This document shows, piece after piece, positions 1 through 43,400 of a DNA stretch of 43,400 nt. The stretch is from the IMG/VR virus record IMGVR_UViG_3300025543_004106, positions 1 through 43,400 of that record. The stretch is one strand, 5' to 3'. Numbering within the stretch: the first letter of the stretch is position 1; each line of letters opens with the position of its first letter. The DNA is from a virus. The position numbers were made by a program, and so were the translations under genes. The notes under the pieces were generated by a model that was given only the letters and a program-made list of their open reading frames with translations, was not told the origin of the DNA and made no database searches.

Positions 1-218
1 GATGCATTAGCTTCTGCTTTCATTAAGGCTTCACCTCTTAGAACAGTACCGTTTGGGTCTGTCCACTCACCTTGAGCGTTTACATATATACCAGCACCGG
101 CTCTATATTCTCCGTTTAGACTAGTGTCTGTATTATCCGTTCCACCCTCAGCGTTAGCGTTAGCACCTGCGTTTAAACTAGGTTTGTAAGGTTGTGTTGT
201 ATTTTCACCGTTTGCCAT
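1..218 (-). CDS. Probable structural protein, N-terminal part only
   Basis: This is an open frame starting at the ATG at 218 and running off the left edge, so only about 72 N-terminal residues are visible. The peptide begins MANGENTTQPYKPSLNAG and is rich in Asn, Gly, Ala and Thr with no hydrophobic segment, as in low-complexity N-termini of phage virion proteins. It shares the MANG start and the Asn/Gly/Pro-rich style with the 69-residue protein at 39401-39610 in the tail region. I do not recognise a family; a virion role is inference. Confidence 0.6.
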   Translation of the reverse strand, partial: MANGENTTQPYKPSLNAGANANAEGGTDNTDTSLNGEYRAGAGIYVNAQGEWTDPNGTVLRGEALMKAEANA

Positions 219-230
219 AATCTTTATTTT

Positions 231-632
231 TTAAAATTTACTTTCGTTTAATAGTTCGTTAATTTCTTTTTGTATATCTTCTAGTGATTCTGAGATCTTA
301 AAGTCTAAACCTGCTTTAAAGTGTACCTCGTCAAAACCATCTTTGAATATTATAATGTGTGGGATTGTTCTTACCTTGTATTTCTTTTTAGCTTTAGATG
401 CTTTAGCGATATCACATCTGTAATATTTAACGCCTTTTACTTTATTCCAATGTTCAAAAGAATTATCATCATTGAACGAAGCCCAGAATTCTACTACGAC
501 TATTGAAATATTATCATCTTGGAAAGCTGATCTTCCTTCTACAGCTTGTTCGAAATCAGCATCAGTTAAAATCTGTTGACTGTAAATCAAGTTTGAAAGT
601 AGTATCAGTATTATAACTATAAACTTTTTCAT
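231..632 (-). CDS. Exported thioredoxin-fold protein without the CXXC active site
   Basis: The 133-residue product starts with a clear Sec signal peptide (MKKFIVIILILLSNLIYSQQ), typical of flavobacterial exported proteins. The mature part has a thioredoxin-like pattern: a strand (ISIVVVEFWAS), a later VRTIPHIIIFKDG segment matching the cis-Pro loop of thioredoxins, and a C-terminal helix. The position that would hold WCGPC reads WASFNDDN, so there is no redox cysteine pair and an oxidoreductase role is unlikely. I chose the ATG at 632 because it gives the signal peptide and lies one base after the stop of the upstream gene; longer starts at 668 (ATG) and 671 (TTG) would overlap that gene. Probably periplasmic; function unknown. 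Confidence 0.75.
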   Translation of the reverse strand: MKKFIVIILILLSNLIYSQQILTDADFEQAVEGRSAFQDDNISIVVVEFWASFNDDNSFEHWNKVKGVKYYRCDIAKASKAKKKYKVRTIPHIIIFKDGFDEVHFKAGLDFKISESLEDIQKEINELLNESKF

Positions 633-633
633 A

Positions 634-918
634 TCAGTTTCTTTTTTGTAAGTCAAAAAGCCTCTCATCAATCTTCTTAAGTTGCTCTTTTATTTCTTCT
701 ACATCATCCTGAGTGTTAATAATAGCGTCTCTAATAGCTTCATCTTTCATTTGAAACTCTATTCTTTGAATTTCAGGCTCCGGAAGAGCTTTTGCTTCAT
801 TAATATCTGCTTGAAGTGAAAACCACATTCCGATAACAGTTGCAATAAAGAACAAAATTATTCCTATTGTTTTAAGATCTAGTGTGATTTTAGTTTCTTC
901 TCCTATCTGTTTTGCCAT
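634..918 (-). CDS. Single-TM coiled-coil protein, i-spanin-like candidate
   Basis: The 94-residue protein has a short N-terminal stretch, one hydrophobic membrane segment (about residues 16-36, IGIILFFIATVIGMWF) and a charged helical C-terminal half with heptad character (about 45-92). This is the topology of inner-membrane spanins (Rz-like), which bridge to the outer membrane in lysis of Gram-negative hosts. It lies among envelope-associated genes (beta-barrel-like protein, two-TM protein, exported thioredoxin-fold protein). Topology alone is weak evidence: no adjacent outer-membrane lipoprotein partner is visible, so it could be any small membrane-anchored coiled coil. Confidence 0.65.
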   Translation of the reverse strand: MAKQIGEETKITLDLKTIGIILFFIATVIGMWFSLQADINEAKALPEPEIQRIEFQMKDEAIRDAIINTQDDVEEIKEQLKKIDERLFDLQKRN

Positions 919-921
919 TTT

Positions 922-2112
922 TTATTTAAATGTATAGTTTAATCCGAATGTTGTTTGGTATAACTTACTATCCCACATTTGAGAATATTCACCCTCTATA
1001 AATATGCCGAAACTTTTTCCTAATTTAGTTCCTAAGGAAGCTCCAAAAGAATAGTCGTGCCATTGCTCTAATTTTGCATCTTGTCTTAACCCACCTTTAC
1101 CCCAATTATTTCTGTTCAGGTAGCTAAATTCTTTCTCACCTGCGATGTATTGGTGAGCAGGTAATATGTAATTAGCATAGGCATGCAACCAAAAATTTCT
1201 TTTATAATGGTAAAAATCTACTCCTACTATAGGAGCAATTTCCATCCAAGGGTCTAATAAATCCCAAGCTTCCCCATTAAACCTATTCATTAAACTAGGC
1301 ATTATATTTTCTCTAAATGATAAATCCGAATGAGCTACTTGAACACCATCTGCGTCTACCCAACACCAGTCTTGAGTTACATTTCCATTTTCATCTGTTG
1401 ATGTATAGAATATGTCATCATACCCATACATAAATCCTAATGTATACCAGGGATTTAATGGGTTTCCGTTTTCATCTAATTCATTTAACCATATTTCAGA
1501 TGGATTATAACCATAAGCTCGTTCATGCCCTCTTAGTATAGCTCCTGCTGATATACTAAATTTTTTACCAATTGGTAATCTTCCTCTTAATTCAGCTGAG
1601 TTATAATTTAAATTAATTTTACCTACTTCTCTAGCTTGTACTTTTGCAATATGGTACTTGCCTGTATGTTTTAAGAAGAAATTATAATTAGTAAAATCTT
1701 CACCTCTCCATCTTTCCTTTTCAAAATGGAATTGATACTCTAACCCAGTAACAGCTGATGTTGGAGCATAAAATACTAGTTGTTCTTCTGTACCATCGTA
1801 AAAGTTCTTAGGTTTTCTTTCGTAATCAAATCTAGCTAATTTCCTAATACCGAACCCATATCTGTAATCAAAAGGAAATACTTCAGTATTATTGACTACA
1901 TCTGGAATAGAGTATAAACTTCCATCAGGATTAGTTCTTAAAAAGTAAGTTGGCTCAGCGGCTTCTATAGAATTAGAAATATCCCCAGCTGCATATACTG
2001 TTCCATATTTTAAAAAATCTTTATATACAGATTTAAATAGGTTAGGCTTATCTTCTTGTGCTTGCGATTGTATTGAAAGCAGAATTGCAAGTAGTATTAG
2101 TAGTTTTTTCAT
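922..2112 (-). CDS. Exported outer-membrane beta-barrel-like protein
   Basis: The 396-residue protein begins with a signal peptide (MKKLLILLAILLSIQSQAQ). The rest has many alternating hydrophobic/polar strands rich in Tyr, Phe and Trp, and ends in a beta-strand with a near-terminal aromatic residue (QTTFGLNYTFK), the usual signature of barrels recognised by the BAM machinery. I do not recognise a precise family and see no porin or TonB plug motif. The 27-codon frame at 2109-2192 overlaps its start (ATGA), suggesting coupling. A phage gene for a host outer-membrane protein could alter the surface, for example for superinfection exclusion, or act in lysis; that is inference. A virion role is less likely because of the signal peptide. 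Confidence 0.75.
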   Translation of the reverse strand: MKKLLILLAILLSIQSQAQEDKPNLFKSVYKDFLKYGTVYAAGDISNSIEAAEPTYFLRTNPDGSLYSIPDVVNNTEVFPFDYRYGFGIRKLARFDYERKPKNFYDGTEEQLVFYAPTSAVTGLEYQFHFEKERWRGEDFTNYNFFLKHTGKYHIAKVQAREVGKINLNYNSAELRGRLPIGKKFSISAGAILRGHERAYGYNPSEIWLNELDENGNPLNPWYTLGFMYGYDDIFYTSTDENGNVTQDWCWVDADGVQVAHSDLSFRENIMPSLMNRFNGEAWDLLDPWMEIAPIVGVDFYHYKRNFWLHAYANYILPAHQYIAGEKEFSYLNRNNWGKGGLRQDAKLEQWHDYSFGASLGTKLGKSFGIFIEGEYSQMWDSKLYQTTFGLNYTFK

Positions 2113-2192
2113 CTTTGTATTTTAGGTTTATTATAGTTTATGTATTTATAAAAACCACTAATTAATAGTAATATAAAGGTTAATCTCTTCAT
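2109..2192 (-). CDS. Small hydrophobic ORF upstream of the beta-barrel gene
   Basis: This 27-codon frame starts MKRLTFILLLISGFYKYINY: a basic N-terminus followed by a hydrophobic stretch, like a signal anchor or a very small membrane protein. Its stop codon overlaps the start of the next gene (ATGA at 2109-2112), a junction type used repeatedly in this genome. It starts just downstream of the terminator at 2209-2233, so it would be the first frame of that transcript. It may be a leader peptide coupling translation of the exported protein. Its short length keeps confidence low. Confidence 0.45.
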   Translation of the reverse strand: MKRLTFILLLISGFYKYINYNKPKIQR

Positions 2193-2208
2193 ATAATTAA
2201 TTATTCAT

Positions 2209-2233
2209 AAAAAGAGGACTAATGCCCTCTTTT
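2209..2233 (-). terminator. Rho-independent terminator after the two-TM protein gene
   Basis: An 8-bp perfect stem (2210-2217 with 2226-2233, arms AAAAGAGG and CCTCTTTT) with an 8-nt loop is followed on the minus strand by a run of T. It lies directly downstream of the gene ending at 2255. Confidence 0.75.
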
Positions 2234-2254
2234 ACAAGTTACATTGATTTTAAG

Positions 2255-2512
2255 TTACTTTCCTCTGTTGCCGAATACTTTACCGATCTCAGCAATTCCA
2301 AAAGCACCTAATACTATCCATACAAAGGAATCGTATATAAATTCGTTTATTACTAAATCTGTACCGATGTATCCAGTTACTAGATCTGCTACTGCAAATA
2401 TTACCATTACAGCGAATGCTAAAAATCCTACTACAGATTTTTCGTTAATCTTATTATCGTCATCAAATAAATTTTTGAATGCCATTATCTTATCTTTTAA
2501 ATATTTAATCAT
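2255..2512 (-). CDS. Two-TM membrane protein, holin-like candidate
   Basis: The 85-residue protein has an N-terminal charged segment and two hydrophobic helices (about residues 28-48, VGFLAFAVMVIFAVADLV, and 60-80, FVWIVLGAFGIAEIG), then a short basic tail. Size and topology fit a class II holin, which would release endolysin through the inner membrane. The start at 2512 is preferred because its leader, GTTATATTATG, is the same as that of the gene starting at 10256; an alternative ATG at 2485 would give a product beginning MAFKNLF. It is a single-gene unit between two terminators. No endolysin gene is adjacent, so holin remains a topology-based suggestion. Confidence 0.6.
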   Translation of the reverse strand: MIKYLKDKIMAFKNLFDDDNKINEKSVVGFLAFAVMVIFAVADLVTGYIGTDLVINEFIYDSFVWIVLGAFGIAEIGKVFGNRGK

Positions 2513-2555
2513 AATATAACGTAATTAAGTGTAACGATTTAATAATAAATAGCTA

Positions 2556-2590
2556 TAAAAAAAAGAGACCCTGTATGTAAGGTCTCTTTT
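2556..2590 (-). terminator. Strong rho-independent terminator
   Basis: A 10-bp perfect inverted repeat (2561-2570 and 2581-2590, arms AAAAGAGACC and GGTCTCTTTT) has a 10-nt loop and is followed on the minus strand by eight or more T. It closes the unit ending with the zinc-ribbon gene at 2651-2872. The 60 bases between that gene and the stem hold no credible frame. Confidence 0.85.
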
Positions 2591-2650
2591 AGCATAGGCA
2601 ATAGTTAAACTACTTTAAGCATCTCATGATAGCTAAGGATGCGCCATATC

Positions 2651-2872
2651 TTATAATGTCTCTACCTCTTTAGGAAGAAACTCTGCGTTAACATGTCCGC
2701 AGTCAGTACAAGCAAATACTGGTATTGGGACATAGGTTGGTTTTCCTGTTCCGGTTAATAGTCCGGAAGCTTTTCTGATTAAAAGTACTTGTTGGAAATG
2801 TACGTGTCCGCATTCTTCACATACTACGCCTTGGGTTTGACTGATGTCAAAGTTCATTTGTGGTTGTTGCAT
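2651..2872 (-). CDS. Small zinc-ribbon protein
   Basis: The 73-residue protein has two CxxC knuckles about 35 residues apart (CEEC at 18-21 and CTDC at 55-58), each followed by GHV, making a near-symmetrical zinc-ribbon. Small proteins of this kind are common in T4-like phages, where their role is generally unknown; they may bind nucleic acid or protein partners. It starts two bases after the stop of the upstream TM/Lys-rich gene and is the last gene before the terminator at 2556-2590. Confidence 0.75.
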   Translation of the reverse strand: MQQPQMNFDISQTQGVVCEECGHVHFQQVLLIRKASGLLTGTGKPTYVPIPVFACTDCGHVNAEFLPKEVETL

Positions 2873-2873
2873 A

Positions 2874-3239
2874 TTACTTCTTTTTACTTTTAGTATTTTT
2901 CTTAGTAGTTGGTTTACCTTTCTCTACTGTTTTCTTCTTTGCCGGCTTACGTCCCTTACGAACATCTCCTTTTACTGCATCCACTATATCTCCAGCTTGG
3001 CTACCAACTTCTTTAATAGCTTCTACTACATCTTTAGTTTCTTGCTTAACTCTCTTAGTTCTTCTTTTAACTTCTTTTTTAACCTTCTTTGCTTTTTCCT
3101 GGATTTCTTCTACTGTATCTTCGATCACATCTGGGATATAGTCGTTGTCTCTGTCTTCGATTTTATCCAGTTTAGTTAATACTATTACGATTGCTGCTAC
3201 AAGGAGAATTACTCCTAATGTTACTAATAATGTACTCAT
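2874..3239 (-). CDS. TM protein with Lys-rich helical tail
   Basis: The 121-residue protein has an N-terminal membrane helix (about 4-22, LLVTLGVILLVAAIVIVL), then an acidic DRDNDYIPD segment resembling Asp-rich calcium-binding loops, a long charged helix rich in Lys and Glu (about 40-90), and a very basic C-terminus made of Lys, Thr and Arg. The layout resembles YtxH-like small membrane proteins with coiled-coil tails. Its start overlaps the preceding stop by 4 bp (ATGA). Function unknown; a membrane-tethered DNA- or wall-contacting tail is possible but unproven. Confidence 0.65.
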   Translation of the reverse strand: MSTLLVTLGVILLVAAIVIVLTKLDKIEDRDNDYIPDVIEDTVEEIQEKAKKVKKEVKRRTKRVKQETKDVVEAIKEVGSQAGDIVDAVKGDVRKGRKPAKKKTVEKGKPTTKKNTKSKKK

Positions 3240-3727
3240 TTTTTATCTTTTTTTTGTTTATGTTTCTCTATTATATAATAGTAAAATTCAATTAGTGTAT
3301 CATCGTAATTTGCTAACTCTTCCCAGAGTTCCTCTTTTGCGATAGGTACTTTATCCCTAATAGCTTCTACTAACTCTTCTAACTTTCTAGTTTCGTCTTT
3401 ATGAAAATCTTCTAATAATCTTTTCCTTCTAGCTCTATCTAATGAACTCTCTTCTACGTATTTCCCTACATCATGATACAGTCTAGTATATTTTTCATTT
3501 AAAGTATGCTCTACAAGTTCAGCTTCGTACCTATAAGGCCCTATATCAAAGTCTCCGTTAAGTATCCTATCACTTAGTGGTACTCTTTTAGATAATGGCT
3601 TTGTCTTAGACGTATACTTTCTCCACCACTTAAACCTATCATAAGGTTTTTTGTAGTAGTTTTTAGTGAAAAAATTTTCAAGCCATTCTACTGAATGAGC
3701 TGGTGTATATGGTAATTCTGTTATCAT
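3236..3727 (-). CDS. Hypothetical charged helical protein
   Basis: The 163-residue soluble protein is rich in aromatic and basic residues in the N-terminal third (FFTKNYYKKPYDRFKWWRKY) and strongly helical and charged in the C-terminal half. There are no signal, membrane segment or cysteine motifs. It overlaps the next gene by 4 bp (ATGA), so the two are probably translationally coupled. I do not recognise the family. Confidence 0.7.
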   Translation of the reverse strand: MITELPYTPAHSVEWLENFFTKNYYKKPYDRFKWWRKYTSKTKPLSKRVPLSDRILNGDFDIGPYRYEAELVEHTLNEKYTRLYHDVGKYVEESSLDRARRKRLLEDFHKDETRKLEELVEAIRDKVPIAKEELWEELANYDDTLIEFYYYIIEKHKQKKDKK

Positions 3728-3750
3728 ACTTAAAGATATGAAGAATAATC

Positions 3751-4044
3751 CTAATCACAAACTTTTTTCACAGATAACTCAGATTTCGCTAAAGCAAGCA
3801 ATACTTCAGCAGATAGGTGGTTTACTCTATCGGAATGTCGCGCAATATTTACAACCGTCTCTATTAATTCTAATTCAGTATAGCTTTCAGAGATATTATT
3901 AAATCTTCTGTTTTTAACAGTTAGTTCTCCGTTAGTATCTTCGTAGATATAATTTGTTGGTACGTTTTCACCTCCTCTACCCGGTATAGTATATGTACCG
4001 CCTTGATCACTAAGTTCGTAATATTTTTTAATTGAATCGCTCAT
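3751..4044 (-). CDS. Hypothetical protein
   Basis: The 97-residue protein has an N-terminal Gly/Tyr/Thr-rich part (about 13-50) and a C-terminal helix (about 55-95). No known motif is seen. The start is preceded by AAAAGTTATG, the start context recurrent in this window, which supports the ATG at 4044. It belongs to the run of small genes downstream of the terminator at 4621-4650. Confidence 0.65.
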   Translation of the reverse strand: MSDSIKKYYELSDQGGTYTIPGRGGENVPTNYIYEDTNGELTVKNRRFNNISESYTELELIETVVNIARHSDRVNHLSAEVLLALAKSELSVKKVCD

Positions 4045-4057
4045 AACTTTTATTTTT

Positions 4058-4417
4058 CTACTTCTCTACCTCTTTAATATTACCTTCTTCATCGAAATAC
4101 TTATCTTTCGTTTTACCATTTAGAAAGTCAACTCTAGTTTTTACTTTATCTAAATCTTCAGATACTTCTGTATATCCTTGTTCTTGTAGGTCTAGTATCA
4201 TTGAATCAATACGTCCTGCGGTTTCTTGCAGTTCGTCGTCTACTGCTGTCTTAAGTAGTAATATAGCTTGTTCTAAAGATACTTTTGGATCAATCCCTTC
4301 TCTTATTGGTCCTATTGGTTTTGATATTCCATCTCCTAGATCTGTAGATAGATTTGTTTTACTTTCTGCTTTATCTATTAACGCTGTTGCTTGTGCTAAA
4401 CTTAACCGTATTCTCAT
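4058..4417 (-). CDS. Hypothetical helical protein
   Basis: The 119-residue protein is predominantly helical with regular Leu/Ile spacing (for example SLEQAILLLKTAVDDELQE) and an acidic C-terminus. It has no membrane segment or cysteine. I do not recognise the family. It is 13 bases upstream of the next gene, so probably in the same transcript. Confidence 0.65.
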   Translation of the reverse strand: MRIRLSLAQATALIDKAESKTNLSTDLGDGISKPIGPIREGIDPKVSLEQAILLLKTAVDDELQETAGRIDSMILDLQEQGYTEVSEDLDKVKTRVDFLNGKTKDKYFDEEGNIKEVEK

Positions 4418-4459
4418 TATAGTTTGTTTTTATGTTTCTGTTTTCTCAAGTATTTTTTT

Positions 4460-4576
4460 TTATTCCTCTCCGGTAAAGGTACCCTCAATGCATCTCTCCA
4501 TTCCTGGTAAGTTCTTGTTATTGTCTGTAATGTCCTTGTTCCATTCTTCATTATAGTACATAAAACTGTCTGCCAT
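4460..4576 (-). CDS. Possible 38-residue small protein
   Basis: The frame reads MADSFMYYNEEWNKDITDNN and ends GTFTGEE; it is acidic and polar. The ATG at 4576 coincides with the end of the candidate promoter box at 4576-4589, so the mRNA might be nearly leaderless, or translation may begin at the internal ATG at residue 6. The space from 4418 to 4765 holds only this frame, a terminator and a folded RNA candidate. Whether it is translated is uncertain. Confidence 0.4.
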   Translation of the reverse strand: MADSFMYYNEEWNKDITDNNKNLPGMERCIEGTFTGEE

Positions 4577-4589
4577 ACCTAAATATAAG
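4576..4589 (-). promoter_or_regulatory. Candidate promoter box, copy 1 (CTTATATTTAGGTA)
   Basis: The 14-bp minus-strand sequence CTTATATTTAGGTA is identical at 10274-10287. Both copies lie just downstream of a rho-independent terminator and just upstream of a frame, as expected for promoters restarting transcription. No promoter class was assigned from the sequence. Confidence 0.4.
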
Positions 4590-4620
4590 GAATTTTATTA
4601 TAAATATCTACTCAAAACAT

Positions 4621-4650
4621 ATAAAAAGACCCTGCCGGTACCGAGAGGGC
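4621..4650 (-). terminator. Rho-independent terminator of the chaperone unit
   Basis: On the minus strand, CCCT (4649-4646) pairs with AGGG (4633-4630) around an inner CG/CG stack, followed by TCTTTTTAT (4629-4621). It lies downstream of the groEL and histone-like genes and upstream of the candidate promoter at 4576-4589. The 5' arm shares a few bases with the outer helix of the RNA candidate at 4648-4756, so the two structures may compete. Confidence 0.6.
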
Positions 4651-4756
4651 CTTTGCAAATGACTTACCCTGGTACGCTGTTCTTATGGGTAGCGTGGTAG
4701 GTACTTTTGAGAATTTGCGCGTGGCAAAGCCAAGAGAGAGAGGAACGCCCTCTCCC
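4648..4756 (-). ncRNA. Candidate structured RNA downstream of groEL
   Basis: This stretch is more GC-rich than its surroundings, has no good frame, and on the minus strand can fold through several nested helices: GGCTTT (4731-4726) with AAAGGCC (4654-4648, one bulge), GCAAAT with ATTTGC, TACC with GGTA, and ACGCT with AGCGT capping a 12-nt loop. The loop ACCC could also pair with GGGT to form a pseudoknot. A separate hairpin, GAGAGG-GCGTT-CCTCTC, lies at 4738-4754 on the side of the preceding gene. It is not a tRNA (no T-loop, no cloverleaf). It may be an ncRNA, a 3' UTR element or an extended terminator; the pairing was found by eye. Confidence 0.4.
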
Positions 4757-4765
4757 TTCGCTCGT

Positions 4766-5067
4766 CTACTTGCCTTCTGCTACCGATTCTTTTCGGTAGT
4801 CTGTTACTAGTTTCTTAATCTCGCCAATAGCTTTTCTAGCATTTGCTTGAGACTTCTTAGTAGTTCCGTTGTGTTGTTCTTGAAAGTCTGTAAATAATCC
4901 TTCAATTTGTTCGAATAACTCTTGTTTTTTACTCATTGGTTTTGTTTTTTTATTAATTCTAGTTTTTGGGTATGTCATTTCTGTCTTAACTAACCTACTA
5001 CCCTTATAGGTCCATGTATCATAAAGATCGTATTCGTTCTTGTACTTTCTAGTTGTTACTTTTTCCA

Positions 5068-5068
<1 letters not shown>
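4766..5068 (-). CDS. Histone H1-like (Hc1-type) protein
   Basis: The 100-residue protein is basic. Its C-terminal part (about residues 45-100) resembles the Bacteroidetes/Chlamydia Hc1 family: a helical segment with LFEQIEGLFTDFQEQ, then Lys-rich SQANARKAIGEIKKL and YRKES, matching the family pattern of a helix followed by ARKA..E(L/I)K.L...(Y/I)RKE. Such proteins bind DNA and compact nucleoids. The start codon overlaps the groEL stop (TAATG at 5070-5066), favouring this start, but an internal ATG at 4936 would yield just the Hc1-like domain. The role in the phage, such as DNA packing or host nucleoid control, is inference. Confidence 0.55.
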
Positions 5069-6729
<1,661 letters not shown>

Positions 6730-6730
6730 A

Positions 6731-7033
6731 TTACTTATCTTCGTTAATTGTTGCTAATATTTCTTTATCTTGTATTATGTAATATTCTTCTCCGTCATAG
6801 TCAAATCGAAGAGTTCCGATCTTAGGAACTAATACTACATCTCCTACTTTAGCTTGTACGGTGACGTATTTTCCGAACTCAGACATACGCCCTGGTCCTA
6901 CTGCTAGTACTTCTCCTATTTCAGGTTTCTCTTTCCCCATATCAGGAATTACTATATTACCGTACATTTGTTCACCTTCGTCTAATGGCTTAATTAGAAC
7001 TCGATCGTTCTGTGGAATTAATGATTTACTCAT
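6731..7033 (-). CDS. groES: Co-chaperonin GroES
   Basis: The 100-residue protein matches GroES: PQNDRVLIKPL at the N-terminus, a mobile-loop region containing GNIVIPD (the hydrophobic IVI would dock onto GroEL), EIGEVLAVGPGR, and VGDVVLVPKIGTLRFDYDGEEYYIIQDKEIL-like core strands (only the order is noted here). It immediately precedes groEL, as in bacterial operons, so the two are co-transcribed. The start at 7033 has the recurrent AGTTATACATG leader. T4-type phages usually supply a GroES analogue (gp31) that uses the host GroEL; here both partners are encoded. Confidence 0.96.
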   Translation of the reverse strand: MSKSLIPQNDRVLIKPLDEGEQMYGNIVIPDMGKEKPEIGEVLAVGPGRMSEFGKYVTVQAKVGDVVLVPKIGTLRFDYDGEEYYIIQDKEILATINEDK

Positions 7034-7106
7034 GTATAACTTTTTTTTATGTTTATATTAATATATGAATTTTATTTTAAAAGACAAACCCTAGAGCGGT
7101 TATAAC

Positions 7107-7526
7107 CTATTTAATTTTAATTGTTTTTGCTTTTTTAGATTCCGCGATTGGAATAAATAGATGTAGCAAACCATCTTTCATCTCTGCTTCTAATTTCTCA
7201 AGTTCGAATTTAGCTGCAACTTTATATCCTAAATTAAAAGATCTAGAAGCTAATCCTTTATAAATGTAGCCGCTGTAGTCGAAGTTTTCGTCATTAGGTT
7301 TATCGTAGATAATTTTTAAAAGATCTCCATCAACTTCTAGTTGAATGTCTTTCTTAGTTAGACCAGTACAGGCAACTTCAAAATGAAGTCCTTCTTCGTC
7401 ATAAAAAATATCTAGTGGGTGTGGTTGTTTGTTTTCAAACGTAGTTGGTTGAAAAACGCCGTCTGCCTTGAATAGGTTCCGGAATAGTAGGTCGAACGGT
7501 GTACGTTCTTTGAATAATGTACTCAT
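7107..7526 (-). CDS. Small heat-shock protein, Hsp20/alpha-crystallin family
   Basis: The 139-residue protein has a short N-terminal arm (RTPFDLLFRNLF), an alpha-crystallin domain (about 35-125) with the family features DIFYDEEGLHFEVACTG, LEVDGDLLKI, ASRSFNLGYKV, the strand AEMKDGLLHLFIPIA, and a C-terminal IKIK resembling the I-x-I oligomerisation motif. It would hold unfolding proteins for GroEL/ES refolding. About 70 bases separate it from groES. The upstream minus-strand leader contains a small hairpin (CCGA-GAGCT-TCGG), which might be a thermosensor-like element, but that is speculative. Confidence 0.92.
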   Translation of the reverse strand: MSTLFKERTPFDLLFRNLFKADGVFQPTTFENKQPHPLDIFYDEEGLHFEVACTGLTKKDIQLEVDGDLLKIIYDKPNDENFDYSGYIYKGLASRSFNLGYKVAAKFELEKLEAEMKDGLLHLFIPIAESKKAKTIKIK

Positions 7527-7624
7527 ATCATTTAGTTTTGTGAGGCCGAAGCTCTCGGTTAGTTTAAAATAAAAATTGCTCTAAGGTCTATCTCTATTTT
7601 ATATACATATATACGTTTTTACTT

Positions 7625-9958
7625 TTAATGTCCTTCCTTCCAGTTATCTGCTATCTCTGGTGGTGCTTTAAGAGTTACTCCTGGTAGTACTAGATTAGTT
7701 TCCATTATATGCTGGACTATAGGTGCAAATTCTTCTGCTTGATCTTCTCTGATATTAATTACAAGTTGATCATGAACCTGCGCTTGAACTACAGCATCTA
7801 TATTCATCTCTTTAGCTTTTCTATTTATTTTTAGAGCTGCCCGGTTTACTACAGATGCGGCTAAGCTTTGTAGTTGGTAGTTGAGACAGTTGTTGAGTCC
7901 GTTTTTATAGTCTCTATATATTTGAAGTACTCTATCTTTTCCGTATTGGTCTGATAATTGTTTTCTAAATTTCCAGTCTAGTATTTCATCTCCAAACTTT
8001 TCATAGATTAGTTTTACTTTAGGTAGGTGTCTAACTCTACCTACGTGGTTTACTATAAATCCATAAGCTTTTACCTGCTCTCTTGATAATTCCATCCAAT
8101 CTTTTAGCTGTGGAAATCCATCTAAGTAACCATTTATTAATCGTTCTGCTTCTTTCTGAGGTACATCTAATGTCTTACCTAATGCGAAAGCTCCCATTCC
8201 GTATGGTACTCCTAATGCGTATCCTTTTGCAGTGTTTCTTTTTACTGGGTCTAGTTTCTTAAGAAATACAGGAGAGCTTCTATCCGGACTTACTCCGTTA
8301 GGGTACTTCCTTGTATCTTCTTCTAACTTTTCGGTTTTAATAGCAACCGTAGAGTAGAAGTCCCAACCGTTGTTAAAGATATCTTGTAGATTCTTATCTT
8401 TTGTTACAGATGCAAAGCAGTGTGGTTCTAAGGATTCGTAATCCGAGTCAATTACTTTCCTACCTTTTCCAGCTGTAAGGAATGCTCTTACTATATTTGT
8501 ATACCTTACAATAATAGGTGCGTCTTCTCCTTCTTCTTTAGGTTTAGGTAGCTGTTGAGCATCTGATCCATACCGTCCTGATACTGTTCCGTGTTGCTTG
8601 AAGTAAAAGTAATATCTTCCGTTTTCACTTCTATCCAAAAATCGATCTACATATGTTGACTTAATCTTCAAGAGTTTATTATATATACGTAAATTTTCTG
8701 CCCAAGCATAGGTTTTTGAAAGATGTTCTAACATATCCATATCGAATTGCGCTTGTCCTTTCTTAGTCTTACTCTTAGCTTTAATCCCCATATAGTCAAA
8801 TACTATCTCTCCTAAGTGCTTTTTAGATTGTATATTAATATGTTCACCGTCGTTCTTTTCTTTCCATAGGGACATTGAGATCCTTGCTACCTCAAGTTCA
8901 TCTAGTATGTTTATGTCTCCTGTCAGTAGGTACTCTTTAGCAGGACTGTCTTCTAGTTCTTCTATATTTTTCTGAGTTAAGGAGTATTTTTTAGTCTTTT
9001 CTGATTTAGGTAAAGATAAAGAATATCTTTGAGCTAGTTTCTGCGCCCAACTACCTTTGTTATTAGGAGGGAAGTTATCGAAAGCAGTATTCATTACCCA
9101 TTGCTTAGCTTCTGAGGTATCTAGTAAGCTTTTCATAACAATGCTTTTATTCTTTTCTAAATCTTTTACAATATTCTTATGAGTTTCTTCTAGCAAATCC
9201 ATATCTAGATCAACTCCAAATTCTTCCATAGGTATTGTAACTTCCTTATAAATCGGCATTACTTCATCTTCGAAAAAAAACTTCTCTAAGTTCTCTTCTT
9301 TTAACCTCTTAAGGAAGTGGTTACACAGTCTTAAAGTTAAATCAGTATCTGCAGAAGCATACTTAGATAGTACATCTAAATCTGCTTTATATATTTCAAA
9401 GTTGGTTTTTGTAACTTCTCCTCCATTTTTTTTAATAGATCCTTTCAGTTCTAATTGCTCTTCGTTAGCTGCTTTTTCTACATCTAACCCGATTTCTTCT
9501 TGCACTGATATTGCTAGGGGTTTAAGTCCGAATACTCCCATACCTGCTCCTTCTTCTTGTACTGTGTGTACTAGTAGTAATGTTTCTACCCAGAGGTCTT
9601 CTAATAAGTCTACGCCGTAGTAGTTCTTAATATAACGGCAGTCAAACGAAGCATTATGCATTACAAGTTTCTTACCTTTCAACATCTTAAGGAGGTTCTT
9701 AGAGATAACTTCAGTACTTTGTCCGTTTATCTCTTGAGTTACTAGCTCCTCTTTCTCGTAATCCCATACTAAGGTAGGAATATAAAATCCAATCCCTTCT
9801 TCTCCGGAAATAGACCATCCTACAATCTTACCGCTTCTCATGTTAAGGGAAGTAGTTTCTGTATCGACTGCGATTACTTCTGATTCTTGTATATGTTGAT
9901 ACATTAGTTTTAACGTCTCAGTATCTTGGACGGTATAATACTTCTTTTCTATATTCAT
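7625..9958 (-). CDS. polA: DNA polymerase, family A, with 3'-5' exonuclease
   Basis: The 777-residue protein has an N-terminal DnaQ-like exonuclease: DTE (32-34), HNASFD (101-106) and YASADTD (200-206), so proofreading residues look intact. No 5' nuclease domain is fused; a separate 5' nuclease is at 27601-28632. The polymerase motifs are SGRYGS, motif A DYESLE (D506, E511), motif B R574..K578...Y586 and motif C VHDQ (728-731). The residue matching E. coli F762 is Leu582. Motif C has Gln where VHDE usually has Glu. It is the likely main replicase and replaces the family B polymerase of T4. The start at 9958 follows the stop of the small gene upstream by four bases. Confidence 0.95.
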   Translation of the reverse strand: MNIEKKYYTVQDTETLKLMYQHIQESEVIAVDTETTSLNMRSGKIVGWSISGEEGIGFYIPTLVWDYEKEELVTQEINGQSTEVISKNLLKMLKGKKLVMHNASFDCRYIKNYYGVDLLEDLWVETLLLVHTVQEEGAGMGVFGLKPLAISVQEEIGLDVEKAANEEQLELKGSIKKNGGEVTKTNFEIYKADLDVLSKYASADTDLTLRLCNHFLKRLKEENLEKFFFEDEVMPIYKEVTIPMEEFGVDLDMDLLEETHKNIVKDLEKNKSIVMKSLLDTSEAKQWVMNTAFDNFPPNNKGSWAQKLAQRYSLSLPKSEKTKKYSLTQKNIEELEDSPAKEYLLTGDINILDELEVARISMSLWKEKNDGEHINIQSKKHLGEIVFDYMGIKAKSKTKKGQAQFDMDMLEHLSKTYAWAENLRIYNKLLKIKSTYVDRFLDRSENGRYYFYFKQHGTVSGRYGSDAQQLPKPKEEGEDAPIIVRYTNIVRAFLTAGKGRKVIDSDYESLEPHCFASVTKDKNLQDIFNNGWDFYSTVAIKTEKLEEDTRKYPNGVSPDRSSPVFLKKLDPVKRNTAKGYALGVPYGMGAFALGKTLDVPQKEAERLINGYLDGFPQLKDWMELSREQVKAYGFIVNHVGRVRHLPKVKLIYEKFGDEILDWKFRKQLSDQYGKDRVLQIYRDYKNGLNNCLNYQLQSLAASVVNRAALKINRKAKEMNIDAVVQAQVHDQLVINIREDQAEEFAPIVQHIMETNLVLPGVTLKAPPEIADNWKEGH

Positions 9959-9962
9959 ATTA

Positions 9963-10256
9963 TTAAAATAACATTTTAAATCTTGTAACTGACATTCCGG
10001 ATTTTTCTAAAGCCTCGTTAGTAGCTTTAACCATGTTCTCACCGTAAGTGTAAATACCTTCTTCGCCGTTAGTTAATACTCCGATAACTTCTCTTTCTTT
10101 AAACCCAATAGCGCTCCTAGTTCTACCAAACTCTTCTGCTAAGAGCTCTCGTACAACTTTTACGTCTTTGTTTTTAATCATTGAAAGGTATCTATCGAAA
10201 TAAAGTCGACATTCCTCCAATGGCCATTCTTTGTAGTGCTTTTCTGCTTTTGACAT
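9963..10256 (-). CDS. Hypothetical small protein, possible helical DNA-binding
   Basis: The 97-residue charged protein has an N-terminal helical region (KHYKEWPLEECRLYFDRY) followed by VVRELLAEEFGRTRSAIGFK, whose helix-turn-helix-like spacing and R-S-A-I pattern recall SANT/Myb-like or phage HTH repeats. It has no cysteine pairs or membrane segment. It is placed directly upstream of polA, with a candidate promoter (10274-10287) ahead of it. Its leader GGTTATATTATG is the recurrent start context. A DNA-binding role is only suggestive. Confidence 0.6.
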   Translation of the reverse strand: MSKAEKHYKEWPLEECRLYFDRYLSMIKNKDVKVVRELLAEEFGRTRSAIGFKEREVIGVLTNGEEGIYTYGENMVKATNEALEKSGMSVTRFKMLF

Positions 10257-10273
10257 AATATAACCGTTTTATT

Positions 10274-10287
10274 TACCTAAATATAAG
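10274..10287 (-). promoter_or_regulatory. Candidate promoter box, copy 2 (CTTATATTTAGGTA)
   Basis: This is the same 14-bp sequence as at 4576-4589 (CTTATATTTAGGTA on the minus strand). It lies between the terminator at 10291-10316 and the ATG at 10256, leaving an 18-bp leader, a layout fitting a promoter for the small gene plus polA. Confidence 0.45.
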
Positions 10288-10290
10288 AAA

Positions 10291-10316
10291 AAAGTGGCAA
10301 TTAAGCCACTCTTTTT
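10291..10316 (-). terminator. Rho-independent terminator at the end of the QueF unit
   Basis: Arms AGTGGC (10293-10298) and GCCACT (10305-10310) form a 6-bp stem with a 6-nt loop AATTAA, followed on the minus strand by T's. On the plus strand it also ends in seven T's, so it may work both ways. It sits at the stop of the gene ending at 10317. Confidence 0.7.
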
Positions 10317-10574
10317 TTAACTTTCTCCGTAGATATCCCAAATCTCTGGTTCTGGTTCGTCTATAATTTCTACTTCCTCTACTAAGGCATATAACTTCCC
10401 ATTCAACGGCTCTAACCTGTAGTGTCCTTTAAATTTAGTTTTTCGCATATACTGTGTTAATGCTTGAACTAATCCTTCAATAACATTCTCTCGGTCTATT
10501 ACAAGTTCCCAGTTATCTCCAGGAGGTACTCTTTCTGCTATGAGTTCTTTTACTTCATGAACTTTCGTATCCAT
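10317..10574 (-). CDS. Hypothetical acidic small protein
   Basis: The 85-residue protein is helical in the N-terminal half and ends in an acidic tail (EVEIIDEPEPEIWDIYGES). Its start overlaps the stop of the preceding small gene (TAATG), so it is part of the QueF operon. I do not recognise it. Confidence 0.65.
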   Translation of the reverse strand: MDTKVHEVKELIAERVPPGDNWELVIDRENVIEGLVQALTQYMRKTKFKGHYRLEPLNGKLYALVEEVEIIDEPEPEIWDIYGES

Positions 10575-10717
10575 TACACTATTGATTTACCTAATATTAA
10601 ACATGATTCGTCTTTGTGAATTTTGACTGAATAATGTGTGTCGTGTTCTTCTATAACTAAAGGTAAGTCTTTATAACTCTTATAGTTATCGTATACGTAT
10701 TGTTGTACTTTCTCCAT
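10574..10717 (-). CDS. Hypothetical 47-residue protein
   Basis: The frame reads MEKVQQYVYDNYKSYKDLPL and ends LILGKSIV. Both ends form TAATG overlaps: its ATG overlaps the stop of queF and its stop overlaps the next ATG. This continuous coupling supports it as a real gene despite its length. No family is recognised. Confidence 0.65.
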   Translation of the reverse strand: MEKVQQYVYDNYKSYKDLPLVIEEHDTHYSVKIHKDESCLILGKSIV

Positions 10718-11634
10718 TACTGTCTTAATGTTTTAGCGATTCTATAAGCTGGATTAGTGAAGAAGTCTGGTATTAGATGTGAGTGAGATGCTCTAATTGG
10801 ATTAATGTCTAACCCTCCTCTTCTAGTGTATAGACATGCTACCATTAGTTCTTCTGGTTCAAAGGCATCGTTTAAATGCTTATATACCATTTCGCATATC
10901 TCTTCATGGAAGTGACTTACTGTCCTGTGACTCACTATGTACTTAGCGATCGATTCAGGTGTTGGTATTTTATCTCCCTTTAGTCTTATATATACATCCC
11001 CCCAATCCGGTTGATTAGTTACTCTACAGTTAGAACGTAGTAGGTTAGATTTTAATCTAACAGTCATATTAATATCATTATCAAGTTCCTCAGCTTCTAA
11101 TTGAGAGGAGTCGGATTGAAATGCTGTAAAATCTATTTCATCTAAATCAGCAATTTCTGCTATATCTAAAAAAGTTCCTGGAAATGTAAAGGCTTCAGTA
11201 TCCTCTTCGGAAGTATAAAATGAGACTGTTGTATCAGTTTCTAGCAATTTATCTAGATCTCTTTTAACTCTTGCTTCTATTCCTAGGATACAGTCTGATG
11301 CTGTGTTTCCTATTCTAGTCATATTTAAAGAATTAAGATATAGTTTGATTGATTTAGATTCTACATGATATTCACTATCTGAAGGACATACTATTTTAAG
11401 CATACCTGCTACTGGTTGTCCTTTAGTTGTAATAGCAGAAACTTCATAACAGTTCCATGTGTCTACTCCTACAAAAGAGTCTGATGTTAATTCGTATCCC
11501 TCTCTATTTAGGTACCTTGGTACTTTTACTAATAAGTCTGGATTGTATTGGTCGGAGTATCCGTCTCCTCCAACTTTACCTAAATGCTTTCCTGCAATTT
11601 TTACTACTTCTTCGTAATTTTTTACTTTTGTCAT
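10717..11634 (-). CDS. queF: preQ0 reductase (bimodular QueF)
   Basis: The 305-residue protein matches long-form QueF, which reduces 7-cyano-7-deazaguanine (preQ0) to preQ1 with NADPH. I see the ESKSIKLY motif (92-99) that binds NADPH/substrate, a large insertion, SNCRVTNQPDWG (201-212) with catalytic Cys203 and Asp210, and SHFHEEICE (240-248). The ATG at 11634 is chosen because it lies after the SNase-like stop with an A-rich leader; the ATG at 11664 would overlap that gene by 20 bp. With QueC upstream it makes preQ1, so preQ1-type bases in DNA are expected. Tetrahydrofolate or tRNA roles are unlikely because DpdA is adjacent. Confidence 0.92.
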   Translation of the reverse strand: MTKVKNYEEVVKIAGKHLGKVGGDGYSDQYNPDLLVKVPRYLNREGYELTSDSFVGVDTWNCYEVSAITTKGQPVAGMLKIVCPSDSEYHVESKSIKLYLNSLNMTRIGNTASDCILGIEARVKRDLDKLLETDTTVSFYTSEEDTEAFTFPGTFLDIAEIADLDEIDFTAFQSDSSQLEAEELDNDINMTVRLKSNLLRSNCRVTNQPDWGDVYIRLKGDKIPTPESIAKYIVSHRTVSHFHEEICEMVYKHLNDAFEPEELMVACLYTRRGGLDINPIRASHSHLIPDFFTNPAYRIAKTLRQ

Positions 11635-11644
11635 AATTTTATTT

Positions 11645-11998
11645 TTAGTTTTTTGATCCGCCATCGTAACTTACAGCATGACCGTTTTCGATTAGTAGTT
11701 TATTTAATGAGGTTTCTTCTCCTTTAATGAAAATATCAGCGAGTACTCTTCCATACTTACCTTTGCCGTAAGATTGTATTTCAAATCTTCCTTCATTTAA
11801 CATTAAATAAGCTTCTGTGAATGCTGATGCTTTTAATCCTTTAACTTTTTCTGCTTTATCTCTAGTTCTCTTTTCCCAAGTATCTACTCCTTTAAACCTT
11901 AACCTTGCTTTTATCCAAGTATCAAATCCTAAGTCAATCATGACATCCGCTGTGTCTCCGTCGATTACTCTTACTAACTTTGCTCCGTATCTATACAT
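11645..11998 (-). CDS. Staphylococcal nuclease-like (SNase/TNase) protein
   Basis: The 117-residue protein has the SNase OB-fold: VIDGDTADVMIDLG (11-24), ARLRFKGVDTWEKRT (31-45) and GKYGRVLADI (80-89). Candidate catalytic residues are Arg34, Glu42 and Arg84 (the classical R35/E43/R87 triad), with Asp13 as a calcium ligand. The start is the ATG at 11998; the TTG at 12013 gives only a five-residue extension. It lacks a signal peptide, so it would act inside the cell, possibly to cleave host DNA or recycle nucleotides. It overlaps the preceding gene by 8 bp. Confidence 0.85.
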   Translation of the reverse strand: MYRYGAKLVRVIDGDTADVMIDLGFDTWIKARLRFKGVDTWEKRTRDKAEKVKGLKASAFTEAYLMLNEGRFEIQSYGKGKYGRVLADIFIKGEETSLNKLLIENGHAVSYDGGSKN

Positions 11999-12239
11999 TC
12001 TCAAAATATTCAATTAAAAATTCTTTTCGGTATAACATTACTTTTCCGGTATATGTTTTAGTTTTTACCTCTCTAATATTAACCGGTTCTTTCTTTATCT
12101 TTGCTGCTCTATATACATCTGCACCTAGTTGTGTTCCTGCAGGATACCCTAAGTGGTCAAATAATGATACTGTAGCTTGTTTTTTATTAGTATAATCGGC
12201 TCCATCTATCACGATATCTTCTGTTTTAAAGTTTAACAT
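11991..12239 (-). CDS. Hypothetical small protein
   Basis: The 82-residue protein has a Gly/Ala-containing central part (HLGYPAGTQLGADVYRAAK) and a basic C-terminal part. It overlaps the kinase stop (TAATG at 12241-12237) and the next gene by 8 bp. I do not recognise a family. Confidence 0.65.
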   Translation of the reverse strand: MLNFKTEDIVIDGADYTNKKQATVSLFDHLGYPAGTQLGADVYRAAKIKKEPVNIREVKTKTYTGKVMLYRKEFLIEYFENV

Positions 12240-12757
12240 TATTTTATAAAATTTAATATTTGGTCTACTCTTTGCATAGGAGATCCCGTAATGGTAAGGT
12301 AGGGTTTTCTTATGTCATTAAGGAGTGCTTTAAATTCTTTATCAATCTTTACTCTCCATTCTTCATCTACACTACGTACTCCATCATCTACTGATTTGAA
12401 TTCTATAGGGAAGTATATGTAATGAGTGTATTCATTCTTTACCCTGTTCCAGGTGTCTTCTATATAACTGTGGCTAGAAGTGTCAATACCCGGCATAAAA
12501 TTAGAATATACCATCAGGTCCATATAACATCTATCTAATAGAAGATTACCTGGCCGTAATAAAGCTTCTAAATGAAAACTACTTATAGCTAGTTGAGTTT
12601 TAGAAGTTCCTTTTTCATTAATAGGAAATCCATACTCTGCTACTGTTCTAGTAGACTCGTTAATAAATTCGTATTTAGGTAGTTTATTTTTTAATAATTC
12701 ATATACAGTAGTCTTACCCGTACTACTTGCTCCTACTAGTGCTATTCTTTTAACCAT
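12239..12757 (-). CDS. P-loop kinase, NadR/AAA_28-like
   Basis: The 172-residue protein begins with a Walker A motif GASSTGKTT (9-17), a conserved ESTRTVAEYGF element, LLLDRCYMDLMVYSNF (a Walker B-like/DR segment), and a C-terminal TGSPMQRVDQI helix. This fits the AAA_28 domain family that includes the NadR ribosylnicotinamide kinase and other small phage nucleoside or nucleotide kinases. Its substrate cannot be named from the sequence. Next to MazG-like, formyltransferase and deazaguanine genes, a nucleoside- or nucleotide-related phosphorylation role is plausible but unproven. Confidence 0.8.
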   Translation of the reverse strand: MVKRIALVGASSTGKTTVYELLKNKLPKYEFINESTRTVAEYGFPINEKGTSKTQLAISSFHLEALLRPGNLLLDRCYMDLMVYSNFMPGIDTSSHSYIEDTWNRVKNEYTHYIYFPIEFKSVDDGVRSVDEEWRVKIDKEFKALLNDIRKPYLTITGSPMQRVDQILNFIK

Positions 12758-13043
12758 TTAATGTACCTATTTGTTTAGACAATATAAGAAATTTTTCTAT
12801 ACGCTCCACCTTTTTCTCTTGATATTCTGTAATCGGTATGTGTAAAAATTCTTCAGGGAATAACATTCTCATCGCTGCCATAAGGTCACCATATTCTTGT
12901 AGAAGTCTTTCTTTGTTAGTAAGTTCTCCTGGCTGAGTACCGGTTGGGTCAGTTAGTCCGAATCTTAATGCTTTAGTAGATCTTTGAGTTACTTCAGCAC
13001 ATTCCTCAGCTATAATTGTTAATAAATGTTCTTCTCTTGTCAT
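12750..13043 (-). CDS. MazG-like nucleotide pyrophosphohydrolase
   Basis: The 97-residue protein (starting MTREEHLLTIIAEECAEVTQ) has the all-alpha NTP pyrophosphatase metal motif EExxE (13-17) and ExxD (Glu50/Asp53 in QEYGDLMAAM). These enzymes hydrolyse NTPs or dNTPs to monophosphate. The ATG at 13043 overlaps the previous stop by 4 bp (ATGA) and is preferred to the upstream codon at 13070. In this context it may remove unwanted nucleotides or clean the pool; exact substrate unknown. Confidence 0.8.
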   Translation of the reverse strand: MTREEHLLTIIAEECAEVTQRSTKALRFGLTDPTGTQPGELTNKERLLQEYGDLMAAMRMLFPEEFLHIPITEYQEKKVERIEKFLILSKQIGTLNG

Positions 13044-13576
13044 AAAGATTTCTTTAAGAAAGTTACCCATAAGTACATCGATCTATCTCTAGTTACTTTC
13101 CACATCTCTTCTTCTGTAATATTATATGCATTAAATCTTTCTTCTGCTATAATCTTTCCTTCATCTACTCCAGCTGTAACTTTATGTAGAACACATCCCA
13201 TGACTTCGTGTTTAGAGTTAAAAGCTCTGATTTGAGGGTCTTTACCTTTTAGTTCAGGGTACTCGGTGATGAGTCCTGGATGTCCGTTTATTATTGTATG
13301 TTTCTCGCATATCTCTGCAGGCATAATCCTTAGCCACCCATGTAAAGTTACTAGAGGTTCTTTGTAGTACTCTAATACCTCTTCTAGTTCTTTTTGAGTA
13401 GGTTTATTAGAGATTGTTACTAGCCTAGTAGATTCTTTTATGTCTGGGTGTATCTGTCTGAGAGAGTTTGGTCTTTCATTCGTAACTATTACGTCAGGCC
13501 ACTTCCCTATTGCATTTACTATTTCAACTATCTCACTTCCGGTTTGAGAAAAAAAAGCGATCCACTTATATTTCAT
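13040..13576 (-). CDS. dpdN: Formyltransferase, probably dPreQ1 formyltransferase (DpdN-like)
   Basis: The 178-residue protein belongs to the GART/PurN formyltransferase fold: LHGWLRIMPAEICEKHTI (78-95), the catalytic INGHPG (Asn97, His99), and VTAGVDEGKII (133-143) with Asp138. It is shorter than typical PurN (about 190-210 residues). Published work on phage DNA names a dPreQ1 formyltransferase, DpdN, that gives formylamino-methyl-deazaguanine; placement two genes downstream of the DpdA-like transglycosylase together with queF fits that role. Alternative: a purine-synthesis PurN. Formyl donor would be 10-formyl-tetrahydrofolate by family. The assignment to DpdN rests on context, not on comparison. 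Confidence 0.72.
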   Translation of the reverse strand: MKYKWIAFFSQTGSEIVEIVNAIGKWPDVIVTNERPNSLRQIHPDIKESTRLVTISNKPTQKELEEVLEYYKEPLVTLHGWLRIMPAEICEKHTIINGHPGLITEYPELKGKDPQIRAFNSKHEVMGCVLHKVTAGVDEGKIIAEERFNAYNITEEEMWKVTRDRSMYLWVTFLKKSL

Positions 13577-13577
13577 T

Positions 13578-13769
13578 TTACTTTACTTTGCTTTTAATAT
13601 TTTCGTAAGCTGTCGGGTATCTGTATTTTCCATCAAATACCCAATATTTTATCTTATATGTAGATCCTGCTGGTTTTTCTTTTTCTATCCTTTCTATAGT
13701 TCCTTTAAGAATCTCTCCTATAAAAGTAAACTTTACATTATCTCCTACTTTATACCTTTTTAGTCCCAT
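13578..13769 (-). CDS. Hypothetical SH3-like small protein
   Basis: The 63-residue protein (MGLKRYKVGDNVKF...) is strand-rich with the pattern VGDNVKFTFIGEILKGTIERI, like a small SH3/Tudor-like barrel. The ATG at 13769 lies inside the end of the upstream dpdA-like gene and is preferred to an upstream TTG. Sitting between the transglycosylase and formyltransferase genes, it may belong to the same modification machinery, but no function is known. Confidence 0.6.
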   Translation of the reverse strand: MGLKRYKVGDNVKFTFIGEILKGTIERIEKEKPAGSTYKIKYWVFDGKYRYPTAYENIKSKVK

Positions 13770-14556
13770 TAACAAACCATTTAAACTTATGTATATTGTT
13801 TAAGATTAAATTAGTATCTCCAACCTCGTGATTCATAAGTTCATGAAGTTTTTGAGATTCTTTATTCCACAATCCGTCTGATTTATATCCGATTCCTTTT
13901 ATCCCATGTACTACTGGGTTACTAGTATCTAATGAGTATATCCAATCGTATTGCGAGTAGAAAGAAAATTCTTGAGGTAAACTACAACCTAGTAGATGAT
14001 GCTTCTTATCTTCGTTTATAATACCGTCTCTTAGTAAATCTCCTAGTAGCTTAACACGTCCTAGCATCCAACTAACGTATTTGTTAGGGTGAGAGATAGT
14101 CTCAGTGTAGTACGAATAGTCGAAAGAAATAGCAATCATATCTACATCTGCCATTTTATCCATATATTCGTAGCATGCTACTATTTGCTTATAGGTCTTA
14201 CCCTGTACTACTCCTATTTTCTTACCGTAAGCAGCATCTGCATACCTTAGATTCCAGTCTGCCATTTGAGACATAGTCTTTTTAGTATCTTCTAGAGCGT
14301 CTGGGACTATGTACCATTCTGGTTTTAATTCGTTGACCCAGTGTATAAATTTATCGGAATCAAAAGCTTCTTCTAATTCAAATATTGAATTATCTAAAAT
14401 AACCTCTCTACCTTTATTTACTGCATCTTTAAATTGTTGAAAATATTCTTTATCTTCTTCAAATAAATGTACTAATGCGTAATCGTAGTCTGTATATTCC
14501 TGCACTTCCTTGAAAATACTCTTAGGTGCTTCATGCGCTATTTTTATATTACTCAT
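13750..14556 (-). CDS. dpdA: DNA guanine transglycosylase, DpdA-like (TGT fold)
   Basis: The 268-residue protein matches a short tRNA-guanine transglycosylase-type TIM barrel: REVILDNSIFELEE (50-63), EWYIVPDALEDTKKT (80-94), KIGVVQGKTY (113-122), DVDMIAISFDY (138-147), HLLGCSLPQEF (187-197) and YSLDTSNP (207-214). Asp55, Asp86 and Asp210 are candidates for the active-site aspartates. The shortness, lack of zinc-binding Cys/His and its deazaguanine neighbours fit DpdA, which swaps guanine in DNA for a 7-deazaguanine. Its subfamily cannot be set by eye. An RNA-acting Tgt is the alternative but is usually longer. Confidence 0.78.
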   Translation of the reverse strand: MSNIKIAHEAPKSIFKEVQEYTDYDYALVHLFEEDKEYFQQFKDAVNKGREVILDNSIFELEEAFDSDKFIHWVNELKPEWYIVPDALEDTKKTMSQMADWNLRYADAAYGKKIGVVQGKTYKQIVACYEYMDKMADVDMIAISFDYSYYTETISHPNKYVSWMLGRVKLLGDLLRDGIINEDKKHHLLGCSLPQEFSFYSQYDWIYSLDTSNPVVHGIKGIGYKSDGLWNKESQKLHELMNHEVGDTNLILNNIHKFKWFVNGTKKV

Positions 14557-14737
14557 CTATCTCTATATTACTTATTGATGTCCTTAAATCTTGCATTGCT
14601 TTATCTAACTCCTCTAAATAGCCATCACTACTTAATTCTGCAGATAATTCAGTTAACGCTTTTATTGCTATAGAGTACGGCACCATCTCCATCTTATGGC
14701 TTTCTATGAATATCTTGTGATCTTCTAAATTAATCAT
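14549..14737 (-). CDS. Hypothetical 62-residue protein
   Basis: The small acidic helical protein (MINLEDHKIFIESHKMEMVP..., ending ISNIEIDE) has no recognisable motif. It overlaps the MazG-like gene by 8 bp and the dpdA-like gene by 8 bp, making a coupled run of three genes. Confidence 0.65.
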   Translation of the reverse strand: MINLEDHKIFIESHKMEMVPYSIAIKALTELSAELSSDGYLEELDKAMQDLRTSISNIEIDE

Positions 14738-15260
14738 TACTACTTGTTTTTAATTGTTCTTCTGTAAAAAACTGTCTTAAGTCGGGTCTGAAGTAATTGA
14801 TTGATTTCATTACTTTCTTATCTCTAGACCTGTATACAATATACCTGCCTTCCTCGATTCTCTCAAAATGACAGGCCTCACCTTGTTCCTTACTTCTTTG
14901 GCTGACGGTCTGTATGGCTTCCTCTTCAGTTTTGCAAGCTTTCGACATATTACTTGCTTGAACTTCTTGATATGCTGGCCATACCTTATCCTTAATACCG
15001 TGTAGCATAGCACCGTTCCCAAGGGAAACATAAGTAATATCGCACAAAGCATCCAGAACTTCCACAATATCTCCTCGTTCGCAAGCTTCTCTATATTCTT
15101 CGAGCTCTTCGAGAATGAAGTCATAAACAAATTGCCATTCTTTCTTTTCTGGGATTGTTGGTTCATAGTTGTTTGGTTTTCCAAATGTATGGTTGAAGAT
15201 TTCTACCTCATTAATGAAAGGTACATCTACTTCGCTGAATAAGCTTAATTGATTGTTCAT
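14730..15260 (-). CDS. MazG-like/PRA-PH-like pyrophosphohydrolase
   Basis: The 176-residue protein has a central all-alpha NTP-PPase core: EELEEYREA (51-59) and EVLDALCDITYV (67-78), giving the EExxE and ExxD metal ligands, then AYQEVQASNMSK. A C-terminal extension of about 60 residues (about 115-176) contains EEGRYIVYRSRDKKV. The family hydrolyses nucleotide triphosphates or phosphoribosyl-ATP-type substrates. It sits between folE and dpdA, so a role in nucleotide-pool control for the modification pathway is plausible. A 124-codon frame in another phase here is a shadow. Confidence 0.8.
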   Translation of the reverse strand: MNNQLSLFSEVDVPFINEVEIFNHTFGKPNNYEPTIPEKKEWQFVYDFILEELEEYREACERGDIVEVLDALCDITYVSLGNGAMLHGIKDKVWPAYQEVQASNMSKACKTEEEAIQTVSQRSKEQGEACHFERIEEGRYIVYRSRDKKVMKSINYFRPDLRQFFTEEQLKTSSND

Positions 15261-15264
15261 AATT

Positions 15265-15978
15265 CTAATGTTTACATATTGATGCTAATTCTATATTCTT
15301 GTAGAATTCTGCTTTTGCTGAATCTTCGTTTAGGAATGCTCCTGTTAGTTTTGCTGTTTGCATTGAAGCACCTCTATGCTTTACTCCTCTACACGATACA
15401 CATGCATGAGTAGCATTAACCTGTACTGCAACTCCTAAATTACCTTCACATATCTTGTCTACTGCATTATGTATAGCTACAGTTAATTGTTCCTGGATAG
15501 CTCCTCTTCTTCCGAATTGCTCTACTATTCTATTTAGTTTAGATAGCCCTACTACCTTGCCATCTTCCGAAGCAATATAAGCAATACTTACTGTACCTCT
15601 AATAGCTTGATGGTGATGCGAACACATAGACATTATAGGTATATTACTTTCTTGCACGATACCGTCATACCCATCGGAAGGGAATGCTGTGATACGGTCT
15701 AGAGGGTTATACCTTCCTGCCCATAAATCATTAACGTATGCTTTCGCTACTCTATGAGGAGTATCGGATGAATTAGGATCGTCTTTATAATCGCATCCTA
15801 ATGCAGTTAGAAAATCTGCATAAGCGTTTGCTGCTCTTTCTATAATTACTTGTTTCTCATGTTCAGTTAACCTAGCTTCAGGTCCTTCTGCCTTCTGCTT
15901 CTCTGCTAATTGTCTTGATATACCGTTCGCATATCCTGCTTTTACTAATTCTGTTCCGTCTATAAACTTTTTAGGCAT
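15265..15978 (-). CDS. folE: GTP cyclohydrolase I
   Basis: The 237-residue protein has the FolE signatures: DTPHRVAKAYV (72-82), SMCSHHHQAIRG (117-128) with zinc ligand Cys119 and nearby His residues, GLSKLNRIVEQF (144-155), and ATHACVSCRGVKHRG (189-203) with the second zinc Cys193. It converts GTP to dihydroneopterin triphosphate, the first step of 7-deazaguanine synthesis (and of folate). A promoter-like box is at 16025-16041 upstream. The rest of the queuosine-type pathway surrounds it. Confidence 0.96.
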   Translation of the reverse strand: MPKKFIDGTELVKAGYANGISRQLAEKQKAEGPEARLTEHEKQVIIERAANAYADFLTALGCDYKDDPNSSDTPHRVAKAYVNDLWAGRYNPLDRITAFPSDGYDGIVQESNIPIMSMCSHHHQAIRGTVSIAYIASEDGKVVGLSKLNRIVEQFGRRGAIQEQLTVAIHNAVDKICEGNLGVAVQVNATHACVSCRGVKHRGASMQTAKLTGAFLNEDSAKAEFYKNIELASICKH

Positions 15979-16024
15979 AAATTTTAATTGTTTTTTTTGA
16001 GGTTCTACGACTCATTAATATAAT

Positions 16025-16041
16025 AGTAATAATATAAGTAA
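16025..16041 (-). promoter_or_regulatory. Candidate promoter box upstream of folE
   Basis: The minus-strand sequence TTACTTATATTATTACT is matched at 16 of 17 positions by TTACCTATATTATTACT at 30541-30557 upstream of the SSB gene. Both are 27-47 bases or so before an ATG and in an intergenic gap, consistent with a promoter of a shared temporal class. Confidence 0.5.
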
Positions 16042-16047
16042 TTTATT

Positions 16048-16464
16048 TTAATTCTCCAAATAATCTTGAACTGCTTTTGCACTACTATCTTCCCATGGGA
16101 AAACTAACCAGTTATCGTTGTGTATACTAGTACCTGTAATTGTGGGTAAGTAGGTAGTGCTATGTCTTGTTGCTAAAGTAGCAGTTATGAAGTTATGTCT
16201 GTGTATTTGAGCTAGTGTATTTCCGGAATCTGCTATGTCATCTATAACTAATATTTGTTTTTTTATATTTCCAGGTAGTGCTTTAGCAGCTTCTAGTCCA
16301 ATATACGGTATATTAAATTTGTGAGATATTAGTATTGCAGGGATTAACCCGCCTCGTGGTATTCCTGTAACAAATTTAGGTGTATCTAAACCTTCTAATT
16401 TTTCTCCTATATTATCTATCTGAGTATTAATCCATTGCCAGTTATATAACTCTTTTTTTACCAT
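16048..16464 (-). CDS. Phosphoribosyltransferase
   Basis: The 138-residue protein has the type I PRTase core: a TGIPRGGLIPAILIS loop (33-47) and the PRPP-binding motif ILVIDDIADSGNTL (71-84), with C-terminal WLVFPWED as seen in xanthine/hypoxanthine-type PRTases. Substrate is likely a purine base, but it cannot be fixed from the sequence. In this gene set it may feed guanine or xanthine nucleotides to the GTP pool used by FolE; alternatively it is a general salvage enzyme. Length is short for typical purine PRTases. Confidence 0.85.
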   Translation of the reverse strand: MVKKELYNWQWINTQIDNIGEKLEGLDTPKFVTGIPRGGLIPAILISHKFNIPYIGLEAAKALPGNIKKQILVIDDIADSGNTLAQIHRHNFITATLATRHSTTYLPTITGTSIHNDNWLVFPWEDSSAKAVQDYLEN

Positions 16465-16467
16465 TTT

Positions 16468-16635
16468 TTATGTATTAGTTGTTGTCCATCTTTCTGATAT
16501 TATATATTCAGTAGATTCGGTTTTTACTTGTTTTAGTTTCTCTTTTAGGAAGTCCCATTGCTTAGGGGAGAGGTTGTAGTGGTGTACTCCTTCCACAAAT
16601 CCTCTAAGCCATTGTATAAATTCTTTATCAGACAT
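16468..16635 (-). CDS. Conserved-type small phage protein (FxxWLxGF)
   Basis: The 55-residue protein reads MSDKEFIQWLRGFVEGVHHY, then LSPKQWDFLKEKLKQV. This FxxWLxGF...L...QW..(I/L)...L..V pattern is familiar from many small T4-like phage proteins of unknown role. It overlaps the upstream gene by 8 bp and its stop lies three bases before the phosphoribosyltransferase ATG. Confidence 0.7.
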   Translation of the reverse strand: MSDKEFIQWLRGFVEGVHHYNLSPKQWDFLKEKLKQVKTESTEYIISERWTTTNT

Positions 16636-16924
16636 CTTGCTTAAAATTGATAGTTAATTCTGAGGATATTCTCCAAATGTTTAGCTTTTCTCTGGTCCCT
16701 TCTGTGTTGAAGATTGCTTTATTATTTGGTATCCCCATTTCTGTTAAGTAGTTCTTTATCTCATCTACAGTCACATATTCTTCTTCCACTCCTTTCCAAG
16801 GGTTTTCGTATATTAAGTATACATTAAAGTTAGAGGATTTATAATCCCATACTGGTTTTCCGTTTACGGTTATTAGTTTCTTACCTATTCCTGGTTGCTC
16901 TAATATCTCTTTAAAGTTAATCAT
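16628..16924 (-). CDS. Hypothetical protein
   Basis: The 98-residue protein begins MINFKEILEQPGIGKKLITV and includes KLNIWRISSELTINF near the end. It has no known motif, signal or membrane segment. It overlaps the small genes on both sides by 8 bp, so it is in the continuous QueE-to-phosphoribosyltransferase transcript. Confidence 0.65.
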   Translation of the reverse strand: MINFKEILEQPGIGKKLITVNGKPVWDYKSSNFNVYLIYENPWKGVEEEYVTVDEIKNYLTEMGIPNNKAIFNTEGTREKLNIWRISSELTINFKQDV

Positions 16925-17051
16925 TTTCTAAATATTCTTTTAATTTATCACAGAGTCCTAGTACTTCATCAGGCTCCATCGTTATTGCACAACATGTATT
17001 AATATTATCCATTATTTCTTCTAGTATTTCTAAAGCTTCGTGTTTGTCCAT
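16917..17051 (-). CDS. Hypothetical 44-residue protein
   Basis: The frame reads MDKHEALEILEEIMDNINTC and ends KLKEYLEND: an acidic helical peptide with a CC pair in the middle. Its ATG overlaps the queE stop (TAATG at 17053-17049) and its end overlaps the next gene, supporting translation. Confidence 0.6.
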   Translation of the reverse strand: MDKHEALEILEEIMDNINTCCAITMEPDEVLGLCDKLKEYLEND

Positions 17052-17905
17052 TAAACTTCTCTCTGATCTTCAAAGGCAATAATGTGAGGTCTCCAGGTCA
17101 TCCTGTATCCGTTATCTCTCACCCAGTCAAATACTAGTGGGTACGATTTAAACAAAGATTCTCTTGAATCTCCAGCAGGCATAAACCATACTTTATCTTT
17201 GATCCAAGTCTGTAATTGACTTTGTGTGAAAGCTTCAGTCCATGCTGTTGCTCCGTAGTACCTTTCTTGCAGGTTTCTTATCAGTTCATCAATGAAGTTT
17301 TTTATTTCAGCTAAAGCTGTTTCGTCTTTTCCGTCCCATACAGGTTTTAAATGAAAATCATCATGGTGTATTATTGAGTCAGCTATAGCGTCAAGATTAA
17401 GTCTAAACTTATTATGCCTTTTTACCATTCTTTCGTCCGTAATCGCTCCTTGAGGAGTTTTAACTCCCACCACAGGAACTGAATTACTAAATTTAGGGCT
17501 AATAGACAACAGATTAATAGGATAATCAGTGGGGAGAAAATGCGATCCTTCAGTTTCGATAGTAATAAAGATATTATTTTCATGTGCAAAATGTGTTAGT
17601 TCGTTTACTAAAGCAGGATGCATTGTCGGTGAACCACCTGTTAACATCATTTCCTTTATATGAGGATTATCTTTATATGCTTTAATAATATCTTTAAAAG
17701 TAAACTGCCCTTTTTCTGGATGGATACTTGTGTACCAGCTGTCGCACCATCCTCCTTCACCAAAGTAACACCTATGTGTACAACCTGTAGTCCTAATTAC
17801 TACTGTCGGGTACCCTGCTCTTGAACCTTCTGACTGTACTGCAGTATAGATCTCTACAATAGGTAAGTTCTTATCGTAATCCTCTATTCTTTTAAGCTTC
17901 TTCAT
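17051..17905 (-). CDS. queE: 7-carboxy-7-deazaguanine synthase (QueE), atypical cluster loop
   Basis: The 284-residue radical SAM protein has QueE hallmarks: IVEIYTAVQSEGSRAG (16-31), IRTTGC (37-42), WCDSWYT (53-59), MMLTGGSPTMHP (86-97) and later LLSISPKFSNS. QueE converts carboxy-tetrahydropterin to 7-carboxy-7-deazaguanine using a [4Fe-4S] cluster and SAM. The cluster Cys residues are C42, C46 and C54: CX3CX7C instead of the usual CX3CX2C. It overlaps the queD stop by 14 bp. The function call is firm; the loop is unusual. Confidence 0.9.
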   Translation of the reverse strand: MKKLKRIEDYDKNLPIVEIYTAVQSEGSRAGYPTVVIRTTGCTHRCYFGEGGWCDSWYTSIHPEKGQFTFKDIIKAYKDNPHIKEMMLTGGSPTMHPALVNELTHFAHENNIFITIETEGSHFLPTDYPINLLSISPKFSNSVPVVGVKTPQGAITDERMVKRHNKFRLNLDAIADSIIHHDDFHLKPVWDGKDETALAEIKNFIDELIRNLQERYYGATAWTEAFTQSQLQTWIKDKVWFMPAGDSRESLFKSYPLVFDWVRDNGYRMTWRPHIIAFEDQREV

Positions 17906-18359
17906 ATATTGCGCTGTTTTTTTGGTGTTCTCTAAACTCTACTTTTGTTACCTTAACCCTACCTTCTGTCTCTGTGTGTATGAATGGAGCTACTTTATCA
18001 AATATAAACTTAGCAAACCTTTCTGCTCCTGTAGCAGGTACAATTCTTACCTGTGCTACACCTGCTTCACCCATCTTTAAGAAGGAGTCTTTAAATGGAT
18101 CATCTTGCGCTACTAAGAATGTATGATCAAACATATAATCCATCCATTCCTTAGGAGACATTCCGTCTATTTTTCCTTTTGCTCTTTTCATACCTCCAAA
18201 ATCCCATACCCAGTTTCTTTCATCTAAATCTCCTTCAAACCAGAGTTTAAATGAAATTCCGTATCCATGTAGTTTTTGGCAATGTGTACCTTCTGCTCTC
18301 CATTGACGGAATACTGTAGAGAATCCGTCAAATACTTTTGTTGATGTAAATTTATTCAT
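17892..18359 (-). CDS. queD: 6-carboxy-tetrahydropterin synthase (QueD-like), altered zinc site
   Basis: The 155-residue protein has the PTPS/QueD fold: THCQKLHGYGISFKLWFEG (25-43), WVWDFGGMKR (50-59), MFDHTFLV (76-83) and VPATGAERFAKFI (107-119), with Cys27, His31, His79 and Glu113 at the expected places. The canonical HxH zinc pair reads His31-Gly-Tyr33, and the first zinc His (usually near residue 16) is not present. This departure may define a phage subfamily. It would turn dihydroneopterin triphosphate into carboxy-tetrahydropterin for QueE, the gene just downstream (14-bp overlap). Confidence 0.85.
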   Translation of the reverse strand: MNKFTSTKVFDGFSTVFRQWRAEGTHCQKLHGYGISFKLWFEGDLDERNWVWDFGGMKRAKGKIDGMSPKEWMDYMFDHTFLVAQDDPFKDSFLKMGEAGVAQVRIVPATGAERFAKFIFDKVAPFIHTETEGRVKVTKVEFREHQKNSAIYEEA

Positions 18360-18368
18360 AGTTATAAT

Positions 18369-18593
18369 TTATACTAGTTCTTCTCCAATTCCAACTATTT
18401 CTGCTGTAAATAAACCTATAAAGCCTATTTCAAACATACCGAAGAATCCAAAAGCGCATGCTCCTAGTCTTATGGCAGATTTAATAAAAGATATTCTCTG
18501 GTGTAATTTCGGATCAGGTATCTTCTGTCCGTCGATTTTGATAGAGTTTCTATTTTCTCTATCCCATAACTCATTGTGTATTTCTTCTTGCAT
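18369..18593 (-). CDS. Small membrane protein
   Basis: The 74-residue protein has a polar N-terminus and a hydrophobic C-terminal half rich in Gly, Phe and Ile (LGACAFGFFGMFEIGFIG LFTAEIVG, broken here for length), which could form one or two membrane helices. Nine bases separate it from queD. No family is recognised. Confidence 0.6.
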   Translation of the reverse strand: MQEEIHNELWDRENRNSIKIDGQKIPDPKLHQRISFIKSAIRLGACAFGFFGMFEIGFIGLFTAEIVGIGEELV

Positions 18594-18672
18594 ACGTGTG
18601 TTTTTAAAGTGGTGCTACGACACTGTTATCGCTTAATAAATATAGTACTTTATAACTTACTATCCAACTCTT

Positions 18673-19011
18673 TTACTCTATTATATAAATTTTTACATTC
18701 CCCCACTTACCGTACTTCATACTTTTATTTACTAAAAAATCAATACGTTTTGTCCATCTCTTATTCATTCGATCTTCTACTGTCCACTCTCCATCCATCT
18801 CCCCAGCATTCTCTATACACACCTTGGTGCCCATAGTAAATCCTAGTTTCTCTAAATCTCTAGAGACAGCAATCCATCTATGTCCTGCAGGATTACTTTC
18901 ATCTATCTTTTTAAGAGAGGCAGTAGTTAAATAGTCTGCGTTTGTCTGTGCTGGATCAGCATGGTAGATGGTAGCCAAGACTGTAGTTATGGCTAGAATA
19001 ATTAATTTCAT
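18673..19011 (-). CDS. Exported 3D/RlpA-like double-psi barrel protein
   Basis: The 112-residue protein has an N-terminal signal peptide (MKLIILAITTVLATIYHA). The mature part includes WIAVSRDLEKLGFTMGTKV, EWTVEDRMNKRWTKRIDFLV and a final KIYIIE strand, resembling the 3D (Asp-Asp-Asp) or RlpA double-psi barrel domains of cell-wall lytic enzymes, in which conserved aspartates sit in V-x-D and R-I-D-x motifs. It could be involved in peptidoglycan degradation in the periplasm. No endolysin-type catalytic motif can be proved. Start context AGTTATATG is the recurrent one. Confidence 0.6.
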   Translation of the reverse strand: MKLIILAITTVLATIYHADPAQTNADYLTTASLKKIDESNPAGHRWIAVSRDLEKLGFTMGTKVCIENAGEMDGEWTVEDRMNKRWTKRIDFLVNKSMKYGKWGNVKIYIIE

Positions 19012-19026
19012 ATAACTTGTTTTTAA

Positions 19027-19170
19027 TTAAATGGAACGGTTTCTTCTTTTACCGTCCCATTGTACTTTTTTAGTGTTTAACATAACGTACCTACCTACTC
19101 TATTATTAAAAGTGTTTCTGGTATCGTTAGTATGTGGTTGACCGTTTTGTTGATCGCTTATAGTTCTCAT
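19027..19170 (-). CDS. Hypothetical 47-residue basic protein
   Basis: The frame reads MRTISDQQNGQPHTNDTRNT and ends GKRRNRSI, rich in Asn, Thr and Arg. It fills the gap between queC and the 3D-like gene, with a TAA 15 bases before the ATG at 19011. It is a plausible but unconfirmed small gene. Confidence 0.55.
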   Translation of the reverse strand: MRTISDQQNGQPHTNDTRNTFNNRVGRYVMLNTKKVQWDGKRRNRSI

Positions 19171-19198
19171 TACTTTATTCTACTTAATTAACATGAGC

Positions 19199-20026
19199 TT
19201 ATAAATATGCAGATAAAACGTTTTCAACGTGCTTTCTAGCAACTTCGTACCCTACTTCTCCTGTCTCGTCTTCATACTGAACTGGATCAGGTCTCCCTAG
19301 TGCAATAAATGCTTCGATCCTTTCTACTGATGAAGCTGATTTATAGTCTGAGTTACCGCTTGGGTAAGGTTTGTATGATGTATTTGTTCTTTTATATACT
19401 TCATTAAAGTTAATCCCAAGTTCATCGCATAATCTCTCACCATCTATTAAAATACCTAATTTATCAGTATCTAAATAAGGAGTAAAGTACCCTACTCTGT
19501 CTGCATCCCAATTTCCCATTCTAAAAGCTGCATCATCTGCATCTCTAAATTCTTGTCTACAATCAGGGTATATAGCATGATCACCAGCATGAATTCCTAA
19601 TGCTATATCACAGGTCTCTTCTGTTTTATTTGCTACTGATAAGGCTACTGCTTGTACTATTGAAGCAAACATTTTATTCCTATTAGGAACAACTGTTTCT
19701 TTCATATTGTCATTTTCATAATGCCCTTCTGGAACATCTTTACCTCCTTCAGTCAATGCTGAATCGAGTAACTCTACTAATCCATCTAATTTAATTTGAC
19801 GATAATTTACTGTACATCCATTATAACAATTATCATCTGATGGGCAATTTTTATTGATATAATCTACTAATTGTTGAGCTCTTTCTAACTCTACTCTATG
19901 TTTTTGACCGTAATCAAAAGATATAGCTGTTACAGAGTCATACTCTTTTAATGCTCTTAATAATAATGTTGAGGAATCCATCCCTCCTGATAAGGATACT
20001 ACGCAATGTTTTAACTTGTTTTCCAT
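19199..20026 (-). CDS. queC: 7-cyano-7-deazaguanine (preQ0) synthase (QueC), zinc cysteines lost
   Basis: The 275-residue protein has the ATP-binding SGGMDS loop (13-18), FDYGQKHRVELERA (38-51), VVPNRNKMFASIV (112-124) and GIHAGDHAIYPDCRQEF (144-160), all diagnostic of QueC, which converts carboxy-deazaguanine to preQ0 with ATP and ammonia. Cellular QueC has four zinc-binding cysteines near the C-terminus (SCY..., CGxCxxC); the equivalent part here (215-235, NTSYKPYPSGNSDYKSASS) has none. An insertion around 60-72 holds three cysteines (61, 67, 71). The ATG at 20026 gives the normal N-terminus; the longer frame from 20080 adds 18 unsupported residues. A terminator precedes it. Confidence 0.92.
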   Translation of the reverse strand: MENKLKHCVVSLSGGMDSSTLLLRALKEYDSVTAISFDYGQKHRVELERAQQLVDYINKNCPSDDNCYNGCTVNYRQIKLDGLVELLDSALTEGGKDVPEGHYENDNMKETVVPNRNKMFASIVQAVALSVANKTEETCDIALGIHAGDHAIYPDCRQEFRDADDAAFRMGNWDADRVGYFTPYLDTDKLGILIDGERLCDELGINFNEVYKRTNTSYKPYPSGNSDYKSASSVERIEAFIALGRPDPVQYEDETGEVGYEVARKHVENVLSAYL

Positions 20027-20101
20027 AATTTGTACTATATTTAATATTTGCCAGGTATTGCTAAGTGTATAGGCACACACGTTTTATTTTTTATAATATA
20101 C

Positions 20102-20127
20102 GAAAAAGTAGTTGTTCTACCAACTAC
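20102..20127 (-). terminator. Rho-independent terminator after the KdsB unit
   Basis: Arms GTAGTTG (20108-20114) and CAACTAC (20121-20127) form a 7-bp stem with a 6-nt loop, followed on the minus strand by five T's. It ends the transcript containing kdsB and the RDD-like gene; CGTATATTATAAAA just after it may be the queC promoter. Confidence 0.75.
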
Positions 20128-20139
20128 ATTTACATAAGG

Positions 20140-20439
20140 TTAGAATAAGGTTGATAAAATATAAGCTAACTTATACCCTATGAATGCCCCAATTGTAGTC
20201 GGTATTGGAAATACTATAAACTTTCCTAAACTTGTTACGTATTTAGGTCTATTGACTACCCTACCTAAGAAAAAGTAATACACCATATACCCTAATAGTA
20301 CTAAAATATCTACTCGCTCTGCAATAAATACGACGAGTATTGCTCCTAAGAGTCCGAATATAAAGTTATCTAGTACCGAGTTTAGTAATTCTGGACGGGA
20401 TGTTTCTCTGTATTCTTTTTGAATCTTTTTTAAACTCAT
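20140..20439 (-). CDS. Small RDD-like integral membrane protein
   Basis: The 99-residue protein has three hydrophobic segments (about 25-42, 47-60 and 74-96) and an RDD-family look: SRPELLNSVLDNFIFG near the start, YYFFLGRVV, then RPKYVTSLGKFIVFP in the middle, the position of the conserved Gly-Lys of RDD proteins. RDD proteins of bacteria are membrane proteins of mostly unknown function. It lies 6 bases after kdsB in the same transcript, so it might accompany envelope changes. Confidence 0.6.
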   Translation of the reverse strand: MSLKKIQKEYRETSRPELLNSVLDNFIFGLLGAILVVFIAERVDILVLLGYMVYYFFLGRVVNRPKYVTSLGKFIVFPIPTTIGAFIGYKLAYILSTLF

Positions 20440-20445
20440 TTAATC

Positions 20446-21159
20446 TTATTTATGCACAATTGCTTTGTAATTATCTAAATCCTGCTGGGTATCAATCCCT
20501 TTATATCTTTCTGCTGTTAGTGAGTACTTAAATTCGAATCCGTTATCTGCCCATCTAAGTTGTTCTAATTGCTCTGCAGTTTCATTATCTGTTTTTCTCA
20601 TTCTACTAGAGTGAATTCTCTCTACAGTATCTTTACCGAATCCGTATATTCCGATATGTCTCTTGAATGCTGATTGTGTGTTGTATAGTGGACTTCTTGT
20701 AAACATTAAAATTTTACTAGAATCTACATAGGCTTTCACTGTGTTTCTATCGGTTTCTTGTATTTTTGAAAGCGGACCGACAAGTGTTGATATACTTTCT
20801 GTATTTTTTTGTAAAATACGTACTACATTGTTGATGTCGTTTTCGTTAATCATCGGTTCATCTCCTTGTATATTAATAACAAAATCATATACATCTTTAA
20901 ATGATTCATAAGCTTCAATAACCCTATCTGTACCTGTTTCATGGGAAGGAGAAGTCATAACTACCTCTCCCCCGAATCCTTGAACTGTACTGAATATTAA
21001 CTGGTTGTCAGTTGCAACTACTACTTTATCGACTTGTGATTTTTTTACAGCTTCGTAGACCCATTGGATCATCGGTTTTCCTTTAATATTACATAACGGC
21101 TTTCCCGGCAGTCTTGTTGATCCCCAACGTGCTGGGATAATTGCAACGGTCTTATTCAC
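20446..21159 (-). CDS. kdsB: CMP-Kdo synthetase
   Basis: The 237-residue protein matches 3-deoxy-manno-octulosonate cytidylyltransferase: VAIIPARWGSTRLPGKPL (5-22), VVVATDNQLI (46-55), SHETGTDRVIEA (72-83), INIQGDEPMI (95-104), the RHIGIYGF motif and a final GIDTQQDLD. It activates Kdo with CTP for LPS assembly. The start is GTG at 21159, overlapping the preceding stop (TAGTG). Phage use is unknown: it could alter host LPS, or feed a CMP-sugar to decorate DNA or virions. No Kdo transferase or other LPS gene is visible in the window. Confidence 0.93.
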   Translation of the reverse strand: MNKTVAIIPARWGSTRLPGKPLCNIKGKPMIQWVYEAVKKSQVDKVVVATDNQLIFSTVQGFGGEVVMTSPSHETGTDRVIEAYESFKDVYDFVINIQGDEPMINENDINNVVRILQKNTESISTLVGPLSKIQETDRNTVKAYVDSSKILMFTRSPLYNTQSAFKRHIGIYGFGKDTVERIHSSRMRKTDNETAEQLEQLRWADNGFEFKYSLTAERYKGIDTQQDLDNYKAIVHK

Positions 21160-21464
21160 TACTCTATACTAGTTAGTATTGACAATTTCTCTTGTATACT
21201 CTTCCATTCTTTAATATACGATTTTATCGTTTTGTAGTGGACGTTGTTATTGTTTAACATCTCTCTACATGTTGCTTTAAGAGCAGAGTTGAAGGTTGAT
21301 GGATAACATATCGTTTTTATATATTCTGTGTTGTTTTCTCCTTTTGTTACTCTCTCGTATAGAGTATATCCTCCGGAAGATGATTTACAGATGAAAAACG
21401 GTTCTATTACTGGGTCTTCTATTAGTGTATCCCCTGCTGGGATAGAGTCTGGTTTTCTTAACAT
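21159..21464 (-). CDS. Hypothetical protein
   Basis: The 101-residue protein has the phrase DPVIEPFFICKSSSGGYTLYERV near the N-terminus (quoted in part: EPFFICKSSSGGYTLY) and a helical C-terminus. It has two cysteines but no metal motif. Its stop overlaps the kdsB GTG. Unknown function. Confidence 0.65.
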   Translation of the reverse strand: MLRKPDSIPAGDTLIEDPVIEPFFICKSSSGGYTLYERVTKGENNTEYIKTICYPSTFNSALKATCREMLNNNNVHYKTIKSYIKEWKSIQEKLSILTSIE

Positions 21465-21484
21465 AACTTTATTTTATTTTTTAT

Positions 21485-21829
21485 TTATTTCCAATATAAC
21501 TGTATCATTACTATGATAAATGCAAGTAGTAATGTTATTGTTGTTTTTAATGTAATTGCTTCTCCTAGGTGTATATATGTCAATATAGCCATTATAATCA
21601 TTCCTGTTGAAAATCCTATAAGTCGGCCTGGCCACAGTAGTCCATCAAATCCTGCAACTACGTACCTAGAAGCATAGATGAGAATATAACTTATAGGTAC
21701 TCCTATCAATGCTAATGTTAATGGCCTTTCTTTAGCCCAGTTACTGAAGAATTGGGAGTTTGTTTGGTACCATATCAATGCTTGAGCGATAGTAAATAGT
21801 ATAAAAGCTATAAGTACATTCCTATTCAC
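21485..21829 (-). CDS. Four-TM membrane protein
   Basis: The 114-residue protein has four hydrophobic segments (about 5-20, 37-54, 68-86 and 95-111), typical of small transporter-like or DMT-half proteins seen in T4-like marine phages. The frame starts at GTG 21829 because the nearest ATG is out of frame; it overlaps the thioredoxin stop by 8 bp. Function unknown. Confidence 0.65.
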   Translation of the reverse strand: MNRNVLIAFILFTIAQALIWYQTNSQFFSNWAKERPLTLALIGVPISYILIYASRYVVAGFDGLLWPGRLIGFSTGMIIMAILTYIHLGEAITLKTTITLLLAFIIVMIQLYWK

Positions 21830-22082
21830 CTAATATTAGTGTTTTTAAAGTATTTTCGTCTAATCTACCTTTACGTATTTCTGTTTTTCCGTCCTTTATT
21901 ATAATTGTAGTTGGTATAGATTGAATATCATACTCTTTGCTTAGTCCTGTATCGTCGGCTTCTATATTTACGTTCACGAACTTTGCCTGTTCTTTTAATT
22001 CTTCTGATACTTTATCAAATACCTTAGCGTAAACCTTACACGGTCCACACCAGTTTGCATAAAACTTGATTACTTCTATCAT
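21822..22082 (-). CDS. Thioredoxin
   Basis: The 86-residue protein has the active-site ANWCGPCK (9-16), the cis-Pro loop SIPTTIIIKDG and a compact thioredoxin fold; it is shorter than E. coli TrxA (109) as in many phage thioredoxins. It would reduce NrdA, encoded about 1.4 kb upstream in the same direction, and other phage enzymes. It overlaps the following membrane-protein gene by 8 bp and the preceding small gene by 3 bp (ATGA). Confidence 0.9.
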   Translation of the reverse strand: MIEVIKFYANWCGPCKVYAKVFDKVSEELKEQAKFVNVNIEADDTGLSKEYDIQSIPTTIIIKDGKTEIRKGRLDENTLKTLILGE

Positions 22083-22228
22083 CTTACTCCTTTATTTTTA
22101 TAGGTATTTAATCGAGATCGTTTACCTGGTTTATTATTAGTATTAGTTGTTTTACCTTTAGGCCTGTTTAGCGTTGGCATCCATTCCATTAATTGGGTGT
22201 ACATCGCTTTTGCTGAGTTTTTAGACAT
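22079..22228 (-). CDS. Hypothetical 49-residue basic protein
   Basis: The frame reads MSKNSAKAMYTQLMEWMPTL, then a Lys/Asn/Thr-rich basic part, ending NTYKNKGVR. Its TGA overlaps the thioredoxin ATG (ATGA), a coupling common here. The C-terminal half is highly basic, so nucleic-acid binding is possible. Unknown otherwise. Confidence 0.6.
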   Translation of the reverse strand: MSKNSAKAMYTQLMEWMPTLNRPKGKTTNTNNKPGKRSRLNTYKNKGVR

Positions 22229-22285
22229 ATTTCTTTATTTATGATTATATAGTATAAAGATACGAAGACTTTACCGGTTCTACAA

Positions 22286-22714
22286 CTATTTCATAGTGTT
22301 TCCATCAACGGTTATTTCATGCCAATGTACTCTTCCTTCCTCTATTGCTTTCTTAATATTTTTCTGTTTGCCCATCAGGAACGCACTACCGCTCTTAACT
22401 TCTACAAAGTGTACTGAGCATTTTGTCTTACTTCCAGTGTTAGAGAAAGCTACATAGTCTATCGGCATTCCTAAAAATTGGCAGTCTTCTACCGGTACTG
22501 GGAATTCATCTAAGAACGGTACGAAGTGTTCTATCGTTTTACCCCACTGTACTGCTCCAGATCTTTTCTTAGCATCAGCTCTTATAGCTTTTCTTTCTTC
22601 TTCGAATTCTACTTCTTTCTCCTTTATCTTTTTCTCTAGATCTCTAATTATACGTCTAGATACAAAAAACATTATTAGGCAGAGTGTGAATAGTACTGTA
22701 CTTATATAGGTCAT
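22286..22714 (-). CDS. Membrane-anchored Holliday-junction-resolvase-related nuclease
   Basis: The 142-residue protein has an N-terminal membrane helix (about 4-19), a charged linker (20-50), and a PD-(D/E)XK-like core: VQWGKTIEHFVPFL (55-68), GMPIDYVAF (82-90) and HFVEVKSG (102-109), giving Asp86, Glu105 and Lys107 as metal site. The sequence matches the Endonuc_Holl (Holliday junction resolvase-related) family. Membrane anchoring of a DNA nuclease is unusual. It lies 3 bases after the lipoprotein gene. Phage role could be host DNA cleavage or recombination. Confidence 0.8.
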   Translation of the reverse strand: MTYISTVLFTLCLIMFFVSRRIIRDLEKKIKEKEVEFEEERKAIRADAKKRSGAVQWGKTIEHFVPFLDEFPVPVEDCQFLGMPIDYVAFSNTGSKTKCSVHFVEVKSGSAFLMGKQKNIKKAIEEGRVHWHEITVDGNTMK

Positions 22715-22717
22715 AAA

Positions 22718-23449
22718 TTATTGGTTTTTTCTTGTATTATTTCTCTTTTTTGGTGTATTCTGTGTGTTAGTTCTTGACCTGCTTGTTCTTACGGGTACAC
22801 TAGTACTAATACGTCTCGGTTGAGGATTATTTATATTACTTCTATTACTATTTCTAATAATAGGTCTTGTGTTTGTATTTTCCGGAACTCTATGAACTCT
22901 TCTTCGAGTGTTTTTATTACCGTGTATAACCTCTGTTGTTATATACCTTCCTCTCACAGTGTTAGTGTTGGATCTTCCTCGAGAAGGGTTCAGGTGATTA
23001 TCCCAGGTATTCCAGTTATTCCAGCCATAGTAATTATTCCAACCGTAGTAGTTGCTCCAACCATAGTAACTGCTCCAGGAATGTCTCCATCTTCTTCCGT
23101 AATCATAAGGGTACCCCCATATCCAGTCGTTCCACATTTGATTCCTATCCCAATTAGGGCTATATCCTAAATACGGATTATAGTAGTTGTACCTGTTATT
23201 TAGTAGCATCCTATTCCAGGTAGGGTGTCTAGGTTGTCTCATCATATAGTGAGCGTAATCGTATCTGAAGTTAAAGTTGTTTGCAAGTAACATATTTAAC
23301 TTATACTCTGTATCTATAACCTGTACCCTAAAATCTGGATTTCCGTTATAGTATTGAGTATCTGTACCTATGCTGCTTACGCTTACTTGAGATACTGTAC
23401 AGCTAAGTGTAAGTATTAGGAGTATTCCTATTATTAGTATTTTTTTCAT
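22718..23449 (-). CDS. Lipoprotein with YYGWNN aromatic repeats
   Basis: The 243-residue protein begins with a lipoprotein signal (MKKILIIGILLILTLSC, Cys17). After a Tyr-rich part there is an aromatic repeat tract (about 126-150): SYYGW, NYYGW, NYYGW, NW, and finally a basic, Arg/Asn/Thr-rich C-terminal third. Flavobacterial lipoproteins with such aromatic repeats exist but I know no function. It would be sent to the outer membrane or periplasm of the host. It is followed by the membrane-anchored nuclease gene and preceded by NrdA. Confidence 0.7.
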   Translation of the reverse strand: MKKILIIGILLILTLSCTVSQVSVSSIGTDTQYYNGNPDFRVQVIDTEYKLNMLLANNFNFRYDYAHYMMRQPRHPTWNRMLLNNRYNYYNPYLGYSPNWDRNQMWNDWIWGYPYDYGRRWRHSWSSYYGWSNYYGWNNYYGWNNWNTWDNHLNPSRGRSNTNTVRGRYITTEVIHGNKNTRRRVHRVPENTNTRPIIRNSNRSNINNPQPRRISTSVPVRTSRSRTNTQNTPKKRNNTRKNQ

Positions 23450-23461
23450 AACTAGTGTGTT

Positions 23462-25180
23462 TTAACCTTCGCAGGCGCTACATGTTAACAGTTCTTGGGA
23501 GAATTGCTGTGCAGCATTTAAGTTGTACTGGTAGTATAATGATTTGATTCCTTTATCGAAAGCGTCTAAATGAAGTTTAATTACGTCTTTAGGAGCTGAA
23601 TTAGGGTGTATCGCTAGATTAATAGATTGTCCCATATCTATATGTTTCTGTCTTTGGGCAGCTAAGTTTACTACATCTACTTGAGATATTTCATGGAATA
23701 GCTTAAAAACATCTTTTTCATGTTCTGATAGGAAGTTTAAATGTTGTACAGAACTTCCGTGGGTTAGTATACTTTCCCAAACTTCTTCTGTATCTTTTCC
23801 TTTACTTCTAAGTAGTGCTTCTAATTCTCTATTCTTCCATTCTACTTGTACTTTGGCTACCATTTTTTCTCCATAGTTTATTTTGTGAGGTTCAATACCC
23901 TCACTGTATGCCATTGTAACTCCTCCATCTATAAAGCTAGTAGATTTTTTAGGAGCTTGAGCCATACGACTTGTATTACGCTCTCCGTAACCCTCTAACA
24001 TTTTAGGTTCTCCGAAATGCTTAGCCATCCACTTAGATGCTCTATCTCCTTCTTTCCTCATAGTAGAGAATATATCTCCGTTAATAGTAATAGAAGGTAC
24101 TGTTCCGAATGCTATATTATTCTTCTGCAGGTAGGAGTGGAATGAAGAGATTCCCATACCAATTGCTCTATGCTCTTTTGCAAATTTTATGGCAGATTTT
24201 ATTGCTGGTATTTTTTCACCTTTTTCTATATACTCTTCTATAACGCAATCTAGTAGGATATTCATATCAAACAGAAAGTTAGGGTCTTGTTTTATTTCGT
24301 CCCAATGGTATGCGTTTATAGAAGATAGGCAGCAAGCGAATGTTTTTTCGTAATCTGTATATTCGATAGCTTCAGCACATATGTTAGCGTTACGTATTCT
24401 CATACCTTTATCTATATATGCTTGAGAAATACCTTTATTTGAATTTTCTTCATCTAGAATATACGGAAATCCAGCTTCTTTTCTAGTGTTTAGTATCTTA
24501 GTGAATATCTTTCTCTTTTCTTTATCGCCATCCTTTAGTGCTTGTCTAAAACCTTCAGGAAGTACAACTGCAGTGGTAACTGTAGTCAGAAATCTCTGCT
24601 TATCCTTAGGTATACGTTCTGTTCCGATATCTAGGAAATCCATGATTTCTGGGTGGTCTGTATCGCAGTAGAAGGTGATGAATCCTCTTCTTTGAGAATT
24701 TTGAGCTGTCTTACTCATCATATCTGCGTAGAGTTCTATCCATTCCATAATACTATTAGCTTCTCCTCCAGACTTAATAGGAGATCCAAGCGGACGTAGG
24801 TCAGATACGTTTACAGCAGTGCCTGCTCCTCTACTAGCTAATATACCTGTTTCGTAAAACCTACTGTAAATACCGTCAATAGAGTCTTCTATTATAGAGT
24901 GGTTACAGCTGATCGGTAGGTTATGTTCTGAGCCGAATGATCTTAGTACTGGTGTTGATAAGGAAGTCCATCCTTTACTTACATACCCTTCAAATCTTTT
25001 ACCTATATCTTGTAGGTACTCTCTAGCTTCTTCTGTTTTTGCTAGTTTAGTTGAGTATTTCTGTACTGTGTTACATATTATTTGGAATCTCTGTTCAGGT
25101 GTTTCTCCTTCATCTAAATAACCTCTTTTTAACATATCTCTTTGCTCTTCATCTTTGAGCCATTCCAAATTTAATCCCAT
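23462..25180 (-). CDS. nrdA: Ribonucleotide reductase class I, large subunit
   Basis: The 572-residue protein is a compact NrdA (E. coli 761): it lacks an N-terminal ATP cone. Catalytic features are seen: the LPISCNHSI cysteine near residue 92, NICAE (N-x-C-x-E) at about 267-271 and ACCLSSIN around 281-288, the radical-transfer SLYYQYNL near 549, and C-terminal TCSACEG cysteines for thioredoxin reduction. It converts NDPs to dNDPs with NrdB (25171-26148), whose stop overlaps its start by 10 bp. The loss of the ATP cone suggests no dATP inhibition, as in some phage RNRs. Confidence 0.95.
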   Translation of the reverse strand: MGLNLEWLKDEEQRDMLKRGYLDEGETPEQRFQIICNTVQKYSTKLAKTEEAREYLQDIGKRFEGYVSKGWTSLSTPVLRSFGSEHNLPISCNHSIIEDSIDGIYSRFYETGILASRGAGTAVNVSDLRPLGSPIKSGGEANSIMEWIELYADMMSKTAQNSQRRGFITFYCDTDHPEIMDFLDIGTERIPKDKQRFLTTVTTAVVLPEGFRQALKDGDKEKRKIFTKILNTRKEAGFPYILDEENSNKGISQAYIDKGMRIRNANICAEAIEYTDYEKTFACCLSSINAYHWDEIKQDPNFLFDMNILLDCVIEEYIEKGEKIPAIKSAIKFAKEHRAIGMGISSFHSYLQKNNIAFGTVPSITINGDIFSTMRKEGDRASKWMAKHFGEPKMLEGYGERNTSRMAQAPKKSTSFIDGGVTMAYSEGIEPHKINYGEKMVAKVQVEWKNRELEALLRSKGKDTEEVWESILTHGSSVQHLNFLSEHEKDVFKLFHEISQVDVVNLAAQRQKHIDMGQSINLAIHPNSAPKDVIKLHLDAFDKGIKSLYYQYNLNAAQQFSQELLTCSACEG

Positions 25181-26148
25181 GCGTCTTCTGTAATTAGGTT
25201 TTGTTTATTATAATCTGTGCTTTTTTGTGCGAAAAAATCGAAGGAAATTGGTGCTTTTGCCATTCTATCAAAATATTCTGTTGGTTTTAGTAGTTCTTTG
25301 TCTACTTCAAACTCTTTCTTATACCCTATCAACTCTAATCCGTGGTTAAGTCTTTGTTTTGTATATTCTTTAATTACTGCTTTAGGCATAAACTCCAATT
25401 CTCCTTTTTCAAACACCCAGTCAATTAGCTCTTCTTCTGCTTTAAGTGCTTTTCGGATATTTCTACGAATCTTATCTTCCATCTCTGCATCAAACCACTC
25501 CGGGTTTTCGTCTTTAATAATTTTTATCAGCTCTGCACCAAATTGAGCGTGTATAGCTTCTTCTTTCGAAGTTGCATTAACAACTGTTGTAAAATTAGTA
25601 AACATATTCTTATACTTACCGAATGCTGATATTGTTAGGAAGTTAGCAAATAAACTTGCATTCTCCACCAGTAAAGTAAATAAAATTAGTGATTTTGTAA
25701 ACTCTTTATTAGATCTAGATGTATACCCTTTTAGGTACTTATTCAAATAGTTTACCCTACCTGCTATTTCAGGTATTTCCATAATATCTTCAAACGCTCC
25801 GTCTAATCCTAGTAGGTCTAATCCTTGTTTATATGTTCTCCTATGTACAACTTCATTCCCTGCAAATACATGTCCTGCATCTGCTACCTCTGTCTTTGGG
25901 CACCTAATATCTATCCTAGCCCATGACGTTTTTACTTTATTTTCAACTACTCCTATACAGAGCATAGATCTCTTCATTGCTTCTTGCTCATGAGGTTTAA
26001 ACTTTGTCTTGAAGTCCCTGACATCTCTGTCGTAGTCAAAATGTTCTGGTGTCCAGAAAGCTTCCCAAATTACGTTTGCATACCTAAGTAAATGTGGGTA
26101 ATCGTTTCCTCTAACATCTTCGCTTGGTTCGAATATGTTCTTTTTCAT
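25171..26148 (-). CDS. nrdB: Ribonucleotide reductase class I, small subunit
   Basis: The 325-residue protein has the ferritin-like RNR fold. Iron motifs are ENKV (a Glu in the region of E. coli Asp84), NEVVHRRTY with Glu, His and the radical Tyr four residues after the His, LLVENASLF and EEAIHAQFG. It pairs with NrdA, encoded next. The operon starts here, after the terminator at 26187-26224. Its role is dNTP supply for phage replication. Confidence 0.95.
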   Translation of the reverse strand: MKKNIFEPSEDVRGNDYPHLLRYANVIWEAFWTPEHFDYDRDVRDFKTKFKPHEQEAMKRSMLCIGVVENKVKTSWARIDIRCPKTEVADAGHVFAGNEVVHRRTYKQGLDLLGLDGAFEDIMEIPEIAGRVNYLNKYLKGYTSRSNKEFTKSLILFTLLVENASLFANFLTISAFGKYKNMFTNFTTVVNATSKEEAIHAQFGAELIKIIKDENPEWFDAEMEDKIRRNIRKALKAEEELIDWVFEKGELEFMPKAVIKEYTKQRLNHGLELIGYKKEFEVDKELLKPTEYFDRMAKAPISFDFFAQKSTDYNKQNLITEDAWD

Positions 26149-26186
26149 AAATTTTTAAATTGTTAGTTTGTTAATATTACTAGATT

Positions 26187-26224
26187 AAAAAATCTCCAAT
26201 AGAGAGGTACTTTTTATTGGAGAT
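26187..26224 (-). terminator. Strong rho-independent terminator after the helicase
   Basis: Arms ATCTCCAATA (26192-26201) and TATTGGAGAT (26215-26224) form a perfect 10-bp stem with a 13-nt loop; the minus strand then has a T run. It separates the replication operon from the NrdB/NrdA unit. Confidence 0.85.
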
Positions 26225-26248
26225 GCTTTCATAAATAGCATATATATT

Positions 26249-27595
26249 CTACTTTTTGTCAAATAATTCAGACATCTTTTCTCTAGATAGAGTAAATGTA
26301 GGTCCACCGTTACCTCCGTCTATATCATCCAAGTCTGTTTTTCCGTCAAACTCTATATGTCCGTTATTAGTGTCCATTTTTACGTTGTAAGTCATACCGT
26401 CCATTCCGTACCGATTTTTCATTACGTGTATTCTACCTGTACCTAGTACTTTATCTTCTTTCTGTCTTGATAACGATAAACATAAATCTGCTACCATCAT
26501 TTTATCGTAGGATCCAGCAGCTTTATCTCCCTCTATAATAGAATCTTTAGCTCCCATTCTATTAACTTGTGAAGGTGTTAATATTGGTATTTTTAATTCT
26601 TTAGCTAATCCTTTGGTTGCAATAAATACATCGTCGATCTCGTCTTTTCTTTCGAAACCTTTTCCTTTTGATGGCCCTCTTAAATAATCTACGTAATCGA
26701 TTATTACTAGGTCTGGTTTATGGTCTACATCAACACATTTCTGAATGTGTGATTTTATAGTATTTACTGTTGCGCTTTTTGGTGGATATTCTTTGACTAT
26801 TAATTTCCCTTTCAAGTTATCTACTTGTTTTTCGACTTCTTTTCTGTGTTTATTAACCTCATCAATAGAGTACCCTGTAAAATAGCAGTCAAATCTTTTA
26901 CCAACGTAGTCTTCCCCGAGCTCCAAAGTGTAAAAATTGACCTTATACCCAAGCTTAACAGCATGAGCAGCAATAGCAACCATAGTCCACGACTTACCGC
27001 CACCAGGATTACCAAATACAATACCCAAATCCCCGGGTCCAAATCCTCCTTGAATAGCATCATTAAGAATAGGCCAAGGAGAAGGGATGGTAGGACGGTA
27101 ATCAGTTCTATACCTAGTCTCAATATCTTTATTATATTCATGTCCAATATTTTTATCCATTCCTGCTTTCATAGCTTTTTCAATAGTATCTCTAATACCG
27201 TCAAAATCTCCTGCTTGTAGTAGGTCTGTAGAGTTTAGTATTGCTTGTTTCATCTCTTGATTCTTACAAAAAGTTTGAAACTCTTCCTGTACATACTCTA
27301 GATCTTCTTGTGATGCTTCATACGAGTTACGTAACTCTTCTTTCAAAGCTATCTTTAATATGTCGTTGTTTTCTTTTTGTAATTCTACCTTCAGTACATC
27401 CATACTAACTGTTGTATGGTATTTATCGAAGTATGTTGATATTTGATTAATTATCCATTTATGTGCATCTGAATCAAAGTAATCGTCTACTAGTACGTCT
27501 CTTACGTTTTGTAAGAATGTTTTGTCGGTTAGTAAGGATCCTAGTACTTTTAATTGGAAACCTTTCCCGTATTGATTTAATGCTTTTAGCGTCAT
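26249..27595 (-). CDS. Replicative DNA helicase, DnaB/gp41-type
   Basis: The 448-residue protein has an N-terminal helical part and a RecA-fold C-terminal domain: Walker A GNPGGGKS (195-202), LVIIDYVDYL (296-305) with Walker B, then the conserved ILTPSQVNRMG element. It unwinds DNA ahead of the polymerase as a hexamer. In the operon it is preceded by the 5' nuclease gene. The stretch 26880-27150 (about residues 148-238, around Walker A) has a visibly different base composition from its surroundings. No primase is recognised in the window. Confidence 0.93.
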   Translation of the reverse strand: MTLKALNQYGKGFQLKVLGSLLTDKTFLQNVRDVLVDDYFDSDAHKWIINQISTYFDKYHTTVSMDVLKVELQKENNDILKIALKEELRNSYEASQEDLEYVQEEFQTFCKNQEMKQAILNSTDLLQAGDFDGIRDTIEKAMKAGMDKNIGHEYNKDIETRYRTDYRPTIPSPWPILNDAIQGGFGPGDLGIVFGNPGGGKSWTMVAIAAHAVKLGYKVNFYTLELGEDYVGKRFDCYFTGYSIDEVNKHRKEVEKQVDNLKGKLIVKEYPPKSATVNTIKSHIQKCVDVDHKPDLVIIDYVDYLRGPSKGKGFERKDEIDDVFIATKGLAKELKIPILTPSQVNRMGAKDSIIEGDKAAGSYDKMMVADLCLSLSRQKEDKVLGTGRIHVMKNRYGMDGMTYNVKMDTNNGHIEFDGKTDLDDIDGGNGGPTFTLSREKMSELFDKK

Positions 27596-27600
27596 ATAAC

Positions 27601-28632
27601 TTATTTTTTATAACCTGTTAGTCCTCGGAAGTTTTCTAGCCAACCTTCTGTATTCTTAGTAATTCCCTCTATCTTGTCTTGATCAAGTAAGTGTAAAAAT
27701 GCTCCTGTTCGTAAGCTAGGTATTTCCTCTTTCACTATATCTAATATAGCATTTTTTTCTCTATCATCCAACACTGTTTCGTGTAAATTCATTAATTCGT
27801 AATTAGTTTGAACTTTATCCCAATTGTGAATTATTTTAGCAAAAATCTTCTTAGGTTTCTTTACTTCCATTTGTTTTTCGCAGTGGTCCCATACATCTTG
27901 TAGTGTTGCATTTGCATCATGTGCGAAACTCTTCCATTCAGATAATATAGTTTTTATTCCTAATCCTTTTACTCCTTGGAGGTTGTCTGAATTATCTCCT
28001 AGTAGCGCTTTAACTATGTTGTAATTCTCTGGTAATACTTTTAGTTCATCAACTATATTAGTACTATTAAAGACTTTCTTCTTTATAGGGGCATACACGT
28101 TAATATACTCGTTGACTAGTTGTAGGAAATCCTTATCAGATGATACTATAGTAATTTTCTTACTATTCTTAGAAGCTTGTTTAGCTAGGTATGCGATTAT
28201 ATCATCAGCTTCTAACTTCTCTAACATTACCTGCTGTATAGGTAAACATTCTAAGTAGTCTTGCGTTCTGTATAATTGTCCGATCAGTGCTTCCTGCTCT
28301 TCTGCTTTTGTATCGTAAAGTCCCCAGTGTGTTATTCTAGAAGTTGCTCTGTTTGCTTTATAGTTAGGGTCAATATTTTTTCTGTTTGCTGAACCTCCTT
28401 TTCCATCCCATACTACTATTACTCGAGTAGGGTCAAATATACGTGTTACATATCCGAGTGATCGCATAAAACCTACCAGACCTCCGATATGTTGGCCTGA
28501 TGGGTTCATTGCTTTTAGTAGAGAGAAGCTACGAATTAACATATTCATAGCATCGATTACGAGTATGTGATCGTTTAACTCTCTAGGTGGGGAATCTTTA
28601 AGGTTATTCAGGATATCTGTATAACTCTTCAT
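27601..28632 (-). CDS. 5'-3' exonuclease/RNase H (flap nuclease family)
   Basis: The 343-residue protein has the PIN-type nuclease core with acidic residues: ILVIDAMNMLIRS (23-35), VVWDGKGG, KLEADDIIAYLA and IVSSDKDFLQLV, and the helix-3-turn-helix GDNSDNLQGVKGLGIKTI. It resembles T4 RNase H or the 5' nuclease domain of Pol I, needed to remove RNA primers; PolA here lacks such a domain. The ATG overlaps the recombinase stop (TAATG). Confidence 0.93.
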   Translation of the reverse strand: MKSYTDILNNLKDSPPRELNDHILVIDAMNMLIRSFSLLKAMNPSGQHIGGLVGFMRSLGYVTRIFDPTRVIVVWDGKGGSANRKNIDPNYKANRATSRITHWGLYDTKAEEQEALIGQLYRTQDYLECLPIQQVMLEKLEADDIIAYLAKQASKNSKKITIVSSDKDFLQLVNEYINVYAPIKKKVFNSTNIVDELKVLPENYNIVKALLGDNSDNLQGVKGLGIKTILSEWKSFAHDANATLQDVWDHCEKQMEVKKPKKIFAKIIHNWDKVQTNYELMNLHETVLDDREKNAILDIVKEEIPSLRTGAFLHLLDQDKIEGITKNTEGWLENFRGLTGYKK

Positions 28633-29705
28633 TAACTTATCTTCTTTACGCTAACTACCTCTTCTTCTGTATCTCCTTCTTCTATTAAGTCGAACTTATC
28701 GGACCCTAGCAGTTTAAACCATCTATCTTTATGCTCTGCCTTATAGTTATCGATCGCTTTTTTATCGTCTTTTATAAATCCATGCGCAGTCATTACTATC
28801 TTACCTCTTGACTGTACTCCTCCAATATGGTTTTTCTCTATCTGTACATTAGTCTTCTTAGCAAACTCTACTTGCTTACCTTTGTTAATAGCTTTTATCT
28901 TAGAAGTACCTGGGTTTGTTATATTCCCGAAAGTTATAATAAGTGTAGCGTCGTACCACATCGTCATACCGTTCTTATTCTGTAATTTAGGTTGACCCAT
29001 CGGATGTTCAGGTTTCTGAGTCCATACTTTATTGATTGCGATAAGACTGTTGGTGTATTTGCTCCCTTCTTTCCTCGATAACAGTATCTTTTGATTCATA
29101 TTATTACCAAATTGGGTAGACATTGCTCCTGCATTCCATTCGTTGTTATTCTTATTAGAACGTACAGATAGTTCACACGGTACAGATCCTATGGAGTCCC
29201 ATAAAAAACACAAGTCGTAAGGTAGGTTACCTTTAGCCTGCTCGTCCATTAAGTCTGCCATATATACAGCTACGTCTTCTATAGTATTTAAAGTACCTCT
29301 ATCAGCATATAAAAAGAATCCTTCATAGTCTAATATCTCTCCTGTCTCTTCGTCTACCATCTCTTCAAATTCAAGACCCATCTCTCGTACATGCTCCCAA
29401 GACCATTTCATCTCAGTAACAATGAATACTGGTAATATACCTTTCTTCTGGCATTGTACTGCTGCTTCTACTAAAGCAGTAGTCTTACCTGTGTCACTAT
29501 GTCCTCTAAGGAGTGTTATATGTCCTTCTGGAAATCCTGGTAAGGATGTGATTTCTTGAAGAGCAGGAGACATTGGTATATAGTCCTGTTCTTTAAATTT
29601 TACAGAAGTAAGAGCGTACCCTTTCTTTTTCTTAAAGTTGCCTAAATTAAAAGACTTCTTGATTGAATCAGAAGCCTTTTGTTTTGTTTCTTTTTTACTT
29701 GCCAT
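28632..29705 (-). CDS. RecA/UvsX-like recombinase
   Basis: The 357-residue protein has Walker A GHSDTGKT (68-75), VFIVTEMKWSW (the catalytic Glu region), LCFLWDSIGSVP as Walker B, and a later QFGNNMNQK element in the L1/L2 area. The N-terminus is basic. The organisation resembles UvsX of T4, which promotes strand exchange in recombination-dependent replication. It overlaps the SSB stop (TAATG). No UvsY-like mediator was recognised. Confidence 0.92.
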   Translation of the reverse strand: MASKKETKQKASDSIKKSFNLGNFKKKKGYALTSVKFKEQDYIPMSPALQEITSLPGFPEGHITLLRGHSDTGKTTALVEAAVQCQKKGILPVFIVTEMKWSWEHVREMGLEFEEMVDEETGEILDYEGFFLYADRGTLNTIEDVAVYMADLMDEQAKGNLPYDLCFLWDSIGSVPCELSVRSNKNNNEWNAGAMSTQFGNNMNQKILLSRKEGSKYTNSLIAINKVWTQKPEHPMGQPKLQNKNGMTMWYDATLIITFGNITNPGTSKIKAINKGKQVEFAKKTNVQIEKNHIGGVQSRGKIVMTAHGFIKDDKKAIDNYKAEHKDRWFKLLGSDKFDLIEEGDTEEEVVSVKKIS

Positions 29706-30514
29706 TATTCATTAAATAAGTCATCAAATTTACTAACTGTGTCTTTGTTGCCAGCCGTAGCTGTTTCCAAAGTAAAGTCCGTTTTTTGTTGACCTAAGCT
29801 TTCTGGCAGTTTATCTTCGGTTTTAGTTCCTTCTGTTGGCTGTTTTTCTTCTACAGCAGCGTTTGGATCTAAATACTCTTTGAGTTTTCTTTTTACAAAC
29901 TCGTAATCGTATTCTGTAAATGATTGTAGTGGTTCTGGTTGTTCTTTCATCCATGTTTCTACTGAATCACTGTTATCGGATAGTGGGGTTTGTTTTGGTT
30001 TTATCCTTACAGTAGTTTCAGGGTAAGGATTCCCTTTTTGCATCTCTACTACCATATCCCATCCGTTGATTACATCGGTAAAATCCCCAATATCTTCATC
30101 TTCAGCTAACGCTAGTAAAGCTTTGTAAATTGTTACTCCAAATCCCCATAACCTAACTCCTTTCTCTTCTTCCCCTCTAACTACTACAGGAGCAAAGATT
30201 CGTGTTTTCGGTGAGATCTTTCCTGATAGCGACCAATTGTCTTTATCGCTAGTTTTTCTTAATTCCTTAACGAATTCTTCAATCGGATCTTGTTTTCCGA
30301 AATTAGATAAAGCTATCATCGGGTACTTCCCGATACCGTAGTGGAATTTTAATTCTGTAAATGGATAGTCAGGGTTCAAAGCAGATGGTACAATACGTAC
30401 TGTCTGTTTTCCGATTTCTGGTTTCCAAAAAAGTTTAGAATAGTCGGTCTTTTCTCTATCTTGACCGTTGTTGTTTAAAGAGTCTAATTTTGCTCTAATT
30501 GCATCAATGTTCAT
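29705..30514 (-). CDS. Single-stranded DNA-binding protein, gp32-like
   Basis: The 269-residue protein has a core with LFWKPEIGKQTVRIVPS (25-45 region) and FHYGIGKYPMIALSNFG, plus a Gln/Glu/Thr-rich linker and an acidic, aromatic C-terminus ending SKFDDLFNE, as in phage T4 gp32, whose acidic tail binds partner proteins. T4's zinc-binding Cys/His cluster is not seen. Upstream is the promoter-like box 30541-30557 and leader AGTTATATATG. Downstream are recombinase and nuclease genes in one operon. Confidence 0.88.
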   Translation of the reverse strand: MNIDAIRAKLDSLNNNGQDREKTDYSKLFWKPEIGKQTVRIVPSALNPDYPFTELKFHYGIGKYPMIALSNFGKQDPIEEFVKELRKTSDKDNWSLSGKISPKTRIFAPVVVRGEEEKGVRLWGFGVTIYKALLALAEDEDIGDFTDVINGWDMVVEMQKGNPYPETTVRIKPKQTPLSDNSDSVETWMKEQPEPLQSFTEYDYEFVKRKLKEYLDPNAAVEEKQPTEGTKTEDKLPESLGQQKTDFTLETATAGNKDTVSKFDDLFNE

Positions 30515-30540
30515 ATATAACTGGTTTAAAATAATTACTT

Positions 30541-30557
30541 AGTAATAATATAGGTAA
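30541..30557 (-). promoter_or_regulatory. Candidate promoter box upstream of the SSB gene
   Basis: The minus-strand TTACCTATATTATTACT differs by one base from the box upstream of folE (16025-16041). It lies 27 bases upstream of the SSB ATG, in the gap after the unknown gene at 30576-31028. Confidence 0.5.
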
Positions 30558-30575
30558 AGTACTTTTAGGAGGCAA

Positions 30576-31028
30576 CTATATTTCTATAATTTTATATAGT
30601 TTTGTACTTAATTGTTTTAATTCAGGTCCTTTAGTAAGTAGTATACTGTTACGGTATTCCTGCCAATTTACTCTATACGTTGTATCTAACTTACCTCCGT
30701 TAAGAGACTTTATTAACGTATTTAACGCATTTATTGTATATAACGTATTTGTTTCTTTTTTCCTATGTACCAGTATCGTGTTATCTATGAATTCTCCGAC
30801 ATTTCCGAAATCTACATTATAGGTACACATATACTCGTCTTGGGTATTTGCATATAACACAAAAATTTTATTATACAATACCTTATACCTACTTTGTATA
30901 GTGTCTAATACTTTAGTCAAAGTATCTTCAGTAGTAAAGGTACAAAAAAGTTTATTATTCATGTCTTCGCTGGTGAAGGAATGTTCGATATCGTAATCGA
31001 ACTTACATATTTTAGTGTCTGTTAACAT
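30576..31028 (-). CDS. Hypothetical protein between SSB and the second PolA
   Basis: The 150-residue protein is a mixed alpha/beta, Thr/Asn/Tyr-rich polypeptide, with MNNKLFCTFTTEDTLTKVLD and a C-terminal TKLYKIIEI. No motif is recognised. Position between the divergent PolA and SSB genes suggests a replication-associated role, but that is inference only. Confidence 0.65.
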   Translation of the reverse strand: MLTDTKICKFDYDIEHSFTSEDMNNKLFCTFTTEDTLTKVLDTIQSRYKVLYNKIFVLYANTQDEYMCTYNVDFGNVGEFIDNTILVHRKKETNTLYTINALNTLIKSLNGGKLDTTYRVNWQEYRNSILLTKGPELKQLSTKLYKIIEI

Positions 31029-31048
31029 AAATAAATAGTTGTTTGTTT

Positions 31049-32401
31049 TTATAACATTAAGTCTTTACTATACTTAAACTTTACCGGGTACTTTTTATTT
31101 CTCTCCATGATTCTCTTTATATCCTCTAAAGTACTCTTTCCATCCTCTTTGTGAAAGTCGAAAAGTATTGCATCGTATGTGTATAGTGTTATGAATGTTT
31201 TTTTGTTTCTAAGGTACTTTAGTACGTCTTTTAATATCAGAATATTATTTGATGTTTCCAACGATTGCATCATATAATTCATTAATTTTGCAGGGTGCAT
31301 TTCTTTTAATTCGTTAGTAAAGTGTTTTCCTGATTGTGTATTCCAAACATATCCGTCTTTTTCGTTAAAACTTTTCCACATATTATCAATATACTTCTGT
31401 ATATCCTTAAATATTTTTAAGTTCTTATGTTCTTCTGGTATCTTCCCGTAAATTGCATGAAAGTTAATCTGTTTAGCTTGTAAGTATTGTTCTTCTGATA
31501 TGTCCTCTGTTCCGAAGTAGTTTTTAGCTAATTGCTTATGTGCTGATTCTTTAGATAGTTTGTATTCTATTTGATCAGCTAGTAGACGAAGATGATATCC
31601 GTCAAAATCAAACTCAACAAAAAAATCATTCTTGGGTTTAAAACATTCTCTATATTCTGCGGCTTTATTAATAGCAGCAAAGTTAACACTATTAAAATTG
31701 TTAGTTGGTCTAGATGTTGCATTATAAAGGTTATAGGAAGTGTAAACAGAATTGTTATATGTATTTAGTATAGGGTTTCTCGGTGTATGTATTTTGTTAA
31801 AATCTTCAACGTCTACCCCGACCCCGTTTTGTTCTAAGAGAAAAAATATATTCGTAGCTGTTTTATTATAGAAATCAAAACCGGGTGGTATTACTATACT
31901 ATTATTAATATATATTTCATCGATAAACTTTTCTAGAGATTCGTAAATATCCTCGCATCGCTGGTATAGTTTAGATATAGGTAATATAGTGTTTATATCA
32001 GGTTTATTTTCGTATTTCCTGTAGAATTGATCTATAGTTGGGTTACCCTTTTTATACTCTAATCTTCTATAGTATCGCATTGAATACAAAAGGGAGATAT
32101 CTATAGCTTCTTGTAGATTAAAGTGATATAGTAGAGTTTTCTTGTTTAATGTAAAGAGGGATGGTACTTTTTTTAGTATATCGTAGACACGATCTTTTTC
32201 TAGGTTAATGCATTCGCTATGTCTTATAGGGAGTATATATCCTGTGTTACTTGTTACTGGTCTTATATAGACTCCAGCGGTAGTACTAAGTTTTGGGTGG
32301 TATTGATCATTACTAGGTATGATATCTATAAGACAAGGAGTGTCTTGCACTACTTTTAGTAGAGAATTTACTTGCTGTAAGGATTCTATTATATAAAACA
32401 T
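31049..32401 (-). CDS. Second, divergent family A polymerase-like protein
   Basis: The 450-residue protein keeps a PolA-like palm and fingers: TSRP (229-232), FDFDGYHLRLLA (264-275) aligned with motif A, AKQINFHAIYGK (309-320) with motif B Lys310, Phe314 and Tyr318, and YTYDAILFDF (407-416) with motif C Asp410. Motif A Asp265 and motif C Asp410 remain, but the motif A Glu is His270, motif B Arg is Tyr306 and motif C His/Glu are Tyr409/Ala411. The N-terminal half (about 20-110) aligns by eye with the exonuclease domain of the main PolA but has lost its acidic residues (for example DII instead of DxE). It could be a translesion, priming or accessory polymerase, or inactive. Confidence 0.75.
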   Translation of the reverse strand: MFYIIESLQQVNSLLKVVQDTPCLIDIIPSNDQYHPKLSTTAGVYIRPVTSNTGYILPIRHSECINLEKDRVYDILKKVPSLFTLNKKTLLYHFNLQEAIDISLLYSMRYYRRLEYKKGNPTIDQFYRKYENKPDINTILPISKLYQRCEDIYESLEKFIDEIYINNSIVIPPGFDFYNKTATNIFFLLEQNGVGVDVEDFNKIHTPRNPILNTYNNSVYTSYNLYNATSRPTNNFNSVNFAAINKAAEYRECFKPKNDFFVEFDFDGYHLRLLADQIEYKLSKESAHKQLAKNYFGTEDISEEQYLQAKQINFHAIYGKIPEEHKNLKIFKDIQKYIDNMWKSFNEKDGYVWNTQSGKHFTNELKEMHPAKLMNYMMQSLETSNNILILKDVLKYLRNKKTFITLYTYDAILFDFHKEDGKSTLEDIKRIMERNKKYPVKFKYSKDLML

Positions 32402-32455
32402 TAGTATAACCTTTTAGTTATTATCTAATATATGTATAAAAGTTATATTTTACAA

Positions 32456-33076
32456 CTATTTCGAAGGAGAAGGTATACTAAAAGAGATACTTCCTTGCTC
32501 TATTCTTTCTTCTTCTATTTTATCTGCAGGTGTAGGGGTAACGAATTGTGCATAATCTGTGATTAGTTCTTTTATCCCTTTCATTGTCTTGTTCATCTCC
32601 ATGACAGCTTTTTTATTTACACTTTCAGCACCTAAAAATATACGTCCTTTCACTGTAATGTCTTTTACAGGTCCTTGTAACTCCCACCTTAGTTTTGATA
32701 GTTTTTCAAAACGGCGGGGATTTTTTGATTTAGTATCAAATACTTGTTTAGATATTTCCGTAATTTTAGCTTTATCTATTTGGGAGAAGTACCTATAGAA
32801 TATTTTTGCTTTGTAATCTCTTTCTGTTGGTTTAACTACAGTAGGGAGTACAGGGATTGAAGTTTCTTCAGCAAACGTACCTTCAGTAATATTTATTGTT
32901 AGTTTCTCTGCATTAGAAAAGTCTCCGAATGCAGTGTCTCCTTCCGGTGCATCGTAGTATTCGTTAGCAGATGTCTTTATTACTGTTGGCTTACTGTACC
33001 TTGTTCCGAACTTATCTAATAAGTATGGAGCTAAGTTAGTAGCTATTTCAATAAATTGAGATTTTGGTAAATACAT
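32456..33076 (-). CDS. Hypothetical protein, probable virion component
   Basis: The 206-residue protein begins MYLPKSQFIEIATNLAPYL and has a strand-rich central part (AEKLTINITEGTFAEE, VKDITVKGRIFLGAES). It contains no membrane or metal motif. It directly follows the large baseplate-hub-like gene (13-base gap), so it is probably a tail or baseplate part; no family is recognised. Confidence 0.6.
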   Translation of the reverse strand: MYLPKSQFIEIATNLAPYLLDKFGTRYSKPTVIKTSANEYYDAPEGDTAFGDFSNAEKLTINITEGTFAEETSIPVLPTVVKPTERDYKAKIFYRYFSQIDKAKITEISKQVFDTKSKNPRRFEKLSKLRWELQGPVKDITVKGRIFLGAESVNKKAVMEMNKTMKGIKELITDYAQFVTPTPADKIEEERIEQGSISFSIPSPSK

Positions 33077-33089
33077 TTCTTATATAGTT

Positions 33090-36000
33090 TTAAACAGAGC
33101 CCCAGTACTCCCAGTGCCATAATTCATCCATTGTACCGGTGTTATTTGACAATCTCCAAGGGTTGTACCATCCGTACTTTTTACCAATTTCTGCCATCTT
33201 AGCATACTCTTCAGATTCTATTCTTCCGTTAACGTTGGTAGTTAAGTTTGTGCTACCTCCTACAGTTCTATAAAGGTTTCCGAAATCTAGTGCTCCTCCC
33301 CATCCGTGAGGCGATCTACCTGGTTTTGCTACTCCTCCTCCACCTATTCCCCCTTGGTGTTGTGTATTTCTATATCCGCTCGATACTCTATAAAAGATAC
33401 CTTGTGCTTTCATTTCATCTCTCCACTCGTACCAAGCTTGTGCTGCTGCTGGGTGTAGCATGTATTCTGCTTTTCCTGTTTTAGGGTTAATGTAGTATTT
33501 TGCAGCTCCTTGTGTTTCTCCGATAAACTCCAAGTTTCTTGTATCTATTATTCCATTCCGGTTTAGTTCATTTCCTAGTTTTTTTGCTAAAGGAGATGCA
33601 GAGTAGCTTATTGCTCCTATTCTCTGTGTGTTAATCTTAGGAGCTGGATCTAGTTCGTTTAGCTGTTCCGGTAGGTAGGGTGCCCCTGTTTCTGGGTTTA
33701 TTGCAGGGGTTGCTTGTTGTGTTGGGTCATTACTAGGAGTTCCTGGTCGTGGTGGTACTGGTTCTTTACATTCATCGATAGGCGTAGGTACTACACTGTA
33801 AAATTGAGTTTTAATAGATGTCATCCACTTATTTCCACTTACATCATGTGATAGCCCGGTTATTATAAACCCAAATCTATCGCTATACCCTGCAGGTAGT
33901 ATTCCTTTCTCTATAGTAAATGCCTGTCCTATTTTTAATCCTCCTATCCCTACAGTTGTAAAAGATAATTCTATCGGAATAACTCCTGGTGAAGGTCTAG
34001 GGTTAGCACTGTCTTTATAATAGTCGTCTAAAACGTATTTGTTGGTGTACTCTTTATGTCCGCTCTTTAAACTGTTATGATCCTCTTCTTCATAGTCTAC
34101 ATCCTCCATAATTTCTATTCCTCTCCCTTCTCCGAACTCCTCAAATACATCTGTTACCTCTTCTGCCCATTCTATTACTTTTTCTAGTTGCTTAACTTTT
34201 CTTTTTGCAGCAGCTTCGTTTTGTTTATCAAAATCTTCTTGGGTTATTGTTTTAATAGGGACTGTTCTGTCTATTAGTCCGCGATTCCACTGCAGTAATG
34301 TACTCACATCCTCGTTGTAATTATTTCCTGCTCCTTGTGCTGCTATAGATACTTGTGCTCCTATTTCATTAGAAATTTTACTACTAATACTCAGGTTAGT
34401 AACAGTTGATTTAAGTCCAGTGAGTGATATCATTGAAGGAAGATCTCCTGTGTTTTCAGAGGTAGGGGTCTTTTTTCTATCTATAAGGTACCACATGTCC
34501 TGTTCTTCGTTATAATACTGGTCTAAGTCGTTTATACCTCCTAAAGAGTCGTTTAACGTGGTTAATATCCTTTTGAGATATTCTTGCATATTATGATCTG
34601 CTTTATTTTCTGATTTTAGTAAATCGTCTATAGTTACGCTGAGGTAATGCGTGGAGATGTATATGTTGAGTATATCGTCTCCGTCTCCTTTTAGCAGGTA
34701 ATACCCCAAGTCTTCTTTTATATCATTTACCTCTCCTAAGTCTAATTCTTGATCCCTTCCTGCTATTCCGATTAGGAAAGATCCAAGGCCAAGAGTATTC
34801 ACACTACTTGATAGTGCTCTGCCAAGGAATGTAGTAACTTCACCGAGGGTAGTTAGGGTTTTAAGTTCTTCTGGGGGAACGTGTAATTTAGGTAGTAGTC
34901 CTTTCATAGGATCTATCGAAAAGTGGCTATCTGTTGTAACGTATTTTGCAACTTGCTCGTAAGGTCCACTTGTTTTATTAACATCTGTCTGCCCAGTATA
35001 ATACTTTATTAACTTATATTCGCCACCATCTTCTTCATCCTCACTTGCAGGATTGACAGGAGATACGTAATTATTATAAAAATCTAGAAGAGTTCCTAGA
35101 GATATAAACTGTCCTCTATCTTCAAAGTCATCCAAGTCTCCTGAGGTGTCTAAGTCAATCCAAGTACCAGTGAATTTTCTTAATTTACTGTAGTTACCTT
35201 TCTCCTTTTCGTTTAGCTTATTTATTAAATTTTCATTAGTGAAATTGTCGGTTCTTACTTTAGCTAGATCGTGGAAGAATTTATGAAAAGGGCTAATTAA
35301 CTCTCTTGTATCTTTAGTTTCTTCGTTTTTTACATCTAATGTGTTTGCTGGATCGAATTTAATAGACATTGATTCTAAAATAGATCCTTTTGAAATTAAA
35401 GTAACTTCACAATCGTATCCTCCATCTTGTCTATAACTCCAATTGAAGTTTTTAACATACCCGTACATTGCATCGTAATTGTTATCGTTAGCTTCTCTTT
35501 TTTCATTTAAGTCCTCCTCAATCTGCCTACCGGTTTTGCAACTATCGTTTAAAAATTCATTATATAAACTTCCTACACCATCTTTCTTAAGGCTACCATC
35601 ATTAGTTATATACATACTATGTCCCCATTCCAGTAACATAGAATACCCCGGTCGTAGGTATAATGCTTGGATAACTTCTAAATCTTCCAGTGTCCAAGCA
35701 GTTATTTTTATTTTTGCTTCTCTTAAAGTACCGTAGGTGTTTTTAGATTCTATAGAGACTGTCTCTATTCCTGGGGATGGTCTAAATCCTAAAGAGGCGT
35801 AGTTGTTGTACTGTCTTGTTCTTGGTTGTCCGGCGGATACAGTAATATTCTTATCCTGGTCTGTAGTTAATGTTATTGGGTTATAGTTAGGTGATGTATC
35901 TATCCCTCCTTTAGTGCGGACTGTCTGAGCTTTGGTTCCTCCTAGTAGTACGTTGTTATATGCTAATGTATTATCTCCCTGTATATCTTTAGGCCCTGCC

Positions 36001-36197
36001 TCGAACTTTGCTAATGCAACTACTTCTCCAGGGGTTAACGTATTCACACTAGATACCAATCTAGCCCATGCACCGTTACTGTTCATGTATAACAGCTGGT
36101 CGTTTTCTCTAATTTTAGCACTAAATAGTTCTTCTCTTGCTTTAAGTTGATCTTTTATGCTCTGGGAGAACCCTGATCCTATTGTTTCTACTCCCAT
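33090..36197 (-). CDS. Baseplate hub-like protein with C-terminal M15 peptidase
   Basis: The 1035-residue protein starts with a virion-like region and contains a GTLREAKIKITAW and LRPGYSMLLEWG segment (about 155-200) that resembles phage T4-like hub/gp27-type proteins. The C-terminal about 120 residues form an M15/VanY-type D-Ala-D-Ala peptidase: VSSGYRN, SPHGWGGALDFG (SxHxxGxAxD zinc site) and ELWHWEYWG. So it probably combines a baseplate hub/spike with a cell-wall peptidase that opens the cell wall during infection, like T4 gp5 with its lysozyme. Its ATG overlaps the LysM gene's stop (TAATG). Confidence 0.8.
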   Translation of the reverse strand: MGVETIGSGFSQSIKDQLKAREELFSAKIRENDQLLYMNSNGAWARLVSSVNTLTPGEVVALAKFEAGPKDIQGDNTLAYNNVLLGGTKAQTVRTKGGIDTSPNYNPITLTTDQDKNITVSAGQPRTRQYNNYASLGFRPSPGIETVSIESKNTYGTLREAKIKITAWTLEDLEVIQALYLRPGYSMLLEWGHSMYITNDGSLKKDGVGSLYNEFLNDSCKTGRQIEEDLNEKREANDNNYDAMYGYVKNFNWSYRQDGGYDCEVTLISKGSILESMSIKFDPANTLDVKNEETKDTRELISPFHKFFHDLAKVRTDNFTNENLINKLNEKEKGNYSKLRKFTGTWIDLDTSGDLDDFEDRGQFISLGTLLDFYNNYVSPVNPASEDEEDGGEYKLIKYYTGQTDVNKTSGPYEQVAKYVTTDSHFSIDPMKGLLPKLHVPPEELKTLTTLGEVTTFLGRALSSSVNTLGLGSFLIGIAGRDQELDLGEVNDIKEDLGYYLLKGDGDDILNIYISTHYLSVTIDDLLKSENKADHNMQEYLKRILTTLNDSLGGINDLDQYYNEEQDMWYLIDRKKTPTSENTGDLPSMISLTGLKSTVTNLSISSKISNEIGAQVSIAAQGAGNNYNEDVSTLLQWNRGLIDRTVPIKTITQEDFDKQNEAAAKRKVKQLEKVIEWAEEVTDVFEEFGEGRGIEIMEDVDYEEEDHNSLKSGHKEYTNKYVLDDYYKDSANPRPSPGVIPIELSFTTVGIGGLKIGQAFTIEKGILPAGYSDRFGFIITGLSHDVSGNKWMTSIKTQFYSVVPTPIDECKEPVPPRPGTPSNDPTQQATPAINPETGAPYLPEQLNELDPAPKINTQRIGAISYSASPLAKKLGNELNRNGIIDTRNLEFIGETQGAAKYYINPKTGKAEYMLHPAAAQAWYEWRDEMKAQGIFYRVSSGYRNTQHQGGIGGGGVAKPGRSPHGWGGALDFGNLYRTVGGSTNLTTNVNGRIESEEYAKMAEIGKKYGWYNPWRLSNNTGTMDELWHWEYWGSV

Positions 36198-36502
36198 TAT
36201 CTCTCTTTATTTATATTTTCAAAAGTCTCTAAAGCTTGGTTCTTATTAAACGGTATCCGTAACTGTATGCCTGGTGTTGTATTTAATGAACCTTTATAGT
36301 AATTGTTTGCACTTGCTATAATCCACCACAGATTTGAGTCGCTGTAGAATTCCTGTGCTAGTATGTCATACCTATCTCCGTATGATGTTATAATATAAGT
36401 ATCGTTTTCATTTAACGGTATTTCTGGGTATATAGTAGTGCTTCTATACTGTTTACCGTTAGGAGATTTTAATTTTGTTATATTTCTATATCTATTTGGC
36501 AT
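36197..36502 (-). CDS. LysM-domain baseplate protein, gp53-like
   Basis: The 101-residue protein has the LysM-type pattern DTYIITSYGDRYDILAQEFY, NLWWIIASANN, and IQLRIP, as known for T4 gp53 and related baseplate wedge proteins. It lies between the large repeat-bearing gene and the hub-like gene. Start context AATAAGTTATG is the recurrent one. Confidence 0.8.
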   Translation of the reverse strand: MPNRYRNITKLKSPNGKQYRSTTIYPEIPLNENDTYIITSYGDRYDILAQEFYSDSNLWWIIASANNYYKGSLNTTPGIQLRIPFNKNQALETFENINKER

Positions 36503-36505
36503 AAC

Positions 36506-39397
36506 TTATTGAGGTTGAGGTATAAAAATAGCTTTATCGCTTCCATTAGGGACTGGATTAGTAATATACGGAAGTAATCTGCCTTTACCAACTGCTTCTG
36601 GTATGAAGTTGTGAATTGGTTTAAACTTTACATTACAGTCCATAATTTGCGGTAATTCTTGCATATCATCGTCAACGTTTCCTTCTTGATTTTGAAATGC
36701 TATCTCCCAGTTGTAATCTGTATTCCAGGAGTAATCTACGCTTTCAATGATACCTGGTAATTCATATATGTAGTCTCCTACTGTTACTTTTGCTATAGTA
36801 CCTCTCATAAATTTTCCATCTGCTCCGTATGTAGGTGCAGTAACAGATGCTAATGCTGCCATTTTTCTATATAACGGCTTCATTTCTTTTCTGGTTGCTG
36901 CTGCTATATTAAATCCAATATTTATACTCCTATCGAAGCCTTGGTATGTGTAAAAATTTTCTGCTCTACCTAAGTACTTTGAAGTCTCCCAACTACCTTG
37001 GTAACTGTCGGAGAGTTCTGTTAAAAATGCTCTAAAGTATAGGAAAGTAGTATCTTCTGGTGTTATAATCTGGAAGTTAAATTTTATAAAGTCTCTAGAG
37101 GATTCTCGCTCGTCAGGTGTATGTACGTTTGAGTCTATTCTTCCATTCTCGCCGTTAGAAACTATTTTTACATCTAAGTAGTTTAGTTTATCTATACTTG
37201 CAGGGTCGGTGATTGAATAGTTTGTAAGGTTTTTCTTTTTCCCTTGATTTCCTAACCCTACCCTTGTTTCTTTATTAATAGTAGGAGAAGCATAATTGAG
37301 AGAGTACGAGTTACTTACCCCTCCGTTATAATTATTATCACTATCAGGGTTTCTGAAATCTTGAATGTCTCCTGGAACTCCTCTACCTACACTTTTAGTT
37401 GTTCCGTCGTAATCCCCTGTAATGTTTTGACTTAGTGCAGTTTCAGAGACTGTGTCTAGATAAGCATTGTCTCTTAGAGGTATGTTACCGTCGTTAAAGG
37501 ATATTTCACCCTTTTGCATACTTCGTATATTATCTGCAGTATCTCTATCTGTAAAGGTACTTTCAGAACTATATCTATTTTCTTCTCTAGAGCCTGGTCC
37601 TATAATATCTCCTGTAATACCGCTATTGCTACGACCTCCTACTAATCCCTGTCCAGGGGATTCTGTAGTCTGTCTTATATCTCCTTGTAGAGGGATTGCG
37701 GAACCTGTTAGTGCAAAAAGAGTGTTTTCTTGAGTGGTACTTTTACCTTTTGCTTTATCTTTGTCTACACTAAATACGGAAGCTTGAATTTCTTGGAAGC
37801 CTGTTACTGTTTCTGCGTTGGCTGGTATATTACTACTAATACCAAAGTTACCAGAAGTTGCTGTGGTTTGTCTTGTGTCTCCTTTTAAAGCAACTGCAGA
37901 GCCGGTAAGTGCATTAAGGGTATTTTGTTGAGTGGCATACTTACCTTTTGCTTTATCATCATCTACCTCAAATACAGAAGCTTCTACGTCTTGTAAACCT
38001 GTTGCTGTTTGTGTGCTGCCCGATACATTGCTACTAATTCCGAAGTTACCGGAGGTTGCTGTGGTTTGTCTTGTATCTCCTTTCAGTGAGACTACATTAC
38101 CTTCCTGTACATTTTGAGTGTTTTCTTGGTCTGTAGAGGTTGCTTTTGCTTTCTCACTGTCTATCTGGAAAGGTGTTACTGTAGTCGTATCTCCTGTTAC
38201 TGTTTTAAGGTTTTCAGGTACAGTGCTAGTTACTCCTAAATCTCCAGAAGTTACTGTAGTTTCTCTAGCTCCTTCTTCTTTTACTAAAGGAATTGATGCT
38301 CCAATTTGTGTGTTAGCTATATTGTCTTCAGTCGAATTAGTAGCTTCAATACTTTCAGTGCTGGCAGGACCTATTTCATACCCTTGTCGTGCTGCAACGC
38401 TACCTGTAATACCTTGGTTTGTAGTTCCGAAAGTTTCTTTAGTAGCTGTTGTTGCAGTACCTCCTTGTATTGTTATTACGCTTCCAGATTGAGCGAGAGC
38501 TGGTGTGGGAGTGTCTACTCTGCTTTTGCTGAGTTCTGTTTCTATGTTTCCGAAAGGAGTGGATGATCCTGATGCTTTTAGTACTGATGTTATAGGAGGT
38601 ACATATTCTGGACTTATATTGTCAGGTAGTATAACTCCTCCGGTCTTTGCTATTTCTTGTCTTTCTTGTGCTGAGTAGTTACTGTCGAGGTAATCGTTAC
38701 CTTGAGGTACGAACTCATCTAACGTATTGTCTTTTTCCGAGTACTTGTTTTCTGAAATCTCTCCAAGACCTAGTGCTCCGGTCTTACTATCTATTCCCTT
38801 AGATATTCTATACGTATCGTCTATTGGAAAACTCTCCAAACCTTCTTGAGGGTTCCCATCTGGTATTATCTTTGCCCCTTGAAGTGCTCTAGTAGCTCCA
38901 CTCTCTCCATCAAATCCTAAAAATCCTAAAAGTCCGCTCGGGTCTCCAGATTTTATGTATGTGTCTGGGGTAAATCCTCGTACGAAATGTGTACCCGTTC
39001 CGTTTACAGGTACTTGAGCTAAGGTTGATCCTACAATCTTAAGAACTTGTCCTGCGGCTGCGGCTGCGCCTGCTAGTGCTGCTCCTACATTTGTTGCTCC
39101 ACCTTCTTGACCTCTCTTTTTTGAAGCTGCGGCTTTAGCTTTGCTTGCTAATTCAGAAGCACTTAGTAATGTTTGATTTCCTACGAACTTTAAGCCTGGT
39201 TTATCAACAAGCATTTGAGCGATACGGGAAGTATCGTCAATACGTTTGTTAAGTTGTAACCCAATTGTATTGTCGTTGTTCTGTGGTGGATTCTTTATAT
39301 CTTTTACTACATAAGGAGCCTGTGTCCCTGTTTCGGAGTACTTGACCGAACGCAGGGCATCCATATTACCTTCATTATAGTTCTGTAAGATCCCCAT
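36506..39397 (-). CDS. Large tail/baseplate protein with 65-66-residue internal repeats
   Basis: The 963-residue protein has an Ala/Gly-rich N-terminal third, a central stretch of four to five imperfect 65-66-residue repeats rich in Thr, Ser, Gly and Gln (each with a TTATSGNFGISSN-like core and KAKGK), and a C-terminal about 230 residues with YFRAFLTELSDSYQGSW, YTYQGFDRSINIGFNIAAAT and GDYIYELPGIIESV, resembling conserved tail-tube/baseplate proteins of T4-like phages. The repeats vary, so length may vary between relatives. It lies next to the LysM and tape-measure genes. Confidence 0.75.
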   Translation of the reverse strand: MGILQNYNEGNMDALRSVKYSETGTQAPYVVKDIKNPPQNNDNTIGLQLNKRIDDTSRIAQMLVDKPGLKFVGNQTLLSASELASKAKAAASKKRGQEGGATNVGAALAGAAAAAGQVLKIVGSTLAQVPVNGTGTHFVRGFTPDTYIKSGDPSGLLGFLGFDGESGATRALQGAKIIPDGNPQEGLESFPIDDTYRISKGIDSKTGALGLGEISENKYSEKDNTLDEFVPQGNDYLDSNYSAQERQEIAKTGGVILPDNISPEYVPPITSVLKASGSSTPFGNIETELSKSRVDTPTPALAQSGSVITIQGGTATTATKETFGTTNQGITGSVAARQGYEIGPASTESIEATNSTEDNIANTQIGASIPLVKEEGARETTVTSGDLGVTSTVPENLKTVTGDTTTVTPFQIDSEKAKATSTDQENTQNVQEGNVVSLKGDTRQTTATSGNFGISSNVSGSTQTATGLQDVEASVFEVDDDKAKGKYATQQNTLNALTGSAVALKGDTRQTTATSGNFGISSNIPANAETVTGFQEIQASVFSVDKDKAKGKSTTQENTLFALTGSAIPLQGDIRQTTESPGQGLVGGRSNSGITGDIIGPGSREENRYSSESTFTDRDTADNIRSMQKGEISFNDGNIPLRDNAYLDTVSETALSQNITGDYDGTTKSVGRGVPGDIQDFRNPDSDNNYNGGVSNSYSLNYASPTINKETRVGLGNQGKKKNLTNYSITDPASIDKLNYLDVKIVSNGENGRIDSNVHTPDERESSRDFIKFNFQIITPEDTTFLYFRAFLTELSDSYQGSWETSKYLGRAENFYTYQGFDRSINIGFNIAAATRKEMKPLYRKMAALASVTAPTYGADGKFMRGTIAKVTVGDYIYELPGIIESVDYSWNTDYNWEIAFQNQEGNVDDDMQELPQIMDCNVKFKPIHNFIPEAVGKGRLLPYITNPVPNGSDKAIFIPQPQ
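37660..38480 (-). repeat. 195-198-bp coding tandem repeats
   Basis: Repeat anchors matching CTGT(A/G)GT(T/C) start at 37663, 37861, 38059 and 38254: spacing 198, 198 and 195 bp. Each encodes 65-66 residues; a fifth, weaker unit extends to about 38480. Units at about 37861 and 38059 are the most alike (both encode GDTRQTTATSGNFGISSN), so recent duplication is likely. Confidence 0.8.
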
Positions 39398-39400
39398 TGA

Positions 39401-39610
39401 CTACCCTGGTAAGTTATCTGAATACTTTGGAGGTGTTACTCCGTTTAAATCTAATTCTGATGCCGGTCTGTCGATAGCAGGGTTATTATTTAATGAAGAT
39501 TCCCTGTGTAGTGTAGATTCTGGATCTGCTCCTGGGTTCATTCCTGGTGCTATTCCTTTTAGTCCGAGGTTAGAGTTTACTAGTTGGTTGTTTAAAATTC
39601 CGTTTGCCAT
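39401..39610 (-). CDS. Small structural protein
   Basis: The 69-residue protein (MANGILNNQLVNSNLGLKGI...) is rich in Asn, Pro and Gly and contains no membrane segment. It shares the MANG start with the partial gene at 1-218 and lies between the tape measure and the large repeat-bearing tail gene, so it is probably a tail assembly component. Function unknown. Confidence 0.6.
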   Translation of the reverse strand: MANGILNNQLVNSNLGLKGIAPGMNPGADPESTLHRESSLNNNPAIDRPASELDLNGVTPPKYSDNLPG

Positions 39611-39646
39611 AATTATATTATTTAATTGTTTTATTATAAATAGAAG

Positions 39647-42600
39647 TTAAGAACTTTTAAAAGAACCTAACACTAATGCATCACCTACTTTATTTCCATC
39701 TAAAATAACATCTCCTCCTTTAGATACTACTGCTATTAGTGTGTCTAATTTAGCAGATATTTCTGCCATAGAGTTATCTTCTCCTTCTCCTCCTTCTCCT
39801 CCGAATAAGTCCCCTATAACGCTTGCAAGAGGTGTAACAATAATTGCGAATGTTGATAGAGCTGCTAGTGCGGGTATTGCTGCTATTCCTGTCATTGCTA
39901 TCATTCCTAATCCTGCTGCTATAGACATTAATGCTGCTCCTACTAGTAGTAGCTGTGGTGCCATAGTTGCTAATCCTTGGAGCTTGTCTACCATAGTCTG
40001 TACGGGAGCGTCTGCTAGTAGGCTGAATGCGGTAGTTACTGGTATGAGTGCTAATCCTAGTGCTGCTATTGCAAATGATCCCATAAGTATAAGCGGGGCT
40101 ACAGATCCTAGTAGGGCTCCTGCTCCTGCAAGAAGTCCGAGACCGATCGATAGAGGTATTAATCCTAATCCTATACCGGCTAATGCAGGTCCCATCAGTA
40201 GTAGTGATCCTATGTTTTCGGATACTGCTTTGAATATTGTTACGAATCCATCTGCTATAGCCCCAATAATTGGAGGTATCATCTCTAATGCTTTCATAAG
40301 TACATCTCCTATAACTTTTGCTAATCCTGTTATTATTGTACCTATTGCATATATAGCGGGAGATGCCATTAGTAATGCGGCTCCTATCGCCAGTATAATA
40401 GGTATAGCGGGTGCTGCAGCAACCCCAAATGCTCCTAATGCTGCGCCCATTGCTGCTAACCCTCCTGCTGCTGGTCCTGCTGTTGCTGCCATTGTTGTCT
40501 GTGCTCCTGCTAACGCTCCTGTTGCTGTAGCTTGTGCTCCTAAAGCTCCGATATTTAACCACCTCATTACAGTATCTGCTACCATCCTTACTTTTTCAGC
40601 CACCCAGAAAGCGGCAGATCTAGCCATTGAGAGCAATTGCAGATTCTTAATCCCTGTCCAGGCAGCTTGTGCTGCCATAGAAGCATACGTCGCAACTGTC
40701 GATGCTACCATCCCTAGTTTCTCTAGAGTCCAAGCTCCAGCAGATCTCAGTACAGCAAGTATTTGTAGATTCTTAATACCGTTCCATATACTGTTAGCAG
40801 CGCTTGATAGTGTAGTTGCTGCAGTACTAGCTGTAGTAGCGGTTGTATTAGTTACTGTAGCAGCTGTATTACTACCGAATATTAGTGTACCAAGGCTTTT
40901 TATAGCGTTCCAGGCAAGCATTATCGGGATCATTGCTACTGTAGCTGCAGTTTTTAGTACGAAGGCGGCTGCATTTCTTAAGGTTAGTAGTGTGCTCTTT
41001 AATGTAATCTTGTTTCCAGCTATACCGAACAGGTTACTAAGTTTTTTTCCGACAGTAGCGAGTTTTTCAGCTATTGTATTCTGAATAACGCTTGCTGTAT
41101 GTCTTACTGTAGCTACTATACCTTTGTTTTTTACCATAGTCCCAAAAGCTACAACCTTATTGTATGCTGCTCCAAAGAATAGTTGTAATTTAGTCAGTTT
41201 TGTTGCTTGCTTTGCAAGGGTGTTTCCATGGAGTGATGATAGGTTGTTTGCGTTTTGGGCAACGGTAAGGGCTTGAACCATTCTTCCGTATTTTGCGACG
41301 GTGCCTATTCCTGATGCAAGGCTGTTAAAGACGCTGTATGCAGCTAAAGAAGCAAAGACAGCTGTTAATGCAACGGAAACTGCTTTAAATTTTAAAAGAT
41401 ATCCAATCGCTGCAGCAATAGGTCTAACAATAGTAAGTAGTGCATCTACTATCGGGACAACTGCTTCTAAAATTGGAGCAAAGGCTTGAGCTAGTCTGTC
41501 CATGGATTTTTTAATTTTAGCCTGTACATCCATTTGTTTGGACTGTTCTAACGTAACTCCTCTAGCGGCTGCAACCTGCTCTGCAGTCATATTAGCCATT
41601 GCATCTTGTGTCAGTACCATCTTACCTAACTCAGCTCTAGACATCCCCATTGCTTTAGCCATAGCAGTCTGTTGAATTCGGTTCATATTTGCGTATTCTG
41701 CAGCTGATGCTCCGTTTTTTTCTAGTTCTTTAGCAACTCCTTCTAAATCATTATTCAATGCTAATTCTCTAGCTTTGGATAGGTTTATGTTTTTACCTGT
41801 AAGTAACTGTGCTTCTAGCTCGTTACCGATTGAGTCTTCAAAATTCATTAACCCATCAGCAATTTGATTTACTTTTGCTAGATCCATTCCTAATGTCCTA
41901 GCTGCTGAAGCTGCTCTACCTAATGCTTCCACATTACCTCCACTTGATGCAACGATATCATCAGAAGCGCTCAAAACATCATCATAAACTACTTTTTGAG
42001 AGACACTTGCATCAACATTGTCGTATATAGCGTTTCCTATATCGTCAGCTGATTTGCCGGTCTGTTTCATTACCATCCCTAAGGTTCTGGCTTGTTCTGC
42101 AGATACTCCTAGTAGTTGGGTAGCGTCTGCTATCTGACCTATCTGCTGTGGTGTAAATATTGCGGCTGCATTTAGTCCGGTCTGTTTGGTGAACTCTGCT
42201 GCTGTTTTAAGTAGGTCGGTCATTGAAGCTACTTCTGTGTTGACTCCTCCTAGAGAGGCAGCAGATTGACCGGTTAGTTGTATAAATTCTGTCTGTGCTT
42301 TATTAACTTCAAAGAAGGCGGTGACTATCGCTAGGGCTGCAGAAGCTGGATCGTTAAATGCTTTTCCGAATCCTTCAGCTAGTACTGAAAAACCTTTAGC
42401 TGCTATCTGTAGTTTATTAAATTTCTTTCCCCCTTCTGCTGTAGATTTAGCCATTTGGCGCATTTCTTCTGCAGAGTCTTTCATAGCATCGTGGAAGATA
42501 CCAGATCTCATACCCAGTCTTTCCATTAATGCTCCAGTACCTCCAACTAATGCTCCTGTTACCCCTGTTAGTCTTGTTATTTCTCTTTCTTGGGCTTTTC

Positions 42601-43315
42601 TTTCTGTTACCTTGTCCTGTATACCTTGGTATGCACCCTCCTGGTCTTTTAGAAACGCTAATGCTGCTTTTGCTTCAGGTTTAATGCCCTTTTCTAGTTT
42701 AGCTCTAGCTCTCTGTATACCTAATATTTTCTTTTCGTAATGGTCTACAGCTTTAAGTTTTATAATGGCGCCGTTATCGTTGCCTTGAGCTTCTAAGTCT
42801 ATAGCAGCTTGTTTGAGTTTATTAATGTGGTTTCTTTGCTTAGTCTCCTCTTCTCTTGCTCTTTTTGCTTTTTCTATTAATGCTTCTTGTCCTGTGAATT
42901 GAGATGCTGCTACTCTTGCAGCTTCGTATTGGAGTCCTAGCTTTTTCTCTATACTTTCTAAATCCCGTGTCCTAAGGTCTACTAGTCCTAATTCGTCATT
43001 TTTTAATTTTGCTGCTTCGGTAACTATCCCCCTAAATGCACTTTTAAGCTGTTTAGCAGGAGTGTTTACGGCTCCAAATTCTTTAGCTATACCTACCATC
43101 TGTTCGAATAGGTTCGAAGCAGAGTTGTCTACATCTCCAATATCTCTTGCAAGTTGCTTGAATTCGTTTCTTAGCGATTGTATATTTTTAACAGCAGTAT
43201 TGTCACTGAGACTAAGAGGTTCTTGGTTCATTTGTATTCTCAGCCTATTAATATCCTGTATTAATTTCTTTGCTTCTTGAAGTCTTGCGTTTTCCTGTTG
43301 TTGCTGATTGGCCAT
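39647..43315 (-). CDS. Tape-measure protein
   Basis: The 1222-residue protein is the largest in the window and typical for a tail tape measure: a coiled-coil N-terminal part (about 1-260), several middle segments with Ala/Gly/Thr-rich helices, and two or more hydrophobic regions (about 650-1150). It shows a conserved-looking AMGMSRAELGKMVL segment of T4-like tape measures. A 42-residue unit repeats twice (about residues 820-905). It is followed by the small gene and the tail/baseplate genes. Frames overlapping it on the plus strand are shadows. Confidence 0.88.
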   Translation of the reverse strand: MANQQQQENARLQEAKKLIQDINRLRIQMNQEPLSLSDNTAVKNIQSLRNEFKQLARDIGDVDNSASNLFEQMVGIAKEFGAVNTPAKQLKSAFRGIVTEAAKLKNDELGLVDLRTRDLESIEKKLGLQYEAARVAASQFTGQEALIEKAKRAREEETKQRNHINKLKQAAIDLEAQGNDNGAIIKLKAVDHYEKKILGIQRARAKLEKGIKPEAKAALAFLKDQEGAYQGIQDKVTERKAQEREITRLTGVTGALVGGTGALMERLGMRSGIFHDAMKDSAEEMRQMAKSTAEGGKKFNKLQIAAKGFSVLAEGFGKAFNDPASAALAIVTAFFEVNKAQTEFIQLTGQSAASLGGVNTEVASMTDLLKTAAEFTKQTGLNAAAIFTPQQIGQIADATQLLGVSAEQARTLGMVMKQTGKSADDIGNAIYDNVDASVSQKVVYDDVLSASDDIVASSGGNVEALGRAASAARTLGMDLAKVNQIADGLMNFEDSIGNELEAQLLTGKNINLSKARELALNNDLEGVAKELEKNGASAAEYANMNRIQQTAMAKAMGMSRAELGKMVLTQDAMANMTAEQVAAARGVTLEQSKQMDVQAKIKKSMDRLAQAFAPILEAVVPIVDALLTIVRPIAAAIGYLLKFKAVSVALTAVFASLAAYSVFNSLASGIGTVAKYGRMVQALTVAQNANNLSSLHGNTLAKQATKLTKLQLFFGAAYNKVVAFGTMVKNKGIVATVRHTASVIQNTIAEKLATVGKKLSNLFGIAGNKITLKSTLLTLRNAAAFVLKTAATVAMIPIMLAWNAIKSLGTLIFGSNTAATVTNTTATTASTAATTLSSAANSIWNGIKNLQILAVLRSAGAWTLEKLGMVASTVATYASMAAQAAWTGIKNLQLLSMARSAAFWVAEKVRMVADTVMRWLNIGALGAQATATGALAGAQTTMAATAGPAAGGLAAMGAALGAFGVAAAPAIPIILAIGAALLMASPAIYAIGTIITGLAKVIGDVLMKALEMIPPIIGAIADGFVTIFKAVSENIGSLLLMGPALAGIGLGLIPLSIGLGLLAGAGALLGSVAPLILMGSFAIAALGLALIPVTTAFSLLADAPVQTMVDKLQGLATMAPQLLLVGAALMSIAAGLGMIAMTGIAAIPALAALSTFAIIVTPLASVIGDLFGGEGGEGEDNSMAEISAKLDTLIAVVSKGGDVILDGNKVGDALVLGSFKSS
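40600..40851 (-). repeat. Duplicated 126-bp unit in the tape-measure gene
   Basis: The plus-strand sequence AGATTCTTAAT recurs 126 bp apart (40641 and 40767) with flanking similarity, encoding repeated GIKNLQ(I/L)L motifs and A-W-(T/V)-(L/A)-E-K segments (42 residues each). The copies have diverged in sequence. Tape-measure repeats of this type change tail length. Confidence 0.6.
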
Positions 43316-43345
43316 TTACTGGTTTAATTTATTATAAATAGTTAA

Positions 43346-43366
43346 GGCTCGCGTTATTTGCGAGCC
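43346..43366. terminator. Hairpin, possible terminator upstream of the tape measure
   Basis: Arms GGCTCGC (43346-43352) and GCGAGCC (43360-43366) form a 7-bp GC stem with a 7-nt loop. On the minus strand it is followed by TTAACTATTTAT, a weak T tract; on the plus strand by CTTGTACTAT. It may terminate a transcript entering from the right. The remaining bases to 43400 hold no visible gene. Confidence 0.45.
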
Positions 43367-43400
43367 CTTGTACTATATGTAGGCTTTTTAATCGTATTAC

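Follow-up and report, generated by a model that had tools for sequence, protein, structure and literature searches.

A predicted formyl-preQ1-type DNA-hypermodification operon, with a candidate guanine-salvage phosphoribosyltransferase, in an environmental phage genome

The locus described here raises the question of whether a phage encodes the means to make a formylated 7-deazaguanine and to place it in its own DNA, and of what the genes interspersed with that pathway might contribute. Within the window (the whole stretch of phage DNA analyzed, 43,400 nt), positions 10717-20026 of the minus strand encode QueF, a PurN-like formyltransferase, a TGT-fold transglycosylase, FolE, QueE, QueD and QueC. 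A first-pass annotation made from the sequence alone had placed these seven genes on one strand, and an ORF check of the window bore this out, all seven being intact minus-strand ORFs that span 9.3 kb. Their assignments also stood, on Pfam and PHROG matches and catalytic residues and, for the transglycosylase (DpdA), on a homologue in Flavobacterium phage vB_FspM_immuto_2-6A (immuto; MW353175) and a TGT fold. None of the block's proteins reached an NCBIfam equivalog cut-off, the top NCBIfam matches nevertheless being the expected families. The list of seven was correct as far as it went, but it left out four further genes of the same block, which encode a P-loop kinase, two NTP pyrophosphohydrolases and a phosphoribosyltransferase (PRT). 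We found the same gene block again in dozens of IMG/VR contigs, which indicates that the gene set is not a product of chance. We consider it probable that the block serves as an operon for hypermodifying phage DNA, which makes formyl-preQ1-type bases and includes guanine salvage by the PRT.

With the substrates that we infer for each step, FolE, QueD, QueE and QueC would convert GTP to preQ0, and QueF would convert preQ0 to preQ1. A small DpdA3-type TGT-fold enzyme would exchange guanine in phage DNA, rather than in a nucleotide, for the 7-deazaguanine base, and the PurN-like formyltransferase would formylate the aminomethyl arm to yield 7-(formylamino)methyl-7-deazaguanine (fdPreQ1). This base would probably occupy a large share of the guanines, and it may protect the DNA from restriction; in phages CP220 and CPt10, 100% of dG is replaced (PMC8306585). 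The guanine released in each exchange would be turned by the Gpt-like PRT into GMP, and then into GTP for FolE or into dGTP. The route from GTP through preQ0 and preQ1 to DNA, with formylation, had been put forward in the first-pass annotation and is well supported by the gene content. The accompanying claim that it makes the phage host-independent went too far, as GTP, SAM, NADPH and 10-formyl-THF are still needed from the host and the zinc site of QueD is altered.

The genes for preQ0 synthesis include those for FolE, a GTP cyclohydrolase I (15265-15978, minus strand, as for all genes below; Pfam GTP_cyclohydroI, 1.1e-42), and QueC, the preQ0 synthase (19199-20026; Pfam QueC, 7.9e-38), whose DNA is 80% identical to immuto queC across 431 bp. 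QueE, the radical SAM 7-carboxy-7-deazaguanine synthase (17051-17905), scored just under the cut-off for Pfam Radical_SAM (1.2e-6), matched the PHROG family "QueE-like" at 8.3e-51 and retains the three cluster cysteines. The QueD-like 6-carboxytetrahydropterin synthase (17892-18359) keeps its family match (Pfam PTPS, 8e-16) together with C27, D78-H79 and E144. By alignment, in E. coli numbering, H16 is replaced by F and H33 by Y; we take these two residues to be zinc ligands, so that two of the three canonical ligands are gone. The same zinc-site changes are common to several phage lineages, and the activity of this QueD is a prediction.

QueF (315 aa, 10717-11664) is annotated as a bimodular NADPH-dependent preQ0 reductase, on the Pfam domains QueF_N (5.7e-27) and QueF (5.4e-16). 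Its best NCBIfam match was TIGR03138 (236 of 293 bits, under the cut-off), the Vibrio cholerae QueF structure 3bp1 matched it at E 8e-45, and C213, D220, H253, E254 and the motif ESKS were invariant in 18 relatives. With the catalytic Cys, Asp, His and Glu present, the protein is of the bimodular bacterial type and is predicted to be a nitrile reductase, not a QueF-L amidotransferase. Streptococcus phage Dp-1 and Halovirus HVTV-1 resemble the window in having preQ0 genes, a QueF-family protein and a preQ1 base (PMC6884629); they differ in having another DpdA subfamily or none, in that no DpdN is reported for them, and in that HHpred initially assigned their QueF-family proteins to QueF-L.

The P-loop nucleoside or nucleotide kinase (172 aa, 12239-12757; Pfam AAA_28) is inherited together with QueF. 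Its model (pLDDT 92.6) found the NadR kinase domain and deoxynucleoside kinases as best PDB folds, and it is 70% identical to its immuto counterpart. We rejected the kinase as a general partner of DpdA, given that a related clade with DpdA, QueC, QueD, QueE, FolE, PRT and MazG has none.

The DpdA candidate (268 aa, 13750-14556) had no family match in Pfam or NCBIfam, and a 41-sequence DpdA profile gave no significant match to solved TGTs, the bacterial DpdA 7ui4 alone appearing, at E 0.66. Because these sequence-only tests gave nothing, we took a structural route. The AlphaFold model (pLDDT 95.1) supports a predicted tRNA-guanine transglycosylase (TGT) fold: all 50 of the PDB matches listed were TGTs, the best at E 3e-9, probability 1.00 and TM 0.60. 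The unrelated TIM-barrel family that the first-pass annotation had named as the outcome that would count against its reading was thus not what the model pointed to. The protein is 79% identical to the immuto protein annotated "DNA guanine transglycosylase", and D55, D86, Q118, H187 and D210 are invariant across the 41 DpdA sequences. Comparison with known DpdA types, which the first-pass annotation had called for, was informative on one side only. The candidate matched a protein of Campylobacter phage CP220 (Firehammervirus) at 42% identity over 97% coverage (E about 1e-49); we take that protein to be of DpdA3 type, as Cui et al. 2023 reportedly classed it, and the sequence grouping suggests that the window enzyme is DpdA3-like. 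Against DpdA1 (MMDA13/Bhz54), hhalign gave a probability of 0.6%, with a DpdA1 profile built from two sequences only. The PreQ0/G+ phages CAjan and 9g, which have DpdA1, resemble the window in FolE, QueD, QueE, QueC and a TGT-fold DpdA acting on DNA, and differ in this lack of significant profile alignment between their DpdA type and that of the window. An alignment spanning the DpdA proteins broadly was too divergent to scan the collection with. Net charge and pI were dropped as a clue to a DNA or a nucleotide substrate, DpdA1 proteins being likewise acidic.

The formyltransferase (178 aa, 13040-13576; Formyl_trans_N, 4e-12), our DpdN candidate, is 58% identical to its immuto homologue and belongs to a family with at least 223 relatives in IMG/VR. 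The Asn-His-Asp catalytic residues N97, H99 and D138 are invariant in 25 relatives. By sequence it is a PurN-family protein that could formylate a different amine. The block also encodes two pyrophosphohydrolases: a MazG/PRA-PH-type nucleotide pyrophosphohydrolase (14730-15260; Pfam PRA-PH, 2e-10), present in 50 of the 54 DpdN loci of at least 15 kb, and a small NTP pyrophosphohydrolase-like protein (12750-13070; PHROG 4856, 7e-19), a variable accessory found in only 3 of 80 DpdN loci.

The gene for the Gpt-like 6-oxopurine PRT (16048-16464) adjoins FolE. PDB profile matches (1vdm at 6.7e-30, XGPRT at about 1e-17) had only 6-oxopurine PRTs at the top, and the protein combines the PRPP motif VIDDIADSGNT with the Gpt-type C-terminal Trp/Pro-Trp-Glu motif; D75, D76, D79 and T83 are invariant and W119, P123, W124 and E125 nearly so. 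The PRT occurred in 52/54 and 54/54 relatives versus 0/159 control loci, the controls coming from terminase and T4 nrdA queries that replaced a CP220 PhoH query with four loci only. It is also present in other 7-deazaguanine phages, and each of the eight named lineages checked also encodes QueD. A Brevundimonas PRT query found 24 loci, 18 of them with Que, FolE or DpdA genes nearby; one fecal phage scaffold with the PRT had no Que genes within the 15.5 kb examined. PRT-FolE fusions were seen in five loci. From its associations and its fold, the PRT most likely captures the guanine freed by base exchange and converts it to GMP. A keyword literature search, conducted mostly at abstract level, found no description of a guanine-salvage role for a phage PRT.

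Gene content and local gene order agree with those of immuto, so the pathway is not new; it is already known from that phage, and the window represents a further phage of that kind. Immuto is a close relative whose annotated 7-deazaguanine cluster names FolE, QueD, QueE, QueC, QueF, DpdA and a formyltransferase, and both genomes have, in nearly the same order, QueF, kinase, formyltransferase, DpdA, MazG, FolE, PRT, QueE, QueD and then QueC. In immuto, a stretch longer by about 10 kb, with other genes in it, separates QueC from the rest, whereas in the window QueC is 0.8 kb from QueD; the window block is also larger by a small NTP pyrophosphohydrolase gene and an SNase gene. The dADG system of CP220 is like the window in its DpdA homologue, in a homologous kinase beside DpdA and in a Gpt-like PRT in the genome; unlike the window, it has no QueF and no formyltransferase, its genes are scattered, and its product is dADG rather than a preQ1 base.

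Other readings of these genes have to be weighed against a formylated base made in DNA. The formyltransferase might be an ordinary PurN-type enzyme of purine synthesis, leaving dPreQ1 without a formyl group as the DNA base. PurN was indeed its top NCBIfam match (E 1.5e-12), but at 47 of 150 bits this is far under the PurN cut-off, and the protein is shorter than most PurN chains among the matches listed. It also never occurs without its partners, since all 54 DpdN loci of at least 15 kb have DpdA, QueF and kinase genes, while related phages that lack QueF and have DpdA, QueC, QueD, QueE and FolE have no formyltransferase, and none of 18 DpdA representatives without QueF has a DpdN. Absence of the formyltransferase where QueF is absent is as expected of a preQ1-specific enzyme, and we regard the ordinary PurN reading as rather unlikely. 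It is extremely unlikely, in our view, that the genes instead boost queuosine modification of host tRNA: FolE, QueD, QueE, QueC and QueF are queuosine precursor genes, but the operon has its own phage DpdA-type TGT-fold enzyme, and queuosine synthesis has no step for the formyltransferase. A more tenable alternative, though one we doubt, concerns the PRT, which might raise GTP for FolE from host guanine, or use another purine or 7-deazapurine, without recycling guanine. The PRT is next to or fused with FolE in 40 of the 47 loci holding both, and sequence alone cannot reveal a substrate; against this, its top structural relatives act on guanine, xanthine or hypoxanthine. As DpdA exchange must release guanine, the FolE-serving form shares the salvage reaction and differs only in the source of the guanine.

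The modification could also precede replication, with free dGMP or dGTP, not DNA, as the substrate on which the TGT-fold enzyme exchanges the base, and with a polymerase inserting the modified nucleotide. The operon does hold a MazG-type enzyme, which would remove dGTP, a nucleoside or nucleotide kinase, which would raise the modified dNMP, and a purine PRT, which would recycle guanine. This layout is like that of known dNTP-replacement pathways, those of T4 hmC and of the Z-genome phages. CP220 combines its DpdA-adjacent kinase with complete dG replacement (PMC8306585), and modified dGTP has been suggested as a possibility for Campylobacter phages; in other phages, DpdA places 7-deazaguanines into DNA itself (PMC6884629). 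Half of the DpdA-family representatives (18/36) have neither kinase nor QueF, which argues against such a scheme. Two studies also speak against it: Crippen et al. 2019 reportedly looked in infected cells and did not find dADG nucleotides, and Cui et al. 2023 are said to have concluded that insertion is post-replicative. We judge exchange on free nucleotides to be quite unlikely. Very unlikely, too, is the extended form in which DpdA3-type enzymes act before replication and MazG, kinase and guanine PRT form a closed cycle feeding modified dGTP to the polymerase; if true, it would explain complete guanine replacement.

The reading that we prefer, base exchange in DNA with formylation, would mean that a known anti-restriction chemistry reaches a further environmental phage, and it involves a DpdN family that is common in IMG/VR. 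The less familiar part of the system is the PRT, which accompanies gene sets of this kind across many unrelated phages. A second unexplained element is the kinase, which in this lineage is never missing where QueF is present. If the PRT recycles the guanine expelled by DpdA, large-scale replacement would have a metabolic cost that phages meet with a dedicated salvage enzyme, joined in some loci to FolE, which catalyzes the first step of the pathway, and this would offer a testable prediction for accessory genes that are mostly unexplained.

The first-pass annotation had placed seven pathway genes on one strand of the window (43.4 kb, from a virus record), and we recovered all of them as intact minus-strand ORFs between 10717 and 20026, encoding QueF (10717-11664), a PurN-like formyltransferase (the DpdN candidate, 13040-13576), a DpdA-like protein (13750-14556), FolE (15265-15978), QueE, QueD and QueC. 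The block also encodes, on the same strand, a P-loop kinase (12239-12757), two NTP pyrophosphohydrolase-like proteins (12750-13070 and the MazG-type 14730-15260) and a Gpt-like phosphoribosyltransferase (PRT, 16048-16464). No pathway protein in the window reached an NCBIfam equivalog cut-off. The operon is real, complete-looking and of the type predicted to make 7-(formylamino)methyl-7-deazaguanine (fdPreQ1). Its earlier description as "host-independent" is too broad and is better limited to independence from a host preQ0/preQ1 pathway. A KdsB-like cytidylyltransferase gene (20446-21159) lies close upstream of queC; the scanned relatives showed none in the neighbourhood of the cluster.

Flavobacterium phage vB_FspM_immuto_2-6A (immuto, MW353175) shares this gene set with an almost unchanged order, and its copies had previously been annotated as members of the queuosine pathway plus a "DNA guanine transglycosylase"; identities to the window are 79% (DpdA), 58% (formyltransferase) and 70% (kinase). 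Work by Cui et al. in 2023 reportedly described fdPreQ1, DpdN and DpdA3 from phages of this sort, which makes the connection of immuto to fdPreQ1 a lead. The pathway is thus of a kind already known, to which the window adds another member. Like immuto, the window has two family A DNA polymerase genes (7625-9958 and 31049-32401); a 3'-5' exonuclease domain is present in one of them, and the other is shorter and divergent; adjacent phage-encoded GroEL, GroES and small Hsp20 chaperone genes (Pfam Cpn60, Cpn10 and HSP20) lie at 5068-7526.

No curated family in Pfam or NCBIfam recognized the DpdA candidate. We therefore turned to a structure model built from 41 window and IMG/VR sequences (mean pLDDT 95.1), for which all 50 of the 50 PDB matches listed were tRNA-guanine transglycosylases (TGTs; best E 3e-9, probability 1.00); the modelled fold is that of a TGT and not of an unrelated TIM barrel. 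Among the residues invariant in the alignment (D55, D86, Q118, H187 and D210), order and motif context would match D55, D86, Q118 and D210 to TGT D102, D156, Q203 and the nucleophile D280, and H187 may lie near the base. The closest characterized system is that of Campylobacter phage CP220 (42% identity), in which dADG stands in place of 100% of dG (cited in PMC8306585); extensive guanine replacement in the window phage is for this reason a reasonable prediction.

The window QueF is, by its sequence, of the bimodular reductase type, its catalytic residues all invariant among 18 relatives, and DpdN Asn97, His99 and Asp138 were kept among 25 relatives. Scanning IMG/VR with two DpdN sequences gave at least 223 relatives. 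Every one of the 54 DpdN loci that reached 15 kb contained DpdA, QueF and the kinase (54/54 for each); FolE was present in 53/54, MazG in 50/54 and PRT in 48/54 (52/54 using a broader PRT model). A QueC scan led to related phages (L214, L184, L196, L222 and others) with DpdA, QueC, QueD, QueE, FolE, PRT and MazG, in which no QueF, DpdN or kinase was found; the pattern fits a preQ0-type genotype in this second clade, which likely makes a preQ0-type base. When 36 DpdA representatives were compared, each with 4 kb on either side, 18 had kinase and QueF together (17 of these also DpdN) and 18 had neither, a split that amounts to one or few evolutionary events, since the two groups are largely two lineages. 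Among these representatives it links both DpdN and the kinase to the preQ1 branch. The kinase (12239-12757 in the window; L010:6813-7355) always accompanied QueF within the QueF-bearing lineage, whereas CP220 has the kinase, adjoining DpdA, without QueF. In fold, the kinase model came closest to deoxynucleoside kinases and to the kinase domain of NadR; homologues in Streptomyces phages adjoin a methyltransferase.

Window QueD (17892-18359) keeps the catalytic Cys, Asp-His and Glu, but of its three canonical zinc-ligand histidines two have given way to F and Y (FRQ and HGY motifs). This change is common to the window, immuto, phiST, MMDA13, BUCT-ZZ01, L214 and L222, so the altered QueD is probably functional; among the sequences compared, it was absent from Bacillus, Weizmannia and Stenotrophomonas phage QueD. 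In QueE (17051-17905), inserted residues separate the second cluster cysteine from the third (CX3CX7C vs CX3CX2C), as they also do in immuto, phiST and the second clade.

Phage matches to the window PRT were mainly in phages carrying 7-deazaguanine genes: immuto, Cellulophaga phiST, Campylobacter F379/CP220, Synechococcus BUCT-ZZ01 (between QueE and QueD/FolE), Pseudomonas Callisto/PA5oct (adjoining queE), Brevundimonas MaInes (adjoining FolE) and, with PRT fused to the FolE N-terminus beside DpdA, Sphingomonas MMDA13 and Stenotrophomonas Bhz54. QueD was encoded by 8/8 PRT-bearing lineages examined. An independent scan with the Brevundimonas PRT gave 24 loci; in 18 of them the retrieved DNA also held genes for Que proteins, FolE or DpdA (several of the remaining six were short or truncated), and the scan added three more fusions, for five in total (L003:5944-6831, L004:5902-6795, L273, L274 and L275). 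The linkage of PRT to 7-deazaguanine clusters spans many unrelated phages. PRT was found in 0/80 terminase and 0/79 T4-type nrdA control loci (2.25 Mb), and in 24/30 non-redundant DpdA representatives of at least 15 kb vs 0/69 (Fisher p ~1e-17, treating non-independent loci as independent).

PDB matches of the PRT profile were guanine, xanthine and hypoxanthine PRTs. Because DpdA exchange must release guanine, the most economical explanation is that PRT recycles it, and the PRT-FolE fusion suggests that the GMP is destined for the pathway's own GTP supply: guanine freed by DpdA would be returned by PRT as GMP, and hence as GTP for FolE. The main interest of the operon lies in its PRT and kinase partners.
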